This document shows, one piece after another, positions 1 to 64,000 of a DNA stretch of 64,000 nucleotides. The notes below the pieces were generated by a model, which was given only the letters and a program-made list of their open reading frames with translations, searched no databases and was not told the DNA's origin. The translations under genes and the position numbers were made by a program. Origin of the DNA: Mesorhizobium sp. WSM2240 (GTDB lineage Bacteria > Pseudomonadota > Alphaproteobacteria > Rhizobiales > Rhizobiaceae); the NCBI RefSeq assembly GCF_040438645.1, contig NZ_CP159254.1, positions 42,086 to 106,085 of the forward strand, given 5' to 3'. Positions within the stretch are counted from its first letter, which is position 1; each line of letters begins with the position of its first letter.

Positions 1-2
1 GC

Positions 3-155
3 CGTTCGATCTCCGATGACCTGCTCAAGCACATCTCGCCGCTCAGTTGGGAGCACATCAACCTGACCGGCATCTATAGCTGGGACACCGAGCACCAAAT
101 GCCCGAAGGCTTCCGGTCACTCAGACTGCCGGCGAGGCGACTTCGTGCCGCTTGA
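3..155 (+). CDS. Tn3-family transposase, C-terminal end (cut by window start)
   Basis: The last 50 residues of a Tn3-type DDE transposase are readable, including the family's C-terminal stretch HISPLSWEHINLTG followed by IYSW. The gene begins outside the window. Tn3 transposases catalyse replicative transposition between 38-bp terminal inverted repeats, and such a repeat follows 20 bases after the stop, as expected when the transposase lies next to one end of the element. Family assignment is firm; whether the full gene is intact cannot be judged. Confidence 0.88.
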   Translation, partial: RSISDDLLKHISPLSWEHINLTGIYSWDTEHQMPEGFRSLRLPARRLRAA

Positions 156-174
156 CGTTCACGCTTCGTTCGAG

Positions 175-212
175 CTTAGCGTGTCTGGGGGAACAGTTCT
201 TGTTCCGACCCC
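175..212. repeat. Tn3-family terminal inverted repeat (38 bp)
   Basis: Read outward from the transposase the repeat starts CTTAGCGTG and ends CCGACCCC. Its reverse complement therefore starts GGGGTCGG and ends ACGCTAAG, the classic Tn3/Tn21 end pattern, and the length is exactly 38 bp. It marks the boundary between the transposon and the DNA to its right. The 5-bp target duplication cannot be tested because the other end is outside the window. Confidence 0.82.
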
Positions 213-333
213 CTAATGGTTGAAGGGTGCCTTATTGGGGCCGATGGCCATCGAAGCAACAACTTATGGTCGCAAACGGCTGGATTGCCCGCCAGTCGAC
301 GCCAAACGGACTCGACCTGCGGCAGGTTTTCGA

Positions 334-1307
334 TCAAAAAACCTCGGCATTGAATCTCGACGGCGAGATGCCCTTCCAGCGCTTGAAGGCCCGCGTGAAA
401 TGGGCCGGGTCACTGTAACCGAGACGGTACGCGATCTCGGTCATGCTGTGCTCGCCTTCGGCGAGCAGCCGGATTGCCTCGCTGCGCCGCGTCTCGTCGA
501 GCAGGTCCTCGAATACGACCCCGCAATATTTAAGCCGCCGCTGCAGGGTCCTTGTCGACAGGCCGAGCCGCCTCGCCACCGCGTCGGCCGTCATCTTGCC
601 GGATTCGGCCAATGTCCGGCTGACGAGCCGCGCCGCCACGACCGTCGTTCTCAGCCCCTCTGCGGCCTTAGACGGCACGCCTTCGCCTTTTGTCAGCGGC
701 AGGTCGAGCAGTTCGCGGTCGAACTCGACCATGTCGTCGTCGCAACCCATCTCGATGTCGGGCCGAGACACGCCTCCAGCGCCTCGCTGCCTCGTGTCGC
801 CTCAGCCGACAGGTGCACACGGATCGCCGAAGGCTCGCCAGTGAGCAGTGGTACTTTGCGCAACACCGCCAGGCTGCCCAAGATGAACTGCCGCGGGTCG
901 AACTCCGAGCGCCCTTCGAAGCGGAAATGGATCCGGGCGGTGCGGCCGTCGATCAAGAAGCGAACGTCCGATCCACGGTGCAGCATCCGCGCACTAGCCG
1001 CCGCACGCGTGCACGCGTGGGCGATGTCCGGGGCGGTCAGCACGGATCGTCCCCAATCGCCGAGTTCCTGCAACTGGGTCAGAGAGCCTACGTACGCCCC
1101 CGCGAACGCATCGTTCGCGATGTGCGCCATTTCGTTCCCCACATGAAAGCACTGATCGCGCGGGATCCAGCCGTCAGCGTTCTGGAACAGATTAGGCGAC
1201 ATGCCCAGCCGTTGGAAGAATTCAATCGAAGAGACGCCCCGCGTTGCCAGATAAGGTGCGATCTGAAGAAAGCTGCGGATTCGTATCGAGGGAGCGGAAT
1301 CTAGCAT
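334..1307 (-). pseudogene. AraC/XylS-family regulator, single frameshift
   Basis: The N-terminal part (start at 1307) reads as an Arabinose_bd-type sensor domain: RIRSFLQIAPYLATRGVSS through RQFILGSLAVLRKVPLL. The C-terminal 140 residues form a two-helix-turn-helix AraC domain (VARRLGLSTRTLQRRLK, then YSDPAHFTRAFKRWKGISP). They lie in different frames. The reading shifts near 762-766, where the sequence should run EACLGPDIEMG but one base is missing. Joined, the protein would be about 323 residues, the usual length. It is divergent from the DUF3604 operon at 1457 and could have been its regulator. The frameshift may be real decay or a sequencing error in a short C run. Confidence 0.8.
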
Positions 1308-1456
1308 TTGCAGCCGAATTTGGCACCAAACGGCAAGACGAGGTGGGTGTACTATAGCAATATGAGATCGATTGAAAAGTCGTTGCGTGCCTGACACAAC
1401 GAGAGTTTATAGCTATTTGAAAAGCTTCGGCACAATGCCGATTAATGGAGGGAACG

Positions 1457-3382
1457 ATGTCCAGCAAGATCATAGTCAGCGTCGCTATGCTTCTAGTGTC
1501 GGCGGCGCCCCTGGCGGCTCAGGACGCCGGAGCGCTTTCCGCCGACAAGGCAGGCAAGGCGCATCCCTCGCGCCCCGACTATTCGCCCTATGCGGACCGC
1601 AAGTTCCCGGTGCAGCCTTTCTTCGGCGACACCCACCTGCACACCTCGTTCTCGATGGATGCGGGTGCGTTCGGAGCCCGGCTGCCACCCCGCGATGCCT
1701 ACCGCTTCGCCCGTGGAGAGCAAGTGACGTCCTCGACCGGCCTGCCGGTCAAGCTCTCGCAGCCGCTCGATTTCCTCGTGGTGGCGGATCACTCCGACAA
1801 CATGGGCTTCTTCCCCGACCTGTTTGCCGGCAAGCCCAACATGCTGGCCGACCCGACCGGCAAGAAGTGGTACGACATGATCAAGTCGGGCAAGGGCGCG
1901 GAGGCGGCGATCGACATCATCGTCAGCTTCTCGCACAACAAGTTTCCCGATGACCTGATGTATTTCCCAGGCACCAAGGCCTACCGCAATGCCTGGAACG
2001 AGACGATCGCGGCGGCGGAAGAATACAACGAGCCCGGACGCTTCACCGCCTTCATCGGCTATGAATGGACATCCAACACCGGCGGCAACAACCTGCACCG
2101 CAACGTGATCTTCCGCGACAATGGCGACAAGGCGAGCCAGGTCGACCCCTTCACCGTCTATCCGCCCTATGGCAGCGACAATCCCGCCGACCTGTGGAAA
2201 TGGATGCAGGCTTATGAAGACAAGACCGGCGGCGACGTGCTGGCAATCGCTCACAACGGCAATCTCAGCAACGGACTGATGTTCCCGACCGTCGAAGCGT
2301 TCGGCAAGAAACTCGACAAGGACTATGTCGAGACGCGCGCCAAATGGGAGCGCCTGTTTGAGGCCTCGCAGACCAAAGGCACCGGCGAGGCGCATCCGGC
2401 CCTGTCGCCCAACGACGAGTTCGCCGATTTCGAAATATGGGACAAGGGTAATCTCGACGGCAGCGTGGCCAAAAAGCCCGAGATGCTGGAGTTCGAATAT
2501 GTACGCTCGGCCTTCAAGAACGGGCTCAAGCTGGAGAAGGAACTCGGCACCAACCCCTACAAGTTCGGCCTCATCGGCAGCAGCGACGCGCACAACTCGC
2601 TGTCGGCGCTGGCAGAGGATAATTTTTTCGGCAAGACAGTGCCCCAGGAGCCGAGCCCCGAGCGCATGATTGCGGCCTTCATCGACAACAAGCAGACCGG
2701 CGTGAAGATCATGGACTGGGAGGTCGGCGCATCGGGCTACGCTGCCGTGTGGGCCGAGGAGAACACGCGCGAATCGATATGGGACGCGATGCAACGCAAG
2801 GAAACCTACGCCACGACCGGACCACGCATGGCGGTGCGCTTCTTCGGCGGCTGGGAATTCACCGCCGCCGACGCCGAGGAGCGCCAGCCTGCCTATGTCG
2901 GCTACACCAAGGGCGTGCCGATGGGCGGCGACCTCGGCGAGGGCCCCGAAGGCAAGGCGCCGACCTTCCTGGTGGCGGCGCTGAAGGACCCGATCGGCGC
3001 CAATCTCGACCGCTATCAGATTGTCAAGGGCTGGATGGAGGCCGACGGCACGCTGCAGGAGAAGGTCTACGACGTCGTCTGGGGCGGCGACCGCCAGCCA
3101 GGTGCCGACGGCAAGCTGCCGCCGGTCGGCGATACAGTCGACGTGGCCAATGCGAAATGGACCAACACGATCGGTGCGCCGGAACTTATCGCGGTGTGGA
3201 CCGATCCGGATTTCGACCCGTCCGAGCCCGCGTTTTATTACGGCCGCGTCATCGAGATTCCGACCCCCCGGTGGACGGCTTACGATGCCAAGTTCTTCGG
3301 CACGACGCCGCTCGACGGTACCAGGATGAAAGTTCAGGATCGCGCCTATACCTCCCCGATTTGGTATGATCCTGCCGGCTAA
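1457..3382 (+). CDS. DUF3604 family exported PHP-like metal-dependent protein
   Basis: A 641-residue protein with a cleavable signal peptide (hydrophobic 5-20, cleavage near LAAQ) that matches the DUF3604 family in length and pattern. PHP-phosphoesterase-like metal motifs are visible: FGDTHLHTSF (His60, His62), VVADHSDN, IAHNGN and IGSSDAHN. Activity is therefore probably metal-dependent hydrolysis in the periplasm; the substrate is unknown. The ATG at 1457 is chosen over the one at 1445 because GGAGGG sits five bases upstream. It is the first gene of a co-directional run with HupE/UreJ-type proteins, a parvulin and DUF2092. The family often sits beside HupE-like and isomerase genes, so a shared function is likely but unproven. 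Confidence 0.85.
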   Translation: MSSKIIVSVAMLLVSAAPLAAQDAGALSADKAGKAHPSRPDYSPYADRKFPVQPFFGDTHLHTSFSMDAGAFGARLPPRDAYRFARGEQVTSSTGLPVKLSQPLDFLVVADHSDNMGFFPDLFAGKPNMLADPTGKKWYDMIKSGKGAEAAIDIIVSFSHNKFPDDLMYFPGTKAYRNAWNETIAAAEEYNEPGRFTAFIGYEWTSNTGGNNLHRNVIFRDNGDKASQVDPFTVYPPYGSDNPADLWKWMQAYEDKTGGDVLAIAHNGNLSNGLMFPTVEAFGKKLDKDYVETRAKWERLFEASQTKGTGEAHPALSPNDEFADFEIWDKGNLDGSVAKKPEMLEFEYVRSAFKNGLKLEKELGTNPYKFGLIGSSDAHNSLSALAEDNFFGKTVPQEPSPERMIAAFIDNKQTGVKIMDWEVGASGYAAVWAEENTRESIWDAMQRKETYATTGPRMAVRFFGGWEFTAADAEERQPAYVGYTKGVPMGGDLGEGPEGKAPTFLVAALKDPIGANLDRYQIVKGWMEADGTLQEKVYDVVWGGDRQPGADGKLPPVGDTVDVANAKWTNTIGAPELIAVWTDPDFDPSEPAFYYGRVIEIPTPRWTAYDAKFFGTTPLDGTRMKVQDRAYTSPIWYDPAG

Positions 3383-3387
3383 AAGAC

Positions 3388-4035
3388 ATGAAACCGCGGC
3401 ATTGCGAATCGAATGGACCTGCTACGGGCGTTAGGAAAGTGCTTTTGCGCTCAACCCTTGTCCTCACGGCGTTGTGGTCGGTCGCAACCGACAGTATCGC
3501 CTGCGGGTACGAGAACCCCACTGCCATCTCGCTTGGCATTCTGAACTGGTCATATCCCGAAGCACTTCATATACGAACCGCGGTCTGGCAGGCTGAGAAC
3601 ACGGGCCTGCTGCAGCCGCGTGGCAAACCGCCGACAACTGGCTTGCTCGCCTTCTACAGGGCTGCGGCAAGCATGAACCGGCTTGGCGGTCTCCTCGAAG
3701 GAGCAAAGGAGCAGACACCGGCAACTTTCTCCATCGTACTCATCCCGCAGGTTATGTGGACCCGCTTTGTGCCGGACGGCGATCTTGTGAGGGTGATGAC
3801 GCATGCGCCGGGGCCGCTGGCGGGCGAAGCAGTGGTCGTCACAAATGAAAAGGTCGTGCGGGCCCTGCTGGACAGGCGTCTGGGGTTGCGTGATGCTGAA
3901 ATGCAGGGACTGCTGCGCATCTACGGCGAGGAAGCCAAGCAGGTGGCCGTACGCGACGCTTTGGCGGTCGCTGTGCGGAGCGAGGCCAAAGCTGTCCGAA
4001 AGCATGCGAGTGCCGCTTTGCAGGAGGGACAATGA
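3388..4035 (+). CDS. exported protein of unknown function in the HupE operon
   Basis: About 215 residues. An N-terminal hydrophobic stretch (LLRSTLVLTALW) followed by SIACGYEN suggests export with cleavage or lipid attachment near the Cys. No domain is recognised. The middle contains a long amphipathic region (ALHIRTAVWQAENTGLL), and the C-terminal 70 residues look helical and basic. A GTG at 3439, preceded by AGGAAA, is a possible alternative start that would give a more typical signal peptide. It begins 5 bases after the DUF3604 stop and overlaps the next gene by 4 bases, so it is almost certainly translated with the operon. Confidence 0.6.
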   Translation: MKPRHCESNGPATGVRKVLLRSTLVLTALWSVATDSIACGYENPTAISLGILNWSYPEALHIRTAVWQAENTGLLQPRGKPPTTGLLAFYRAAASMNRLGGLLEGAKEQTPATFSIVLIPQVMWTRFVPDGDLVRVMTHAPGPLAGEAVVVTNEKVVRALLDRRLGLRDAEMQGLLRIYGEEAKQVAVRDALAVAVRSEAKAVRKHASAALQEGQ

Positions 4036-4661
4036 GCATAGCTCAGGAACGTAGAACGGCCCATCATTCCGCGGCGACAATCGCATGCACCACGGTGGTC
4101 TTTCTGCTCCTGCCGGCGCTCGGTACCCCTGCTTTCGCTCATGACGCGTCGGGCGTCGCCGGCGGCTTCGCGTCCGGTTTCCTGCATCCGATCCTCGGCT
4201 GGGACCATGTGGCGGCGATGGTGGCTGTCGGCCTGTGGGGCGCCTTCCTCGGCGCGCCGGCGATCTGGTTGCTGCCGATCATCTTTCCCCTCGTGATGGC
4301 TTTTGGCGGCACCCTGGGAATCGCCGCCGTTCCGCTTCCGGCGGTCGAAACCGGCATCGCCGCCTCGGCCGTCGTGCTCGGCGTCATGGTGGCGCTGGGG
4401 GCGAGGCCACCGCTCTGGGTGGCGGCTATCATTGTCGGCGCCTTCGCGATCTTCCACGGCCACGCGCACGGCACGGAGTTGCCGGCCGCCGCCGATGCCG
4501 TCGCCTATGCCGTCGGGTTTGTCATCGGAACCGGGCTTCTGCATCTGGCAGGCATCACCTTCGGCCTTGCGTCAAAGTGGGAGGGCGGGAGGGTCGCGGT
4601 CCGGGCCGCTGGCGGGGCGATTGCGGTGACCGGACTCGCCTTCCTGACCGGGTTCGCATGA
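4032..4661 (+). CDS. HupE/UreJ family membrane protein
   Basis: A 209-residue integral membrane protein with a signal-like N-terminus ending in AFAHDASG and about six further hydrophobic segments. The family signatures are present: HPILGWDHVAAMVAVGLWG near the first helix and FHGHAHGTE in the middle. HupE/UreJ proteins are secondary permeases linked to nickel or cobalt supply for hydrogenase or urease, with the histidines as likely metal ligands. No hydrogenase or urease genes occur in the window, so the metal and purpose here are open. It overlaps the previous and next genes by 4 bases (ATGA). Confidence 0.87.
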   Translation: MSIAQERRTAHHSAATIACTTVVFLLLPALGTPAFAHDASGVAGGFASGFLHPILGWDHVAAMVAVGLWGAFLGAPAIWLLPIIFPLVMAFGGTLGIAAVPLPAVETGIAASAVVLGVMVALGARPPLWVAAIIVGAFAIFHGHAHGTELPAAADAVAYAVGFVIGTGLLHLAGITFGLASKWEGGRVAVRAAGGAIAVTGLAFLTGFA

Positions 4662-5260
4662 AGGCGCAGTTCGTCCTTGCAACCCTCCTGATGGCGGGCG
4701 CTTGCGGCCCCGCCATGGCCCACGCACCGATCAAGGGCATCGGCATTTTCTATAACGGCCTCCTTCACCCCGTCCTCGTGCCGGCGCATCTGCTTGTGCT
4801 GGCGGCCGTCGGTCTGCTGATCGGGCAACACGCTCCCCGCGTGAGCCGCCTTGCACTGCCCGCATTCGCGGCAGCTCTCACGGTGACGCTGGCGCTGACC
4901 GACGCTTCGCCGCGTGCTCTGCAGCAATGGCCGCTGCTCGCCATCGCGCTGGCCGCCGGACTGGCTGTCGCGCTTGCCCGGGCGGGCAGCCTGGTCGTGA
5001 CCGCGCTCGCCCTAGGGGCGGGCGTTGCCGTGGCGCTGGATTCGGCGCCCGACGGCGTCCCCGACGAACAGATCTGGCTTGCGCTTTCCGGCACCGGCCT
5101 CGGCGCCGCCCTGGTCGTTACCTATGTCGGTGGGTTTGCCGCCTGGCTCGAGCTGCCCTGGCAAAGGACAGCGATCCGCGCCGCCGGCTCGTGGATCGCC
5201 GCGGGCGCGCTCCTCGTACTGAGCTTGGACCTTTTCCCGGCCGCGAGCCCTCCCGCATGA
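4658..5260 (+). CDS. HupE/UreJ-like membrane protein, divergent paralogue
   Basis: A 200-residue membrane protein with a signal-like start (ATLLMAGACGPAMAHAP) and about six hydrophobic helices. The motif GLLHPVLVPAHLLVLAAVG parallels the HP...DH motif of HupE, but the second histidine sits in PAH rather than DH, and there is no HGHAHG loop. It is translated from an ATG overlapping the upstream stop and overlaps the next gene by 4 bases. It may form a two-subunit transporter with the HupE protein encoded just before it; this is inferred only from gene order. Confidence 0.68.
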   Translation: MKAQFVLATLLMAGACGPAMAHAPIKGIGIFYNGLLHPVLVPAHLLVLAAVGLLIGQHAPRVSRLALPAFAAALTVTLALTDASPRALQQWPLLAIALAAGLAVALARAGSLVVTALALGAGVAVALDSAPDGVPDEQIWLALSGTGLGAALVVTYVGGFAAWLELPWQRTAIRAAGSWIAAGALLVLSLDLFPAASPPA

Positions 5261-6141
5261 GACGTGTTCGCCAGTTGCTTTCCGAACCGCTTATCCACTT
5301 CCTGATCATCGGTGTCGCAGTCTTCGGCGTCTGGTCCGTCCTCGACCGCTCGCCGCGCGACAGCGACCCGCGGGTGATCGAGGTGGGACCCGGCCGCATC
5401 GCGCAGCTTTACGAGACATTTTCACGTACCTGGCAGCGGCCCCCGACGCCCCTTGAGCTGAATGGCCTTATCGAGGCGTTTGTGAAGGAGGAGATCTTCT
5501 ACCGGGAGGGCGCCAGGATGGGTCTCGACCGCGACGACACCGTCATCCGCCGGCGAATGCAGCAAAAGATGGAATTCCTGTTCGAGCCGAGCGAGGCCGA
5601 ATTGAATCCGTCCGATGAGGAACTCCGAGCCTATATCGCGGAGAACGCGGCAACCTTCCACGTTCCGGTCCGTATCGCCTTCCGGCAGGTATTCTTCGAC
5701 CCGACCAGACACGGCGAGACGCTGAAAACCGACATTGATAGACTGCTCGCCGCAATCGAGGCGGACGAGAGCGGCGAGGTTCCGACCGGCGCGGGCGATC
5801 CGACGCTGCTACCCCCAGCGATGCCGCTTATGGAGACCGATAAGATCGCCGCCAATTTCGGGGCCGAGTTCGCCGAAGCGCTCATCGCAGCGCCGGCCGG
5901 GCGCTGGACGGGCCCCCTCACGTCGACCTTCGGCCAGCACCTAGTGTTCGTCGACGACCGGACGGAGAAACGCGATCCCACGCTCGACGAGGTCCGCGAT
6001 CTGGTGCTGCGCGAATGGCAGTCCGCGAAGCGGCGCACAATTGCGGACGAACGATACGGGGCGATGCGTGCGGACTACCGGGTAATCGTGACTCTGCCGG
6101 GCGACGACACGACGTCCACTGACGGTGCGGACCGCGACTGA
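5257..6141 (+). CDS. membrane-anchored parvulin-type peptidyl-prolyl isomerase
   Basis: A 294-residue protein: one N-terminal transmembrane anchor (about residues 11-27, FLIIGVAVFGVWSV), a helical SurA-like linker, then a parvulin-like PpiC region (VRIAFRQVFFDP ... FGQHLVFVDDRTE). Such proteins help fold exported or membrane proteins in the periplasm by proline isomerisation. The domain is somewhat short and divergent, so it may act mainly as a chaperone. It overlaps both neighbours (4 bases upstream, 1 base downstream), pointing to a dedicated role for the surrounding HupE-type or exported proteins. Confidence 0.82.
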   Translation: MRRVRQLLSEPLIHFLIIGVAVFGVWSVLDRSPRDSDPRVIEVGPGRIAQLYETFSRTWQRPPTPLELNGLIEAFVKEEIFYREGARMGLDRDDTVIRRRMQQKMEFLFEPSEAELNPSDEELRAYIAENAATFHVPVRIAFRQVFFDPTRHGETLKTDIDRLLAAIEADESGEVPTGAGDPTLLPPAMPLMETDKIAANFGAEFAEALIAAPAGRWTGPLTSTFGQHLVFVDDRTEKRDPTLDEVRDLVLREWQSAKRRTIADERYGAMRADYRVIVTLPGDDTTSTDGADRD

Positions 6142-7127
6142 TGTGGCCGTTGGCGATCTTCCTCTTCGTGCTTTTCGGTGTTGGCGGCGCCACCGCGCAC
6201 GAACTGCGCCCGGCCTACCTCGAAATCACGGAGACGGCGCCCGAGCAGTATTCCGTCCTCTGGAAGGTACCTGCGCGCGGCGAATACCGGCTATCGCTGC
6301 ATGTCGACCTTCCCGAGGCCTGCACGGAAGTGACGACGCCAGTGACAGCGATTGTCGAGGCGGCATCCACGAGCCGGTGGAATGTCCGCTGCGATGGCGG
6401 GCTGGCCGGGCGGACGATTTCCGTTGACGGTCTCGTCGCTACCTATACCGACGCCCTCGTCAGGATAATGCGCGCTGACGGTACGGTCCAGACAGCACGG
6501 CTGGCGCCAGACTTCCCCGAAGTGGCAGTGGCCGCCGTATCGACCGCCACTGACACCGCCCGGACCTACCTCCTGCTCGGCGTTCAGCACATCATGCTGG
6601 GCCTCGACCACCTGCTTTTCGTGCTTGCATTGCTCCTGCTCATTCGCGAACCGCGCACGCTCGTCGCCACCATCACCGCTTTCACCGTCGCGCACTCGAT
6701 CACGCTCGCCTTCGCCGCGCTCGGCCTTGCGGCCGCTCCGCAGGCGCCGACAGAAGCCCTGGTCGCACTCAGCATCGTATTTGTCGCGGCCGAGATCGTC
6801 CGCAAGCAACGTGGGCACGCCGATATTGCCGGCCGCTACCCCTGGCTGATCGCATTTCTCTTCGGATTGCTGCATGGCTTCGGGTTCGGCGGCGCGCTGC
6901 GCGAGATCGGATTGCCGCAGAAGGACGTGCCGCTGGCGCTGCTTACTTTCAATCTCGGCGTCGAGGCCGGCCAACTCCTTTTCGTCACGCTGGCGCTTGC
7001 CACCATCGCGAGTCTGAGGAAGCTGCTCGCTTTCTCCGTCGAACGACCGCGGCTGGTGACCGCCTATATCATCGGCTCGCTATCCGCGGCCTGGTTCGTG
7101 CAGCGCGTCATCGCCTTCGGGGGGTGA
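6141..7127 (+). CDS. HupE/UreJ family protein with N-terminal periplasmic domain
   Basis: A 328-residue protein of the HupE/UreJ_2 type. A signal peptide (residues 1-19, ending TAHELRP) is followed by a periplasmic beta-rich domain of about 130 residues. Seven or so helices then carry the motifs GVQHIMLGLDHLLFVLALL, FTVAHSITLAF and FGLLHGFGFGGALREIG. The conserved His and Asp residues in the first and fifth motif helices are candidate metal ligands. It is the third HupE-like gene in the operon and differs from the other two by the periplasmic domain. The start overlaps the preceding stop by one base. Confidence 0.85.
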   Translation: MWPLAIFLFVLFGVGGATAHELRPAYLEITETAPEQYSVLWKVPARGEYRLSLHVDLPEACTEVTTPVTAIVEAASTSRWNVRCDGGLAGRTISVDGLVATYTDALVRIMRADGTVQTARLAPDFPEVAVAAVSTATDTARTYLLLGVQHIMLGLDHLLFVLALLLLIREPRTLVATITAFTVAHSITLAFAALGLAAAPQAPTEALVALSIVFVAAEIVRKQRGHADIAGRYPWLIAFLFGLLHGFGFGGALREIGLPQKDVPLALLTFNLGVEAGQLLFVTLALATIASLRKLLAFSVERPRLVTAYIIGSLSAAWFVQRVIAFGG

Positions 7128-7144
7128 GGAATGGAGTGTGACCA

Positions 7145-7918
7145 ATGAGATGTCATGTCGGTAAAGCTGGAATTTTAATGGCCCTGTTCCTGGCTTCCTT
7201 TTCGGTCGAAAGGGCCTTCGCACAGGCTGAGGTCGAGGCAGACGCCGCCAAGATTCTTGGCGCGATGTCGGAGTATCTTGGTTCGCTCCAACGCTTCTCA
7301 GTCGACTACGACGTGGAGACGGATGTCGTGTCCTATGACGGGCAGAAGCTTCAGTTCGCCAGCTCGGGCGAAATAAAGGTGCAAAGGCCCGACAAGCTTC
7401 ACGCATCCCGCAAAGGCGCGATCGCCGATCTGGAACTGATCCTTGATGGCAGCGCGCTGACACTCTACGGCAAAAAAGCGAATGCGTTCTTCCAACTGCC
7501 CGCCACGACCATAGACCAAGCTGTCGATGCCCTTCGCAACGATGTTGGCTTCGATGCACCTGGAGCCGACCTTCTCTCCGAGAAGCCCCTGCAGCACGCT
7601 GAAACGGATATCGCCAGCGGCATGCATGTCGGGATGGCGTTTATCGACGGCGTCGAGGTCCACCATCTCGCTTTCCGAGGCAAGGAGGTAGACTGGCAGC
7701 TTTGGGTGACCGACGGCGAGAAACCCTTGCCGCTCAAATACGTCATTACCAGCAAATGGGTTGCAGCCTCTCCCGAATATTCGATCGAGTTCAGAAACTG
7801 GAACACAGCGCCGACGATCGATAATTCCAGCTTTGTCTTCACGCCTTCAAAGGATGCGAAGAAGCTCGAAACATTTGCCGTCGACGAGATTGGCGAAATC
7901 GACCTGGCCGGGGAGTGA
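7145..7918 (+). CDS. DUF2092 family exported protein
   Basis: A 257-residue protein with a signal peptide (GILMALFLASFSVERAFAQ). The mature part fits the DUF2092 family: LGSLQRFSVDYDVETDVVSYDG near the start, the KVQRPDKLH motif, and WVTDGEKPLPLKYVITSK near the end. The fold resembles LolA/LolB-like lipoprotein-handling domains, so a periplasmic binding or lipid-handling role is plausible but not shown. It starts 17 bases after the third HupE-like gene and is followed within 5 bases by a small exported protein, the usual neighbour arrangement for this family. Confidence 0.82.
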   Translation: MRCHVGKAGILMALFLASFSVERAFAQAEVEADAAKILGAMSEYLGSLQRFSVDYDVETDVVSYDGQKLQFASSGEIKVQRPDKLHASRKGAIADLELILDGSALTLYGKKANAFFQLPATTIDQAVDALRNDVGFDAPGADLLSEKPLQHAETDIASGMHVGMAFIDGVEVHHLAFRGKEVDWQLWVTDGEKPLPLKYVITSKWVAASPEYSIEFRNWNTAPTIDNSSFVFTPSKDAKKLETFAVDEIGEIDLAGE

Positions 7919-7923
7919 CGGTG

Positions 7924-8244
7924 ATGAGATTTACGTTTCGCAAAGGCATGGTCCTTGCCCTCTCGCTGGTGACTTTCCTCCAGATCGATCCGGCGGCGGT
8001 CGTGACAAACCATTCATTGCTCTCGGAAGCCAATGCTCGGATAGGTCACCCCGCCACTCCGGGGAGCGTGGCTGGCGTGGCCCGCCGCACGACCCGTCGG
8101 ACTGTTCGGCGGTCGGCAATCTACATCAGCGCGCTGCCTGCGGGCTGCGCACGTGTAACCGTCTACGGCACATTGGTTTGGCGATGCGGTGGGACTTACT
8201 ATCAGTCCTCCGGGTCGAGATACGTCGTCGTCTATGTGGACTAG
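7924..8244 (+). CDS. small exported basic protein
   Basis: A 106-residue protein with a signal-like N-terminus (KGMVLALSLVTFLQI). An arginine-rich central part (GVARRTTRRTVRRS) is followed by a C-terminal part with two cysteines (GCARVTVYGTLVWRCGG) that could form a disulphide, then YYQSSGSRYVVVYVD. No named family is recognised. The same kind of small protein is found next to DUF2092 genes. ATG at 7924 is taken as the start; GTG at 7921 or 7915 is possible. It overlaps the next gene by 11 bases. Confidence 0.62.
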   Translation: MRFTFRKGMVLALSLVTFLQIDPAAVVTNHSLLSEANARIGHPATPGSVAGVARRTTRRTVRRSAIYISALPAGCARVTVYGTLVWRCGGTYYQSSGSRYVVVYVD

Positions 8245-9580
8245 CAGCCGCTCCCGAAGCTCTGTCGAGCGCGCTTGTTCGGCTTCCAGTGCTGGACGCG
8301 CTCGGGGCATTGTGGCGGCCGTGGCGCTGCTCACTCTTCTGGAGGGCTGCGCCAGCCGCCCGACGGGTGTCCTTTCGCCGGTAGCCGATACCGCGCCGTC
8401 CACCAGCAGGGTCGAGATGCTGGTCGCGACAACGCGCGGCCGGGCTTCGAAACAAGGTGAGATGTTCGCCGGGGAACGCGGAATGACGCCGGCCTTCGCC
8501 GAGATCACCGTGTCGATTCCGCCCGACAATGTCCGCAAAGTCGGCGAGGTCGCCTGGCCAAAAAAACTGCCCTCGAATCCCGCGACGGATTTCGCAACCC
8601 TGCGGGCGGAGGAAGTCTCTCGGGATACGGCCGAAAATTGGCTCAAGATGTCCGTTTCGCAGAATTCGGATCGCAGCGTCCTTGTTTTCATCCACGGCTT
8701 CAACAACCGGTTCGAGGACTCGGTCTACCGTTTCGCCCAGATCGTCCATGATTCAGGAACGCGCAGCGTTCCGGTGCTGGTCACCTGGCCCTCACGGGGT
8801 AGTCTTCTCGCCTATGGATATGACCGCGAAAGCACCAACTATACGCGCAATGCATTGGAGAGCCTGTTTCAGTATCTGGCGCGCGATGCAGGCGTTAAAG
8901 AAGTTTCCGTCCTGGCCCACTCGATGGGAAACTGGCTGGCGCTGGAGTCTCTTCGGCAGATGGCGATCCGCAATGGCCGCTTCCCGCCCAAATTCAAGAA
9001 CGTCATGCTGGCAGCGCCCGACGTCGACGTCGACGTTTTCCGGTCGCAGATCGCCGACATGGGAGCTCCGCGCCCACAATTCACACTCTTCGTCTCGCGT
9101 GACGATCGGGCTTTAGCGGTATCGCGGCGCGTCTGGGGCGATGTGACCCGGCTGGGTTCGATCGATCCGGAGCAGGAGCCCTACAGGACCGAACTCGCGG
9201 CCAACAACATCTCGGTCATCGACCTTACCAAGATCAAAGCGGGCGACGATCTTCATCACAGCAAGTTCGCCGAGTCGCCCGAGATCGTCCAGCTCATCGG
9301 CACCCGTCTCTCGAGCGGACAGGCGTTGAGCGACAATCGGTTGGGCCTTGGCGACCACATCGTCACCGCGACCGCGGGTGTGGCGCATGCAGCCGGCACC
9401 GCGGCGGGGCTGGTAATCGCCGCCCCCGTTGCGGTGGTCGATCAGAACACACGGGACAACTTTGCCGGCCACGTGGGAGCGCTGAGCGCAACTGTAGCTG
9501 GCGGGCCAGCAACGGGCAGCCCAGTCATTATCGATTGCGTTTCCGCGATTACAACCGCGACGAAGCCATGTGGCCGTTAG
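8234..9580 (+). CDS. DUF900 alpha/beta-hydrolase lipoprotein
   Basis: A 448-residue protein with a lipoprotein signal (VAAVALLTLLEGCASRP, Cys as the lipidation site). A DUF900-type hydrolase domain follows: VFIHGFNNRFEDSVYRFA is the oxyanion region, VLAHSMGNWLALE carries the nucleophilic Ser, and a His lies in DDLHHSKFAES. Esterase or lipase activity is expected at the inner or outer membrane; the substrate is unknown. The C-terminal 90 residues are a glycine/alanine-rich tail with two cysteines. ATG 8234 lies inside the end of the preceding gene, so it is probably coupled to it and closes the operon. Confidence 0.82.
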   Translation: MWTSSRSRSSVERACSASSAGRARGIVAAVALLTLLEGCASRPTGVLSPVADTAPSTSRVEMLVATTRGRASKQGEMFAGERGMTPAFAEITVSIPPDNVRKVGEVAWPKKLPSNPATDFATLRAEEVSRDTAENWLKMSVSQNSDRSVLVFIHGFNNRFEDSVYRFAQIVHDSGTRSVPVLVTWPSRGSLLAYGYDRESTNYTRNALESLFQYLARDAGVKEVSVLAHSMGNWLALESLRQMAIRNGRFPPKFKNVMLAAPDVDVDVFRSQIADMGAPRPQFTLFVSRDDRALAVSRRVWGDVTRLGSIDPEQEPYRTELAANNISVIDLTKIKAGDDLHHSKFAESPEIVQLIGTRLSSGQALSDNRLGLGDHIVTATAGVAHAAGTAAGLVIAAPVAVVDQNTRDNFAGHVGALSATVAGGPATGSPVIIDCVSAITTATKPCGR

Positions 9581-9596
9581 CGCGCGGAGGAAGACG

Positions 9597-9790
9597 AAGT
9601 GCTGCTGCGCGGCAAAGGGCGCAGAGACCGCGTCATGCCCATTCCTCAGGATCTGGCGAGAGCACTGACGGCCTTGATGGACGAACCTGGAATCGCCAGC
9701 ACGAGCCGCGACCGATATTCGTCGGCGCCCGCAATGAGCGCCTGACGCGCTTCGGAGCAACCTATATGGTGCGGCGTGCGGCCGCCCGGC
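9597..9790 (+). pseudogene. remnant of a tyrosine recombinase
   Basis: Two short pieces in different frames read like the middle of an XerC/phage-type integrase: VLLRGKGRRDRVMPIPQDL around 9600-9660, then PIFVGARNERLTRFGATY around 9715-9765. The catalytic C-terminal H-x-x-R and H/W...Y regions are not found downstream. It is a dead fragment, but it marks a former integration event at the right edge of the HupE operon. Confidence 0.5.
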
Positions 9791-9902
9791 CCAGGAACTG
9801 GTGTGGTGCAGGCCAGGCCGGTAGCGAAGAACATTTGCCCACTCCTGCGCCCGAGGTCGAATTTCTCGATCACCGCCACGACCACGTGATCTTTTGCGTC
9901 AC

Positions 9903-10410
9903 CTAGTTGCCTGTGACCTCCCAGCTGTCATCTGGGTTGAACAGATTGAACGCGTCAACTTTGGCATCGGTATCCGGTCCGAGATCGGCCTCGTAGACGA
10001 TGCCCCGATGGCTGACGACTAAGGTGCGGACGCCCGCTTCGTATAAGTGACGGGTCAAGCGATCAGAGCAAATCCGGCAATCACGTTGCCGTTGATAGCA
10101 TAGTCGTAGGCCGCAACACCACCGCAATGGCAAACATGACCGCGGTTACCCAGCGCCACGGACCTTCGCATGTGGAGTTCCTCGTCGTGCCGCTGCAATG
10201 TTGTCGCCTTGTCCGGCCAGGGTACCGAATCGGTAGCCGAAATAGCCCTCGTCCTTCTTTGCCTGGTCGAGCGCCGCCTCATCGGCGAAGGCGCCTGCCG
10301 GGCTGACGGTTCACCTCGTTGGCCGGCCAGTAGAGCCCGTCGGTCTGTTCCTCGCCGCTCAACAGCTTCTGTGCATATTCGAGGACGCCGTCGCCTTGCG
10401 TTGACCCCCG
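9903..10410 (-). pseudogene. DUF2950 protein, fragmented
   Basis: Pieces of a DUF2950 protein are spread over three frames. In order they are GDGVLEYAQKLLSGEEQTDG, DEAALDQAKKDEGYFGYRF with TLAGQGDN, AYDYAINGNVIAGFALIA, then VVSHRGIVYEADLGP and FNPDDSWEV. The order and spacing match the family's C-terminal two thirds, so several small indels have destroyed one gene. Function of the family is unknown; members are exported. Confidence 0.68.
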
Positions 10411-10478
10411 TTGCTAGAAGCCTAACCTGGGCCGCCATTCACCCGTACTCGCGGATGGCGTGGACAAATCGCGCAGCG

Positions 10479-12557
10479 CTACGGCGTGTCCCTCACCACC
10501 TCCAAGGGGGCCTTGCTCTTTTTCGAGGCCTCGTAAGCCTGATGTGCGGCGGCCGCGGTCCCTCCACCACCCTCGACGTGAACGGTCGGATAGGCGATTT
10601 TGATGCCGTTTTCCACGAAAGCCGTCTTGATCATCATGAGGGCGCGTCGCCTAATCGTGAATTGGGTACCGGGCTTCGTCATCAACTTCATCCGCAGGAT
10701 GACCGCGAAATCGCCAAGACTATCGATGCCCTGCATCTTGAGCGGTTCGATCGTGTCGCCTGCAAATTCCGGATCGGCGGCCAGCTCCTGGCCGATCTTC
10801 TTGATAAGCTTGCGCGCCAAGTCGACGTCGGAATCGTAGGTCACGCCAATCGTCATCTTGTCGATCGCCCAATCCCGGCTCATGTTCTGGATCGCCCCGA
10901 GCTCACCAAACGGGACGGTATAGACGGGGCCGCGATGATGGCGCAGCCGAACCGACCGCAGGCTGAATGATTCGACCGTGCCCTTATAGCTGCCGCTCTG
11001 GATGTATTCGCCGACCCGAAAAGCATCGTCCATCATGTAGAACACGCCGCTCAGCACGTCCTTGACCAGGGTCTGCGAGCCGAAACCGATAGCGATGCCG
11101 AAGATGCCGGCGCCCGCAATGAGGGGAAGTATCTGCACGCCCAGCCCAGCGAGGATCGTCAGCGCGGTGACGGCGGCTATGAACACGGCAAGGGCGTTGC
11201 GGAAGATCGGCAACAGCGTGCGCAGCCGACCGCTGCGGGCCAGCTCATCGGCGCTGCTCCCATCCGCCGGAGCGAGGTTCATCCGATATTCGATCAACGC
11301 CTTCGACAGTTGCCAGAGCAGGTCGGCGATCAGCAGAATGATGATGCCGTTAAGCAGTCCGGTTATCAGGAAGCCAGCGGTTTCGCTGCCGACGACGCTC
11401 GCGGCCCTGACCCGCCAGATATAGGCCAGCCATGCGACAGCCGCGGCAATGACCACTGCCCTGGCGCCCCTAACAATGAGCACGTTGAGTACCACGCCCA
11501 TCGCGCCGCTGCGCTTTGACCTGCCGGCAAAGGCGCGAGCCGCGTCGCCGACGCCGCGCACGGCTGTCGGCAGCACCAGGGCGAAAATCCCGAGCCAGAG
11601 GACGCCGAGCAGGCCGGCCACCCAGGCCACCCACAGCACGATCAGGACCAAGGTGAGAAACGATTGCTTGACCAGAGAGCCTCGCCTGTCGGGCCGCCTC
11701 CAGACGACGTCGACCGCGGTTGCCAAAATACCAAGCCCGAACAGGAAGGCGGCCAGCCCTGCGACCTCTCGGGAGAAGCCCAGTCCAGGCATGAGGCTGG
11801 CGATCGCCCAGCCGAAAAACAGAAAGCCGGCCACGAGGCTGATCCGCCAACGCCAGAAACGAGTCGATGCGTCACTTTCGAAAAGCGGAGCCGGCTTCCC
11901 CGGTGCTTCACTCGTCGCGCCGCCGAACGCAAACAGCAATCGGGCTGCCGTGCGAACGGCACGGAACGCGATGAATGCAAGAAGCAAGGTCAGAATGATC
12001 CTGCGCATCAAGGGTGGCCATTCGAATGCCAGGAACGAACCGGTGCTGGCTATGGCAAAGGTCAGCAGGGTGACGGCTTCGAAGAGGATTGCCTGACCAA
12101 CGTCTTCTTGGGCAACCACGCTCCTCGTCCCGGCGAGCGCTCGTTGGACCAGCCACTCGGCTCCGAAGCCGACCGCAATCAAGACTGCCAGGATGCCTAT
12201 AACCAGCCCTGGCCTGCCTGAGTTCACGTCACGCGAGACAACGTCAGCGGCGCGCGCCAATTCTTCCGGCAGGCGCGGGATCGCAGCGCCGAGCGCTCCG
12301 ATGCGGGCACGAATACCCGCCTCCAGGTTCAAGATGTTGTCAGAAATAGATAGGCCGGGCTCGTCCGTGGCCGCAGGAATTTTTCCCTCGAGCCATGCCT
12401 TTAGTTCCGGATCGGACAAAAGCTCGAGGAACTGCTTCGCCTTTTCGGGCGGGACCTCGGGAGACGACTGTTGAGCGAGCGAAGTTCCCTGCAAGAGCGC
12501 TAGCAAGATCACGGCGACAACTGGCAAGAACCCGAGTCGAATGAGCATGTTCTTCAT
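10479..12557 (-). CDS. MscS-family mechanosensitive channel, large multi-domain type
   Basis: A 692-residue protein with a signal peptide (MLIRLGFLPVVAVILLALLQG), a short periplasmic domain, and about ten transmembrane helices. The MscS core is near residues 470-680: GAGIFGIAIGFGSQTLVKD for the pore helix, VGEYIQSGSYKGTVESFSLR for the beta domain, and a C-terminal YPTVHVEGGGG tail. It opens under membrane tension to release solutes on osmotic downshock. ATG at 12557 is preferred because GGGGGG lies just upstream and the signal peptide then starts properly; the longer reading to 12740 has no such signal. It stands alone, with decayed genes on one side. Confidence 0.88.
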   Translation of the reverse strand: MKNMLIRLGFLPVVAVILLALLQGTSLAQQSSPEVPPEKAKQFLELLSDPELKAWLEGKIPAATDEPGLSISDNILNLEAGIRARIGALGAAIPRLPEELARAADVVSRDVNSGRPGLVIGILAVLIAVGFGAEWLVQRALAGTRSVVAQEDVGQAILFEAVTLLTFAIASTGSFLAFEWPPLMRRIILTLLLAFIAFRAVRTAARLLFAFGGATSEAPGKPAPLFESDASTRFWRWRISLVAGFLFFGWAIASLMPGLGFSREVAGLAAFLFGLGILATAVDVVWRRPDRRGSLVKQSFLTLVLIVLWVAWVAGLLGVLWLGIFALVLPTAVRGVGDAARAFAGRSKRSGAMGVVLNVLIVRGARAVVIAAAVAWLAYIWRVRAASVVGSETAGFLITGLLNGIIILLIADLLWQLSKALIEYRMNLAPADGSSADELARSGRLRTLLPIFRNALAVFIAAVTALTILAGLGVQILPLIAGAGIFGIAIGFGSQTLVKDVLSGVFYMMDDAFRVGEYIQSGSYKGTVESFSLRSVRLRHHRGPVYTVPFGELGAIQNMSRDWAIDKMTIGVTYDSDVDLARKLIKKIGQELAADPEFAGDTIEPLKMQGIDSLGDFAVILRMKLMTKPGTQFTIRRRALMMIKTAFVENGIKIAYPTVHVEGGGGTAAAAHQAYEASKKSKAPLEVVRDTP

Positions 12558-13326
12558 GAGCCCCCCGAGTTTTTTAACGTCACAGCTGCTTCCGCACAAA
12601 GCAGCTCCCTCAATAGCCAGACTGTGCTGGCCAAATGCTACGTCTCCGGGAAGACAGCGGTAAGGATGTTTTTCGTCAAACAGTAATGCGCTTAAATGCA
12701 GCCGCCTTGCTAAACTTTGATGCCCGCCGCGATCCTCCAATCTCTTCTATTTCCACAAAGATATTGAGCTACATTGATTATATCGGTTCGAGCCCAGCTC
12801 GTTGAGAGCGTTGAGGTCCGAAAGTCACCCTACCGACGCCTTGTTCCCTCAACAAGCGGCAATTACGGAATCAGGTCACGATTTGCCGTAGTGCCGCGCC
12901 GAGGAAAGGGGAGAGCAGGGTCGAGAGCGGCCGAAGAAGCGGCGAATCTGTCTGCCCTGAATGCTTCAGGTTTCGCAACGAGTAAGACGCCAACTTGGTC
13001 GGGGTCATCTTGAAGGGACGACCGCCCTGCCGTCCGCGCGACGAGCGATTTTCAAATCGCCGTTTGCCCTAATGACTGTGAATCGGCATGCAAAAGTCTC
13101 TTACAGCACCCGTCCTAACTAATCGGCGTGAAAGTCTCGCTCGCCACCACCCTGAGGCGCCCGAAGGGTGGCCTCAGGCCAATGCGACTTTGAAATCGTC
13201 GCGACAAGGTGATCGGGATCCGGATTTAGGCCACTGTCGAAATGAGCGCTTGACGGCTTCCATTTTTTGTCCAACCGAAATTTTCGCACTCCGGGAGCGA
13301 AAGCCAAGCTCGCCCGTTAAGGCGCG
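12558..13326. other. 769-bp stretch without a recognised gene
   Basis: It lies between divergent genes and should carry both promoters. Short open frames exist on both strands, but none has a ribosome-binding site or a recognisable protein pattern. No tRNA or inverted repeat of note was seen. Confidence 0.5.
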
Positions 13327-14247
13327 ATGGATGCGATCCTGTTCCACAATCCGACAGCCGGCGCGGGCGACCACGCTCCCGAAGGGTTGTGCGAGATGCT
13401 TGGCCGAGCTGGCTTTGACGTGAGGTACTGTTCGACCAAGGGGTCGGACTTCAAGAAGATGCTCAAGGAGAAGGCCGATCTGGCGATTGTCGCAGGCGGC
13501 GATGGCACCGTCCGCAAGGTCGTCACGAAGCTCGCGGGCAGGGACATTCCGGTTGCCATCATTCCGCTGGGGACCGCAAACAACATCGCCACTTCCTTGG
13601 GAATCCCCGGCGTTGACGAGGAACATGCCGCCGCCTGGCAAACGGGACGGCGGCAAAGATTCGACATCGGGCTGGCGACGGGCCCCTGGGGTAAGCGGCT
13701 GTTCGTCGAAGCCGTGGGATGCGGCGTATTCGCCGAAGCGATTGGAACCAAGGTTGACGAGGATGCCCCACGCCAAGAAAGGCTCCTGCTTGGCCGCCAA
13801 TCGTTGCGGAAATTTCTGAAGAAGGCTGTCCCGCTCGACATCGAAATTGAAATCGACGGCGAAAGCGTTGACGGTGACCTGCTGGCGGTCGAAGCGCTGA
13901 ATATCGGCTACACCGGCTCAAGACTGCCCTTCTTTCCGCAAGCGGACTCCGGCGATCGGGGGTTCGACGTGGTCTGCATCCGCAAGGACCAGCGCTCCGA
14001 CATGCTGGACTGGCTCGCCGCCTCGGATGATATGGGCTCGCCCGCGACCGCCGTATTCGGGCGGCGTCTTCGCATTCGATACGACAAATTCACGGCCCTG
14101 CGCATCGACGACAAGCTTCCGGACCCGCCCCACAAGCAAGGCGAGGTGAACGTCGAAGTCCAGGAGGACTCGATGGATATTGTTCTGCCGGCCCAACTCG
14201 AGAACGAGGCGAGGAGCGGCCGCGATCTTGCGGAGAAGGCATCATGA
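13327..14247 (+). CDS. diacylglycerol kinase-like lipid kinase
   Basis: A 306-residue protein of the DagK/YegS fold. The nucleotide-binding signature AIVAGGDGTVRKVV and the following PLGTANNIATSLG are clear near residues 55-95. A C-terminal beta-sandwich ends with the family's LPDPPHKQ(GEVNVEVQ) region. Members phosphorylate diacylglycerol, sphingoid bases or related lipids at the membrane surface. The next gene overlaps by 4 bases and encodes an inositol-monophosphatase-like protein, so a phospholipid head-group or phospho-signal pathway is suggested. The preferred lipid is not predictable. Confidence 0.85.
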   Translation: MDAILFHNPTAGAGDHAPEGLCEMLGRAGFDVRYCSTKGSDFKKMLKEKADLAIVAGGDGTVRKVVTKLAGRDIPVAIIPLGTANNIATSLGIPGVDEEHAAAWQTGRRQRFDIGLATGPWGKRLFVEAVGCGVFAEAIGTKVDEDAPRQERLLLGRQSLRKFLKKAVPLDIEIEIDGESVDGDLLAVEALNIGYTGSRLPFFPQADSGDRGFDVVCIRKDQRSDMLDWLAASDDMGSPATAVFGRRLRIRYDKFTALRIDDKLPDPPHKQGEVNVEVQEDSMDIVLPAQLENEARSGRDLAEKAS

Positions 14248-15113
14248 GCCAACACCGAACCACGAAAGAGCCAGCAATTGACGCGAAATACCTCGCCGAG
14301 ATCGAACAGACGGCAGTCGAACTAGCCAATCTGGCCGGCGCCGAGATCAAGACCGCCCTCGGCAGCATGCTGTCTGTCCGCTACAAGACCGGTTCCGAAA
14401 CCGAAGAGATCTGGCAGGATCCCGTATCGGAAACGGACGCCAGGATCGAGGAACTCATCCGCGCCCGGTTGGCAAAATCGTTTCCGGAACACGACATCAT
14501 CGGAGAAGAAATGGACGAGCGACCGGCGCGCGACCATGACTTTGTTTGGGCTGTCGATCCGATCGACGGGACGACCAATTTCGTCAACGGCTTCCCGCTT
14601 TTCGCCGCGACCATCGGCGTCGTGCATCGCGGACAGCCGGTCGCGGGCGCGGTTTGGTGCGCTACGAGCCATGCGCTCAGGTCAGGGGTCTATCACGCCT
14701 CGCTGGGCGGAGCGCTCTGCTTCAATGGTGAGGCGGTCAGGCCGAAGCAGAATCCACTCGTGCGTCGGCGTCTGGCCGGCGTGCCTGGCGGGCAATCGAA
14801 CAAAGGCGGCTGGGAGATGAGAACGACCGGTTCGGCTGCCATCGAATGCGCCTTCGTGGCCGGCGGCATGCTGGAGGCGGCGCATTTCGAGCGCCCGAAC
14901 ATCTGGGATGTCGCGGGCGGCGTCGCTTTGGTTCTTGCCGCCGGCGGTCGCGTCATGGTGGCGGGAGGTAAAGGCTGGACCCCACTCAAAACGTTCGAAG
15001 CGCCCGATCGCGGTGACAGCGCGCCGGATCTGCGGCATTGGAGCCGGTCGCTTATTCTGGGCCGCGTTGATGGAGATACCCTGGTGTCGGGTTTGGGTCA
15101 GCCCCTGTTCTGA
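14244..15113 (+). CDS. inositol monophosphatase family protein
   Basis: A 289-residue Mg-dependent phosphatase. Motifs are in order: IIGEEMDE (metal Glu), WAVDPIDGTTNFVNGFP (metal Asp residues and catalytic loop), and PNIWDVAGGVALVLAAGG near the C-terminus. Possible substrates include inositol phosphates, nucleotide bisphosphates and sugar phosphates. Translation overlaps the lipid kinase stop (ATGA), so the two are co-translated. The C-terminal region past residue 245 is slightly longer than usual. Confidence 0.87.
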   Translation: MSQHRTTKEPAIDAKYLAEIEQTAVELANLAGAEIKTALGSMLSVRYKTGSETEEIWQDPVSETDARIEELIRARLAKSFPEHDIIGEEMDERPARDHDFVWAVDPIDGTTNFVNGFPLFAATIGVVHRGQPVAGAVWCATSHALRSGVYHASLGGALCFNGEAVRPKQNPLVRRRLAGVPGGQSNKGGWEMRTTGSAAIECAFVAGGMLEAAHFERPNIWDVAGGVALVLAAGGRVMVAGGKGWTPLKTFEAPDRGDSAPDLRHWSRSLILGRVDGDTLVSGLGQPLF

Positions 15114-15158
15114 ATCTTGTCCGATGCAACCAGTGAGATAGCAAATTGTATAGGCGAA

Positions 15159-15607
15159 TTATCCGCCTGAGTACGCACGGGCATTTTCCGAACTCGAACT
15201 CGATCGCCAGTCACCGATGTCGTAAGCAGCCGGCTCGTCGTGTGTGAGCCAGACGCTGAGCCCATCCCGATACATGCGTGCGAATAGGCTGTCGGGGAAG
15301 TGCTCGATCGCCTTGTCACGCAGCCAGCGCTCAACTTGGCCCCAATATTGAACGCGACACGAAGCCGTGGATCGCCGATCTTCACCTCGATGTCGTCATC
15401 CCAAAAGCCTTGCGCCAGCTTTCGTCCGGGCGCGACAAGACCCGGTAGCTGGCGGGCGCAGTGATCTCCAATCGCGCTGGATGCCTGCTTCGACAGGCAG
15501 CCGGCTTGAAATTCTTGCCGGCGGTCTAGTGTCCCGGCGTTCTCGAGCGATTTCGCAAAGATGTCACAAGCCTGCAATTGCAGTGTCATTTCCCGGTCGT
15601 ATGGCAT
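15159..15607 (-). pseudogene. unrecognised protein gene with a frameshift
   Basis: From an ATG at 15607 (or 15589) the frame reads LQACDIFAKSLENAG ... DDDIEVKIGDPRLRVAFNIG. Near 15342 the sense shifts to another frame reading VERWLRDKAIEHFPDSLF, then YRDGLSVWLTHDEPAAYDIG, to a stop at 15159. Both halves look like natural protein sequence, and the joint fits one protein of about 150 residues. No family is recognised. The opposite-strand reading of this stretch has no such character. Confidence 0.45.
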
Positions 15608-15640
15608 CGGAAAGCAACCGAAGACGACAAGGGGACGACC

Positions 15641-16241
15641 ATGCGGATTTCGACGATCCTGACGGCGGCGACACTGGCCCTCGCGACAACGGGCTGGGCG
15701 CAGGCCGAGAATTTCAAGCTGGCGATCACCGATGTCGAGGGACTGGAGCGGCTTCAGACAGAATGGGGTCCGTTCAAGGCCGCGCTGGAAAAGGCGTCCG
15801 GCCACACATTCGAATTCTTCCCAGTCAGCAACCGCACTGCCGCGGCCGAAGCGCTGCGCGCCAAGCGGGTCGATTTCGTCATCACCGGGCCGGCCGAATA
15901 CGTGGTCATCAACAAGATGACCGACGCCAAGTCGCTGATCGGACTCAGCCGTCCCGACTACTTCTGCGCACGTGGTTAAGGCGGATTCGCCTTTCGTCAA
16001 ACCCGCGGACCTCGCAGGCAAAAAAGTCGCGCTGGACGATATCGGATCCACCTCCGGTCACCTTTGCCCGTCGCAATTGCTGTCCGACTATGGTGTCGAT
16101 CCGAAGACCGGAATCGAGGTGACGCATACGTCGCACGCGGTCGCCCACGAGGCGCTGAAGCGTGGCGATGTGGAGGCAATCGGCGTCAACTTTACTGCCG
16201 CGATCGCGCGGGAAAATCCCGGAGTGTCGGCAACCGGCTGA
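15641..16241 (+). pseudogene. phosphonate ABC-transporter binding protein (PhnD-like), broken
   Basis: An intact signal peptide (STILTAATLALATTGWAQA) is followed by PhnD-like sequence (FEFFPVSNRTAAAEALRAK, VDFVITGPAEYVVINK). A frameshift near 15968 is followed in the next frame by ADLAGKKVALDDIGSTSGH and THTSHAVAHEALKRGDVEA. The gene then stops at 16241, far short of the usual 290-300 residues, where it runs into an inverted fragment of a different gene. The product would have bound phosphonate or a similar anion in the periplasm. No permease or ATPase gene accompanies it. Confidence 0.72.
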
Positions 16242-16564
16242 TATCGGCCAAGACTGTGCTCAGCATTTAGCCGGTGCACGACCCGCGCGCTGATCGCTTC
16301 GGAACCCAGCTTGCTGAGCGGGGCCAACTTCCGCTCAGCAAGCAGGGGCTCAGCTAGCAGGGCTGCCAGCCGAGGCAGGGTCAAGCGATGCCAGCCAAAA
16401 GCAGCTCCCTTCTCCCTCGCAACCCTGCGCGACAGATCATTCGCCGCGTCGAGGTTTGCTCCGACGATCAAGACCTCTTCAGCCGCTGCCCTGCTTTCCA
16501 GCCAGGCGCGCGCCCGGCGGATTCGACGATGGCTTTCGGCAGAGGTAACGGCAATCGCGCCCAT
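16195..16564 (-). pseudogene. N-terminal fragment of an AddB-like / PD-(D/E)XK nuclease-helicase
   Basis: About 120 residues read VLIVGANLDAANDLSRRVA, then FGWHRLTLPRLAALLAEPLL and GRYQPVADTPGFSRAI. This is the start of the large RecB-nuclease-family helicase/exonuclease found in rhizobial accessory regions (full length near 900 residues). The sense ends abruptly at about 16195-16215, where the PhnD remnant of the opposite strand begins, so a deletion or inversion fused two unrelated genes. Confidence 0.5.
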
Positions 16565-16713
16565 CATCAAATGGTACCCATACCCGGTCCGAACGCAATG
16601 CAGTCATTGTTGTGCTGCACAGGCTACTATCGAGCTGCAGGCCGCGGACCAACCCGATCTGGCTACTGCCGAAGCGTTCCGATGCAACTGTCGAAGGAGG
16701 CTAGCAAGTCCAC

Positions 16714-17220
16714 TTACCGGACTTCGTCCTTCGTCTGCGATGAGGCTGTGGCGGCGTCGGCCGCCTTCTGCTGTGCGACCATGCGCTTGACCAGGGCGAG
16801 GAGATCGCGCGTAGTGTCGTGGGGCAAGGCCGCCATAAGTTTTGCCAGTTCAAGACGATCCTCGGCTTCCTCCGGCGTCTGGCCCCAAAGATGAGGAGCA
16901 GCCTCAAAAAGCATTTCGATCGGCATGAAGCCGAGGATTTCACAGAGATGGATCATACGAGTAACGTGCATTTTCGAGAAAGCACGTTCGTATCGACCAT
17001 AAACCGGTACTGATAGACCAAGCAAAGGCGAGAGATCCGCGCGGGTCAGACCTTCATCCTCGCGAGCCTTGCGCAGGAAAGCGGCGATCTTCTCATCCAT
17101 TTGGCCCAGGGTGGTGATGCCGTCAAAGCCCGGACGTCGATAAATTGGTTTGTCAATCTCCGGGTCGGCTGTTTCCACCAACCCCTTTGCACTTTTATAG
17201 CTGATCATATCCCGCGTCAC
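16714..17220 (-). CDS. XRE-family helix-turn-helix regulator of the mobilisation block
   Basis: A 168-residue protein. A cro/C1-type HTH lies at about residues 40-95 (IAAFLRKAREDEGLTRADLS, LSVPVYGRYERA), followed by a helical C-terminal part ending in an alanine/lysine-rich tail. The N-terminal 35 residues (PIYRRPGFDGITTLGQ) are an extension typical of regulators sitting beside rhizobial mobilisation genes. It is likely a repressor of neighbouring transfer or partition genes. The 17221-17428 upstream gap contains repeated GGGGCGGT/GGGGGT-like runs but no clear operator. Confidence 0.72.
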   Translation of the reverse strand: MTRDMISYKSAKGLVETADPEIDKPIYRRPGFDGITTLGQMDEKIAAFLRKAREDEGLTRADLSPLLGLSVPVYGRYERAFSKMHVTRMIHLCEILGFMPIEMLFEAAPHLWGQTPEEAEDRLELAKLMAALPHDTTRDLLALVKRMVAQQKAADAATASSQTKDEVR

Positions 17221-17428
17221 GGACCCAACCCCCTAAATGAAAACCGCCCACGGGGCGGTACTATGCACCAAAATTGAATACACTTGGTATTAATTCCAAT
17301 CCCCAGAACGGCCTTATTCCCTTACCCATCTTGGGGGTTCAGGATGGGCCGCCGAAGCTGCTGCGCACGGATAGCCTCCGACCTCTTGGACGGATCGATG
17401 ATGTGCGGGCGGTACGGTTGCAAGGGCA

Positions 17429-17821
17429 TCAACGGTTCTTTGCTGCGACCATCGTCCAACGGTCTGGTCCGCCCTCGAACACTGATTCCACCAGTTTTTC
17501 ACCTTCTATCCAACCGAGATGCGCCGATAGTTCGCAAGCTATTGAAGACTCATCAATAGTTGTACAGCGCTTCACGCTAATCGTCGATCCATCACCGTGC
17601 CTGGATATATCCCATTTGGATATGCGGAAGAGTTCGGCTTTCGCGTGTTCACTGCTCGGCCACATAGCCTTATCGGATATGGGCTCAGTTCCTTTCAGAA
17701 CAGGCAATATGGCCTGCGAAGTCTCAGGAAGGCCTATGCTCGGCCGGCCGAGCATAGGCGCGGCGTAGATGCCGATGACGGCGCCGACAGCTATTCCAAA
17801 CAGGAAGCCGCGGCCTATCAT
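17429..17821 (-). CDS. membrane-anchored protein, unknown function
   Basis: A 130-residue protein with one N-terminal hydrophobic segment (GRGFLFGIAVGAVIGIYAAPML) and a soluble part with two cysteines (KRCTTIDESSIACELS) that could form a disulphide outside the cytoplasm. No domain is recognised. It lies 2 bases after the RHH gene and is co-directional with it and the ParA gene, so it is probably the last gene of that operon. Confidence 0.55.
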   Translation of the reverse strand: MIGRGFLFGIAVGAVIGIYAAPMLGRPSIGLPETSQAILPVLKGTEPISDKAMWPSSEHAKAELFRISKWDISRHGDGSTISVKRCTTIDESSIACELSAHLGWIEGEKLVESVFEGGPDRWTMVAAKNR

Positions 17822-17823
17822 TT

Positions 17824-18264
17824 TCAGTAGCCGTTGTCGCGGAGATACTGGTCGATGGCCGCCTTCATGATGACGGTCATCTTCAGGTCGTTTTCGTGCG
17901 CGGCCTTTTCGAGCCGCTTCTTTGTCTCGTAATCCAGCGGCACGTTGACGAAATGCTTCGATTCACGTTCACGAGCGCGCTTCAGATCGCGAAGTCGGGT
18001 CCGCGAAACCTCACGCTCCAAAGCGCGTGTCGTCGATCGCTCTCGGCGTTCAGCCTCCGTGGTGGCCAACAGGGCCGTTGGTGCCTGGTCTTCTTCCCCT
18101 TTTGCCGTCTGCGGGACTGCGTCCGGTTCAACGGCAGACTTGACTGGCGCCCCTGCGGTCTCTTTCCCAGGTGGCGCGACTTCGCGGGCTGGCTTGGCCG
18201 CGCTCGGCCTTGGCCGGCGCGGCGCAACGGGGAAATCCGAAACAGTCGTTTGTCTCTTAACCAT
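17824..18264 (-). CDS. ribbon-helix-helix DNA-binding protein (VirC2/ParB-small type)
   Basis: A 146-residue protein. A proline/alanine-rich flexible N-terminal half precedes a basic helix (RTRLRDLKRARERESKHF) and a C-terminal ribbon-helix-helix (VNVPLDYETKKRLEKAA, LKMTVIMKAAIDQYL). It overlaps the ParA gene by 8 bases. ParA-plus-RHH pairs act either in plasmid partition or, as VirC1/VirC2, in helping the relaxase act at the nick site. The predicted oriT lies about 600 bp away across the ParA gene, so the VirC2-like role is favoured but not proven. Confidence 0.7.
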   Translation of the reverse strand: MVKRQTTVSDFPVAPRRPRPSAAKPAREVAPPGKETAGAPVKSAVEPDAVPQTAKGEEDQAPTALLATTEAERRERSTTRALEREVSRTRLRDLKRARERESKHFVNVPLDYETKKRLEKAAHENDLKMTVIMKAAIDQYLRDNGY

Positions 18265-18964
18265 TGACTACCTCCTTGAGGTAACTCGTCAGCAGCTTCT
18301 CAATGTCGCCGACCAGGCTCACGACTTCCGTCCTTGCCTTCCTAACGGGCTCCGTCAATTCGAGCATTTGCAGTGTTCCGTAGCCGTTTCGCAGCTCGCG
18401 ATAGCAATTGCGTTCCAGAAGCTCGGTATCGAGCAAACAGGAATCGTAGCCATTTTCGCGGAGGTTGTTCACGAACGGCCGGATCAGCCGATACGCCTCA
18501 AGATTGCGAGCCGGAATTGTTAACCGGGTGACGAAGTTAGCCTGCGGAATTATGTACCCGATCTGATCGGCAATCTCCGCTGCGGCTTGCGCAGCTTCGC
18601 CTGCTGCCTTGATCTCATCCTGGTTCGGTTGGATCGGCGTGAGGATCAGGTGAGAATTTCGGATAATGGTGTCGCGCACAACGCTGTCCTGACCGGGTGA
18701 ATCCATGATCACCACGTCATACTTGCCTGCGTCGGCATCGAGGACCTGCTGGATCGTGCCCTGTCGCGCGGCCGTCACCAGATCGATGCCATCGGGTATA
18801 TTGTCCTTCGCCTCGCAGCGCTTCCACCACTCATGGAGATTCTGTCGGCCGTCGGCATCGATCAGCAGAACGCGCTTTCCCTGAAGGGCGTATTCGCCGG
18901 CAATCAAGATAACTGCTGTCGTCTTGCCGGCTCCCCCGCTAACCGCTGACACAAAGACTGGCAT
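18257..18964 (-). CDS. ParA/MinD-family ATPase, VirC1-like
   Basis: A 235-residue P-loop ATPase: SAVSGGAGKTTAV (Walker A, residues 6-18), VLLIDADGRQNLHEWW (switch I region), and VVIMDSPGQDS (Walker B). The ADxxxNLxxW pattern after the Asp resembles VirC1 of Agrobacterium more than chromosomal ParA. The signature lysine that normally precedes GG is a serine here. ATG 18964 is chosen because AAGGGAG lies about 10 bases upstream and the protein starts like the family; the longer frame to 19126 adds nothing recognisable. It likely works with the RHH protein at the oriT or centromere. Confidence 0.78.
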   Translation of the reverse strand: MPVFVSAVSGGAGKTTAVILIAGEYALQGKRVLLIDADGRQNLHEWWKRCEAKDNIPDGIDLVTAARQGTIQQVLDADAGKYDVVIMDSPGQDSVVRDTIIRNSHLILTPIQPNQDEIKAAGEAAQAAAEIADQIGYIIPQANFVTRLTIPARNLEAYRLIRPFVNNLRENGYDSCLLDTELLERNCYRELRNGYGTLQMLELTEPVRKARTEVVSLVGDIEKLLTSYLKEVVNG

Positions 18965-19667
18965 TCTCGGTAACTCCCTTCGCCAGGGCGCAATGTCGTT
19001 TCCGCTCGATCTCTGCGCATTTGCGCGGGAAAGCCTGTGAACGCCCATGCTACTCAAATAGACTACTTCAACACCATGCGAAAAATCTGCCACAGCCTTG
19101 GAAAACATCGCATCGACATAGCCCATGTCAAATCAGGCCCACGGTAACGAACCATATTACTTAACCACGCCATGTCCACATCGTGTGGCAATGATGTGTG
19201 TCATATCACACTTCCCGCTCGTGTGGTTTTTGCGTGTCGAACTGGCCAACGGCACTGCGATTGAGAGGGCCTCCCTGGCGGCACCTGTTGAGATTCTGCT
19301 GGCGTGGTGAACCCCGGAGCCGCGTGAGAGGCCGTCTGTGACGCTCGCACGCAAGCCGCCAGGGCGAAGAGCGGAGCGTCCCTTGCGGCTGAGTACGAGG
19401 GGCACACAAAGGCCGTCACTAGCGGATTTCGGAGGTGAACCCTGGTGAGCGTTTCATCGTTTGAAAGGGCAGGACGAAGTCCCTGCCCGTCATTGCGATA
19501 GGTTGAGCGAAGCGAGAGCCTTTCGAGGAGATGATCATGATAGGTGGAATTTGGTTGCTATTAGAGGTGGCAGGATACGGAAAAATGTGCGACATTTTTT
19601 CCTGACGATCGAGGAACACGCCCTCGATGCCTGCCGCAAGCGCCAGAGAGAGGGGCCCCAAGGCCAA
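18965..19667. other. divergent intergenic region holding the transfer origin
   Basis: Between the leftward ParA operon and rightward mobC. Besides the predicted nick region at 19568-19602, it has inverted arms GACGCTC (19340-19346) / GAGCGTC (19374-19380) and CGCAAG (19350-19355) / CTTGCG (19382-19387), plausible protein-binding sites within an oriT. An imperfect ACACGA/TCGTGT pair lies near 19177-19245. No gene is supported here. Confidence 0.5.
19568..19602. other. predicted oriT core: border-like nick site plus adjacent hairpin
   Basis: TGGCAGGATA at 19568-19577 equals the core of T-DNA borders. On the bottom strand it reads TATCCTG|CCA, the IncP/VirD2 nick consensus with cleavage after the G. 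One base further lies an inverted repeat, GGAAAAATGT (19579-19588) and ACATTTTTTCC (19592-19602), on the 5' side of the nick on that strand, as in RP4 oriT. It sits about 70-100 bp before mobC and the relaxase gene. The nicked strand would enter the recipient with the ParA side first and the relaxase gene last. Confidence 0.72.
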
Positions 19668-20069
19668 ATGGACGACGTGAGATTCGAGGTCCGGCTCGAG
19701 CCGGACCGGAAGGAACGCATGGTGCACGCCCGCGTCAGCGCGGACGAGTATGCAGCCATCGAGAAAGCCGCCCAGGCGGCTGACATGACGGTTTCCGGAT
19801 TTTTCCGCTCGCTGATTTTGGAAGGCGCCGGGGTCCGGCCGATCCTTACGAAAGAGGATCGCGCCATCATGGCGCTGTTGCTGGAGGATATGCGCGCAAT
19901 CGGCGTCAACCTGAACCAGGTCGCGCGATCGATAAACAGCGGCAAGAGCGTTCATCCGAGCGAGCTCGACATCAATCTCGCGAACGTGCAGAGCGTCCAA
20001 GCGGCCGTCATGACCGAGCTGCGTTCGTTATCGAAGCGCGCCGGTCACAAGCGGCGAGGGGAGGGGTAG
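19668..20069 (+). CDS. mobC: mobilisation accessory protein MobC
   Basis: A 133-residue relaxosome protein. A ribbon-helix-helix-like DNA-binding part (HARVSADEYAAIEKAAQAADM, SGFFRSLILEGA) is followed by the MobC family's IGVNLNQVARSINSGK motif and a basic C-terminus. MobC binds near oriT and helps melt the nick region for the relaxase. ATG 19668 is the most likely start; the frame is open back to 19461 and covers the predicted nick site, so a longer form cannot be excluded. The relaxase gene follows after 3 bases. Confidence 0.82.
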   Translation: MDDVRFEVRLEPDRKERMVHARVSADEYAAIEKAAQAADMTVSGFFRSLILEGAGVRPILTKEDRAIMALLLEDMRAIGVNLNQVARSINSGKSVHPSELDINLANVQSVQAAVMTELRSLSKRAGHKRRGEG

Positions 20070-20072
20070 GCG

Positions 20073-22514
20073 TTGGAACTCTTCTTCGGCGCGTTCACCA
20101 GCGAATGGGAGCAGCGGCGCGCGGCGCTGCTGCATGAGCTATCGCTTGGAGGGGGACGATCTACGGCCGAGGAAGAATTGCGGCGGCGCATGAAGGCGCT
20201 GGCCGAGCTTGGCGCAGCGGGTGGCGGCGGAGGTGGCGGCGGCGCCGCGCCGAAGTCGCGTCACGCAGCGTCGAAGAGTATGCAGGGCACGGCGGCTAAA
20301 GCTTCGACGGTGGCGCGGCCGATGCAGGTCCGGCTTGCGGCAGTGGCGCAGGGAAGCCAGCCGGCCGTTGTCAAAATGGCGTCCTATGGTGGCGGAGCGC
20401 GGGTCGGGGCGATGCTTAATTACGTTTCGCGCGGCGGCGAGCTTTCCGTAGAGAACGAAAACGGCGAGCGCATCCGAAGCCGTGAGGACCTTGCCGGCAT
20501 TCGGGCCGATTGGGATCATCTGTTTCAGAACCGAACCGAGAGCCGGGATATCGGCAGTTTCACCGTGGAGATCGCAGCGACTGCTTTCGCGTCCGACGAT
20601 GCGATGCATGAGCTGGTGAGAAGCAGCCTTACGAGCGGTTTTGGCGACCGGCATTTTGCCTATGCCGTCGAGAAGAACGACGACGGCGCATTGACCGTGC
20701 AAGGCGTCGTGGTTCTCAGGAGCGGGCAGGGGGAACGGTTGACGGGTGACGAAAAGGCGGCCGGCATCATTCAGGCCCGATACGATGCAAGCGCAGCTGC
20801 GAGCGAAGCGGCTGCCCAATTCTCGTTTCAGGAATATGGCAACGGTGTCGATTACGGTTCGGGCAAGTTGCGGGACCTGGTCGACAGTCACGGTGGCGAT
20901 GTCCGTGACGATCGCGGCCAGCCTGTCGCGGACGACAAGGCCGCGGGCGACCTGGTGCAAAAGAAATGGCGCGGGGATCTGCACAGCAGAAAAAGCCGCG
21001 ACGTGATGCACCTCATCATGTCGGCCAGGGCCGGAACGGATGCCGCGGCATTCGAGGGCGCCGTTCGTGACTTCCTTGCGGATCAGTTCGCGGGACATCG
21101 CTATGTGTTCGCGATGCACGATCCCGCCAATGACCCGAAGGAGGCCGGGGAGGGCGGCAAGCGCCCGCACGTTCACGCCCACGCGATCGTCACCATGAAA
21201 TCAGAATCCGGTGACCGGATCGAGACGACGCCGGCCGTGTTCCGGCAATGGCGGGTGGCGATGGCAGAAAAGGCCCGGGATCATGGCATTGCCATGGAAA
21301 TGACCGATCGGCGGGAGTTCGCCAATCCGCCGGCCTTCACGCGCAACCAGGTGCGGCCGGTCAGCAGGGAAGGGCGGACGGAGCATGTCGGAACAAGCGA
21401 AGCCGCGCAGGCGAGGTATGACGCTAAGCGGAACGGCCGGAGAACCTTAGCCAAAAGCGAAAGGAGCCGGGAGTATACCGTAAAGGCTAAGCAAAGCTGG
21501 CAAGAAATCGCACTTGCAAGCGGTGACCGGCGCATCGTCGCCTATGCCGCCCAACAGCGGGATCAATTGATATCCGGGCTTTCGGGCGGACAGGCAGAAG
21601 CGACCTCCAATGTTGTCCATGCAGATTTCGGGTCAAAGTTCCGCGCCAATCTGGTACCATTACAAGAGCTGGTTTTGGAGGGTGACGAATTGCGCGCGAC
21701 ATCACGGACAGATTTCGAGGCTTATGAAAAGAAGGTCGAGACGGCCTTGTTCAAGCTCGAGCGTATCGTCGGGCCAGAAGAACGGAGCGACTTTGACGAG
21801 GTTGCGGCCTTGGCGCGCGAACACGTCAATCAACGGCGTGAGCTCATGCAGCTCCATGAGCAGCGCAATGAGGCGATCGCAGAGCAGGGTGGCGAAGATC
21901 AGCAGTCCAATCGGCGTGACGAGGTTAACGACAGATCGGATGCTGCAGTCGCCAAACATGGCAAGGCGGATGTCGACGCTGCAAATGAACTTCTCATCGA
22001 GATCGAACACAATCGGGAAGGATTGGACCGGATCGAGGCCGGCGACTTGCCTCATGATCCTAAGTCATTCCGCGCCGGGCTTGAGCAGGGGTTGGAACGC
22101 GCAGCGGAACTAGCGGTGCGGGGCAACACCTATATGCGGGAAGTGGCCGAGCAAGATCATGACCTTCAGAGTGCCATCGAGAAGGCCGAACAGGACGCAC
22201 AGCGACCGGAGGAAGAAAAGGGCAAAACGCCGGCGAGTGTCGATACTGTTGCCGAACAGCAGCGCGATCTTCGCAACGATGAGACGGAGCGCCAGCCGAA
22301 TGAAAACGACGCTCGTGGGGCTCGTGAACTGGCGTCGACGGTCGACGCTACAAATCGTCTACAGGATCGAGTAGATAAAGATAAGGAAGCCGCGCGGCGT
22401 GGTGGCGAAACAACACGGACCGATCCCGCGCAACAGCACATTCCTCGGCTTGAGGAGCTGGAGCGGGAGGAAATGGACAAGAGGGAACGCGACCGCGACG
22501 ACCGGGAACGTTAA
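20073..22514 (+). CDS. VirD2-like MOBP relaxase
   Basis: An 813-residue protein. Residues 1-90 are an alanine/glycine-rich extension. The relaxase domain follows with the candidate catalytic tyrosine in AMLNYVSRGGEL (Tyr117) and the metal-binding triad in KRPHVHAHAIVTM (His366, 368, 370). The long C-terminal half is helical and strongly charged, ending in a KRERDRDDRER-like tail, which could be the secretion signal. Relaxases nick oriT, stay on the 5' end and pilot the strand. A TTG start is used because GAGGGGAGGGG lies six bases upstream and there is no nearby ATG. It is co-transcribed with mobC. Confidence 0.85.
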   Translation: MELFFGAFTSEWEQRRAALLHELSLGGGRSTAEEELRRRMKALAELGAAGGGGGGGGAAPKSRHAASKSMQGTAAKASTVARPMQVRLAAVAQGSQPAVVKMASYGGGARVGAMLNYVSRGGELSVENENGERIRSREDLAGIRADWDHLFQNRTESRDIGSFTVEIAATAFASDDAMHELVRSSLTSGFGDRHFAYAVEKNDDGALTVQGVVVLRSGQGERLTGDEKAAGIIQARYDASAAASEAAAQFSFQEYGNGVDYGSGKLRDLVDSHGGDVRDDRGQPVADDKAAGDLVQKKWRGDLHSRKSRDVMHLIMSARAGTDAAAFEGAVRDFLADQFAGHRYVFAMHDPANDPKEAGEGGKRPHVHAHAIVTMKSESGDRIETTPAVFRQWRVAMAEKARDHGIAMEMTDRREFANPPAFTRNQVRPVSREGRTEHVGTSEAAQARYDAKRNGRRTLAKSERSREYTVKAKQSWQEIALASGDRRIVAYAAQQRDQLISGLSGGQAEATSNVVHADFGSKFRANLVPLQELVLEGDELRATSRTDFEAYEKKVETALFKLERIVGPEERSDFDEVAALAREHVNQRRELMQLHEQRNEAIAEQGGEDQQSNRRDEVNDRSDAAVAKHGKADVDAANELLIEIEHNREGLDRIEAGDLPHDPKSFRAGLEQGLERAAELAVRGNTYMREVAEQDHDLQSAIEKAEQDAQRPEEEKGKTPASVDTVAEQQRDLRNDETERQPNENDARGARELASTVDATNRLQDRVDKDKEAARRGGETTRTDPAQQHIPRLEELEREEMDKRERDRDDRER

Positions 22515-22523
22515 GCGAAGATC

Positions 22524-22736
22524 ATGTTCGATAACCATCGGCAGGATTGTGTAATCCAGAGCAACGACCCAAAGGGCGACGAAGGCTTCGGCAAAGTCCT
22601 TGGCTTCGTCATCTGCTTTGTGCTGTTCTTGGGAGCCCTCCAGGTCGCCTATGATGCGGTCGCGGGCTGGTATGACGCCGCTGTGAATTGGGGCAGTGAA
22701 ACTGCCGCCTATGTCGCCACCTTTTGGCCGCTTTAG
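22524..22736 (+). CDS. small membrane protein after the relaxase
   Basis: A 70-residue protein with a charged N-terminus and one transmembrane helix (KVLGFVICFVLFLGALQVAY), then a short aromatic tail (YVATFWPL). It starts 9 bases after the relaxase stop, so it is probably in the same operon. No family is recognised. The opposite strand holds the tail of another frame here. Confidence 0.5.
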   Translation: MFDNHRQDCVIQSNDPKGDEGFGKVLGFVICFVLFLGALQVAYDAVAGWYDAAVNWGSETAAYVATFWPL

Positions 22737-23052
22737 CGTCCACGGCCTTTCTCTTACCAATCAGCCGCTCGGCGGTGACAAAAGCACGCTGCCATTGTTC
22801 CAGCTCGCCCGGCGGCAAAGACTCGTCGAACGGCATAAGCTCCTTAAATGCCGAACACCAGGTGATGTTGAACACGCATGGGAGGAGATCGGAGAATCGC
22901 AGTTCCCGGCCGAAGCGTCTCCGGATCGCTTCATATGCACAGGCCTTGCACAGCGTTTCGTTCTTCCGTGCTATATTTCGCCAGATAACATCCTTCAGCA
23001 TCGGCGCCACTTCGTCCGGCTCTCGCCTGCAACGATCGCAACGAATGTTCAT
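22609..23052 (-). CDS. zinc-finger-like protein resembling phage/ICE proteins
   Basis: From ATG 23052 the first 110 residues look real: MNIRCDRCRREPDEVAPMLK, then NETLCKACAYEAIRRRFGREL and DLLPCVFNITWCSAF. Two CxxC pairs around a DVIW segment resemble the small zinc-binding proteins of rhizobial phages and integrative elements. The last 35 residues (HRRQFHCPNSQRRHTSPRPH) run antisense to the small membrane protein and look like out-of-frame sequence, so the true C-terminus may have been lost. A weak GGGAG precedes the start. Confidence 0.45.
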   Translation of the reverse strand: MNIRCDRCRREPDEVAPMLKDVIWRNIARKNETLCKACAYEAIRRRFGRELRFSDLLPCVFNITWCSAFKELMPFDESLPPGELEQWQRAFVTAERLIGKRKAVDAKAAKRWRHRRQFHCPNSQRRHTSPRPHHRRPGGLPRTAQSR

Positions 23053-23527
23053 CGCGCCTGCTCCCATAAGCTGCCTGCCGTTAGCGTTCCGCCGGCTCGG
23101 TTTCGCTTTCTGGGCTCTGAAGCGGGTATAAAACCGGTCGGCGCCATGGCCATGTCGCTGGCCATAGCCGCGGTCTGCCAGGTCTTGTGTAAACGCCTTT
23201 TCGAACCGACGGTTTCGTTGTTGAGCTCGCCCCAGTTTTTCACGACGAGTAGGGCGGTTTGGTCGGCACTTCACCGCCTTGCGGGCAGCATTCCAGCATT
23301 CGGCCATCGCTTTCTTTCCGCCGCGGCCCTCACGCGCAATCAAGTCGATCTCATGCGTCGTGACAATGGCGCGGCAAACGATCTCCCGGGCCTGGAAGAA
23401 CTGGGCATCCAATCCCGCGGCATCGAGGGAAGTCCGCATGATCAAGCACGAGGCTTGAGCCTGAATCTTCGATGGAACCTAGCGCTGCTCGCGAGGTTGG
23501 TCCGGACTGAACAAGAGGAATACGGCC
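23053..23527. other. 475-bp stretch without a supported gene
   Basis: Open frames cross it on both strands. On the minus strand QRNRRFEKAFTQDLADRGYG is suggestive of protein, but no start or family could be assigned. It should contain the promoters of the two flanking divergent cysteine-rich genes. Confidence 0.4.
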
Positions 23528-23764
23528 ATGGCAAGATGCGACCAGTGCGGCAACGACTATGATAAGGCTTTCCGCGTGAACCTGGGGAATGCAACCTACA
23601 CTTTCGACAGCTTTGAGTGCGCGATCCAGAAACTCGCTCCGACATGCCCACATTGCGACGTCCGGATCATCGGCCACGGAGTCGAGCAGGGCGACATCAT
23701 TTACTGCTGTGCGCATTGCGCCGAACAGGAGGGAGCCAACGCTCTTACCGATCGCGCGCCTTGA
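23528..23764 (+). CDS. small zinc-ribbon (metallothionein-like) protein
   Basis: A 78-residue protein with CDQCGNDYDKAF, CPHCDVRIIGHGVEQ and YCCAHCAEQEG, that is four CxxC-type pairs plus histidines, enough for two zinc sites. FDSFECAIQKLAPTC links them. The length and pattern match a conserved rhizobial family of unknown function that is often carried on accessory DNA. It starts with GAGGAA about 8 bases upstream and stands alone. Confidence 0.68.
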   Translation: MARCDQCGNDYDKAFRVNLGNATYTFDSFECAIQKLAPTCPHCDVRIIGHGVEQGDIIYCCAHCAEQEGANALTDRAP

Positions 23765-24116
23765 TGCCGTCACGGTCCTATTCCGGGCCGTTCGGGCACT
23801 TCGGTTGCGAACGGCAGCAAAGCGCCCCATGTCGGACGTTGAGATTGGCTTTGCCACTCCCTGAAAGCCGACATTCCAAGCGGCGAGGCTGGCGGTCGTG
23901 GTTGCGCCATAACAGGTCATTCCAGGTCCGCCTCATTACCAACTTTCAGCCGTTGCGACGGCGCGGAATGAAAACCAGCGCCCAAGCCTAGGTCTGCCGT
24001 GCTCGGCGGGCTCGGGCGCGCCCAACCACTCGCGCCTAGTCATTGAGCGCAGCCCGCAGGTACCTATCGCGTCCCCCGCACAATTAGGCTAAACTGCGGG
24101 ACAAAGGGAGGCCTCC
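23765..24116. other. 352-bp gap
   Basis: Only short shadow frames are visible. GGGAGG at 24106-24111 is the ribosome-binding site of the next gene. No structured element was noted. Confidence 0.5.
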
Positions 24117-24971
24117 ATGCGTACGGTCGCGCCCGTTTCGTTTGTTGCGGGGTTGCTCGTGAGCGGAGCCGCGCTGGCGGAATGCCCAACGGCCGAGGTG
24201 ATCCAGAACTTCGTTCAGGACTGGCAAGCGAAACGCCCGGCGAAGGCTTTGCCCGTTTCCGATATGAAGGATGCCGTATGCGCTCGCGACAAGGTCGTCG
24301 AGGCCTTGACCGACTCGCAAGGCAAGGTCGTCGGGTACAAGGCCGGACTGACAGCTAAAGCGGTTCAGGAGCGCTTCAACTGGAACGCGCCTGTTGCGGG
24401 CCTTTTGCTCGAAAAGATGGTTTTGAAAGATGGCGCCGCTGTGCCGGCGGCGTATGGAGCGCGCCCGGTATGGGAAGCCGATATGCTCCTCGTCGTGAAG
24501 GATGATGGTGTAAATCAGGCGAAGACCCCCGAGGAGGCCCTGCGGCACATATCGGGAATGCGGCCCTACATCGAATTGAACGACATCGCGCTCGGCCCGA
24601 ACGAGAAGATCGACGGCTTTCAGCTTATCGCGATCAACGTTGCCGCTCGTCTTGGGGTCGCGGGTCCTGAAGTCCCGTTGGAGGACACGCCGAAAACGCT
24701 GAAGCGTCTCGCTGAGGCGAAGATCGTCGCGACCGACGGGAGCGGCGCTATCCTGGCCGAAGGGATTGGTGCGGCTACGCTCGGGAATCCGCTAAGCGTG
24801 GTCGTGTGGCTCGCGGAAGACCTCGCTAAGAATGGCCGCAAGCTGAAGACCGGCGACCTGATCAGCGTTGGCGCGTTTTCGCCGCTGACACCGCCGAAGC
24901 CGGGTCAGACGGTCACCGTCCGGTATGACGGACTGCCGAACACGCCGAAGGTGTCAGTGAGATTTGAGTAG
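24117..24971 (+). CDS. exported 2-keto-4-pentenoate hydratase-like protein
   Basis: A 284-residue protein of the hydratase/fumarylacetoacetase superfamily: KVVGYKAGLTAKAVQERF, PVWEADMLLVV and MRPYIELNDIAL mark the metal and substrate region. It carries a clear signal peptide (SFVAGLLVSGAALAE), unusual because characterised MhpD/HpcG hydratases are cytosolic. The C-terminal SVGAFSPLTPPKPGQTVTV fits the family. It could hydrate or hydrolyse a 2-oxo acid in the periplasm, or be a binding-only derivative. It stands alone, 100 bp ahead of an unrelated gene. Confidence 0.72.
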   Translation: MRTVAPVSFVAGLLVSGAALAECPTAEVIQNFVQDWQAKRPAKALPVSDMKDAVCARDKVVEALTDSQGKVVGYKAGLTAKAVQERFNWNAPVAGLLLEKMVLKDGAAVPAAYGARPVWEADMLLVVKDDGVNQAKTPEEALRHISGMRPYIELNDIALGPNEKIDGFQLIAINVAARLGVAGPEVPLEDTPKTLKRLAEAKIVATDGSGAILAEGIGAATLGNPLSVVVWLAEDLAKNGRKLKTGDLISVGAFSPLTPPKPGQTVTVRYDGLPNTPKVSVRFE

Positions 24972-25072
24972 AGGTCGATGGATCCGGACCGGGCCGACGC
25001 ATCGCGACCGGGGGGCCTGCTCTGTTCTAACGCGCGGGTGCAAGTCGTCGGAACCGCGCTCGAGGATGTGCG

Positions 25073-26383
25073 ATGGTGCCGGAGACTCGCTATGCCAAGA
25101 GCGGAGAGGTTCGGATCGCTTACCAGGTGGTCGGGGGTGGACCGCTTGATCTGATCTTTGTGCCAGGCTTCATCTCCAATCTCGATCACCAATGGGACGA
25201 TCCGGCGCTAGCGCATTTCCTGTCGCGGCTGGCGAGCTTTAGCCGGCTCATCCTGTTCGACAAACGCGGCACCGGGCTCTCGGACAGGATCGGAAGCCTC
25301 CCGACACTGGAAGAACGGATGGATGATGTGCGCGCGGTGATGGATGCCGTCGGCAGCGAGCGCGCTGCCGTGTTCGGCACTTCTGAGGGCGGCGCGATGA
25401 GCATGCTGTTCGCTGCGAGCTATCCCAAGCGGTGCCAAGCCCTCGTGCTCTACGGGGCCTACGCTCACTTTTTCACCTGGGTTCTGCCGCCGGACAAGTT
25501 CGAAGGCTTCCTCGACAAGGTCGAGCAGTCGTGGGGAACAGGGGCGAGCATCGCTGCGTTCGCGCCGACGCGGGCATCGGACGAGCGATACAGGGGATGG
25601 TGGGCACGCTCAGAGCGATTGGGAGCGAGCCCCTCGGCCGTCCTCGCGCTCATGCGCATGAACAGCGAGATCGACGTTCGGCACATTCTCCCGACCATTC
25701 GCACGCCGACGCTCGTGCTGCACCGCGCCGGCGACAGCAGGGTCAACGTGGAGGCTGGCCGCTACCTGGCGCAAACGATTCCGGGAGCGAAATATGTAGA
25801 GCTGCCCGGACAGGACCATTTTATCTCGGCGGGTGACTACGACAGCATCGCCAATGAGATGGAGGAATTCCTCACCGGCTCACGCGCCGACGTCGCGCCG
25901 GATCGCATCCTTGCAACGGTAATGCTCACCGACATCGTCGACTCGACGAAGCGCGCATGGGAACTCGGTGACAGGCGCTGGCGCGCGCTGCTCGACCAAC
26001 ACGACCGGATCGCACGGCTGGAGATTGAACGCTTCAAGGGACGGGAGGTGAAAACAACAGGCGATGGGTTCTTGGCAACTTTTGACGGGCCTGCTCGCGC
26101 AATCCGGTGCGCTGCGGCCATTTCAGAGGGGGTGCGCTCGCTGGATCTCCAGGTCCGAGGCGGAGTGCATACGGGGGAGATAGAGGTAAAGCCGGACGAC
26201 ATTTGCGGAATAGCTGTGCACATCGCAGCTCGAATCTGTGCGTTGGCCGGAGCAGGGGAGGTGCTCGTGTCCAACACCGTTCGTGATCTCGTTGCAGGCG
26301 CAAACCTTCGCTTCGGAGATCACGGTTTTCATGCCTTGAAGGGACTTGATGAAGCCGTGCACCTGTTTAGGGCCGAGACTTGA
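25073..26383 (+). CDS. alpha/beta-hydrolase fused to class III adenylate cyclase
   Basis: A 436-residue fusion. Residues 1-265 form an alpha/beta-hydrolase: FDKRGTGLSDRIG, nucleophile motif VFGTSEGGAMSMLFA, His in PGQDHFISAGD. Residues 275-436 form a class III nucleotidyl cyclase: ATVMLTDIVDSTKRAWELGD (first metal Asp), EVKTTGDGFLATFDGP (second metal Asp), GGVHTGEIE. This pairing is common in rhizobia and mycobacteria. The likely role is a cytosolic cAMP-forming enzyme whose hydrolase domain senses or cleaves a small ligand. The start overlaps no neighbour. Confidence 0.85.
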   Translation: MVPETRYAKSGEVRIAYQVVGGGPLDLIFVPGFISNLDHQWDDPALAHFLSRLASFSRLILFDKRGTGLSDRIGSLPTLEERMDDVRAVMDAVGSERAAVFGTSEGGAMSMLFAASYPKRCQALVLYGAYAHFFTWVLPPDKFEGFLDKVEQSWGTGASIAAFAPTRASDERYRGWWARSERLGASPSAVLALMRMNSEIDVRHILPTIRTPTLVLHRAGDSRVNVEAGRYLAQTIPGAKYVELPGQDHFISAGDYDSIANEMEEFLTGSRADVAPDRILATVMLTDIVDSTKRAWELGDRRWRALLDQHDRIARLEIERFKGREVKTTGDGFLATFDGPARAIRCAAAISEGVRSLDLQVRGGVHTGEIEVKPDDICGIAVHIAARICALAGAGEVLVSNTVRDLVAGANLRFGDHGFHALKGLDEAVHLFRAET

Positions 26384-26599
26384 AGAGGTACATGCTGACC
26401 GCGTCGGCGAGTGATTCCAATGCCCGGGCATCGAGGTAGAGAAGACGGCGAATCATGTGCGCTGGTTCATGCGAACGTCGCCTTTCGGGAAGGCCGCTTC
26501 GGAGCCTGGACAACTGTGGACCAGCGTCTCTTTTGGGGTCGACCGCCGAACGGCAGCTTTTCGCGGTTCGAATCCATAGCCGCCAGTCCGCTCGTGATG
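26384..26599. other. 216-bp gap left of the insertion sequence
   Basis: No gene is supported. It is the left flank of the IS1111-type element. Confidence 0.4.
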
Positions 26600-26602
26600 C
26601 GG

Positions 26603-26615
26603 TGGACGGCTCTCC
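26603..26615. repeat. left subterminal inverted repeat of the IS1111-type element
   Basis: TGGACGGCTCTCC; exact inverse of 27937-27949. Confidence 0.82.
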
Positions 26616-26663
26616 TCCGCCTTGCGGCTATAGTCGCTGGGCCAGAGCTGAAGGAGAGCTGAG

Positions 26664-27686
26664 ATGGACAACGTTACGACGATTGGTCTGGATATCGCGA
26701 AGTCCTTGTTTCAAGTCCACGGCGTAGATGCCGTGGGCCAGGTTGTCATTCGAAGGAAGCTGACCCGCGGGCGCGTGCTGGGGTTCTTCGAGAAACTGCC
26801 GCGATGTCTGGTCGGGATCGAAGCCTGCAGTTCCTCGCACTATTGGGCGAGAGAGCTGACCGCACGAGGTCATGATGTGCGACTGCTGCCGGCACAGTAC
26901 GTGAAGCCCTATTTGAAGCGACAGAAGAACGATGCGGCCGATGCCGAGGCCATCTGCGAGGCGGTGACCAGGCCGACCATGCGCTTCGTGCCGGTGAAGA
27001 CGCCCGACCAGCAGAGTGTGATGATGTTGCACCGGGTTCGGTTGATGCTCAACCGCCAGCGCACGCAGATATCGAACGCCTTACGGGCCCATCTGTCCGA
27101 GTTCGGGATCGTAGCGCCGATCGGGCGTAACGGAATTGAGCAACTGCTCGTGGTCATCAACGATGATAACGACACGAGGATACCGGCTGACGCAAGGCTC
27201 TGCCTGCGAATGCTCGAGGCGCAGCTCACGGTCGTGAAGGCGCAGATCCTTGAAAACGATCGCAGGGTGCGGGCGAGTGCGCGAGAGACCGAGCTGGGTC
27301 GCAGGTTGATGGAGATACCGGGGGTGGGCCCGCTGTTGGCGAGTGCGTTTGTCGCGACCGTCGCCGATCCGCTCGCATTCAAGTCGGGGCGATGCCTCTC
27401 GGCCTGGATCGGGCTCGTTCCCAAGCAGAACTCAAGCGGGGGCAAGGAGAAGCTCGGCAGCATCTCCAAAGCCGGCAATCGCTACCTGCGCCAGCTGCTC
27501 GTGGTCGGAGCGATGGCGGTCATCCGCTATGCCGAGCGGCACGGCACGAGGCGACCCTGGCTCGTGCAGCTGATGGCACGGCGAACAACCAAGGTGGCGG
27601 CGGTCGCGCTCGCCAACAAGACCGCGCGGATGGTCTGGGCACTGATGACGAACGGCGAGCGCTACAAGGAGCCGATCATCGCGTAG
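26664..27686 (+). CDS. IS110-family DEDD transposase
   Basis: A 340-residue protein. The N-terminal RuvC-like DEDD domain shows TTIGLDIAKSLFQVHGVD (first Asp), CLVGIEACSSSHYWARE (Glu) and KRQKNDAADAEAICEA (last Asp pair). The C-terminal transposase_20 domain shows MEIPGVGPLLASAFVATV and the serine motif region QNSSGGKEKLGSISKAGNRYLR. All catalytic residues are present, so it looks active. GAAGGAGAG precedes the ATG. Such enzymes recombine DNA guided by an RNA encoded in the element. Confidence 0.93.
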   Translation: MDNVTTIGLDIAKSLFQVHGVDAVGQVVIRRKLTRGRVLGFFEKLPRCLVGIEACSSSHYWARELTARGHDVRLLPAQYVKPYLKRQKNDAADAEAICEAVTRPTMRFVPVKTPDQQSVMMLHRVRLMLNRQRTQISNALRAHLSEFGIVAPIGRNGIEQLLVVINDDNDTRIPADARLCLRMLEAQLTVVKAQILENDRRVRASARETELGRRLMEIPGVGPLLASAFVATVADPLAFKSGRCLSAWIGLVPKQNSSGGKEKLGSISKAGNRYLRQLLVVGAMAVIRYAERHGTRRPWLVQLMARRTTKVAAVALANKTARMVWALMTNGERYKEPIIA

Positions 27687-27936
27687 AACGACACAAGGCG
27701 CGCGATCGCCGACGAGGTTGGAAAGGGCGGACAGGAGCTGATGCACAAAGCCGGTTGAAACCGCCGGATCAGGAAAACCCACTGGGGCCGTGCACCTCGA
27801 GTGCGAGCTTACGATCGGGACCTGAGCCGCGCGAATGGCATTATGGCCAGCGGCGCGTGAAAAGCCGCACTTACAGGTCGGATACATGGCCGCACCAACC
27901 AGCAACTGCAAAATGCTCAAATAAACCCTTGCCAAC
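27687..27936 (+). ncRNA. candidate guide (seek/bridge) RNA region of the IS
   Basis: The 250-bp non-coding stretch between the transposase stop and the right repeat is where IS1111-group elements encode their seekRNA. Short complementary segments are present, for example GCCGG/CCGGA around 27752-27767. The exact RNA ends and target-guide loops cannot be assigned by eye. Confidence 0.5.
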
Positions 27937-27949
27937 GGAGAGCCGTCCA
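27937..27949. repeat. right subterminal inverted repeat of the IS1111-type element
   Basis: GGAGAGCCGTCCA; exact inverse of 26603-26615. Confidence 0.82.
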
Positions 27950-28149
27950 TACACGGCCCCAAGACTGCCGGGCCGCAATGCCCCGATGTCGGTTGAGGCA
28001 AACTTGTCGGCGTCAGAAAGCAGACATCTCCGGCGGCAACGCTCCAGATGCGCCGGTTAACGTCTGAAGAAGTCTGAGTGGAGGTCTGCTGCGAGAATAT
28101 CGTCAAGGCCGCGGATCGCCACCGTCCATGTTAGGAGTCCTGGGCGTGC

Positions 28150-28980
28150 TTAGGTAAGGATGTCCCAGACGAACCGGACGCATACCAGAAGCAGAAAAAT
28201 CCCGAACGACGTTTCGAGCGCCCGGCGGGGCAAGGCGTGCGCCAGCGCGACGCCGACGCGCGCGGTCAGAAGCGATGTCGGGATCGTCAGGGCAAAGGTG
28301 GCCAGCGATACGAAGCCGATGGCATCAGGCGGCAGGTCCGGGCGGCTGTAGCCGGCGGCCATGTAGCCCAGCGTTCCCGGAATGGCGATCAGGACGCCGA
28401 CGCCCGCTGCTGTCGACACCGCGCGGTGGATCGGCGCGCCGTGCAGCGTCATAACGAGGTTCGAAAGGGCGCCGCCGCCGATGCCCATCAGCGAGGAGGA
28501 AAGGCCGATCGCGGCGCCATAAAGGCGCATGCCGCCCTTCGACGGAAACGCCTCGCGCACCCGCCACCCCTTTCCGCCGGTAAGAAGTTTTGCCGCGTTC
28601 TCCGTCGCGACGCCGATAAAGACCGCCTGGAACACGACCGGATCGGCATAGCGCGCGATGACCGCGCCGAGCATCACCCCTGCCAGGACCGGCAGCGCCC
28701 AGAGGCGCAGGAGCGCCAGATCCACTGTACCCTTGGCGTAGTGCGCCCGCGCCGACATGATCGAGGTGGGCACGATGACGGCGAGCGACGTTCCGACGGC
28801 GAGAGGCATCGCGACCTCGGGCTCGTATCCGAGAATACCGAATATCTCGTAGAAGACTGGCACCGAAATGGCGCCGCCGCCGACGCCGAACAGGCCGGCG
28901 AGGAAGCCGGTCGCCGCCCCGGCCACCAGAAGGGCCGCAATCAGGGTTAGGAGCGTCTGGGGATCGGCGAGTGCCTGCAA
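28150..28980 (-). CDS. TauE/SafE-family membrane transporter
   Basis: About 276 residues with eight hydrophobic helices. The two internally repeated family motifs are visible: GFLAGLFGVGGGAISVPVF near the N-terminus and GLSSSLMGIGGGALSNLVM in the middle. Members export sulphite, sulphonates or other small organic anions. The start is uncertain: TTG at 28980 follows the upstream stop directly, whereas the first in-frame ATG (29109) would overlap the dehydrogenase by 125 bases. It is the last gene of a leftward operon with the dehydrogenase, RraA-like and FAH-like genes, so it may export or import their substrate. Confidence 0.82.
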   Translation of the reverse strand: MQALADPQTLLTLIAALLVAGAATGFLAGLFGVGGGAISVPVFYEIFGILGYEPEVAMPLAVGTSLAVIVPTSIMSARAHYAKGTVDLALLRLWALPVLAGVMLGAVIARYADPVVFQAVFIGVATENAAKLLTGGKGWRVREAFPSKGGMRLYGAAIGLSSSLMGIGGGALSNLVMTLHGAPIHRAVSTAAGVGVLIAIPGTLGYMAAGYSRPDLPPDAIGFVSLATFALTIPTSLLTARVGVALAHALPRRALETSFGIFLLLVCVRFVWDILT

Positions 28981-28984
28981 GATG

Positions 28985-29848
28985 TTAGCCCAGCAGCATG
29001 CGGGTGAGGCTCGCGCCGTCGAAACGGCCAAGCCCCTCCGCGAGCGCACGGTCGTAGCTGGCTTTTGCGGCCTCGGACAGGGGGAGGGACCTGTTGCCCG
29101 CGGCGGCAAAGTGCAACGCTAGATCGAGGTCCTTGGAAAGGCCGGATATATCGAAAGTCCCGGGCTGGTCGGCGCCCTCAAGCGTATCCACCACTACCTG
29201 GGCGCGGTTCTTCAGCACGGTCGGCCCGGCGGAACTGTCGGCGATCAGGCTTATGGCTTTTTCGGCCGGAATGCCGGCGCCCTTCAGGAGGGTCATCGCC
29301 TCGGCGAGCGTTTGCCAGTAGATCGCCAGCGGCAGGTTGAGGGCGAGCTTCATCTGCGTGCCGCTTCCGGCCGGGCCGAGATGCTCGACGCGGCGACAGA
29401 GTTGTTTGAGGACGGGCCTGGCTCGTTCGTAAGCGGCGTCGTCGCCTCCCGCCATGCCGAGAAGCTGCCCCTTAAGCGCCGGCGCGACAGTGCCGCCCAC
29501 CGGGCAATCGACGAAGTCGGCGCCGGCCGCCGCTATCTTTGCAGCGACGGAGCGGCTCTCTTCCGGAAGGATGGTGGACATGTCGACCACGAGGCGTCCG
29601 GCAATGCCGGCCGCGACCAGCCCCTCGGCAACGGCGTTCACCGCGGGGGCGTCGGTCAGCGAAATCAGAATGACATTGCAGGCCGCAAGCTCGGCGAGGG
29701 CGGCTGCGATGCGTGCTCCTGCCTGGGCGGCCTCCGCGGTACGGGCAGACGTGCGGTTCCAGACGATCACATCGTTGCCCATCTCGACAAGGCGGCGCGC
29801 AAAGGCCGTGCCCATTCGGCCGGCGCCGGCAATTCCGATGACGCTCAT
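28985..29848 (-). CDS. NAD(P)-dependent dehydrogenase, 3-hydroxyisobutyrate dehydrogenase family
   Basis: A 287-residue beta-hydroxyacid dehydrogenase. The Rossmann motif GIAGAGRMGTAFARRL opens the protein. The substrate motif DCPVGGTVAPALKGQL is near residue 120, and the catalytic Lys is in QMKLALNLPLAI. It should oxidise a 2- or 3-hydroxy acid or reduce a semialdehyde such as tartronate semialdehyde. It overlaps the RraA-like gene by 4 bases. The substrate cannot be named. Confidence 0.85.
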   Translation of the reverse strand: MSVIGIAGAGRMGTAFARRLVEMGNDVIVWNRTSARTAEAAQAGARIAAALAELAACNVILISLTDAPAVNAVAEGLVAAGIAGRLVVDMSTILPEESRSVAAKIAAAGADFVDCPVGGTVAPALKGQLLGMAGGDDAAYERARPVLKQLCRRVEHLGPAGSGTQMKLALNLPLAIYWQTLAEAMTLLKGAGIPAEKAISLIADSSAGPTVLKNRAQVVVDTLEGADQPGTFDISGLSKDLDLALHFAAAGNRSLPLSEAAKASYDRALAEGLGRFDGASLTRMLLG

Positions 29849-30462
29849 GGCTCGTCTCCTTCCGTGAGTCCGAGTATCTGCAGCGTCGTTTCCCCGGCGC
29901 GCAGCCTTTCCATCATCCGTTCCTCGGCAGCCGCTCGCGCCTCGCCTGCTGCAAGCGCGGCCTCGGCGTCGCCTGCCGGCAGGACAATGACGGCATCGGC
30001 ATCCGCCACGACAAGATCGCCGCGCTCGATGCGCACGCCGCCGAGCGTGATCGGTTCTCCGATCTTGCCCCGGTCCCGCTTCGTCGTGCCGCGAATATTC
30101 GCGCCGCGCGCAAAGACGGGAAAGCCCATTTCGATGAGCCTGGCGCTGTCGCGCACGGACCCGTCGGTGACCAGGGCGGCGATGCCGCGCAACCGGCAGG
30201 CGAGCGCCATGATCTCGCCGAAGGGCCCGCTGTCGGTGCTGCCGCCATAGTCGACGACGAGGACGTCGCCGGCGGCGGCGGCTGCAATCGCCCTATGCAG
30301 TGCGAGATTGTCGCCAGGCCGGCAGGCAGCGGTAAGCGCGGGGCCTGCCGCCGCCATCTCGGGTGCAAGCGGACGGAGCGGCAGCCCGATTATTCGGGCT
30401 GAGGGCGAAGCCTCTCCGATCGTGGCAGTGCCGAGCGCGGCGAGGCGGGCGGCGAGGCTCAC
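29845..30462 (-). CDS. RraA-family aldolase/decarboxylase-like protein
   Basis: A 205-residue protein with the RraA fold: DVLVVDYGGSTDSGPFGEIM, GIAALVTDGSVRDSARLIEMG (with the R-D pair that binds substrate and metal) and IERGDLVVADADAVIVLP. Relatives are 4-hydroxy-4-methyl-2-oxoglutarate aldolases/oxaloacetate decarboxylases. GTG at 30462 is chosen because it overlaps the upstream TGA (GTGA) and gives the usual length. A pyruvate-forming step beside a hydroxyacid dehydrogenase and an FAH-type hydrolase is coherent for a short catabolic route. Confidence 0.82.
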   Translation of the reverse strand: MSLAARLAALGTATIGEASPSARIIGLPLRPLAPEMAAAGPALTAACRPGDNLALHRAIAAAAAGDVLVVDYGGSTDSGPFGEIMALACRLRGIAALVTDGSVRDSARLIEMGFPVFARGANIRGTTKRDRGKIGEPITLGGVRIERGDLVVADADAVIVLPAGDAEAALAAGEARAAAEERMMERLRAGETTLQILGLTEGDEP

Positions 30463-31157
30463 GCCACGGGACCTCCTATGCGAAGCTGCATCGGGGCGAG
30501 GCCGTCGACCGAGCAATCGAGCACGTCCCCGGTGACGACCGCGCCGACGCCCGCCGGCGTGCCGGTCATGATGATGTCGCCCGGCATCAGGCGATGCTGC
30601 TCGGAAAGCTTCGCTATGATCTCGTCGACGCTCCAGATCATCAGCGAAATGTCGGCGTCCTGCCGAACTTCACCGTTGACCTTGAGCTTGACGTGGCCGG
30701 TGGAGAGCACGCTGCAATCCTCGACGCGGGTGACCGGGCCGACCGGCGCGGAAAAGTCGAAGGCCTTGGTCACCTCCCAGGGCAGGCCCTTGGCCAAGGC
30801 CGCGGCCTGATGGTCGCGCCGGGTCATGTCGAGCCCGACGGCATAGCCGAAGATATGCTTCGATGCCTCCGCCTCCGGGATGTTGTAGCCGCCGGATTTC
30901 AGCGCGACGATGAGTTCGCATTCGTAGTGGAAGTTGTTCGTGAGCACCGGATAAGGGATCTCGCCGCCGTTCTTCACGATGGCGTCCGCGGGTTTCATGA
31001 AGACCACCGGCGGATCACGCTCGTCCGCATTCATCTCGCGGATGTGGGCGACGTAGTTCTTGCCGATGCAATAGATGCGCCGGACCGGGAATTTTTCGTC
31101 CGACCCCGTAATGTCGAGATGCGCCTGCGGCGGCGGCGAAACGGCATAAGAAACCAA
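30459..31157 (-). CDS. fumarylacetoacetate hydrolase family protein
   Basis: A 232-residue protein: RIYCIGKNYVAHIREM at the active-site lid, FHYECELIVALKSGG (metal Glu residues), GYAVGLDMTRRDHQ (metal Asp) and GDIIMTGTPAGVGAV at the end. Members cleave C-C bonds or decarboxylate 2-oxo acids such as acylpyruvates. It is first in the leftward catabolic operon and faces the rightward ABC-transporter operon across a 235-bp gap, which should hold both promoters and a GntR operator. Confidence 0.88.
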   Translation of the reverse strand: MVSYAVSPPPQAHLDITGSDEKFPVRRIYCIGKNYVAHIREMNADERDPPVVFMKPADAIVKNGGEIPYPVLTNNFHYECELIVALKSGGYNIPEAEASKHIFGYAVGLDMTRRDHQAAALAKGLPWEVTKAFDFSAPVGPVTRVEDCSVLSTGHVKLKVNGEVRQDADISLMIWSVDEIIAKLSEQHRLMPGDIIMTGTPAGVGAVVTGDVLDCSVDGLAPMQLRIGGPVA

Positions 31158-31392
31158 AGGTGTCCTCCCCTAAGTGGAATGATTGCAGCGGCGCGCCGGA
31201 GGCTCCGGCGGGGGGCGCTCCTGCGCAGAATTTCGCAGAAAAGCATCCAGATCAAGATACGAAACGCACTTTTCAGCCATTTCATATATTCTTGTGCAAT
31301 TCGTGGCAATTCGTATAGCTTGGTTGTGGGGCGCCGGCGACGTTTTCGTCCTGACCTGCACTCCAGTAACAATGAGTGGGAGGAACTGACTC

Positions 31393-32427
31393 ATGACGCT
31401 TGAAACCCAGATATCGCGCCGGACTTTCGGAAGGCTGGCGGCGGCCGGCATGGCGACCGCGGTCATCGGGGCGCCCGCGATCGTGCGCGCGCAAACCGCA
31501 ATCACTTTCGCCGTGCCGAACCCTTCGGCCCTGACTTGGCTGCCCTATTGGGTCGCAGTCGGGGAAGGTTACTTCGAGGAGGAAGGGCTCAACCCCACGC
31601 TCGAGGCAATCGACGGCTCCTCGGCCGTGCTGCAGGCCATGTCGGCCGGACAGGCGCAGATCGGGGCGCCCGGACCCGGCCCCGTGCTCGGCGCGCGCGC
31701 CCGCGGCGTCGATGTCAAGTTCATCTACAACCTCTATCCGAAATCGGTGTTCGGCCTGCTGGTAAAGGACGAGAGCGAGTTCAAGCAGCCCGCCGACCTG
31801 AAGGGCAAGGTGATCGGCGTCGGCACGGCCGACGGCGCCGAAGTGTCGTTCACCCGCGCGATCATGACGGACCTCAACCTGAAGGAGGGCACCGACTACA
31901 CGTTCCTGCCGGTGGGCGACGGCGGTACGGCGGCGGTGGCTTTCCTGCGCGACGAGGTCTCGTGCTATGCCGGCGCGGTATCCGACGCCGCGATCCTGGC
32001 CGCGCGCGGCCTGAAGCTGCGTGAGATCACGCCGGAGGCTTATCTCGGCTTCTTCGGCAACGGCATCGCGATGCTCGAAAGCCAGATCGCGGCGACGCCC
32101 GATCTGGCGCCGAAATTCGGCAAGGCGCTGGTGCGCGGCACGAAGTTTGCGATCGATCCGGTCAACAAGGACAAGGCGCTTGCGCATTGCGCGGCGGGTA
32201 ACCCGCAGGAAGGCGAGGACAAGAATTTCGCGGCTTCGCTGCTGGAAGGCGTCATCTACCGCATGACCCCGACCGAGGCCTTCGCGGCTCAAGGCTTCGG
32301 CTATCAGCCGCCCGAGCACTGGCAGGAGATCCACGATTCGGCCGTTGCGTCCGGAGCGCTCGAAAAGCCGCTGCCCGACCTGGCGGCTGTCTATACGAAC
32401 GAGTTCGTGGCAGGCTGGAACGCCTGA
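31393..32427 (+). CDS. Tat-exported ABC-transporter substrate-binding protein (NMT1/SsuA-like)
   Basis: A 344-residue periplasmic binding protein with a twin-arginine signal (SRRTFGRLAAAGMATAVIG, Arg9-Arg10, cleavage near VRAQ). The mature part is of the NMT1/SsuA type: PYWVAVGEGYFEEEGLNP, QAQIGAPGPGPVLGA, DLKGKVIGVGTADGAEV. Such proteins bring sulphonates, nitrate, thiamine precursors or aromatic acids. AGTGGGAGGA lies upstream. The ATPase gene overlaps by one base and the permease follows, so this is a complete importer. Confidence 0.88.
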   Translation: MTLETQISRRTFGRLAAAGMATAVIGAPAIVRAQTAITFAVPNPSALTWLPYWVAVGEGYFEEEGLNPTLEAIDGSSAVLQAMSAGQAQIGAPGPGPVLGARARGVDVKFIYNLYPKSVFGLLVKDESEFKQPADLKGKVIGVGTADGAEVSFTRAIMTDLNLKEGTDYTFLPVGDGGTAAVAFLRDEVSCYAGAVSDAAILAARGLKLREITPEAYLGFFGNGIAMLESQIAATPDLAPKFGKALVRGTKFAIDPVNKDKALAHCAAGNPQEGEDKNFAASLLEGVIYRMTPTEAFAAQGFGYQPPEHWQEIHDSAVASGALEKPLPDLAAVYTNEFVAGWNA

Positions 32428-33245
32428 TGACGATGATGGAGCCCCGCCCGCTGCGTCCAATGCCGATCGCACCGGAGATGCGGCCGGTCTATGAGATCGA
32501 GCGGCTGTCGAAGACCTATGCCCGCAACAGCCTGACCGCGCTGACGGATGTGAACCTGATGCTCCGCAGGGGCGAGTTCGTGTCCGTGATCGGCTCGTCC
32601 GGCTGCGGGAAGTCGACGCTGCTTAAGATCATGGCGGGGCTCCTGCCGCCGACCCGGGGCCGGGTCGTGCTGGAGGGCCGGCCGGTGCTCGGCCCTCGGC
32701 CCGATATCGGCATGATGTTCCAGCAGGCGACGCTGCTGCCCTGGAAGACTACGGTCGAGAACATCGTGCTGCCGATCGAAATCCGCAGCGGCCGCGCCGC
32801 CGCGAAAGCTGCCACCGCCCGTGCGCGCGACCTGCTGCAGCTCGTCGGGCTGGGCGAGTTCGGCAATGTCTATCCAGGCGAACTTTCAGGAGGCATGGCG
32901 CAGCGCGCCGCGATCTGCCGCATGCTGATTGCGGACCCGGCCGTGCTTTTGCTCGACGAGCCGTTCTCCGCGCTCGACGAGCTGACGCGGGACTTCATGA
33001 ACATGGAGCTGCAGCGCATCTGCGTGGAGCGCCAGGCGACAGCCTTCCTCGTCACCCATTCGCTCGCCGAAGCGGTGATCCTGTCGGACCGCATCCTCGT
33101 GATGCAGCCGCGTCCGGGCCGGATCGTTGAAGACGTTCGGATCGACCTTCCGCGCCCGCGCACGCTGGAGATGATCAACACGCCGCACTTCGGCGAAATC
33201 GTGGCGTACATCCGCAATCTGCTCGGCCGGGAGGCTTTCTCATGA
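32427..33245 (+). CDS. ABC-transporter ATPase
   Basis: A 272-residue nucleotide-binding subunit of the SsuB/TauB class. Visible motifs: GSSGCGKSTLLK (Walker A), MMFQQATLLPW (Q-loop), LSGGMAQRAAI (signature), VLLLDEPFSALDELT (Walker B) and VTHSLAEAV (switch His). Downstream MTMMEPRPLRPMP is a short extra N-terminal tail. It overlaps the permease gene by 4 bases. Confidence 0.92.
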   Translation: MTMMEPRPLRPMPIAPEMRPVYEIERLSKTYARNSLTALTDVNLMLRRGEFVSVIGSSGCGKSTLLKIMAGLLPPTRGRVVLEGRPVLGPRPDIGMMFQQATLLPWKTTVENIVLPIEIRSGRAAAKAATARARDLLQLVGLGEFGNVYPGELSGGMAQRAAICRMLIADPAVLLLDEPFSALDELTRDFMNMELQRICVERQATAFLVTHSLAEAVILSDRILVMQPRPGRIVEDVRIDLPRPRTLEMINTPHFGEIVAYIRNLLGREAFS

Positions 33246-34090
33246 CCGACGTGTCGACTACCGAAGGCGCGGATACCATCTGGGTCGAACGCGACGCCTT
33301 CATCGATAGGATCCCGCGCTGGCTCGCCATGACGATCCTGTTCGTCATCGTGGTCGCGATCTGGGATTTCGTAACGCGCATGGGCTGGGTGTCACCTATC
33401 ATCCTTCCCAGCCCGCGAGAAACGTTGGACGACCTGATCTTCGTCGGGCACAACCTGATCACCGGAGACTACATGCTGGGGGCGCTGTGGACCACGACGC
33501 TGACCGTCATCTACGGTTTCCTGATCGCTGCTGCGATTGGGTTCTCGCTTGGCGTGCTGGTGGGCGAGACGAAGTTCGGCGAGCGGGCGGTGATGCCTTA
33601 TCTGGTTGCGATCGACACAATGCCGAAGATCGCCTTCGCTCCTCTTTTCATCGCCTGGCTGGGATTCGACATATCCTCCAAGGTGGCGCTTGCCGCCTTT
33701 ATCGCCACCTTCGCGATCGTAGTGGCGACGGCGGCCGGATTGTATGCCGCGTCCGAAAGCGAGAGGATGCTGTTCAAGTCGATGGGAGCATCACGGTTCC
33801 AGACGCTGATCCGTCTCAAGCTGCCGACCGGACTGCCCTATATCTTCACCGGCCTGAAGATCGCCTCGGTCGGTGTCATGGCCGGCGCGATCACGGGAGA
33901 GTTCCTGGGAGGAGGGAAGGGATTCGGGGCGCTGATCAGGCAGGCGGCCAGCCAGATGAACACGCCGCGCGTTTTCGCGCTCATCCTCTACCTCAGCCTT
34001 CTCGGCCTGGCACTCTATTTCACCATCGCCTGGGCCCAGCGGCGACTGGTATTCTGGAATAAGGCCGAACGGCTGGGAGCGATCGGCTGA
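33242..34090 (+). CDS. ABC-transporter permease
   Basis: A 282-residue inner-membrane protein of the SsuC/TauC class with six helices. The EAA-like loop that contacts the ATPase is visible as SMGASRFQTLIRLKLPTGLPY. With the preceding binding protein and ATPase it makes a homodimeric-permease importer. A single base separates it from the GntR gene. Confidence 0.9.
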   Translation: MTDVSTTEGADTIWVERDAFIDRIPRWLAMTILFVIVVAIWDFVTRMGWVSPIILPSPRETLDDLIFVGHNLITGDYMLGALWTTTLTVIYGFLIAAAIGFSLGVLVGETKFGERAVMPYLVAIDTMPKIAFAPLFIAWLGFDISSKVALAAFIATFAIVVATAAGLYAASESERMLFKSMGASRFQTLIRLKLPTGLPYIFTGLKIASVGVMAGAITGEFLGGGKGFGALIRQAASQMNTPRVFALILYLSLLGLALYFTIAWAQRRLVFWNKAERLGAIG

Positions 34091-34091
34091 G

Positions 34092-34844
34092 ATGAGCGGT
34101 ACGAGCGCCGGCGTGGTGGAGGTCAGGAACCTGTCCGAGCAGGCTTATGACCGGATTCGCCACGACATACTGTACGGAGAATTGTTTCCCGACGAGAAGC
34201 TGCAGATAGACGCGATCTCCGAACGCTATGGGATCGGGGCCGTACCGGTCCGCGAGGCGCTGAACCGGCTTTCGTCGGAGGGGCTTGTCGACAGGAAAAG
34301 CCACCGCGGCTTCTTCGTCGCGACCATTTCGATGGCCGATCTCGAGGAGTTGGTGAAGACGCGCATCTGGCTGGAGACGCTCGCGCTGGAGCAGTCGATG
34401 CGCAACGTCGATGACGCCTGGGAGGAGAAGCTGGTGGTAAGCTACCATCGCCTTGCGCGCACGCAGCGGCTGCTGCCCACCCAGCAGGGGCGGGAAATCT
34501 CCGAGGAATGGGAAGTCCGCCACAAGGCGTTTCACATGCTGCTTCTGGACCGATGCGGATCGAGCCTGCTGCTAGGCTTCTGCTCGACGCTGATGGATCA
34601 GGCGGTCCGGTACCGGAACCTGTCGATGAACACGAATCCGAGCCGGCTACGGCGCGAGGGCGCGGCGGCCGAGCACCAGGCGATCATGGACGCGGTGCTG
34701 GAGCGGGATACCGCGCTTGCGTGTCGGCTGCTGACAGAACACTACCAGACGACCCTGGAGGGCCTCCGGCAGGTCATCCTCGGTCGGACAGATCCAAATT
34801 TGCCGCAGACACGCGCCCGGGCCGGTGGCAGTTCGTTCACATAG
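34092..34844 (+). CDS. GntR-family regulator with FCD ligand domain
   Basis: A 250-residue protein. The winged HTH is near residues 10-75 (LSEQAYDRIRHDILYGELFP, YGIGAVPVREALNRLSSEG), followed by an all-helical FCD domain (LEELVKTRIWLETLALEQSM ... EHQAIMDAVLERD ... LLTEHYQTTL) with metal/ligand His residues. It most likely represses the transporter and the divergent catabolic operon until the imported acid binds. It is the last gene of the importer operon. Confidence 0.87.
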   Translation: MSGTSAGVVEVRNLSEQAYDRIRHDILYGELFPDEKLQIDAISERYGIGAVPVREALNRLSSEGLVDRKSHRGFFVATISMADLEELVKTRIWLETLALEQSMRNVDDAWEEKLVVSYHRLARTQRLLPTQQGREISEEWEVRHKAFHMLLLDRCGSSLLLGFCSTLMDQAVRYRNLSMNTNPSRLRREGAAAEHQAIMDAVLERDTALACRLLTEHYQTTLEGLRQVILGRTDPNLPQTRARAGGSSFT

Positions 34845-35160
34845 CGGCGGAGTTCGCTACGCAATGGTGGATGTACAGTTGGGCAAGCTTAAGGATTGGC
34901 AGATCAGTCAGAACTCGCGCGAACTGAATGTCCGCTCACTTGGATCTGAAACCAGAAGCTGCCGGTCCGCTTCTGGTCCAGTGCTGACAGTCTGCAAAGC
35001 GCTCCATGTCGGTCGTTGAGGTGATCTTTACAGTCCCCAACAGCAGACGTTGCCGGAGACTATCCTAGACATCGTAGTACGCCAGATTCAGACGTCTCCG
35101 GCGAACGCACCGAATGTCGCGATCTGGCATCAGAAAGCTGCCGTTCGCCATCAATAGGGT
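34845..35160. other. 316-bp stretch of decayed sequence
   Basis: Contains repeated AGCTGCCGGTCCGCTT / AGCTGCCGTTCGCCA-like segments at about 34958 and 35129; a similar segment lies near 53597. These look like leftovers of degraded genes shared across the genome. No gene is supported. Confidence 0.45.
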
Positions 35161-35445
35161 TCAGCTTACCGGCTCACCTTCGGGTGCTCCTCGGCGGAGC
35201 TTGTCGGGAAGCCGCTCCCCCTCGGGCGTGAACTCAAGCGATCCTGAATTTATGCAATAACGCTCTCCGGTTGGCGGCGGACCGTCATGAAAGACGTGGC
35301 CTTGGTGCGCGCCACAACGCGCGCAAACGATTTCCGTTCTGACCATGCCGTAGCTGGTGTCGCGGATGCCAAGCAGATGTTCTTCGGCGAAGGGCGCGGT
35401 AAAGCTAGGCCATCCGGTGCCACTGGGTATTACGCCATGCCGAGC
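35161..35445 (-). pseudogene. msrB: methionine-(R)-sulphoxide reductase, 5'-truncated
   Basis: The C-terminal two thirds of MsrB is readable in one frame: [40 protein letters not shown] (zinc Cys pair) and [13 protein letters not shown] (catalytic Cys). Upstream, where the first zinc CxxC and the N-terminus should be, the sequence loses the family pattern and no start codon with a ribosome-binding site is seen. The remaining part ends at a normal stop. It is probably a remnant, although a short ORF from 35346 remains. Confidence 0.68.
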
Positions 35446-35510
35446 AAATCCGCAGAAGAAGCGCGGGTGGCGGCATGACAGCCACCCGCAATTCGACTTT
35501 CAACAGCTTA

Positions 35511-36740
35511 TCAGGCCAATATTGGCTCGGGCCGATCCGGCGTCTCGATTAAAATCGCTTGGCGGAGGGGCTTGAAGGCCGTGCGAATTTCGGCCGTCAT
35601 GAACTTGGGTTGCTCCCAAGCCGCGAAATGTCCGCCCCTCGGCAGTGTGTTGAAGTGTATGAGGTTCGGATATGCCTTTTCAACCCAGCTCCTTGGTGCT
35701 TCGTACATCTCGTCCGGGAATACACTGCAGGCCGTCGGAAGCCTCACGCCCTTGGCAGCGAAGAAAGAGGTTCCTGCGACCGTATTCTCCCAGTAAAGAC
35801 GAGCCGCAGAAATCGCAGTGTTCGTGAGCCAGAAGAGCGTCACGTTGTCGAGAACGTCGTCGCGGGTGAGGCCTTCTTCCACTCCGGCGAAAGATCTCGC
35901 GATCATAGCGTGGCTTTTCCAGTCGTGATCGATCATGAATGCTGCCAATCCGACAGGCGAATCTACCAGTCCAGTCAGGGTTTGCGGACGCGTGCCCATC
36001 ATGAAGGCGTAGGCGAACTTGTTCTCGCGGATTTGTTCACAGGCTTTCCTCTCCTCATCCGTAAGGTCCGCCGGCAGCGGGTAGCCGGACCAGATCACCG
36101 CATCCACGTCAGGCGGTACCACTTCGGGCATATTAGTATGTATTCCGATCAGACCTTGCGGCTCCTGGATGCCCATAAAATTGACGACGATGGAGCCCCA
36201 ATCACCGCCTTGCGCCAGGTATCTCTGGTAGCCAAGGCGGGCCATCAGCTCGGCATAAGCGCGCGCGATACGGTCGGGATTCCAGCCCGTGGCGGTCGGC
36301 TTCCCCGAAAAGCCGTAACCCGGCATCGATGGAATAATAACGTGAAATGCGTCCGCTTCGCCTCCGCCCTGCGCGGTTGGATCGGTCAGCGGCTCGATAA
36401 GCTTCATTTGCTCTATTATCGAGCCCGGCCAGCCATGCGCAATTAGGAGCGGAACGGCATTCTCATGCTTCGAACGAACGTGAATGAAATGGAAGTCGAG
36501 ACCGTCGATTTCCGTGAGGAAGTGCGGGTACGAGTTGATTTTTCCTTCGATTCTGCGCCAGTCGTACTCGTCGGCCCAGTAGCGCGCAAGTTCCTGGATT
36601 GTCTCGAGTTTTACGCCCTGCGACTGATCCGAGACAGTTTCCCGCTCGGGCCATCGCGTGGCTCTGACACGACGCTTGAGTTCGAGAAGATCTTCTTCCG
36701 GAATGTCAACGCGGAATGGCCGGATCGAATTGTCAGGCAT
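35511..36740 (-). CDS. epoxide hydrolase family protein
   Basis: A 409-residue protein. The N-terminal EHN domain (RPFRVDIPEEDLLELKRRVR) is followed by an alpha/beta-hydrolase core: oxyanion motif LIAHGWPGSIIEQ, nucleophile Asp in AQGGDWGSIVVN, and catalytic His in LPRGGHFAAWEQP. It should open epoxides by water addition in the cytosol. ATG at 36740 begins the family's N-terminal motif; the frame continues to 36893 without support. It stands alone. Confidence 0.9.
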   Translation of the reverse strand: MPDNSIRPFRVDIPEEDLLELKRRVRATRWPERETVSDQSQGVKLETIQELARYWADEYDWRRIEGKINSYPHFLTEIDGLDFHFIHVRSKHENAVPLLIAHGWPGSIIEQMKLIEPLTDPTAQGGGEADAFHVIIPSMPGYGFSGKPTATGWNPDRIARAYAELMARLGYQRYLAQGGDWGSIVVNFMGIQEPQGLIGIHTNMPEVVPPDVDAVIWSGYPLPADLTDEERKACEQIRENKFAYAFMMGTRPQTLTGLVDSPVGLAAFMIDHDWKSHAMIARSFAGVEEGLTRDDVLDNVTLFWLTNTAISAARLYWENTVAGTSFFAAKGVRLPTACSVFPDEMYEAPRSWVEKAYPNLIHFNTLPRGGHFAAWEQPKFMTAEIRTAFKPLRQAILIETPDRPEPILA

Positions 36741-37103
36741 GCTGGTTCTCCCCGTTTGCACGGCAGGGATCGGCCCTACCGGCGGACAACAATATGCCGG
36801 CCGGCAGGACCGGCGCTGATGCCTCGTGAGGGTGCCGAACGGCGGATCAAACACGGTGCGCCGAAGTCGGCTCGGTCGCGACGACGGACCCATTTTTACA
36901 GGATTTGGCGGCCGCAGTCACGGGACTTGCTGGGTTAAGTCTAGGGCTTACGAAGGTCGCTTGCGATCGAATGGCGCGATTGATGCGACGGCTGCAATTG
37001 AAACAAGGACTGCCTAGCGGAATGGAGGCTTTCCACGCGACATTGCCAAAACGCCTTCCGCTTTCGGCCCAGCTTGCTTGAGATCGCCTCCGCGGTGGCT
37101 CTA
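36741..37103. other. 363-bp gap
   Basis: No gene is supported; the promoter of the epoxide hydrolase gene should lie near 36750-36850. Confidence 0.4.
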
Positions 37104-37334
37104 CTAGGCCGAAAAGGTCACTCGCACGCCCCGCTGCCGGAAATAAGCCTGCATCAGCTTGCGCCCTGAACGGTTGTTCTGTGCGAGCCTGGTCGGATCA
37201 AACACTGCCTCTTTCAACCCTTCCCGTGTCAGCGCTGCTTTGAGGCTCGCTATATGTGTGTCGATGTCGGCATTGTCTGATTGCAGCGATGCATAGATGC
37301 TGTCGGTTGCCTCGGCCACGGTTGGCTCGCTCAC
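37104..37334 (-). CDS. small conserved-looking protein, unknown function
   Basis: A 76-residue acidic N-terminal, basic C-terminal protein (SEPTVAEATDSIYASLQSDN ... AQNNRSGRKLMQAYFRQRG). GTG at 37334 is preferred because AAGGAG lies 8 bases upstream; the ATG at 37382 has no such site. No family is recognised. The C-terminal KLMQAYFRQRGVRVTF looks DNA- or RNA-binding. It stands alone. Confidence 0.55.
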   Translation of the reverse strand: MSEPTVAEATDSIYASLQSDNADIDTHIASLKAALTREGLKEAVFDPTRLAQNNRSGRKLMQAYFRQRGVRVTFSA

Positions 37335-37667
37335 GATCGTACTCCTTACGTTGTTGGGGTAACCTAGATTGGCGGCTTTCACGGCGGCCGCGTAGCCGAT
37401 GCCACCGCACGATGTGCCCCGACACGCGACCCAAGCTGCAGGCCCCGACTGTGAGAGGTGTTTGGATCCACTCTGTCAGCGTGACCGCCACGCTCCCACT
37501 GTAATCGCATCCCGAAGCTCTGGCGAACTCGCCTTGACGCTTGTTCTCTTGAACGGCGGCTTACCTCAAAGGGACCCCGGAACCGGACCGGCGGCTTCCG
37601 GCCCCTTAAGCCGTGATGCTGACGGCCCCGTTTGTCCTCTGGCCAATCAAGGCCGAGGAGAACTCAC
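37335..37667. other. 333-bp divergent intergenic region
   Basis: Lies between the small protein and the recombinase gene and should hold both promoters. No attachment-site repeat could be paired by eye. Confidence 0.4.
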
Positions 37668-38300
37668 ATGGGCCATTCTCGATTCGATGATGCTAGTCGC
37701 GAGCGCGCGGCTTGGAATGCAGGCAAGAAGGTAGGCACTAAGCGTCCGTTCACTCAGAAGCAGATCTGGGCGATCCGGTTTTTCCTCGATCGCGAAAGAC
37801 GCATACGGGACCGCGCGCTGTTCGATCTTGCAATCGACAGCAAGCTTCGTGGCTGCGACCTGGTCAAGATCAGGATTCGCGATGTGGTCGCCGGACCAGA
37901 GATCAGGACTCGCGCGATCGTCGTTCAGCAAAAGACGGGGCGGCCGGTCCAGTTCGAGATCACCAGCGACGTGAGAGCCAGCCTTCTCATCTGGCTCGAA
38001 CGGCGTGGCGGCACAGTGGAGGACTATGCCTTCCCGAGCCGGGTCGACCATTCACACCACATGAGCACGAGGCAATACGCGCGCTTGGTCGACGAGTGGG
38101 TGACCGCGATCGGCTTGCGTCCGGAGGAGTACGGCACACATTCGCTCCGTCGCACGAAGGCGTCGATGATCTACAAGGCGACGGGCAACATCCGCGCCAT
38201 CCAGATCCTGCTTGGTCACTCCAAGATCGAGAACACGGTGCGCTATCTTGGCGTCGACGTGGAGGACGCGCTGCTCCTGGCAGAGCGGACCGAAATTTGA
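37668..38300 (+). CDS. short stand-alone tyrosine recombinase
   Basis: A 210-residue integrase that is mostly catalytic domain, without the usual long core-binding N-terminus. Catalytic residues: Arg in SKLRGCDLVKIRIRDV, His-x-x-Arg in YGTHSLRRTKASM, His in ILLGHSKIENTVRYLG with the Tyr at the end of that motif. ATG 37668 is chosen for GAGGAG 8 bases upstream. Compact recombinases of this type are scattered through rhizobial genomes. It could resolve dimers or move a nearby cassette; no attachment site was found. Confidence 0.82.
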   Translation: MGHSRFDDASRERAAWNAGKKVGTKRPFTQKQIWAIRFFLDRERRIRDRALFDLAIDSKLRGCDLVKIRIRDVVAGPEIRTRAIVVQQKTGRPVQFEITSDVRASLLIWLERRGGTVEDYAFPSRVDHSHHMSTRQYARLVDEWVTAIGLRPEEYGTHSLRRTKASMIYKATGNIRAIQILLGHSKIENTVRYLGVDVEDALLLAERTEI

Positions 38301-38897
38301 CGTTGGGCGGTCATCCGACGGAAACCCGGATGACCGCTTTGACCAGCGTTAAATCGACGAGTCCACGACGGGGTGGGAAACGGACTGGCGGGTTTGGGGC
38401 GGCTACGTCGAGAAAGCTGACCTTCACCGAGTGAACAAGCTTCGGCGGCAACGCGCCCTCATGTCGGCCATAGACGCGAACTTTGCCTCCGCCCAGAAGC
38501 AGACATTGCGGTTGACCACGCTGGAGGTCGTGGCTGCGCCAGATGCTTCCGTTGGCGCGAGTGCCGTTGAACAACCGGAGGCGGATCTCATTCAAGCCGT
38601 TCGGCGAGGGCCGATAAAACGTCAGTTGTCCCGTTTTGACACTCGACGACCATCGATGGAGAGTGTCGACCGCGGTTCGTCATCCACCAGTTGGCAAGCG
38701 CCAACAAGCTCCGGTGACGGTCGACCCCCGGGGCATCCATATATGAAATTACTATGAGATCGGCTGGCGGCCCCTCTCGAATTTATATCCCTCATCCGCC
38801 AATTCTCCCGCCACAACCAAGGCATCCATCGCGCGCATCATCGACGGCCGACGGATGCTGCGCGCGCCCACATGGTCACATCCGATTGGAGCCCCGA
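38301..38897. other. 597-bp stretch ahead of the kdp operon
   Basis: Open frames exist on both strands but lack starts with ribosome-binding sites. The last 140 bases should contain the kdp promoter and KdpE-binding site; a unique palindrome could not be picked out. Confidence 0.45.
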
Positions 38898-38981
38898 ATG
38901 CTTGATGTTCTTTTGCTGGCGATCGGCCTCGGCTTTTTCGCTCTTTCCATCATCTACGGCTTGGCCTGCGACAGGCTTTGA
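38898..38981 (+). CDS. 27-residue membrane peptide leading the kdp operon
   Basis: The peptide has one hydrophobic helix ([19 protein letters not shown]) and ends ACDRL. Such a peptide precedes kdpF in many proteobacterial kdp operons. It is distinct from KdpF, which follows after 11 bases. It probably associates with the pump, but no function is established. Confidence 0.62.
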
Positions 38982-38992
38982 GGAGAACGACG

Positions 38993-39082
38993 ATGATTTT
39001 CGACTACGCCCTGGGTGGCCTCGTGACCGTGCTGCTCCTTGGCTACCTCATCTATGCGCTTGTCCGCCCGGAACGGTTCTGA
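38993..39082 (+). CDS. kdpF: K+-transporting ATPase small subunit KdpF
   Basis: A 29-residue single-helix peptide ([20 protein letters not shown]) ending RPERF, the KdpF hallmark. It stabilises the KdpABC complex. AGGAG lies 7 bases upstream of the ATG; kdpA follows after 8 bases. Confidence 0.88.
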
Positions 39083-39090
39083 GGGTTTCC

Positions 39091-40794
39091 ATGACAATCA
39101 ATGGCTGGATACAGATCGCTCTTTTTTGCGTGATCGTCGTTGCGCTGGTAAAGCCGCTCGGCGGCTACATGGCGCGCGTCTTCAACGGCGAGCGCACTTT
39201 GCTTTCGCCCGTACTGCACCCCATCGAGCGCGGTCTTTACGCGCTCTCCGGCATCGACGGGCGTCAGGAGCAGCACTGGCTGACCTACGCGGTGGCGATG
39301 CTGCTCTTCAATGCGGCCGGCTTCGTACTGCTGTTCGCCTTGCAGCGCCTGCAAGGCGCGCTGCCGTTCAACCCGATGGGGTTTGGCGCGGTGACGCCGG
39401 ACTCCTCCTTCAACACCGCCGTCAGCTTTGTCACCAACACCAATTGGCAGGGCTATGGCGGCGAGAGCACGATGGGCTACCTCGTTCAGATGGCCGGGCT
39501 CACCGTGCAGAACTTCGTCTCGGCAGCCACCGGCATTGCCATCGCCATGGCCCTGATCCGCGGCTTCTCGCGCGCTTCCGCGCGCACGGTTGGCAATTTC
39601 TGGGCCGATCTGACTCGCGGCACGCTCTACATCCTGCTGCCGATCTGCGTCATCTATGCGCTGGTCCTGGTGTTCCAGGGCGTGCCGCAGACGCTGTCGT
39701 CCTATGTCAACGCCACAACGCTCGAAGGCGCCGAGCAGACCATCGCGGTCGGCCCGGTGGCGTCGCAGCTTGCGATCAAGATGCTGGGCACGAATGGCGG
39801 CGGCTTCTTCAACGCCAACTCCGCACACCCGTTTGAGAACCCGGACGCGATCACCAATCTCCTCCAGATGGTGTCGATCTTCGCCATAGGCGCGGCACTC
39901 ACCAACGTGTTCGGCCGCATGGTCGGCGACGAACGGCAGGGCTGGGCAATACTTGCCGCCATGGGCGTGCTGTTCCTCGCTGGCGTCGCCGTCACCTACT
40001 GGGCGGAAGCAGCCGGCAACCCGGCTTTCACAGCGCTGGGGATCGAGGGCGGCAACATGGAAGGCAAGGAGGTGCGCTTCGGGATCGCGCTGTCTGCCCT
40101 CTTCGCGGTCATCACCACGGCGGCCTCCTGCGGCGCGGTCATCGCCATGCATGACAGCTTCATGCCGCTCGGCGGCATGATACCGCTGATCAACATGCAG
40201 CTTGGCGAGGTGATCGTCGGGGGAGTCGGCGCCGGCCTCTACGGCATGCTCCTGTTCGTCATCCTGGCGATCTTCATCGCCGGCCTCATGGTCGGACGCA
40301 CGCCGGAATATCTCGGCAAGAAGATCGAGGCCAAGGAGGTCAAGATGACCATGCTGGCCATCCTGTCGCTGCCGCTGGCGATCCTCGGCTTCACGGCGAT
40401 GGCCGTGGTCCTGCCGACCGGCGTGGCGTCTCTTGCCAATACGGGTCCGCACGGTCACTCGGAAATCCTCTACGCCTACACCTCTGGGGCCGCCAACAAC
40501 GGCAGCGCCTTCGCCGGACTGTCCGCCAATACGCTTTGGTACAATCTGACAATCGGTCTCGCCATGCTGGCCGGCCGCTTCCTCGTCATTATTCCGGTGA
40601 TGGCGATCGCCGGCTCGCTTGCGGCAAAGAAGCGCGTTCCGGCTTCGGCGGGCACGTTTCCCACCCATGGCGGACTGTTCATCGGACTGCTCGTCGGCAT
40701 CGTGCTGATCGTCGGTGGCCTCACCTTCTTTCCGGCACTCGCAGTCGGCCCCATCGTCGAACATCTCGCGATGATGGCCGGCCAGACATTTTGA
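39091..40794 (+). CDS. kdpA: K+-transporting ATPase subunit KdpA
   Basis: A 567-residue membrane protein, normal length. It has about ten helices and the four K+-selectivity loops typical of the SKT superfamily, for example [30 protein letters not shown] and [14 protein letters not shown]. It forms the high-affinity potassium entry channel of the KdpFABC pump. The ATG at 39091 matches the family's N-terminus; the frame is open further upstream only by chance. Confidence 0.95.
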
Positions 40795-40807
40795 CAGGAA
40801 CGGCATC

Positions 40808-42904
40808 ATGGCCAAATCCGACACAATCAGCCTTTTCAGCGGCAGCATCATCAGGCCGGCGATCGGCTCTGCCTTCGTAAAGCTCGATCCGAGAGTGCAG
40901 TTGCGCAATCCAGTCATGTTCGTGGTCGAGGTCGTGGCGGCGCTGACCACGCTGCTCTTCATCCGCGACCTCGCGACAGGGGGCGAGAATCTCGCCTTCT
41001 CGTTTCAGATCATCCTCTGGCTTTGGTTTACGCTTCTGTTCGCCAACTTCGCCGAAGCTGTCGCGGAAGGGCGCGGCAAGGCCCAGGCCGACACGCTGCG
41101 CAAGGCGCGCTCTGAAACGCAGGCGAAGCTGCTCGCGGACGAAGCCGCCTCCGACTACAAGCTGGTCCCGGGCACGAGCCTGAAGCCGGGCAATATCGTT
41201 CTCGTGGAGGCAGGCGACATCATACCCTCCGATGGCGAAGTCATCGAGGGCGTCGCTTCGGTCAACGAAGCGGCGATAACGGGCGAATCGGCCCCGGTCA
41301 TTCGCGAATCGGGCGGCGACCGCTCGGCGGTAACCGGCGGTACCCAAGTTCTATCCGACCAGATCAAGGTGCGGATCACGGCGGCGGCCGGTTCGACCTT
41401 CCTCGATCGAATGATCAGCCTCGTCGAAGGTGCCTCGCGCCAGAAGACGCCGAACGAGATCGCCCTCAACATCCTGCTGGCCGGTATGACTATCATCTTC
41501 GTGCTGGCGGTCGCCTCGATCCCGAGTTTTGCCATCTATGCAGGCGGGTCGATCCCCGTCATCGCCCTGGTCGCGCTTTTCGTCACGCTGATCCCGACCA
41601 CGATCGGCGCGCTGCTGTCGGCGATCGGCATCGCCGGGATGGACCGGCTCGTCCGCTTCAACGTGCTTGCAATGTCGGGCCGGGCAGTCGAAGCGGCCGG
41701 CGACGTGGACACGCTTCTTCTCGACAAGACCGGAACCATCACGCTCGGCAACCGCCAGGCGACGGAATTCCTGCCCGTGCGGGGCGTTGACGCACGCGAG
41801 CTTGCCGATGCGGCGCAGTTGGCTTCGCTCGCCGACGAGACGCCCGAAGGTCGCTCCGTCGTGGTGCTCGCCAAGGAAAAATACGGCATTCGCGGCCGCG
41901 ACATGCAGCAGCTCCACGCCAATTTCGTGCCCTTCACCGCGCAGACGCGCATGAGCGGCGTCGACGTCGAGGGCAGTTCGATCCGCAAGGGCGCGGTCGA
42001 CGCCATTCTCGCCCATGTCGGCGCCAATCCGAATGCGGCGCTCGCCGTCAGTGGCTCGACAGCTGTCGGCACGCGGGCGTCGAGCGACAGTATCCGTGAA
42101 ATCCGCGCCATCGCCGACGAGATCGGCAAGGCCGGCGGCACGCCGCTCGCCGTTGTTCGCAACGGGCGTCTCCTCGGCATCATCCATCTGAAAGACATCG
42201 TCAAAGGCGGCATAAAGGAGCGTTTCGCCGCCTTAAGGCAAATGGGCATCCGCACCGTGATGATCACCGGCGACAATCCCATGACTGCGGCGGCAATCGC
42301 CGCCGAGGCGGGCGTCGACGACTTCCTAGCCCAGGCGACGCCCGAAGCCAAGCTTCAGCTTATCCGCGACGAACAGGCGAAAGGAAAACTCGTCGCCATG
42401 TGCGGCGACGGCACGAATGACGCGCCGGCGCTCGCCCAGGCCGATGTCGGCGTGGCGATGAACACCGGCACGATGGCGGCGCGGGAAGCCGGCAACATGG
42501 TTGATCTCGACAGCGACCCGACCAAACTGATCGAGGTCGTCGAGATCGGCAAGCAGCTTCTCATGACGCGGGGATCGCTGACGACTTTTTCCATTGCCAA
42601 TGACGTCGCCAAGTACTTCGCCATCATCCCGGCGATGTTCGTCGCCTTTTATCCGCAACTCCAGACGCTCAACGTGATGCGGCTCGGCACACCAGAAAGC
42701 GCGATCCTTTCGGCGATCATCTTCAACGCCTTGATCATCGTGGCGTTGATCCCGCTCGCCCTCAGAGGCGTAAAATACCGCGCGGTCGGCGCGGCAGCGC
42801 TGCTTCGCCGCAACCTTCTCATCTACGGCCTTGGCGGCGTCATCATTCCATTCGTCGGCATCAAGGTGATCGACGTAGCAATCACCGCGCTCGGCCTTGC
42901 ATAA
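40808..42904 (+). CDS. kdpB: K+-transporting P-type ATPase subunit KdpB
   Basis: A 698-residue P-type ATPase. The phosphorylation motif [14 protein letters not shown], actuator motif [10 protein letters not shown] and hinge motif [18 protein letters not shown] are intact, with the KdpB-specific short membrane part (about seven helices). It hydrolyses ATP to drive K+ uptake through KdpA. GGAACGGC lies before the ATG; 13 bases separate it from kdpA and 12 from kdpC. Confidence 0.96.
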
Positions 42905-42916
42905 GGACCAACAGAA

Positions 42917-43486
42917 ATGCTCGCACAGCTTCGCCCCGCGCTGGTCATGATCGTGGCCCTCACCCTCCTCACCGGCGTCGCCTATCCCCTCGCTGTCACC
43001 GGAATTGCGCAGACGGTCTTTCCCCGGCAGGCAAACGGCAGCCTGATCGAACGGGACGGCAAGGTGATCGGATCCGAACTCGTCGGCCAGTCGTTCACCG
43101 GAGAGCGTTATTTCCATACGCGCCCTTCGGCCGCCGGCGACGGCTATGACGCTGCGGCATCCGGCGGCTCCAATCTCGGCCCGACCAGCAAGAAGCTGAT
43201 CGAGCGTGTCACGGCCGACGCGGCGGCCCTCAGCGGCGAGAACCCCGGAGTTCCCGTGCCCGTCGACCTGGTGACGACGTCGGCAAGCGGGCTCGACCCG
43301 CATCTCTCGCCCGAAGCCGCACTTTTCCAGGCGCCGCGTGTCGCCAAAGCCCGCAATCTTCCGGAGGACCACGTGCGCCAACTCGTCGCCGCCCATATCG
43401 AGGACCGGATCGTGGGAATATTCGGCGAGCCCAGGGTCAACGTGCTGCGACTGAACTTGGCCCTTGACGCTGAAGCGGTACAGTAG
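42917..43486 (+). CDS. kdpC: K+-transporting ATPase subunit KdpC
   Basis: A 189-residue protein with one N-terminal helix ([20 protein letters not shown]) and a periplasmic domain with the family's [19 protein letters not shown] and [20 protein letters not shown] motifs. It acts as the chaperone-like subunit raising K+ affinity of the pump. Gene length and context are normal. Confidence 0.95.
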
Positions 43487-43495
43487 GAGGACGCG

Positions 43496-43947
43496 ATGCT
43501 GCGGATAACAGACCTGCTCAGCCTGGAAGACGTTGGTCTGGACGTCAGAGCTATGTCCAAGAAGCATGTGCTGCTGGAACTCGCCAGAATGCTGGCTGCC
43601 CAGTCAGGCTTGCCCGATACCGTATTTTCCAGGCGCTCACCGAACGTGAAAACCTGGGCACTACCGGATTCGGCCAAGGGATAGCGGTGCCGCATGCACG
43701 GCTCCGCGAGCTTGGGACGACCCATGCCGCCCTTGTCCGGCTGGCCGAGCCGGTGGATTTTGAAGCCGGCGACGATCGACCTGTCGATCTGGTCTGCGCT
43801 ATCATCGGACCTGAAGGCCCGACACAGGAGCCGTTCGAAGCGCTGGTCAGCGCGTGCCGCGTCTTGCGAAATCCGGAAACCCTGGCAAAGCTCCGGCAGG
43901 CGGGTAGCGCTGCCGCTGTTCACTCCATTCTGGCCGAGGCAGTTTGA
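43496..43947 (+). pseudogene. PTS EIIA (nitrogen-type) domain gene inside kdp, frameshifted
   Basis: The first frame reads LRITDLLSLEDVGLDVRAMS ... SGLPDTVF. Near 43628 the sense moves to a frame reading QALTERENLGTTGFGQGIAV and PHARLRELGTTHAALVRL, where the His of VPHAR is the phosphorylation site of EIIA-Ntr. The joined product would be about 150 residues, normal for PtsN. In enteric bacteria EIIA-Ntr binds KdpD and tunes kdp expression; a dedicated copy between kdpC and kdpD suggests the same control here. The break is in a TTTT run, so a sequencing error or programmed slip is possible. AGGAGG precedes the start, and kdpD overlaps the end. Confidence 0.75.
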
Positions 43948-46661
43948 GCAGAACCCGATCGATGTCCGACCACAACGTCAAGGACAAGCGCCCATCCCCC
44001 GAGGCTCTCCTCGAGGAGGCGTCGCGTGAGTCGCGCGGCCATCTCAAGGTCTTCCTGGGGGCCGCTCCCGGCGTGGGAAAAACCTACGAGATGCTTCTCA
44101 GCGCGGCAGGGCGGAAGCGCGAGGGTGTCGATGTGATTATCGGCGTCGTCGAGACCCATGGGCGCGCGGAGACAGAAGCCCTGGTGAAAGGGTTCGAGAT
44201 CGTTCCGCGCCGCCGCATGGATTACAAGGGCCGCGCCATCGAGGAGATGGATCTGGATGCCGTTCTCGCTCGCGCGCCGCAACTGGTGCTGGTCGACGAA
44301 CTGGCGCATACCAACGCGCCCGGAAGCCGGCATCCCAAGCGCTACTTGGATGTAGACGACCTGCTCGCCGCCGGGATCGATGTTTATACCACGGTCAACA
44401 TCCAGCATCTTGAAAGCCTGAATGACGTCGTGGCGCAGATCACGCGCATACGCGTCCGCGAGACCGTGCCCGACGCCTTCATAGACCGCGCCGACGAAAT
44501 CGAGGTCATCGATCTGACGCCCGGAGACCTGATCCAGCGCCTGAAGGAAGGCAAGGTCTATGTCCCCAAGACAGCGGAACGGGCGCTGACCCACTACTTC
44601 TCGCCAGGCAACCTGACAGCACTTCGCGAGCTTGCGCTCAGACGCACCGCCCAGCGTGTCGACCAGCAGTTACTCACGCACATGCAGGCTCATGCCATCT
44701 CAGGGCCTTGGGCGGCCGGTGACCGCGTGCTTGTGGTCGTCAACGAGCATCCGAAGGCGGCAGCACTCGTGCGATACGCGCGCCGCCTGGCCGAACGGCT
44801 GCGAACGCCCTGGGTGGCGCTCTACGTCGAAACGCCGCGCGCGCTGCGTTTGACAGAGGCCGAACGCGATCGCGTCGCGGACGCCTTGCGCCTTGCCGAG
44901 AAGCTCGGCGGCGAAGCCGTCACGATCCCCGGCAGCGGGCTCGCGAAGGAGATCATCGGTTATGCCGAGGCCAACAATTTCAGCCATCTTATTATTGGCA
45001 AGAGCCAGCGGTCTCGCTTTCATGAATTGCTTTTCGGATCCGTCACCTATGACATCGTGCGCGGCGCCGGACACATTGCCGTCCATGTCATCGCGGGAGC
45101 CGAACGCGATGCTTTGCCGGGAAAAACAGTGGCGACACGCGATGTGTCGGCCGGAGTTGAACTCCAGCCATACCTGGTCAGCATCGGCCTCATTGCGGTG
45201 GCGCTCGCTTTCGGCTTGCTGCTTGCCCAGTATCTCGATGTCGACAATGTCGCGCTGGTCTTTCTGACCGCGGTTCTGGTGAGCGCGGTCGCCTATGGTC
45301 TTCTGCCCGCGCTCTTCACCAGCGTCGTCAGCATGCTTACCTTCAACTTCTTCTTCATACATCCGCTCCACACATTCACGATCAGCGATCCCGAAAATGT
45401 GGTCGCGCTGTTTTTCTTCTTCGTGGTGGCCCTGATCGCCAGCAACCTGACGGCAAGCGTGCGCAGCCAGGCGATGGTGGCGCGCCGGCGCGCCAAGACG
45501 ACCGAGGATCTCTACCTCTTCAGCCGCAAGCTCGCGGGCATTGCGACTCTCGACGACCTGCTTTGGGCGACCGCCTCTCAGGTCGCATCCATGCTCAAGG
45601 TCCGGGTCGTGCTCTTTCTTCCGAGCGATGGCTCCATCACGCTGAGGGCGGCGTGGCCGCCCGAGGACGTTGCCGAGGAAGCCGATCTGGCCGCGGCCAA
45701 ATGGTCATGGGAAAACAATCGGCCGGCAGGCCGCGGCGCCGACACCTTGCCTGGCGCAAAGCGCCTGTTTCTGCCGATGCGCACCGGACGCGGCGCCGTT
45801 GCCGTCATCGGCATCGACAGCGACAAGGCCGGCGCCATCCTGACACCCGACCAGCGGCGGCTGCTCGATGCGCTCACCGACCAGGCCGCGCTTGCGATCG
45901 AGCGCGTGAACCTTGCCGAAGACGTTGACCGGGCGAAGCGCGCGGCCGAAAAGGACCAGCTCCGGTCGGCGCTCCTCACCTCCATATCGCACGATTTGCG
46001 CACCCCGCTTGCCTCCATCCTCGGCGCCGCCAGCAGCCTCGGCACCCTGTCGGGACTCGAAGAGGCAGACAAGGCGGGACTTCTCTCGACGATCCAGGAC
46101 GAAGCCGAGCGTCTCAACCGCTTCATCGCCAATCTTCTCGACATGACGCGGCTCGAATCGGGAGCGGTCGCGCCGAATATGAGCCTTCACGACATCAGCG
46201 AAGTGGTAGGCGCCGCTCTCCGGCGGGCTGACAAGATCCTGTCGCATCACCGAGTCGAAACGAAGATCGCGGCCGATCTTCCGATGGTGAGCCTCGACGC
46301 GGTGCTGTTCGAGCAGGTGCTGTTCAATCTTCTCGACAACGCCGCCAAATACGCGCCGCCGAACTCGGCCGTCCGCATCCAGGCCTGGCTCGACGATAAC
46401 ATGGTGCGGCTGCAAATCCTCGACGAAGGGGGAGGCATTCCGGCCGACGACCTGAACCGCGTCTTCGACAAATTCTACCGCGTGCGTAAAAGCGACAGCC
46501 AGCGTGCCGGCACGGGTCTCGGTCTTGCCATCTGCCGCGGCTTCATCGAAGCCATGGGCGGCTCCATCGAGGTTGCCAACCGAAACGATCGCCCCGGCGC
46601 GGTCTTCACGATCGCCATTCCAGTCCCGGAGGAAACTGGCAAATTGGACACGGCGGCATGA
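43944..46661 (+). CDS. kdpD: potassium-sensing histidine kinase KdpD
   Basis: A 905-residue protein, normal length. Order: KdpD sensor domain with Walker A FLGAAPGVGKTYEML and VLVDELAHTNAPGSRH; USP domain; four helices (residues about 410-510); GAF domain; HisKA with SISHDLRTPLASILGA (phosphorylated His); HATPase with NLLDNAAKYAPP and GTGLGLAI. It senses K+ limitation and phosphorylates KdpE. TTG 43944 overlaps the EIIA stop; ATG 43962 is an alternative start without a good ribosome-binding site. kdpE overlaps by 4 bases. Confidence 0.95.
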   Translation: MSRTRSMSDHNVKDKRPSPEALLEEASRESRGHLKVFLGAAPGVGKTYEMLLSAAGRKREGVDVIIGVVETHGRAETEALVKGFEIVPRRRMDYKGRAIEEMDLDAVLARAPQLVLVDELAHTNAPGSRHPKRYLDVDDLLAAGIDVYTTVNIQHLESLNDVVAQITRIRVRETVPDAFIDRADEIEVIDLTPGDLIQRLKEGKVYVPKTAERALTHYFSPGNLTALRELALRRTAQRVDQQLLTHMQAHAISGPWAAGDRVLVVVNEHPKAAALVRYARRLAERLRTPWVALYVETPRALRLTEAERDRVADALRLAEKLGGEAVTIPGSGLAKEIIGYAEANNFSHLIIGKSQRSRFHELLFGSVTYDIVRGAGHIAVHVIAGAERDALPGKTVATRDVSAGVELQPYLVSIGLIAVALAFGLLLAQYLDVDNVALVFLTAVLVSAVAYGLLPALFTSVVSMLTFNFFFIHPLHTFTISDPENVVALFFFFVVALIASNLTASVRSQAMVARRRAKTTEDLYLFSRKLAGIATLDDLLWATASQVASMLKVRVVLFLPSDGSITLRAAWPPEDVAEEADLAAAKWSWENNRPAGRGADTLPGAKRLFLPMRTGRGAVAVIGIDSDKAGAILTPDQRRLLDALTDQAALAIERVNLAEDVDRAKRAAEKDQLRSALLTSISHDLRTPLASILGAASSLGTLSGLEEADKAGLLSTIQDEAERLNRFIANLLDMTRLESGAVAPNMSLHDISEVVGAALRRADKILSHHRVETKIAADLPMVSLDAVLFEQVLFNLLDNAAKYAPPNSAVRIQAWLDDNMVRLQILDEGGGIPADDLNRVFDKFYRVRKSDSQRAGTGLGLAICRGFIEAMGGSIEVANRNDRPGAVFTIAIPVPEETGKLDTAA

Positions 46662-47350
46662 GCTCGCGCCCAATCAGGGTTCTGGTGATCGACGATGAAC
46701 CTTCCATCCGGAAACTGTTGCGGACAAGCCTGGCTACCCAGGGATTTCAGGTGTTCGAAGCCGCGAACGGTCGCGAAGCGCTTGCACAGGTCGAGCAGGC
46801 CGGACCCGATCTCATCATTCTGGACCTCGGTCTGCCCGACATTCAGGGGCACGAGTTGATCCGCAAGCTTCGGCAGCAGGAATCATCAGTTCCCATCCTG
46901 GTGCTTTCCAGCCGGACAGACGAGACTGGTAAGGTCGAAGCCTTGGATCTCGGCGCCGACGACTACGTCACCAAACCATTCGGCACGGACGAACTTTTCG
47001 CCCGCATCCGCGCCGCTCTCAGGCACCGCCTTCAACAGCAGGGCGAAAGGCCTGTGTTTTCCAGCGGCGACCTGTCTGTCGATCTCGTACGCCGCATCGT
47101 CACGGTGCGCGACGTCGAGGTGAAACTGTCGCCGAAGGAATATGACATCCTGCGTCTGCTCGTTGCCCATGCCGGCAAGGTTCTTACGCACCGATACCTT
47201 CTGAACGAGGTGTGGGGCGGCGACACGGACGTGCAATATTTGCGCATCTATATCCGACAACTGAGGCAGAAGATCGAATCCAATCCGGAGCGACCAGAGC
47301 ACATCATCACCGAAACGGGCGTCGGCTATCGCCTGCGCACAATGGACTGA
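46658..47350 (+). CDS. kdpE: response regulator KdpE
   Basis: A 230-residue OmpR-type regulator. The receiver domain has the acidic pocket VIDDEPSIRK, phosphorylated Asp in LIILDLGLPDIQG and Lys in DYVTKPFG. The winged-helix domain shows KLSPKEYDILRLLVAHAGKV and YIRQLRQKIESNPERP. It activates kdp transcription after phosphorylation by KdpD. Tail-to-tail with the Trk gene pair across 218 bp. Confidence 0.95.
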   Translation: MSSRPIRVLVIDDEPSIRKLLRTSLATQGFQVFEAANGREALAQVEQAGPDLIILDLGLPDIQGHELIRKLRQQESSVPILVLSSRTDETGKVEALDLGADDYVTKPFGTDELFARIRAALRHRLQQQGERPVFSSGDLSVDLVRRIVTVRDVEVKLSPKEYDILRLLVAHAGKVLTHRYLLNEVWGGDTDVQYLRIYIRQLRQKIESNPERPEHIITETGVGYRLRTMD

Positions 47351-47568
47351 CGGATCTTCAGCGTGGGCCGGGTATCGGCGTCGGGAAGTGCCGATCCTAA
47401 TATCCCTGAGCTGCCAACAGCTTGGTTCATAGTCACTGCGTGATGACGATGTCGGCTATCCATTCCATTCAGGTCATTGCTCGCGCCCGGCCCGTACGTC
47501 GCCAACGGTCACGGAACGAAACGTCACGATGGCTCGCTCCGCATCCGCAGAGCACCAGGACCATTCCG

Positions 47569-48276
47569 TCAGGCAATAGCGGCGAACTTTTCCACCAGCT
47601 TTGTCGGACCGGATACGATCAGCAGATCGCCGCGCTCTATGACGGTTTCCGGGGTGGCGTAGGTGAAATCGGTCCGCGGCCGTTTCACGCCGACGACGGT
47701 GACGCCGTACTTGGTCCTTACGGCGGAGTCCGCCAGCGTCTTGCCGACAGCCTCTCGCGGCGTCCTCGTCTTCACGATGGCGAAGCCGTCGTCGAATTCG
47801 ATGAAGTCGATCATCTTGCCCGTTACGAGATGCGCCACACGCTCGCCCATGGCGGCCTCCGGATAGACGACGTGGTGTGCGCCCGTCCGCTCCAGGATAC
47901 GACCGTGGTTCGTGTTCACGGCCTTCGCCCAGATGTCGGACACACCCAACTCGGCGAGCGCCAGAACGGTCAAGACGCTCGCTTCGATGTCCGTTCCAAT
48001 ACCGACCACGACATGATGGAAATCCTGCACGCCGAGACGCCGCAGGACGTCGGCATTGGAGGCGTCGGCTTCCACCACATGGGTGAGTTGGCTTGACCAG
48101 GTCTGGACGAGGTCAGCGCTCTCGTCGATGGCGAGAACATCGTGACCGAGACTAACGAGGGACTGGGCAACGGCGCCGCCGAAGCGGCCGAGACCGATGA
48201 CGACGACACCGTCACCGTGGGATGTGCTGCTTTTAGCCAACGATTGGGCGCTCCTCTGGATAGCGGAAGGGGTCAT
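47569..48276 (-). CDS. TrkA/KtrA-type potassium-uptake regulatory subunit
   Basis: A 235-residue RCK protein: Rossmann motif VVVIGLGRFGGAVAQSLVS, GHDVLAIDESADLVQ, then a C-terminal TrkA_C domain (RTKYGVTVVGVKRPRTDF, VIERGDLLIVSGP). It gates the TrkH/KtrB pore in response to nucleotides. The start overlaps the end of the pore gene by 44 bases. Single-RCK length indicates a Ktr-like system rather than the double-RCK TrkA of enterics. Confidence 0.88.
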   Translation of the reverse strand: MTPSAIQRSAQSLAKSSTSHGDGVVVIGLGRFGGAVAQSLVSLGHDVLAIDESADLVQTWSSQLTHVVEADASNADVLRRLGVQDFHHVVVGIGTDIEASVLTVLALAELGVSDIWAKAVNTNHGRILERTGAHHVVYPEAAMGERVAHLVTGKMIDFIEFDDGFAIVKTRTPREAVGKTLADSAVRTKYGVTVVGVKRPRTDFTYATPETVIERGDLLIVSGPTKLVEKFAAIA

Positions 48277-49570
48277 TGCGTTCTCGCAGCGCGAGCGCGC
48301 TGGCGATGGTGATCGTGCCGACGCGTCCGACGAACATCAGTGCAATGATGACCAATTGCCCGGCAGGGGGCAAATCTGCGGTGATCCCGGTGGACAGGCC
48401 TACGGTCGCGAACGCCGATATAACCTCGAACAGGACATCCTGAAGCGCGAAGCTCGTCACGCTCAGGAGGATGAATACTCCTGCACCGACCGCTCCAACC
48501 GCTAGCAAGACGATCGTCAGCGCTTGGCGCTGGACAGGCGAACCTATGCGGCGACGGAATGCGGTCGAATCCGTCTGGCCGCGGATCTCGGCCCAAACGA
48601 CAAAGCCCAGAAGAAAGAAGGTGGTGACCTTGATCCCGCCTGCGGTGCCGGCGCTGCCACCCCCGATCAGCATCAGGGCGTAGGTGACCGCCAGCGTTTC
48701 GATCCGCATGCCTCCCACATCGATGCTGTTGAAGCCCGCGGTTCGCGTCATCACCGAGTGCATGCCGGCGTTCAACAGCTTTTCGGGTAATTCGAAGGGG
48801 CCGAGTGTCGCCGGATTGGTCCATTCGTAGGCAGCCGTCGCGACCAGACCAGCAACCAGCAAGAAAGCGGTCCCGAAAAGCGTGATCTTTGTGTGAATAG
48901 ACCAACGTGCAGGGTGCCGTATCCCCTGCCGAAGTTCAAAAACCACGGGAAATCCCAAGCCGCCGATGACGACGGCGGCCATGATTGCAATGAGCACGAT
49001 TGGGTCGAACGCGAAGCCGGAGAGACTGTCGGAATAGGTGGAGAAGCCCGCATTGTTGAAGGCGGAGACCGCCTGAAAAAGCCCGTGCCAGAGAGCGTCG
49101 CTCCATGCGTAGTCGTAAGCGTAGCGCAAGCGCCAGGCAAGCACGGCGGTCGTCAGCATTTCGATGGTCACAGTGACCAGCAGGATGAGCCGCAGGATTG
49201 CCGCGACATCGCCGAGCATAAGGCTCTTTGTCTCGGCTTGGGCGACCAAGCGGCGGCTGAGTTTCAGCTTCCGGGTAACCAGGAGCCCCAGGAGCGTCGC
49301 TCCCGTCATGATCCCGAAGCCGCCGATCTGGAAAAGCGCAAGAATGACGCCTTGACCGAATCCGGACCAGTAGGTGGGTGTGTCCTGAACGATCAGCCCG
49401 GTCACGCAGACGGCCGAGGCGGCCGTGAACAGGGCCGTCAGCAGCGGGCCCCTCCTGGGTCCGCACGCGAGATCGGTAACATCAGCATTGCCGTGCCCGT
49501 AAGGATGGCAAATAGGAATGCCAATGGCACCAGTCGAGCGGGGTGCTGTATCGATCGTCGCAAATGCCAC
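48233..49570 (-). CDS. TrkH/KtrB-type potassium-uptake pore
   Basis: About 445 residues with the repeated pore-loop motifs SAVCVTGLIVQDTPTYW, AVSAFNNAGFSTYS, SVMTRTAGFNSIDVGG and ISAFATVGLSTGIT. It forms the K+ channel partner of the RCK protein encoded downstream. GTG at 49570 opens the family's N-terminus (AFATIDTAPRSTG). Between about 49540 and 49450 the first helix is out of frame: the neighbouring frame reads LVPLAFLFAILTGTAMLMLP, the expected helix. Two compensating indels would keep the rest intact but replace helix 1, so activity is doubtful unless these are sequencing errors. Confidence 0.8.
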   Translation of the reverse strand: MAFATIDTAPRSTGAIGIPICHPYGHGNADVTDLACGPRRGPLLTALFTAASAVCVTGLIVQDTPTYWSGFGQGVILALFQIGGFGIMTGATLLGLLVTRKLKLSRRLVAQAETKSLMLGDVAAILRLILLVTVTIEMLTTAVLAWRLRYAYDYAWSDALWHGLFQAVSAFNNAGFSTYSDSLSGFAFDPIVLIAIMAAVVIGGLGFPVVFELRQGIRHPARWSIHTKITLFGTAFLLVAGLVATAAYEWTNPATLGPFELPEKLLNAGMHSVMTRTAGFNSIDVGGMRIETLAVTYALMLIGGGSAGTAGGIKVTTFFLLGFVVWAEIRGQTDSTAFRRRIGSPVQRQALTIVLLAVGAVGAGVFILLSVTSFALQDVLFEVISAFATVGLSTGITADLPPAGQLVIIALMFVGRVGTITIASALALRERNDPFRYPEERPIVG

Positions 49571-49962
49571 CCTTATTGCTTGACCCGCTGAACAAGGCGG
49601 AACTACCGCTCTACAGCATACCGCCCGGAGTTGGTCCACCCTGGAAGCGGCTCAGACCCCCAGCGGCCGCCAAAGCGCACGAATAAATACTAAAGCGACA
49701 TTATTGGCGACCGTTCAGAGGTCCCGGTTGCGCCATCTGCGGAAGTTCGAGGCATCGCCGATGAACGGCAGCCGTCGGACTTGTTCCAGAAGTTCGGGTG
49801 CAAGCGCACTATTGGCGCAAGTCGGGCCCCATTGCCGACGTTCCCGCCCCAATATTCCTGGCGAATAATGGATCCTGCTTTGGCGGCAACTAGCGCTGAC
49901 GGCACGAGGCTCCAACCGTTGTTCGGCCTATCTCCCGCTGCCGGGCCACATACGGCCGGCCG
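49571..49962. other. 392-bp gap
   Basis: A minus-strand fragment ending ELLEQVRRLPFIGDASNF near 49725-49790 looks like the tail of some former gene, but no family was recognised. Nothing else is supported. Confidence 0.4.
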
Positions 49963-51633
49963 TCACTCCGGCAGCCCCGCGATCCGCATGTGTTCGATCC
50001 AGCGGTCGAGGCTGGGAGCAGCCCACATCTTCTCCCACTGCTTGCGTTGTTTGCTGATGGAGTCGCCGGGCGAGTCCTTGAGGAAAACCGCAAGCGCTTC
50101 CTTTGCCTCCCGCTGGTTTCCCAGACAGGCGTGGATCCCCGCAAGCATTCGGTGTGCGCCGCTCGTAATTCTTGACATTTTCCGCATCGCGGTCAGCGCA
50201 GCCCCGCAATCGTTCTTTTCCCACAGCGCCCAGCCCATGTCCCAGTGGTACCAGTCAGGATGGAAAGGATCGATGCCCTTGGCCTGCTCGATCCGATCGA
50301 TCGCTTCGTCAATTCGGCCGGCAAAGATCAGCGGGGACGCACTGCCGGCGAGGATATTCGAGGCGCTGGGATTGAGGGCGATCGCCTGATCGTACCGCGC
50401 AATGGCCTGCTCGATCTCTCCGGCTTCGGTATGAATTTTGGCGCGGACATAATGCGCATTGGCATCGTCCGGAGCGAGCAGGATTGCCTTGTCCGCGTAT
50501 TCGGCGCCGCGCTTCAACGCCTCGTCGGGGTTGTTCTCCTGCTTGTGCCAGAATAGCGCGTCATTGCGATAGGAAAAGGCCAGCCCGATATAGCCGAACT
50601 GGGAGTTCGGATCCGCTTCGATCGCCTTGAGGCTGAACTGCCGTAGCAGCTCGTTCCCCGCAGCAGAGAAATCCTTGTCTGTCTCGGCAAACCCCATCTG
50701 GACATAGCGGAGCGCGCTGACCTGCGCAGTGTCGCTCTGTGGCAAGGGTCGCTCGATCCTGCGCCCGACCCGATCCGCAAGCGTGCGGATGATCTCCTCC
50801 TGGACGACGAAAAGATCGCCAATCTCTCGGTTGTAGGTGTTGGCCCAGACATGCGATCCGTCATGCGCGTTCAGCAACTGGGCGGTCACTTTCAGCCGCT
50901 CTCCGATCTTCTGCTGGCTGCCTTCAAGCAGGTAGTCGACGCCGAGTTCATCTCCGATCTGCCTGGTGTCGACCGGCTGGTCGCGGTACCTGAAGCTCGA
51001 GTTCCGGGCGATGACGGTGTAAGTCTTGCTCCGTGCCAGCTCGGTGATGATCCCCTCGGCGACGGCATCGCTGAGATATTCCTTGTCCGCACCGGTGCTG
51101 AAGTCCTCGAAGGGAAGCACCGCAATCCTCGGCATGTCGCTCGAACGAACCGGGGCGGCTCGCCAGGTCTCCATGCCGTAGTATGCGCCGATCGCTGCCG
51201 CGACGAGAACGACCGCTGCAAGAATGAAGCCGGGTCGCGAGAATCGTGACTTGGCTCGTTCTGTGCCGACCGCGGCGTTTGGGTCCGCCGCGTTCGATGG
51301 ATCGGCATTCAGCCGGTAACCTCTCTTTGGGAGGGTTTCCACGATCACGTGCCTGTCGTCGCCCAACGCGCGGCGAATATCGGCAATGCATTGAGTGAGG
51401 CTGTCGTCGGTCACGAAGGTATCGGGCCAGACCGCCTGCATCAGCGCATCCTTGGACACGATCTCGCCCGGTCGCGAAGCGAGCAAGGAGAGCACCTCGG
51501 CAGTCTGGCTGCGCAGATTGACCGCTTTGCCTTCGACGGTTCGGAGTTCTCTGCTTTTCGCAAGAAAAACAAAACCGCCGAACGTGATCGTTTCAGCAGA
51601 TTTCGGTTCGATTTCAGGAGCCGTTCGGGACAT
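49963..51633 (-). CDS. CadC-like winged-helix regulator with TPR domain
   Basis: A 556-residue membrane regulator. The OmpR-type winged helix lies at residues 15-110 (VNLRSQTAEVLSLLASRPGE, VETLPKRGYRLNAD), then one transmembrane helix (FILAAVVLVAAAIGAYYGM), then a FlgO-like domain (RIAVLPFEDFSTGADKEYLS) and TPR repeats (KAILLAPDDANAHYVRAKIH, YDQAIALNPSASNILAG). Such proteins read a periplasmic signal and bind DNA directly from the membrane. It is divergent from the secreted protein gene at 51722 with 88 bp between them, a likely target. Confidence 0.85.
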   Translation of the reverse strand: MSRTAPEIEPKSAETITFGGFVFLAKSRELRTVEGKAVNLRSQTAEVLSLLASRPGEIVSKDALMQAVWPDTFVTDDSLTQCIADIRRALGDDRHVIVETLPKRGYRLNADPSNAADPNAAVGTERAKSRFSRPGFILAAVVLVAAAIGAYYGMETWRAAPVRSSDMPRIAVLPFEDFSTGADKEYLSDAVAEGIITELARSKTYTVIARNSSFRYRDQPVDTRQIGDELGVDYLLEGSQQKIGERLKVTAQLLNAHDGSHVWANTYNREIGDLFVVQEEIIRTLADRVGRRIERPLPQSDTAQVSALRYVQMGFAETDKDFSAAGNELLRQFSLKAIEADPNSQFGYIGLAFSYRNDALFWHKQENNPDEALKRGAEYADKAILLAPDDANAHYVRAKIHTEAGEIEQAIARYDQAIALNPSASNILAGSASPLIFAGRIDEAIDRIEQAKGIDPFHPDWYHWDMGWALWEKNDCGAALTAMRKMSRITSGAHRMLAGIHACLGNQREAKEALAVFLKDSPGDSISKQRKQWEKMWAAPSLDRWIEHMRIAGLPE

Positions 51634-51721
51634 TTCACCCTCCTGGCGTGCTTCCTAGCCTAGCCCATTCGGCCGTCGCTTCCAAGCGATCCCATCAGCA
51701 CCGGATGGAACGGAGGAAGAC

Positions 51722-52075
51722 ATGAATCACACCAAGCCCATCATCGCTCTAGCTCTTCTTTTGGTAGCGCAAACGGCAGCAAAAGCGGATTCCCGCATCG
51801 CGAGATTCTGTGGCCTTGACCATGCCAACGAGGTTGCTTCGGGAGACGACGTCCGTTCCAACCCTGACGGTTTCTACGTCGTTAGCCTTAGGGAACAGGT
51901 CAGCGAAGGCGACCCTCGTATCATGCTAACCACGAGCGATGCCTTCTATCTCTGCACCCGATCTGTCGCGACCCCCGATATGGACGCGACGAAGGCGCTG
52001 CTGCTGATAAACGAACGCACCGTGAAGTACCTCTTCGTGCCAGTCATGCGGCGCGACACGCGCTCGTCATCCTGA
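51722..52075 (+). CDS. secreted protein of unknown function
   Basis: 117 residues with a signal peptide (HTKPIIALALLLVAQTAAKA). The mature part has Cys in ARFCGLDHANEV and FYLCTRSVAT, possibly a disulphide. The last ten residues (MRRDTRSSS) lose natural character, and the same frame continues beyond the stop into a cupin remnant, so the native C-terminus may be lost. GGAGGAAG precedes the ATG. Divergent to the TPR regulator. Confidence 0.5.
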   Translation: MNHTKPIIALALLLVAQTAAKADSRIARFCGLDHANEVASGDDVRSNPDGFYVVSLREQVSEGDPRIMLTTSDAFYLCTRSVATPDMDATKALLLINERTVKYLFVPVMRRDTRSSS

Positions 52076-52078
52076 ACA

Positions 52079-52283
52079 GCCGACCTCTATGTGCTGACCG
52101 GCAAGCTCGGCCAGAGAACGCCCCACGGGGTGAGCTATGCCGAAGCCGGCACAGCCATGGTCGGACACGGGGCCGACACGCCGATGGAGGTCTTCAGCGC
52201 CGGCACAACCGGATCTCGATGAACTGGCCATCTTCGTGGTGGACGTCAATCGACCGTTCTCGTCGCCGGCCAAGTTCGACTGA
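52079..52283 (+). pseudogene. cupin-type protein, 3' remnant
   Basis: The sequence reads ADLYVLTGKLGQRTPHGVSY, then EAGTAMVGHGADTPMEVFS. After a one-base shift it reads LDELAIFVVDVNRPFSSPAK before a stop. The order fits the end of a single-domain cupin. The 5' half is missing. The last 69 bases are repeated at 53290-53358. Confidence 0.55.
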
Positions 52284-52287
52284 GGCG
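52215..52287 (+). repeat. 73-bp direct repeat, copy 1 (cupin gene end)
   Basis: Nearly identical to 53290-53362. Both read ...LAIFVVD(V/A)NRPFSSP... to a TGA followed by GGCG. The pair brackets the ankyrin-cytochrome c gene. Confidence 0.8.
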
Positions 52288-52361
52288 TAGTTTCCGGGAC
52301 GGGGCGGCGTGTAACCCCCCGGAAGGAGTACCATGCTTATCCTGCAGCAGGGGAGGAACTG

Positions 52362-53258
52362 ATGCGCGCTGGAATGCTGTTGCTGATATGTTTCTGTTTG
52401 ATCCCGATGACATCCCAGGCGGCAGCCATTCACGACGCCGCCAAAAAGGGCGACATTGCGGCCATCGCGGCTGCGCTGGATGCGGGTGCAAACGTCAACG
52501 AATCTGATGGTCTCGCAGCGCCGCTCCATTATGCGATCAATAGGCAGCGTCTTGATGCGGCCAAACTGCTGATCGAGCGCGGCGCAGATGTTAATGCCGT
52601 CTCGAAGATTGGGGGTACACCCCTGATGGCGGCGGTGGCAAAAAACCGGTTTGAATTCATCACGCTGCTGTTGGCGCATGGCGCAAATCCGAACTCGACC
52701 GCGGGGAAGCAGACTCCCCTCCATTTGGCCGTCAAGCGCGGCTGCCTAGACTGCGTCAAAGCGCTGGTCGAAGCGGGCGCTGATGTCAACGCCCGAACAG
52801 CGGACTCCTTCGCGCGGACACCCATCCATCTTGCCAGATTTTACGAGCATTCCGAGATATCCGACTATCTCATGGCGCATGGCGTCGTGCTGCCGAAGCC
52901 GGCACCGATTGTCGAGAAATTGGTTGCCGCCGATGTCGAGAAGGGCCGGATTTATTTCGGCAGAAATTGCGACGGGTGCCACGCCAACGAACCAGGCAAG
53001 GGCGGCAAGACTGGTCCGAATTTGTGGGAGGTCGTCGGCCGAGACAGGGCATCGGTGCCAGAATTCAATTATTCCAAGACTTTGCGGGATTGGGAGGGCG
53101 CGTGGACTTACGAGGATCTGAACACCTTTCTTTATGATCCCCTCCTCACCACGCCCGGTGTCCTCATGGAAATTTCCGGCGTTCCCGACGAGACCGAACG
53201 TGTTAATCTGATTGCCTATTTGCGTACGCTAAGCGACAAGCCGATCCCTCTGCCCTAG
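52362..53258 (+). CDS. exported ankyrin-repeat/cytochrome c fusion protein
   Basis: A 298-residue protein. A signal peptide (residues 1-20) is followed by about five ankyrin repeats (residues 22-175; repeated ADVNA/GANPNS turns and TPLHLAVKRG helices). A class I cytochrome c domain follows: haem motif CDGCH (203-207) and a candidate distal Met in GVLMEISGVPDE (Met269). It should be a periplasmic electron carrier or redox sensor with a protein-binding arm. No oxidase or dehydrogenase is adjacent. GGGGAGG lies upstream of the ATG. It lies between two copies of a cupin gene end. Confidence 0.85.
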   Translation: MRAGMLLLICFCLIPMTSQAAAIHDAAKKGDIAAIAAALDAGANVNESDGLAAPLHYAINRQRLDAAKLLIERGADVNAVSKIGGTPLMAAVAKNRFEFITLLLAHGANPNSTAGKQTPLHLAVKRGCLDCVKALVEAGADVNARTADSFARTPIHLARFYEHSEISDYLMAHGVVLPKPAPIVEKLVAADVEKGRIYFGRNCDGCHANEPGKGGKTGPNLWEVVGRDRASVPEFNYSKTLRDWEGAWTYEDLNTFLYDPLLTTPGVLMEISGVPDETERVNLIAYLRTLSDKPIPLP

Positions 53259-53638
53259 GTCCCGGCTGATGCGCGAGCGCGGCATGCAACTCGATGTGCT
53301 GGCCATCTTCGTGGTGGACGCCAATCGGCCGTTCTCGTCGCCGGGCAGCCTCGACTGAGGCGACGTTTTCGCGGGGGCGCAAATGTTTGGTACGAGGCGA
53401 GGCGGCACCCTTCGCTTACACGCATCATGGAATGTCAGGTTTGGACATCAATCCGGCCAATGATGGCAATTCCTGCTACCTGCGCTTTCCCCGATTTTAG
53501 GACGGTCCGGCAATGAGGTCGCAACCGCTGACTTGGGTCAAATCACGTTGATGCTCCGAAGGAGCCTGAAGGTCCGCTTCTGATAATCCGAGACTCGAAG
53601 CTGCCAATCCGCTTCCGGCCCCGGTTCCGACATGCGTT
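53259..53638. other. 380-bp region with the second cupin-end repeat
   Basis: Holds the second copy of the 73-bp repeat (53290-53362) in a short frame starting RERGMQLDVLAIF. The rest (53370-53638) shows decayed AAGCTGCC...CCGCTTC segments like those at 34958. No gene is supported. Confidence 0.5.
53290..53362 (+). repeat. 73-bp direct repeat, copy 2 (cupin gene end)
   Basis: Second copy of the 52215-52287 sequence, with about nine differences; the reading frame to the stop is kept. Confidence 0.8.
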
Positions 53639-54550
53639 CTAGGACCGCAGCGCGCTTGCGATCTTCTGCCACTCGGGAATGTCGTCGAAGCCGTACTTAC
53701 GCAGTCCGGACAACTTTGTGAAAAGGTCGAAGGAGTGAAGCGTCTTCAGGATCAGCAGCGGCGCATTGTACGAAGCCATCACAACGCCCGAAAGAGTGCT
53801 TCGTCGTTCGGAAAGCAACGTCTCGAGGACCGCGCTTTCATTTCGGGGATCAGCGAGCCAGGCTCCGTCTTCGGAAACGAATGTTACCGACACAGAGTCG
53901 GCAGCTGGGTGAACGATCTCGCATAGTTTCGCGTATAGAGGCTTCACTCCGGGGATTTTCATCCGATCGACGTAGTCAATGTACTTAAACGTCTGCATTG
54001 CCTTGTGACTGTCAGGTGCTATTTCAGTTTTTGCCACTTTGCGGGCATGCGAGAAGTGTATCAGGGAATCTTCCAGCTCCTTCGAAATGATCATCGCGTC
54101 AGGGGCGTGACCTGAAATTTCAGCCTTGACCGCTTCCTTAATTCTCGCGAGCGTATGCGCCACCGGACTCAGGCTATGACCGATGTCGCCTGCCGACTCG
54201 ATAAGGCTTCTACATGCTGACGCGCAGCCGTAGAGGCTTCCAGCCTCATGTTCACGGATCGCAACCTCGATCCATCGGGTTGTTCTGAAAACCGATGCGA
54301 CGGATGCCATATGCGCCCTGTTGAGCATCTCGGTCCAATAGACGCGCCCAGAGTACTCCCGGCCAGTTTCTTCATTCAGAGACTTGCGCTCGAATTCGGA
54401 CAATTCCTCGAACGTGTACTTCTCCTTGATCAGGTCAGGCGCGATATCATTGATAATACGACCGTAGATTTCGGAGGTCTTTCCGAACACGGTGGACATT
54501 TTCTTGATGTCCAGGTGTAGTGACGGTGTCGGGGGTGAGCCACTGGCCAT
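53639..54550 (-). CDS. cytosolic helical protein of unknown function
   Basis: A 303-residue, largely alpha-helical protein without signal or membrane segments. Recognisable stretches: SGRVYWTEMLNRAHMASVAS, SACRSLIESAGDIGHSLSPV, KLCEIVHPAADSVSVTF. The E-IVHP motif and the paired SACRSLIE helix recall DUF5677-like proteins found in defence or accessory islands, but the match is by eye only. Its coding DNA is more AT-rich than its neighbours, consistent with recent acquisition. It stands alone. Confidence 0.55.
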   Translation of the reverse strand: MASGSPPTPSLHLDIKKMSTVFGKTSEIYGRIINDIAPDLIKEKYTFEELSEFERKSLNEETGREYSGRVYWTEMLNRAHMASVASVFRTTRWIEVAIREHEAGSLYGCASACRSLIESAGDIGHSLSPVAHTLARIKEAVKAEISGHAPDAMIISKELEDSLIHFSHARKVAKTEIAPDSHKAMQTFKYIDYVDRMKIPGVKPLYAKLCEIVHPAADSVSVTFVSEDGAWLADPRNESAVLETLLSERRSTLSGVVMASYNAPLLILKTLHSFDLFTKLSGLRKYGFDDIPEWQKIASALRS

Positions 54551-54740
54551 GAAGCCTCTATCGCCTATCGAACTTTCCGGAACAGCGCTTCCTGCCCGGC
54601 CATGCCGAGCATTGGAATCGGTCTACCACCGGATTGCAATAGGGCGTCACTCGTCAGCCGACCGCTTTCCCTGAACCCGGAAGCGATTGTTGAGCGATAG
54701 CAATTGAGCCGTGTCCAGCATGCGTCCGCGCGTAGTGCGG

Positions 54741-55640
54741 CTAAAGGTCAACAACTTCGTAGTTCAAATTTACCTCGGATCGGATGAGTTGACGAAGGCT
54801 GCATGCCGGATACCGCTCACCAACCAGCGCCGTGATTGCATTTCGCAACTCATTCTTCGCCCGTGAACCGAAAATCACACTATGCAAATCCGCTGCTGCG
54901 AATGGCACGAACTCGCGAGCCGCGTCGGGTTGCCAGCCATCGCCAGCGACGATGCGCCATTCCTCTTGCGCCGCCCAGGCCTGCGTCTTCGTGTAGACAA
55001 AGAGGTCGTGCAGGCTTTCCTCCTCATCGAGCGCCCGTCGCCCGGAAAGCCAATCAATGAATCCCTCATTATCGAACAGCACGGGGACTTCAGCCACGTA
55101 TGCAACGGGCCTTGCGAGCAGGAAAAAGCTGTCGTCGCTCGTTGGTGCATACTGCAAGACCGCGCCCTCGTGATTGCCCGCGTAGAGGCCCCACATCGGC
55201 GCGATAGTGGCGCTGGCCGAAAGGCAGAGTACCTTGTGGTTGGAACATACGCCCGCAATTAGATCGCAGAAGCGCTTCAAATCCGCATTCCATTGCCGAA
55301 CGCGGTCGGCGAGTTGGGGACGCATGAACGCGTCGAACTCTGCACGCTCAGGGGGATGCGGGAAAAGGAAACGCAGGGCGAGCAGGGCGCGGCCAAACTT
55401 GTTGCCCGCTGGGATTGGTACAGGCCCGTAAGCTGACTCCCAAATCTGATCTAGCGCTCCAACGATCACAGTTTCCTCGTCAATGTTCATTGCGAGGTTG
55501 AGTCGCATATCGAATTCATCGTCGAAGGTGCTGGGCCGCCCGAACTGAAGAGTACCATTTTGAAGAATCGCCAACGCCGCGTCAGGTGACGCGTATTTGT
55601 AAAGGCTACCTGGCAGATTCGGATGGGGTTGAATTGGCAT
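54741..55640 (-). CDS. DUF2971 family protein
   Basis: A 299-residue protein. The DUF2971 pattern is visible: SLYKYASPDAALAILQNGTL, FGRPSTFDDEFDMRLN, then SASATIAPMWGLYAGNHEGA and the WAAQEEWRIVAGDG region. The family is widespread on phage and accessory DNA; function unknown. ATG 55640 is preferred over 55793 since the domain begins directly after it. It is the last cargo gene before the maintenance block. Confidence 0.78.
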   Translation of the reverse strand: MPIQPHPNLPGSLYKYASPDAALAILQNGTLQFGRPSTFDDEFDMRLNLAMNIDEETVIVGALDQIWESAYGPVPIPAGNKFGRALLALRFLFPHPPERAEFDAFMRPQLADRVRQWNADLKRFCDLIAGVCSNHKVLCLSASATIAPMWGLYAGNHEGAVLQYAPTSDDSFFLLARPVAYVAEVPVLFDNEGFIDWLSGRRALDEEESLHDLFVYTKTQAWAAQEEWRIVAGDGWQPDAAREFVPFAAADLHSVIFGSRAKNELRNAITALVGERYPACSLRQLIRSEVNLNYEVVDL

Positions 55641-56130
55641 ACGCCACGCTAGCCGACACAGACCCAAAAAGCATCTCTTTGGATGTCCGCGTTTCTTAGT
55701 AGCGTGCGGCGATTTCCGGCCTGCCGCCTCCCGGACGAGGTCGGTAGGAACCGGCAGCTTTTTGCCGCTCCCCTGCATTTCCTCGAGCAGCACATTCTCC
55801 GGTCAACAGGCGCCCCGCTGGCGCGGGCCGAAGTTCTTTCGCCTGATGGAGAAAGGGGGCGCTGCCCCCTCTCCCCTGCAAGGAGAAAATCGGTCTCCCC
55901 GTCCTTCCTTCGCACGGGTCTTGCCCGCGCTTCGTGCAGGATCGACGCGGATTCGCATAGCGGGTCCAGCGCGCCCCTTCGGCTTTGCCTCGGGCGGGTG
56001 ATTCCCCTCCGATTTGTCTCCTTGCCCCCTCTCCCCCGCTGTTCCGCACGAGCTCGGGAGCAGGAGCGGGGCTCCTGCCCCTTCGGGCAGGAAGCCGCTT
56101 CGCGGGAAAAGGAAATCAGGAGAAATCATC
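55641..56130 (+). promoter_or_regulatory. hairpin-rich leader ahead of the ParB-domain gene
   Basis: A 490-bp non-coding leader. Hairpins are seen at 55854-55870 (AGGGGGC/GCCCCCT), 56061-56077 (CAGGAGC/GCTCCTG) and 56074-56091 (CCTGCCC/GGGCAGG). The last two share bases 56074-56077, so only one can form at a time, like an attenuator or translational switch. The ribosome-binding site (AGGAG at 56118-56122) lies 27 bases beyond the second of these. Confidence 0.5.
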
Positions 56131-58059
56131 ATGACCGACACCATCACCATCCCATTGAACAAGCTGGACGCGGACCCGAAGAACGTTCGCAAGACCTACA
56201 ACGCCGAAGGCGTCGAGGCGTTGGCCGCAAGCATCCGAGCCGATGGCTACCGGCTGTTGCAAAACATTGTCGTTCGGAAGGGCGACAAGAAGGGCCGCTA
56301 CTTCGTGACGGCAGGCGGTCGCCGCCGTGCTGCGCTGCTTCTGCTGGCCGAGGCTGGCGAGATCGCGAAGGATTTTCCCGTCGAATGCAAGGAGCGCTCC
56401 GGCGAGGACGCCACGGGAATCAGCCTTTCCGAAAATGTCATGCGGGAGGACATGCACCCGGTCGATCAGTACGAGGCCTTCAGCGTCCTTGCCAATGAGG
56501 GCAAGGAAATCGCTGATATCGCCGCTCGTTTCGGGACAACCGAAACCATCGTGCGCAAGCGGCTGGCGCTTGCCCGCGTGTCGCCGGTGCTGTTGCAGAT
56601 GTTCCGCGACGAGGACATGAGTTTTGCGCAGTTGTCGGCCTTCACCGTCAGCGACGATCACCAGCGGCAGGTTGAGGTATGGAGTGCCCTGCCCTCTTGG
56701 AACCGTGATGCTTTTTCCATCCGGCGCGCGCTCACCGAGGAATTGGTTGCCGCGACGGACAAGCGTGTCCAGTTCATCGGCGGATTGGCCGCCTATGAAG
56801 CGGCGGGCGGCGCGGTAACTCGCGACCTTTTCGATGAACGCAACGCCGGTTATGCCACTGATACGGTGCTGCTGGAAAAGCTGGTGGCCGAAAAGCTTGA
56901 GGCGGCGGCCGGGACGGTACGTGCCGAAGGCTGGAAATGGGTGGAGTGCCGCACTTCCATGCCGGAAGGACTTCACAGCATGGAGCGCCACTATCCGGAA
57001 GACGTGAGCCTTTCCCAGGAAGATCAGGCAGTGCTCGATGCCGCGCAGGCAGAATATGACGAGCTTGCCGAACTGATCGAGAGCGGTGCTGCCGACGACG
57101 AGGCCGAGGCTAAGCTTGAGGAAGTTGAAAAGCGGATTGACGCCCTGACCGCCCGCACGGAAGCCTATAGCCCCGAGGCACTGGCGAACGGCGGCGCTTT
57201 CGTCATGCTCGATTATTGCGGCAGGCTTTCCATCGAGCGCGGTTTTGTGAAGCCGGACGATGCCGAGGTAACATACGAGGACGAGGGCGACGAGGGCTTG
57301 CCGAGTATCGCAGGCGAAGCAAAGCCCGCAATTCCGACCGTCACGCATTCGGCGGCTCTGATAGAGGATCTGACGGCCCACAAAACCGCAGCGCTGCGCA
57401 TTGAACTGGCGAACAATCCTGACGTTGCCCTTGTCGCCGTTGTGCATGCCATGCTGTTGCAAGTGGCCTATCCATACAATTCGGAGCAAAGCGCGCTTCA
57501 ACTGTCGATCACCCATGAGCGGTTGAAGCCTTCGATGAAGGACGCCGAGAGCTGCAAGGGCCTTGCGGCGTTCAGTGACCTGTCCGAAAACTACGGCCAT
57601 CACCTGCCGGGCAATCCCGCCGATCTGTTCGATTGGCTGCTAGAGCAGCCGCAGGACGCGCTTCTTTCGCTGCTGGCCTTTGGTGCCGCTCATGCGGTCA
57701 ACGCGGTAGAGAAGAAGTTCACCGACCGCAAGGAGGGCATTGAGCAGGCCAACCAGCTAGGCCGAGCACTTAGTGTCGACATGACCGAGTGGTTCGAGAC
57801 GACCGGCGACAGCTATTTCAAGCACGTCAATCGGACCACCATCGAGCTTGCCGTGGCCGAAGCTAAGGGCCGGGAGGCGGAGCTTTCCGTCAAGGCAGCG
57901 GCCAAAAAGACCGAAGCCGTCATGATCGCCGAGCGACTTGTTGCCGGTAGTGGCTGGATACCCGCCCCTGTGCGGATCGCTGCCGACGACGACGCGAGGC
58001 CTGTCGAGCACGAAACGGACACCGAGGATAACGAGCAGGTCCCCGAAGCGGCTGAATAG
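56131..58059 (+). CDS. large ParB/RepB/Spo0J-domain protein
   Basis: A 642-residue protein. The N-terminal ParB nuclease-like/CTPase domain (residues 5-110: VEALAASIRADGYRLLQNIV, TAGGRRRAALLLLA, LSENVMREDMHPVDQYEAF) is followed by an HTH (IADIAARFGTTETIVRKRLA). A long C-terminal part has an acidic helical segment (residues 300-350). It is about twice the size of a chromosomal ParB and matches the large ParB proteins of rhizobial plasmids and ICEs. No parA is adjacent; the VirC1-like ATPase is 37 kb away. It may bind the parS-like sites near 63815. GGAG lies 9 bases upstream of the ATG. Confidence 0.85.
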   Translation: MTDTITIPLNKLDADPKNVRKTYNAEGVEALAASIRADGYRLLQNIVVRKGDKKGRYFVTAGGRRRAALLLLAEAGEIAKDFPVECKERSGEDATGISLSENVMREDMHPVDQYEAFSVLANEGKEIADIAARFGTTETIVRKRLALARVSPVLLQMFRDEDMSFAQLSAFTVSDDHQRQVEVWSALPSWNRDAFSIRRALTEELVAATDKRVQFIGGLAAYEAAGGAVTRDLFDERNAGYATDTVLLEKLVAEKLEAAAGTVRAEGWKWVECRTSMPEGLHSMERHYPEDVSLSQEDQAVLDAAQAEYDELAELIESGAADDEAEAKLEEVEKRIDALTARTEAYSPEALANGGAFVMLDYCGRLSIERGFVKPDDAEVTYEDEGDEGLPSIAGEAKPAIPTVTHSAALIEDLTAHKTAALRIELANNPDVALVAVVHAMLLQVAYPYNSEQSALQLSITHERLKPSMKDAESCKGLAAFSDLSENYGHHLPGNPADLFDWLLEQPQDALLSLLAFGAAHAVNAVEKKFTDRKEGIEQANQLGRALSVDMTEWFETTGDSYFKHVNRTTIELAVAEAKGREAELSVKAAAKKTEAVMIAERLVAGSGWIPAPVRIAADDDARPVEHETDTEDNEQVPEAAE

Positions 58060-58175
58060 ACATCAGCCGCAGGCCGGTTGCGTGTTCTCCCGCGCGACCG
58101 GCCACCTTTTATCAAAAGCGCGGTCGAGGCCGCCGCTGAATGAATAAGGCCGGATCCGACTGTCCTTATTTACGT

Positions 58176-58208
58176 TTTGAGGGGAGGCCCGAGCCCCCTC
58201 CCCTCAAA
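58176..58208. terminator. strong hairpin after the ParB-domain gene
   Basis: Perfect 12-bp arms TTTGAGGGGAGG (58176-58187) and CCTCCCCTCAAA (58197-58208) around a 9-base loop. The sequence is flanked by T/A bases on both sides, so it could terminate transcription in both directions. Confidence 0.65.
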
Positions 58209-58666
58209 CTCCCTGCCCCGCCCTGGATAGCCGACATGGTCCGCCATGCCGGCTCTTTCCTACTTCAGCGAGCCAATACGGTATACTGACTTAAAGGCAG
58301 CCGAATATGTATTGCACTTGGAAAACACGGAAAAGCAAGGAAATGCGCCTTATGCGAGCCCATCAGGCTCTTCCGGCGAGCGGCGCGTGTACCACAATTA
58401 TTGCGCCAAAACGGTTATTCCGGTTATGCTTCGCAAATCATCGGGATCAGCATGATTCCGACTAGCGCATTCTAACGTTTTAAGACGGAGAGACAGACCG
58501 GCCCAGAAAAAGAAAAACCGCTCCCGAACGAAAATCCGGAAGCGAGTTTGCAGTGAAAAAATAAGCCAAAACCTTTCTCGCAAACCCTCCCTTCCTTGTC
58601 AACTGAGAAACACCGCTTCGGTGAACGGGGAAGCTTTGCCTGGTCCCTAACAAAGGAGACGAGGAC
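58209..58666. other. 458-bp region upstream of repC
   Basis: Contains the most AT-rich piece of the maintenance block (about 58265-58345 and 58440-58620), which could be the repC promoter or an origin. The sequence AAAGGAG precedes repC. No gene or iteron array is visible. Confidence 0.45.
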
Positions 58667-59857
58667 ATGGGTGACCCCCATACGGATCGGCGGCCAATCG
58701 GTCGCCGAATGACGCCACAACGTGCCGATTACCGGCGACTGGCACAGTCGGCCGAGATCGGAACGGTGACGCGCGGCCAGCTTGCCGTGCTTGCACAAAA
58801 CCTCACTTGCATTGGATTGATCAGCGCGACCGAAAGCCATCTTTTGGTGACTCTGGTCAACACGGCCCCGGCCGAGGCCTTCGACAAGTCCGGCCGTCCG
58901 ATCATCTTCAAGTCCAACCAGCAGCTCGGCTTCGAGATCGGCCGCTCAGCCGGTCGTGTGAGCCGTATGCTGTCCAGCCTTTTCGACGCCGGCTTGATCA
59001 CGATGCAGGATAGCGGCAATTACAAGCGCTACCCGGTGCGAAATGGCGATGGTGCGATTGTAGACGGTTGCGGCATCGACATGCGGATCCTCATCGCCCG
59101 CTATCGCGAGCTCGACCAGCTCGTGCGGCAGGCCAAGGCCGAAAAATCGGCCGCGAGCGCAGCATTACGTCGCTATCGCGGCGCGCTGCGCAACCTTCGC
59201 TATGCTCTGGCAACGGTTACGAGGCTGTCGGATCGCGCCCTGGTTCGCATTGAGGGCCGCGTCGAACGGGTCGTCGCCCTTGTCGGCGTTGCCTCCAGGG
59301 CGCCGAGCGCCCTTCTCCGGCGGGCCTCGGCACTTTTCGACTGGTTTGTGGAGCGCCTGATGCAGCTTCCGCTGCGTTCAGAATCTGCGTCCGAAACAGA
59401 AAATTCGACATGCACGTATGCCGAAAACGGCATACACAAACAGACTACAAACCCTGATCCTTTTGAAGAGAGTAATGACAATCGGCGTTCGGCTGACGCC
59501 GAACAGCTTCATCTGCTAGAGGCTGGCTCCGCCAGCAAGAGGGCTTATGAAACAAGCCTGGAGCGCGCTTCGAGCCAAGTCAATGGGCGAGAGCGCCAGC
59601 CGCAGGCGGTAGTGGCATTGCAAGACCTGGTGCGGGCAATACCGGCCTTAAAGGCCTACGGCTTTGCCCTGCCCCGCAGTTGGGCCGATCTGGCGCGGCT
59701 CGTGCCGCTGATGTGCCGCCTGACGGGCATTTCCGATGATGCGCGACGCCGCGCCATCGAACAGATGGGCGAGCAGCAAGCAGCGGTCGCAATCGCGGTG
59801 ACGCTGCAGAAATACGACTGGCAGGAAGTAAAACGGGCGGCTACTTGCGGGCCATGA
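58667..59857 (+). CDS. repC: replication initiator RepC
   Basis: A 396-residue protein of the RP-C family. The N-terminal winged-helix region (residues 20-140: GLISATESHLLVTLVNTAP, SNQQLGFEIGRSAGRVSRML, DAGLITMQDSGNYKRYPV) binds the origin. The C-terminal RP-C_C domain (ALVPALKAYGFALPRSWADL-like, MCRLTGISDDARRRAIEQMG) closes it. In repABC plasmids RepC is the initiator and the origin lies inside its gene. Here repA and repB are absent next to it, so it is a stand-alone RepC as seen in some rhizobial ICEs and plasmids. AAAGGAG precedes the ATG. Confidence 0.8.
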   Translation: MGDPHTDRRPIGRRMTPQRADYRRLAQSAEIGTVTRGQLAVLAQNLTCIGLISATESHLLVTLVNTAPAEAFDKSGRPIIFKSNQQLGFEIGRSAGRVSRMLSSLFDAGLITMQDSGNYKRYPVRNGDGAIVDGCGIDMRILIARYRELDQLVRQAKAEKSAASAALRRYRGALRNLRYALATVTRLSDRALVRIEGRVERVVALVGVASRAPSALLRRASALFDWFVERLMQLPLRSESASETENSTCTYAENGIHKQTTNPDPFEESNDNRRSADAEQLHLLEAGSASKRAYETSLERASSQVNGRERQPQAVVALQDLVRAIPALKAYGFALPRSWADLARLVPLMCRLTGISDDARRRAIEQMGEQQAAVAIAVTLQKYDWQEVKRAATCGP

Positions 59858-59939
59858 CGGACCGCGCTGCCGCCGGCGAGCTTCATCTTGCCCGCTCGAT
59901 TTTCGGGCTGGCAGCCCGTAATTCCATGGAGGCATTGAA

Positions 59940-60452
59940 TTGACATTTCGAACGATATTGGCGGCCATGGCCGCAATCTGGTGCATGGATGCGGCGGCCG
60001 AGCCGTCGGCATGGTCCGGCCAGGCGCGGGTAATCGACGGCGACACGATCAGTATCCGTCAGCAGCGCATTCGGATTGCCGCGATCGATGCATGCGAACT
60101 CGACCAGACCGGCTTAAAGGACGGCCAGACCTGGCGTTGCGGTGTCATTGCTCGCAGTCACCTTCGAAAGATGATCGATGGACAGCATGTCCGTTGCGAA
60201 ATCATCGACCAGGACCGGTATCGCCGTTTGGTCGGGCAGTGCTTCATCGGCGATACCGATGTTGGCCTCGCCATGGTGAACGCCGGGCTAGCCGAGGCGA
60301 TGCTTCGATATCTGCCGTCTTCCCACTCTATCAGCCTGATTGAGTACGGGGAGGCCGAGAACCGCGCGCGTGGCAAGGGTCTGGGGATCTGGTCGGCTGA
60401 GATCGAAAGTCCGCATCTCTATCGCCGCGCCAAGTCCTCACAGATGCCTTAA
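59940..60452 (+). CDS. exported thermonuclease (SNase) family protein
   Basis: A 170-residue protein with a signal peptide (TILAAMAAIWCMDAAAE) and an SNase OB-fold: ARVIDGDTISIRQQRIRIAA (with the D-D metal pair), then EYGEAENRARGKGLGIW (catalytic Glu/Arg region). It should cleave DNA or RNA in the periplasm, which fits a conjugative element clearing incoming or extracellular nucleic acid. The start codon is TTG, with GGAGG about 9 bases before it. Co-directional with repC after 82 bp. Confidence 0.8.
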   Translation: MTFRTILAAMAAIWCMDAAAEPSAWSGQARVIDGDTISIRQQRIRIAAIDACELDQTGLKDGQTWRCGVIARSHLRKMIDGQHVRCEIIDQDRYRRLVGQCFIGDTDVGLAMVNAGLAEAMLRYLPSSHSISLIEYGEAENRARGKGLGIWSAEIESPHLYRRAKSSQMP

Positions 60453-60849
60453 CCCCAGATAGCCAAATTGGTGCTATCGAACGGCAAATGACGTGAGCCA
60501 TATTGCTTCGCGCTTTGGCGCAAAGACCGCGCAAAGCTCGTTGCACGGTCTCGAATAATGACTAATATAGGCTCATTTCTTGTCCTGTCAGGTCGACAAC
60601 GAACAGGGTGAATGTTGCCAAAAACGTCATGTCTCACCCCTCCCCGGTGGTTGCTTTTGACGCTCGTTCGCACGTCGACGCGGTTTGCGCAAAGCCGGCT
60701 GTCCCAAAAATTTCCCCGCCTGCGGCTTCCTCGCGCGACAAATTTTTTCGCCCGCCGGCCTCTTCCGCTGCGCTCCAGCCTTCGGTGCACACCGCTTTCC
60801 GCCGTGCCATGTGAACGATCATCGCAACCACCAAAGAGGAGTGACTGAC
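60453..60849. other. 397-bp gap ahead of the DUF736 gene
   Basis: Promoter region for the DUF736 gene, whose ribosome-binding site is AAAGAGGAG at 60832-60840. The first 60 bases show no terminator-like hairpin. No gene is supported. Confidence 0.45.
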
Positions 60850-61182
60850 ATGACCACCACCAACTACATCCAGTTCGATGCTGACGACCTCGACGCCGCC
60901 AAGGGCAAAGGCCTCATCTCCACCATCGAACGCGACCTGGACATCGCCGCTGTGCCGTTCAGCTCGGACAACGAAAAAGCACCGACGCATCGCGTCTATG
61001 CCAAGTCGCCGCGCGGCCATGACATCGAGGTCGGCGGCATCTGGAAAAAGAAGAACGCGGAGGGCAAGCCCTACTATACGCTCTCGATCAAGCGCCTCAG
61101 CTTCAACGCCAATCTCGGCCGCTTCCCGGGCCAGGACGACCCGACTCTGCAGGCGATCATCGAATGGGAACCCCGCGATTAA
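60850..61182 (+). CDS. DUF736 family protein
   Basis: A 110-residue protein matching the DUF736 family: DLDAAKGKGLISTIERDLDI, IEVGGIWKKKNAEGKPYYTL, and LSIKRLSFNANLGRFPGQDD. The beta-rich fold binds single-stranded DNA in related proteins, and the family is a constant marker of rhizobial conjugative elements. It is 121 bp ahead of the antitoxin gene. The start lies after AAAGAGGAG. Confidence 0.87.
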   Translation: MTTTNYIQFDADDLDAAKGKGLISTIERDLDIAAVPFSSDNEKAPTHRVYAKSPRGHDIEVGGIWKKKNAEGKPYYTLSIKRLSFNANLGRFPGQDDPTLQAIIEWEPRD

Positions 61183-61302
61183 TCGCAGTAAAGCGCCCGG
61201 CCAAAAGCCGGGCGCCCACCTCAGAAACGCCCAAAAGCACCCCAAAGTGCTGGATTTTCAGCACTTTTCTTGTTACAGTGCAAGGCAACTGGAGATTTGC
61301 CG

Positions 61303-61509
61303 ATGAACATCCATTCCGCACGTCCGGATCGTTCCCCGGAGGCCATTGCCAAGCGCAAGAAGGCCACCGATCAGGCGCGCGCCGCCAACATCCGGCAGGG
61401 CTACGCCCACGATCCTGTTCTCGAGGCGGCCAACGCCCGGTATGTCGCCGGCGAGATCACGTCGGAAGAATTTCGCGTGCAGATGCAGGCGCGTTTCAAG
61501 CGCGCCTGA
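61303..61509 (+). CDS. vbhA: VbhA-like antitoxin
   Basis: A 68-residue helical protein: SPEAIAKRKKATDQARAANI, then RQGYAHDPVLEAANARYVAG and EITSEEF, the VbhA pattern. In VbhA the helix carries (S/T)xxxE(G/N), whose Glu blocks ATP in the Fic active site. The aligned residues here are A28-N-I-R-Q32-G33, so the inhibitory Glu is Gln and the leading Ser is Ala. GGAG lies upstream of the ATG. The Fic gene follows after 65 bp. Confidence 0.78.
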   Translation: MNIHSARPDRSPEAIAKRKKATDQARAANIRQGYAHDPVLEAANARYVAGEITSEEFRVQMQARFKRA

Positions 61510-61574
61510 CGCTCCAACTCTGGTGTGCACAAGCCGCCTGCGATCACGGGCGGCTTTTTTCATGAGGAATCGTA

Positions 61575-62624
61575 TTGGCGGACGAGGCAAAGGGATCGTA
61601 CACCTACCCCGACACGCCCGGCGATCCAGATCGCGCCGGTGTCCTACGCAACAAGTTCGGGCTAACCAAACACTCGGAGCTGGGACCGGCTGAGTATGCC
61701 ATGACGCATATTCGACAGAGTGAGATTGGGGAGGGCCGCGGCCCGAGCGGCAATTTCGACAAGGAACATCTGAAGGCCATACACGGCTATATTTTCCAGG
61801 ACGTTTACGAGTGGGCCGGTCACACGCGCAACGAAAGCCCAAGCATCGACGGCGCGCGCGTCGAGCCGATCGGCGACCTTTCCAAGGGCGGCACCTCATT
61901 CCTGCATGGCTCACGCATCGACTTCGGACTGGACGAGGCCTTCAAGCCGATCCGCGATCCCGACGTTCTTCGCACTGCTACCCCGGAGCAATTCGCTGAG
62001 CGTGCGGGCCAGGTCCTCGCCGAGCTCAATTACGTGCATCCATTCCGCGAGGGCAACGGTCGCGCCCAGGAAGCGTTCATTATCGAGCTTGGCCGCCATT
62101 ACGGCCATGAGGTGGATTTTACCGTCATCAGCAAGCCGCGGATGATCGAGGCATCAATCGAAACCACAAACGACCCGTCCAGTCCGGCAATGAAGCATGT
62201 GCTGGAGGACGGCATCAATCCGAACCGCCGCGAGGCGCTTCGTGCTGCATTTGCCGACCTCGAACAGTGCGGTGAGAAGCCGTTTGAACACAACATCCGC
62301 ACAGCACGGCTGGGAGAGGAAATCACCGGCCAAATTCTCGGCCATGACGACAGAGTCGCCAGTATCGTCACGGATGAGCGGATCATTGCCGTCGACCGCG
62401 CCGACTTGCCCGAACGCTTGCCCGATGGCAGTTCTGAGGTCTCTTTCACCGCTCGCTCTGACTTTTCCCGCCTGGGACGCGAGCAACAGGCCACCGAGGC
62501 GCACATGCGGCCCCAGCAGGCCGAGCAGCCGCAGCAGGACAGAAGCGCCGGGCTGAAGGCTATCGAGGCCGAAATGGCGGCGCGGCGAGACCGTGAGCGC
62601 GACGACGACGATCACGGTCGATAA
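61575..62624 (+). CDS. Fic-domain protein, VbhT-like
   Basis: A 349-residue protein. The Fic core shows the full catalytic motif HPFREGNGR (His155-Arg163) in ELNYVHPFREGNGRAQEAFI, so AMP transfer to proteins (for VbhT, DNA gyrase and topoisomerase IV) is chemically possible. Residues 215-300 fit the OB-like linker of VbhT. The C-terminal tail is short and charged (AARRDRERDDDDHGR) and there is no clear BID secretion domain, which differs from Bartonella VbhT. A TTG start at 61575 follows GAGGAA. It is paired with the antitoxin just upstream. Confidence 0.85.
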   Translation: MADEAKGSYTYPDTPGDPDRAGVLRNKFGLTKHSELGPAEYAMTHIRQSEIGEGRGPSGNFDKEHLKAIHGYIFQDVYEWAGHTRNESPSIDGARVEPIGDLSKGGTSFLHGSRIDFGLDEAFKPIRDPDVLRTATPEQFAERAGQVLAELNYVHPFREGNGRAQEAFIIELGRHYGHEVDFTVISKPRMIEASIETTNDPSSPAMKHVLEDGINPNRREALRAAFADLEQCGEKPFEHNIRTARLGEEITGQILGHDDRVASIVTDERIIAVDRADLPERLPDGSSEVSFTARSDFSRLGREQQATEAHMRPQQAEQPQQDRSAGLKAIEAEMAARRDRERDDDDHGR

Positions 62625-62852
62625 CCCACACCACAGACAACAGGCTGCCTCATTGTGCTGGCGTCGTGCTGGCCGGCGTCCGCATACTCGGCGCCGTCTC
62701 CGTCCGTTGGGTGATTTGACGGACAAGCTACGATAGCCCCTCTCCCATGCAACCGCTGTCGCGGTCCTCCACTCCGTTTCGGCCCTACAGGTGCATGTGC
62801 TCGCTTCGGCTATCTCCGTTCTTTGCCGTCAACCAACGGAATGGAGACGGCC

Positions 62853-63737
62853 ATGCAGAGCATCAAGGACACCTACCAACGCATCACCGATACGATCGTC
62901 GAGCAGCTTGAAGCCGGCACCAAGCCCTGGATCCGCCCTTGGCGCGGCAGCGTCCGCCACTCCCTCATCCCGCGCCGCGCGACCGGCGAAGCCTATCGCG
63001 GCATCAATGTCCTGATGCTGTGGGTGTCCAGCCAGATGTTCGGTTACGAGGAAAACACCTGGATGACCTATCGACAGGCGCAGGATCTTGGCGGGCAAGT
63101 CCGGAAGGGCGAAAAAGGAACGCTCGTCGTCAAGTACGGCACGTTCACGCCGAAGGAGCGCGAAGGCGACGAGGATCGCTCGATCCCCTACCTCAAGGGA
63201 TACACCGTCTTCAATGTCGAGCAGATCGAGAACCTGCCTGACCGGTTTTTCAGCCCGGCCGAGGAGCTTCCGAGCGTTCCTGTTCCGCACTTGGAAACCG
63301 TCGAGGTTTTCGTGAGAAAAACCAACGCGAAGGTCAGCTACAGCGGCACGAAAGCCTGCTATCGGCCGAGCAGCGATGACATCCTCATGCCGGGCCGTGA
63401 CCGGTTTGATAGCGAGGTTCACCTATATTCGACCCTGCTGCATGAGCTCTCGCACTGGTCCGGCGCAAAGCATCGCCTGGACCGTGATCTCAGTGGCCGA
63501 TTCGGAACGGAGAGCTACGCCGTGGAAGAGCTCGTCGCTGAACTCGCGGCATCATTCCTTTGCGCCGATCTCGGCGTGGCTCATGATCCGTGCGATAACA
63601 CCGCCGCCTACCTGGCAAGTTGGCTTGCCGTCCTGAAAAACGACAGGCGCGCTATCATCACCGCCGCCGCCAAGGCGCAGGCCGCGGCCGACTATCTGAC
63701 TTCGCTTCAGCCAAGGTCCGGACTGGAGGCTGCGTAA
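62853..63737 (+). CDS. ardC: ArdC-family antirestriction protein
   Basis: A 294-residue protein. The N-terminal ArdC single-stranded-DNA-binding domain (residues 5-120: LEAGTKPWIRPWRGSVRH, GINVLMLWVSSQMFGYEENT) is followed by a zincin domain with HELSHW (His197, Glu198, His201) and a downstream Glu in YAVEELVAELAASF. ArdC coats the incoming strand and blocks restriction. ATG 62853 is chosen for GGAGACGG 6 bases ahead; ATG 62841 is possible. It follows the Fic gene by 228 bp of non-coding DNA. Confidence 0.87.
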   Translation: MQSIKDTYQRITDTIVEQLEAGTKPWIRPWRGSVRHSLIPRRATGEAYRGINVLMLWVSSQMFGYEENTWMTYRQAQDLGGQVRKGEKGTLVVKYGTFTPKEREGDEDRSIPYLKGYTVFNVEQIENLPDRFFSPAEELPSVPVPHLETVEVFVRKTNAKVSYSGTKACYRPSSDDILMPGRDRFDSEVHLYSTLLHELSHWSGAKHRLDRDLSGRFGTESYAVEELVAELAASFLCADLGVAHDPCDNTAAYLASWLAVLKNDRRAIITAAAKAQAAADYLTSLQPRSGLEAA

Positions 63738-63813
63738 GGAGAAGCGGTTTCCGACGGATTGTAGGAGTCGGGCTTGCCCCGACTCCGTCATAGTTTCACG
63801 TGACTGTCTATAT

Positions 63814-63885
63814 GGTTGTCCGCGGACAACCACTGCTCGCGTCGAGGTGTTCTCCTGCATTCGCAGGGAGTTGTCCGCGGACAAC
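63814..63885. promoter_or_regulatory. two parS-like 16-bp palindromes
   Basis: GTTGTCCGCGGACAAC occurs at 63815-63830 (extended to an 18-bp palindrome 63814-63831) and again at 63870-63885, 55 bp apart on centre. It fits the repABC centromere pattern GTTnnCnGCnGnnAAC at every fixed position. It could bind the ParB-domain protein at 56131 or a RepB encoded outside. An operator for an autoregulated downstream gene is the alternative. Confidence 0.72.
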
Positions 63886-63947
63886 CAACCTCGAAACGGC
63901 GTCAGGGTTAAGCGTTTGTAAATTCGTAACGAATCGGGTCTTATTGT

Positions 63948-63988
63948 AACTGCGCAGTTTACCGCGTCTTAGCTTTAATTGCGCAGTT
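63948..63988. repeat. paired near-palindromic sites at the window end
   Basis: AACTGCGCAGTT (63948-63959, perfect 12-bp palindrome) and AATTGCGCAGTT (63977-63988) lie 29 bp apart. They probably act as tandem operators for a gene beyond the window. Confidence 0.55.
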
Positions 63989-64000
63989 CGAGGGTCCAGG

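Follow-up and report, generated by a model that had tools for sequence, protein, structure and literature searches.

Very probably, the segment 19568-19628 serves as the oriT core in a mobilization module of MOBP type, carried on a RepC-bearing replicon of 106 kb that is itself probably a plasmid. The window (the whole stretch of 64,000 nucleotides analysed here; G000:C2:42086-106085) corresponds to the end of a 106,085-bp contig, hereafter C2, and the first-pass annotation of this DNA had proposed a transfer origin there. This proposal, with a MOBP nick at TATCCTG/CCA (the slash marks the predicted nick), is supported because the core is conserved at a fixed spacing together with compensated changes in two inverted repeats, and because an IncP-like distance between repeat and nick is combined with an adjoining MobC and a protein with a relaxase fold. 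The module (Table 1) adds a new member to an established group, the type IV parA-mobC-mobZ regions of rhizobia, of which pSmeLPU88b has one, as parA and mobC-mobZ are divergent and MobZ is homologous to that of pSmeLPU88b.

Table 1. Features of the mobilization module (positions in the window)
Feature	Position	Strand	Remarks
Small protein with a C-terminal ribbon-helix-helix (RHH)-like domain, partner gene of parA	17824..18264	-	weak fold matches
ParA / VirC1-like ATPase, divergent from mobC	18257..18967	-	PF07015 49.3 bits, over the cut-off
Rod-like element, model R1	19304..19455	+	conserved, covarying, single copy in own genome, absent from the first-pass annotation
MOBP nick core	19568..19577	-	bottom strand TATCCTG/CCA, nick predicted opposite the 19571/19570 junction
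First inverted repeat	19579..19602		arms 19579-19588 and 19592-19602 with a single unpaired T; 8 nt separate it from the predicted nick
Second inverted repeat, ATCGAGG and CCTCGAT	19608..19628		arms 19608-19614 and 19622-19628, perfect 7 bp
mobC (NikA-like / MobC), relaxosome accessory protein	19668..20069	+	PF21983 49.5 bits, PF05713 37.2 bits, over the cut-off
MobZ-type relaxase	20073..22514	+	813 aa, TTG start

The ten bases of the core read TGGCAGGATA, as the earlier description of a border core had it, and TATCCTGCCA on the bottom strand (19577-19568). They contain the sequence (C/T)ATCCTG(C/T), which is the MOBP nick consensus (PMC3772185); the same source reports that ATCCTG is required, and that VirC1 interacts with the relaxase, for a MOBP-like relaxase. 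The complement had been identified as an IncP/VirD2 nick consensus, and the IncP record has TATCCTG/C. In a motif scan, TATCCTGYCA had one exact match in the window, at this site, whereas base composition predicts 0.15 per 64 kb, or 0.0013 for a 541-bp stretch. With up to two mismatches there were 66 matches in the window versus 54 expected, and the exact core alone is therefore informative.

One scan of genome contigs yielded 49 loci, and the relaxase match was traced in 47 of them (L004-L050). The sequence GGCAGGATACG was present once per locus, on the same strand and at the same spacing before the relaxase gene, in 43 of these 47 loci, and on the opposite strand in none of the 49. It lay 495-501 nt upstream of the relaxase match, and 727 and 734 nt upstream in two Devosia loci, in which the match begins near residue 80. 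The core had one mismatch in L041, L048 ended at a contig edge, and no core was found upstream in L037 and L050, though mobC and mobZ sequence is there (partial in L050). Across 45 aligned gap regions, positions 19569-19579 agreed with the window at 98-100%, and positions 19563-19566 at 2-40%. A second draw of 151 family genomes included 22 with a close relaxase (E ≤1e-100), and the core was found once in each of 25 mobZ loci (25/25; L097-L121, the two loci of our own genome being left out); the two draws overlap, at least six of these 25 loci (L097, L098, L100-L103) being sites of the first scan. In the own genome, the 16-mer GRCAGGATACGNAAAA had two exact matches, each upstream of a MobZ-type relaxase (on C2 and C4), and with two mismatches it had 17 matches versus 13 for a reversed control. 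A third, more distant relaxase, on C3, is preceded by TGGCAGGATA and another inverted repeat about 960 nt before its matched part. On each of the three RepC-bearing replicons (C2, C3 and C4) the relaxase thus has the same nick core upstream, whereas the inverted repeat differs from one replicon to the next.

The sequence comparisons indicate that both inverted repeats are under pairing constraint. The first had been described as a 10-bp inverted repeat. It is real and lies one base (C19578) from the core, but its left arm has five A and its right arm six T, which leaves one T unpaired, and the longest ungapped stretch is 8 bp (19581-19588 with 19592-19599). On the bottom strand it lies on the 5' side of the nick, a placement likened earlier to RP4, and its distance agrees with the 8-nt spacing of the IncP oriT, as taken from one IncP record with repeat ends set by eye. 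The bottom strand of the 61 nt folded better than 200 of 200 shuffled sequences (z -3.4), and the predicted fold comprises eight repeat pairs and five pairs between TCCTG of the core and CAGGA beyond the repeat. Among relatives, A-T, T-A and G-C interchange at four of the seven inner pairs (29 strings), and the second pair from the outside is G-C, C-G or T-A, depending on the group. These 29 strings were counted from 42 distinct post-core strings as having a 3-nt loop and at least five inner pairs, so the pairing itself is partly selected; the 13 left out comprise one stray and those whose loop differed or whose perfect stem was shorter. Some members of the Sinorhizobium group (L016, L017, L018, L022, L024 and L040) have a weak first repeat, with six pairs and a 13-nt loop. 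We infer that the first repeat is likely to be the recognition arm of the relaxase. The second repeat, missing from the first-pass annotation, is a candidate MobC site, and its arm pairs in relatives take three compensated forms (ATCGAGGG/CCCTCGAT, ATCGTGGG/CCCACGAT and ATCGACGG/CCGTCGAT). Among 78 pattern matches, which include near-duplicates, 48 had a repeat of at least 6 bp with CGA in the arm, 18 further matches had ATCGTGG(G) and (C)CCACGAT, and it was missing in 12, including two strays and L122 and L123 (beside a distant relaxase).

The genes on both sides agree with this assignment of the module. As had been claimed, mobC and the relaxase gene follow directly (likely starts ATG at 19668 and TTG at 20073), and both frames in the window are open over their full length. 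The relaxase has a predicted relaxase fold and an HxHxH-type motif, and belongs by these features to the HUH relaxases of the MOBP superfamily. Under curated cut-offs PF03432 was not reached and the NCBIfam NF041450 match fell below its cut-off, whereas relatives 52-53% identical over the relaxase part do pass PF03432; the search of the own genome with PF03432 gave no match on C2 or C4. A PDB sequence search with the relaxase profile found none up to E 1. Plain Foldseek with a 500-residue relaxase model of middling confidence gave none below E 0.001, and the 50 matches listed were mostly unrelated folds with TM near 0.1, with one relaxase (2ns6, E 0.014). VIA-align on the same Foldseek candidates ranked relaxases first, and its top 20 rows were all conjugative relaxases, 19 of them by title (4ht4, one of the 20, is presumably a conjugative relaxase). 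The relaxase domain seems to be split by a degenerate second HUH-like copy lacking the histidine motif (20532-20984, residues ~154-304). The likely start of parA is the ATG at 18967-18965, preceded by an RBS-like sequence (by eye), and its open frame extends to 19126. ParA scored above the Pfam VirC1 cut-off of 24 bits, and with the NCBIfam VirC1 equivalog it scored 52.7 bits, below the cut-off of 313. For the RHH-like protein, 2kel was matched by sequence (E 7.8e-4), the fold search gave weak CopG/ORF56/Arc-type matches (E ~1, probability 0.8-0.9), and no VirC2 match was seen in sequence and fold searches. A scan of 18900-19700 found one promoter-like site, on the minus strand at 19178-19151 and suited to parA, and no terminator.

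C2 has two RepC matches. The second lies at 58667-59857 of the window; a second replication gene is likewise present in pSmeLPU88b. Searches with PF02534 (T4CP) and PF03135 (VirB4) gave matches on C1, C3 and C4 and none on C2, so that C2 does not combine both on the same replicon, as a self-transmissible element would, and is probably a mobilizable plasmid. C4 (746 kb) carries a relative of MobZ (51% identity) that has a core of its own, besides a T4CP and a VirB4, and a helper for C2 could possibly be C4, C3 or an element of C1. On C1, a PF03432 relaxase, T4CP and VirB4 matches occur inside 18 kb (G000:C1:1153995-1171828), which suggests an integrated conjugative element. The window further contains an IS110-type transposase gene 4 kb past the relaxase gene (26664-27686), genes for KdpA, a P-type ATPase, KdpD and a response regulator (potassium uptake, 38872-47350), and a Fic/DOC family protein close to the contig end (61575-62624).

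The closest known system is that of Sinorhizobium meliloti pSmeLPU88b, in which a ParA-like sequence, the rod, the core, mobC and mobZ occur in identical order (rod from 8187, core at 8423, mobC at 8521 and mobZ at 8926 of the record). The best tblastn segments were 68% identical for MobZ, 72% for MobC and 73% for ParA. That plasmid is 36 kb in size, as opposed to 106 kb here, and in its record (named pEmeLPU88b, 35,933 bp) the ParA match spans 3358-3696 of the locus only and the gene table, itself incomplete, shows no parA entry. Its oriT was reportedly located by function by Giusti et al. in 2012, within 278 bp between parA and mobC, and its MobZ relaxase class is presumably MOBP0. The plasmid has a Dtr region and two replication genes, and no Mpf (PMC13274422, PMC10194956). 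According to the same sources, pSmeLPU88a acts as helper in S. meliloti LPU88 for the mobilization of this plasmid (Dtr only, with two replication modules), an arrangement that C2 mirrors. A similar arrangement, with TATCCTGC by a short-armed inverted repeat and a VirC1-like partner gene, is described for the oriT-like site of Helicobacter pylori tfs4, which differs in being an integrated genomic island (PMC3772185). The IncP (RP4) oriT shares with our module the TATCCTG/CC nick region and an inverted repeat that stands 8 nt from the nick on its 5' side, but has other repeat sequences, and the module has the rod as an extra element. On the leading side, the IncP record has TraK, in contrast to the VirC1-like ParA and the RHH-like protein found here.

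A mechanism may be outlined from the sequence, its conservation, the compensated changes, the protein families and the predicted relaxase fold, from which we infer every biochemical step. MobC, perhaps bound at the second inverted repeat, would aid binding of the first repeat by MobZ and the opening of the duplex. A tyrosine of MobZ would then cut the bottom strand at TATCCTG/CCA and stay on the 5' end. Because of the strand that carries the nick core, the parA side would leave first and mobC-mobZ last, as the first-pass annotation had predicted for the relaxase gene; this agrees with the IncP record, in which the accessory gene traJ is on the side that would enter last. In IncP, traI follows traJ. 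T4CP and Mpf would be supplied in trans, possibly from the 746-kb replicon of the same cell, and the VirC1-like ParA with its RHH-like partner may help to bring the relaxosome to the secretion channel.

The repeats at 19340-19387, which had been named earlier as an alternative place for the nick, are part of the separate rod-like element, in which ATCCTG is absent from either strand. No match to 4227 Rfam families was obtained at E ≤1 for 18900-20100. The rod is one long fold (161 nt; plus strand z -2.3, equalled by 2 of 200 shuffles; z -1.9 for the minus strand). An alignment of 39 of the 45 aligned sequences (A1; without L016, L017, L041, L047, L049 and one duplicate) was reduced to 31 distinct sequences (A2), in which 93.4% of cells pair, nine pairs change in a compensated way and covariation scores 0.126, versus 0.077 when shuffled (0/500) and at most 0.048 when slid. 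For 37 distinct wider sequences, in an alignment fitted to the model, there were 18 compensated pairs and a score of 0.185 versus 0.089. One-sided G-U versus A-C changes were found in A2 at 13 versus 4 Watson-Crick-majority pairs (24 versus 17 cells). The corresponding values were 15 versus 8 pairs (28 versus 26 cells, p 0.1) in A5, a set of 40 hand-chosen loci already known to have the rod, which does not include the partial L041 or many of the near-duplicates and whose alignment was fitted to R1. A fold built without G-U pairs gave 10 versus 2 cells, and four further pairs, read on the plus strand, are most often G-U. These counts favour the plus strand as the structured one; the rod may also be a structure of the transferred (bottom) strand DNA.

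R1 matched in 10 of the 151 family genomes, once each. In nine of the ten, a MobZ gene with at least 62% identity to that of the window begins ~700-770 nt after the start of the rod, and the other 13 of the 22 MobZ genomes (at most 52% identical) had no R1 match; within MobZ, one clade has the rod in the interval from parA to oriT. In the tenth genome (G017) and in an A. larrymoorei plasmid it precedes the mobC of a distant short relaxase (27-28% identical over part), and in plasmids of A. pusense and R. oryzihabitans, which are near-duplicates, the mobC of an LPD7-tailed relaxase (52-53%, relaxase part), which is a MobZ relative and no clearly separate lineage. The rod loci include L086 and L122-L125. 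The stretch from rod to oriT matched 91 plasmid records, and among the 60 matches listed, four of which cover the oriT end only, 58 had no listed feature under the match in gene tables that are incomplete, one was in an unannotated record and one overlapped mobC. R1 further matched at 1-7 places per genome in 8 of 397 genomes of the order, all of one other genus (29.5-68 bits versus 166.7 here). Ten loci of this genus (L127-L136, 1.8-3.1 kb) gave no tblastn match to mobC, mobZ, parA or the mobC and relaxase of L122, which weakens the view of the rod as strictly relaxase-linked, and the nine inspected are palindromes. What they have in common with the rod is mainly the apical hairpin (window 19360-19384), which is AAGGGCGAAGAGCGNAGCGTCCCTT-like with one mismatch in the window; nine viral contigs (L137-L145) have this hairpin part only. 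The hairpin GGGCGAAGAGCGNAGCGTCCC may be a protein-binding module of other mobile or repeated elements in Alphaproteobacteria.

The dispersed palindromes, the hairpin in viral contigs and the indecisive strand test speak against an RNA dedicated to transfer, and the rod may act as folded RNA, as a DNA structure or as a palindrome that came to lie beside oriT by recruitment. A candidate parallel is the sgm-sRNA of SGI1, a small RNA that is encoded next to an oriT and needed for mobilization (PMC9299015). By this analogy the rod could be a structured mobilization RNA of ~150 nt on the leading side of oriT, controlling mobC-mobZ expression or taking part in relaxosome assembly, a suggestion that we advance only tentatively and hold to be rather doubtful. 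We regard it as possible, though on balance improbable, that such an RNA is common to Rhizobiaceae modules with MobZ, with its LPD7-tailed relative and with the distant short VirD2-like relaxase.

The conservation of the rod bears on where the oriT proper lies, since the rod, in the gap between parA and mobC, is likewise strongly conserved and covarying, and the 278-bp fragment reported as functional may contain the rod or the core. If the rod were the oriT, the border-like core would be accessory or regulatory. We consider this highly unlikely, as 13 of the 22 mobZ genomes, and likewise L016, L017, L047 and L049, have the core and its repeat but give no R1 match, and CAGGATA lies between rod and mobC at all four rod loci beside other relaxases (two of them near-duplicates). 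The inverted repeats could instead be operators for autoregulation of MobC, next to a core that is nick-like by descent in a decayed, inactive oriT: they sit just upstream of mobC, accessory proteins like MobC often repress their own genes, and no parA or RHH-like gene was seen in the DNA covered for L016, L017 and L037. This explanation appears less likely still, because the copy in the window retains all invariant positions and open full-length mobC and mobZ, and it leaves the adjoining invariant GGCAGGATAC unexplained.

That the core is a T-DNA border, or a remnant of one, is hardly credible. The module resembles the Agrobacterium T-DNA border and VirD2 nick site in having a VirC1-like ATPase nearby, and the border repeat begins with the ten bases TGGCAGGATA. 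The description of the site as T-DNA-border-like thus holds for the nick core and fails for the full border: the 23-nt border pattern had no match in the window with up to three mismatches, there is a single exact core with no flanking pair, and mobC-mobZ adjoins it. As far as the sequence can show, the reading of this site as a transfer origin with a MOBP nick site is right.

Among the papers listed by literature searches, none gave a nick site or small RNA for MobZ regions, although they may still be in print. For rhizobial plasmids of the MobZ class, our analysis predicts precisely where the nick would fall and offers two repeats as candidates for recognition. Being derived by comparison, the predicted nick position and repeats refine the known type IV MobZ Dtr region. 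The MobZ class also occurs on a pSymA-like replicon (PMC13274422). Searches with the nick consensus and model R1 could reveal transfer origins that may escape current typing: 35 of the 91 plasmid records matching the stretch from rod to oriT (some in one part only) are typed as non-mobilizable, and three plasmids with rod, CAGGATA core, mobC and relaxase (L123, L124 and L125) are typed as such in PLSDB. If the rod does have a role in transfer, a folded nucleic acid would be added to the parts list of such regions.
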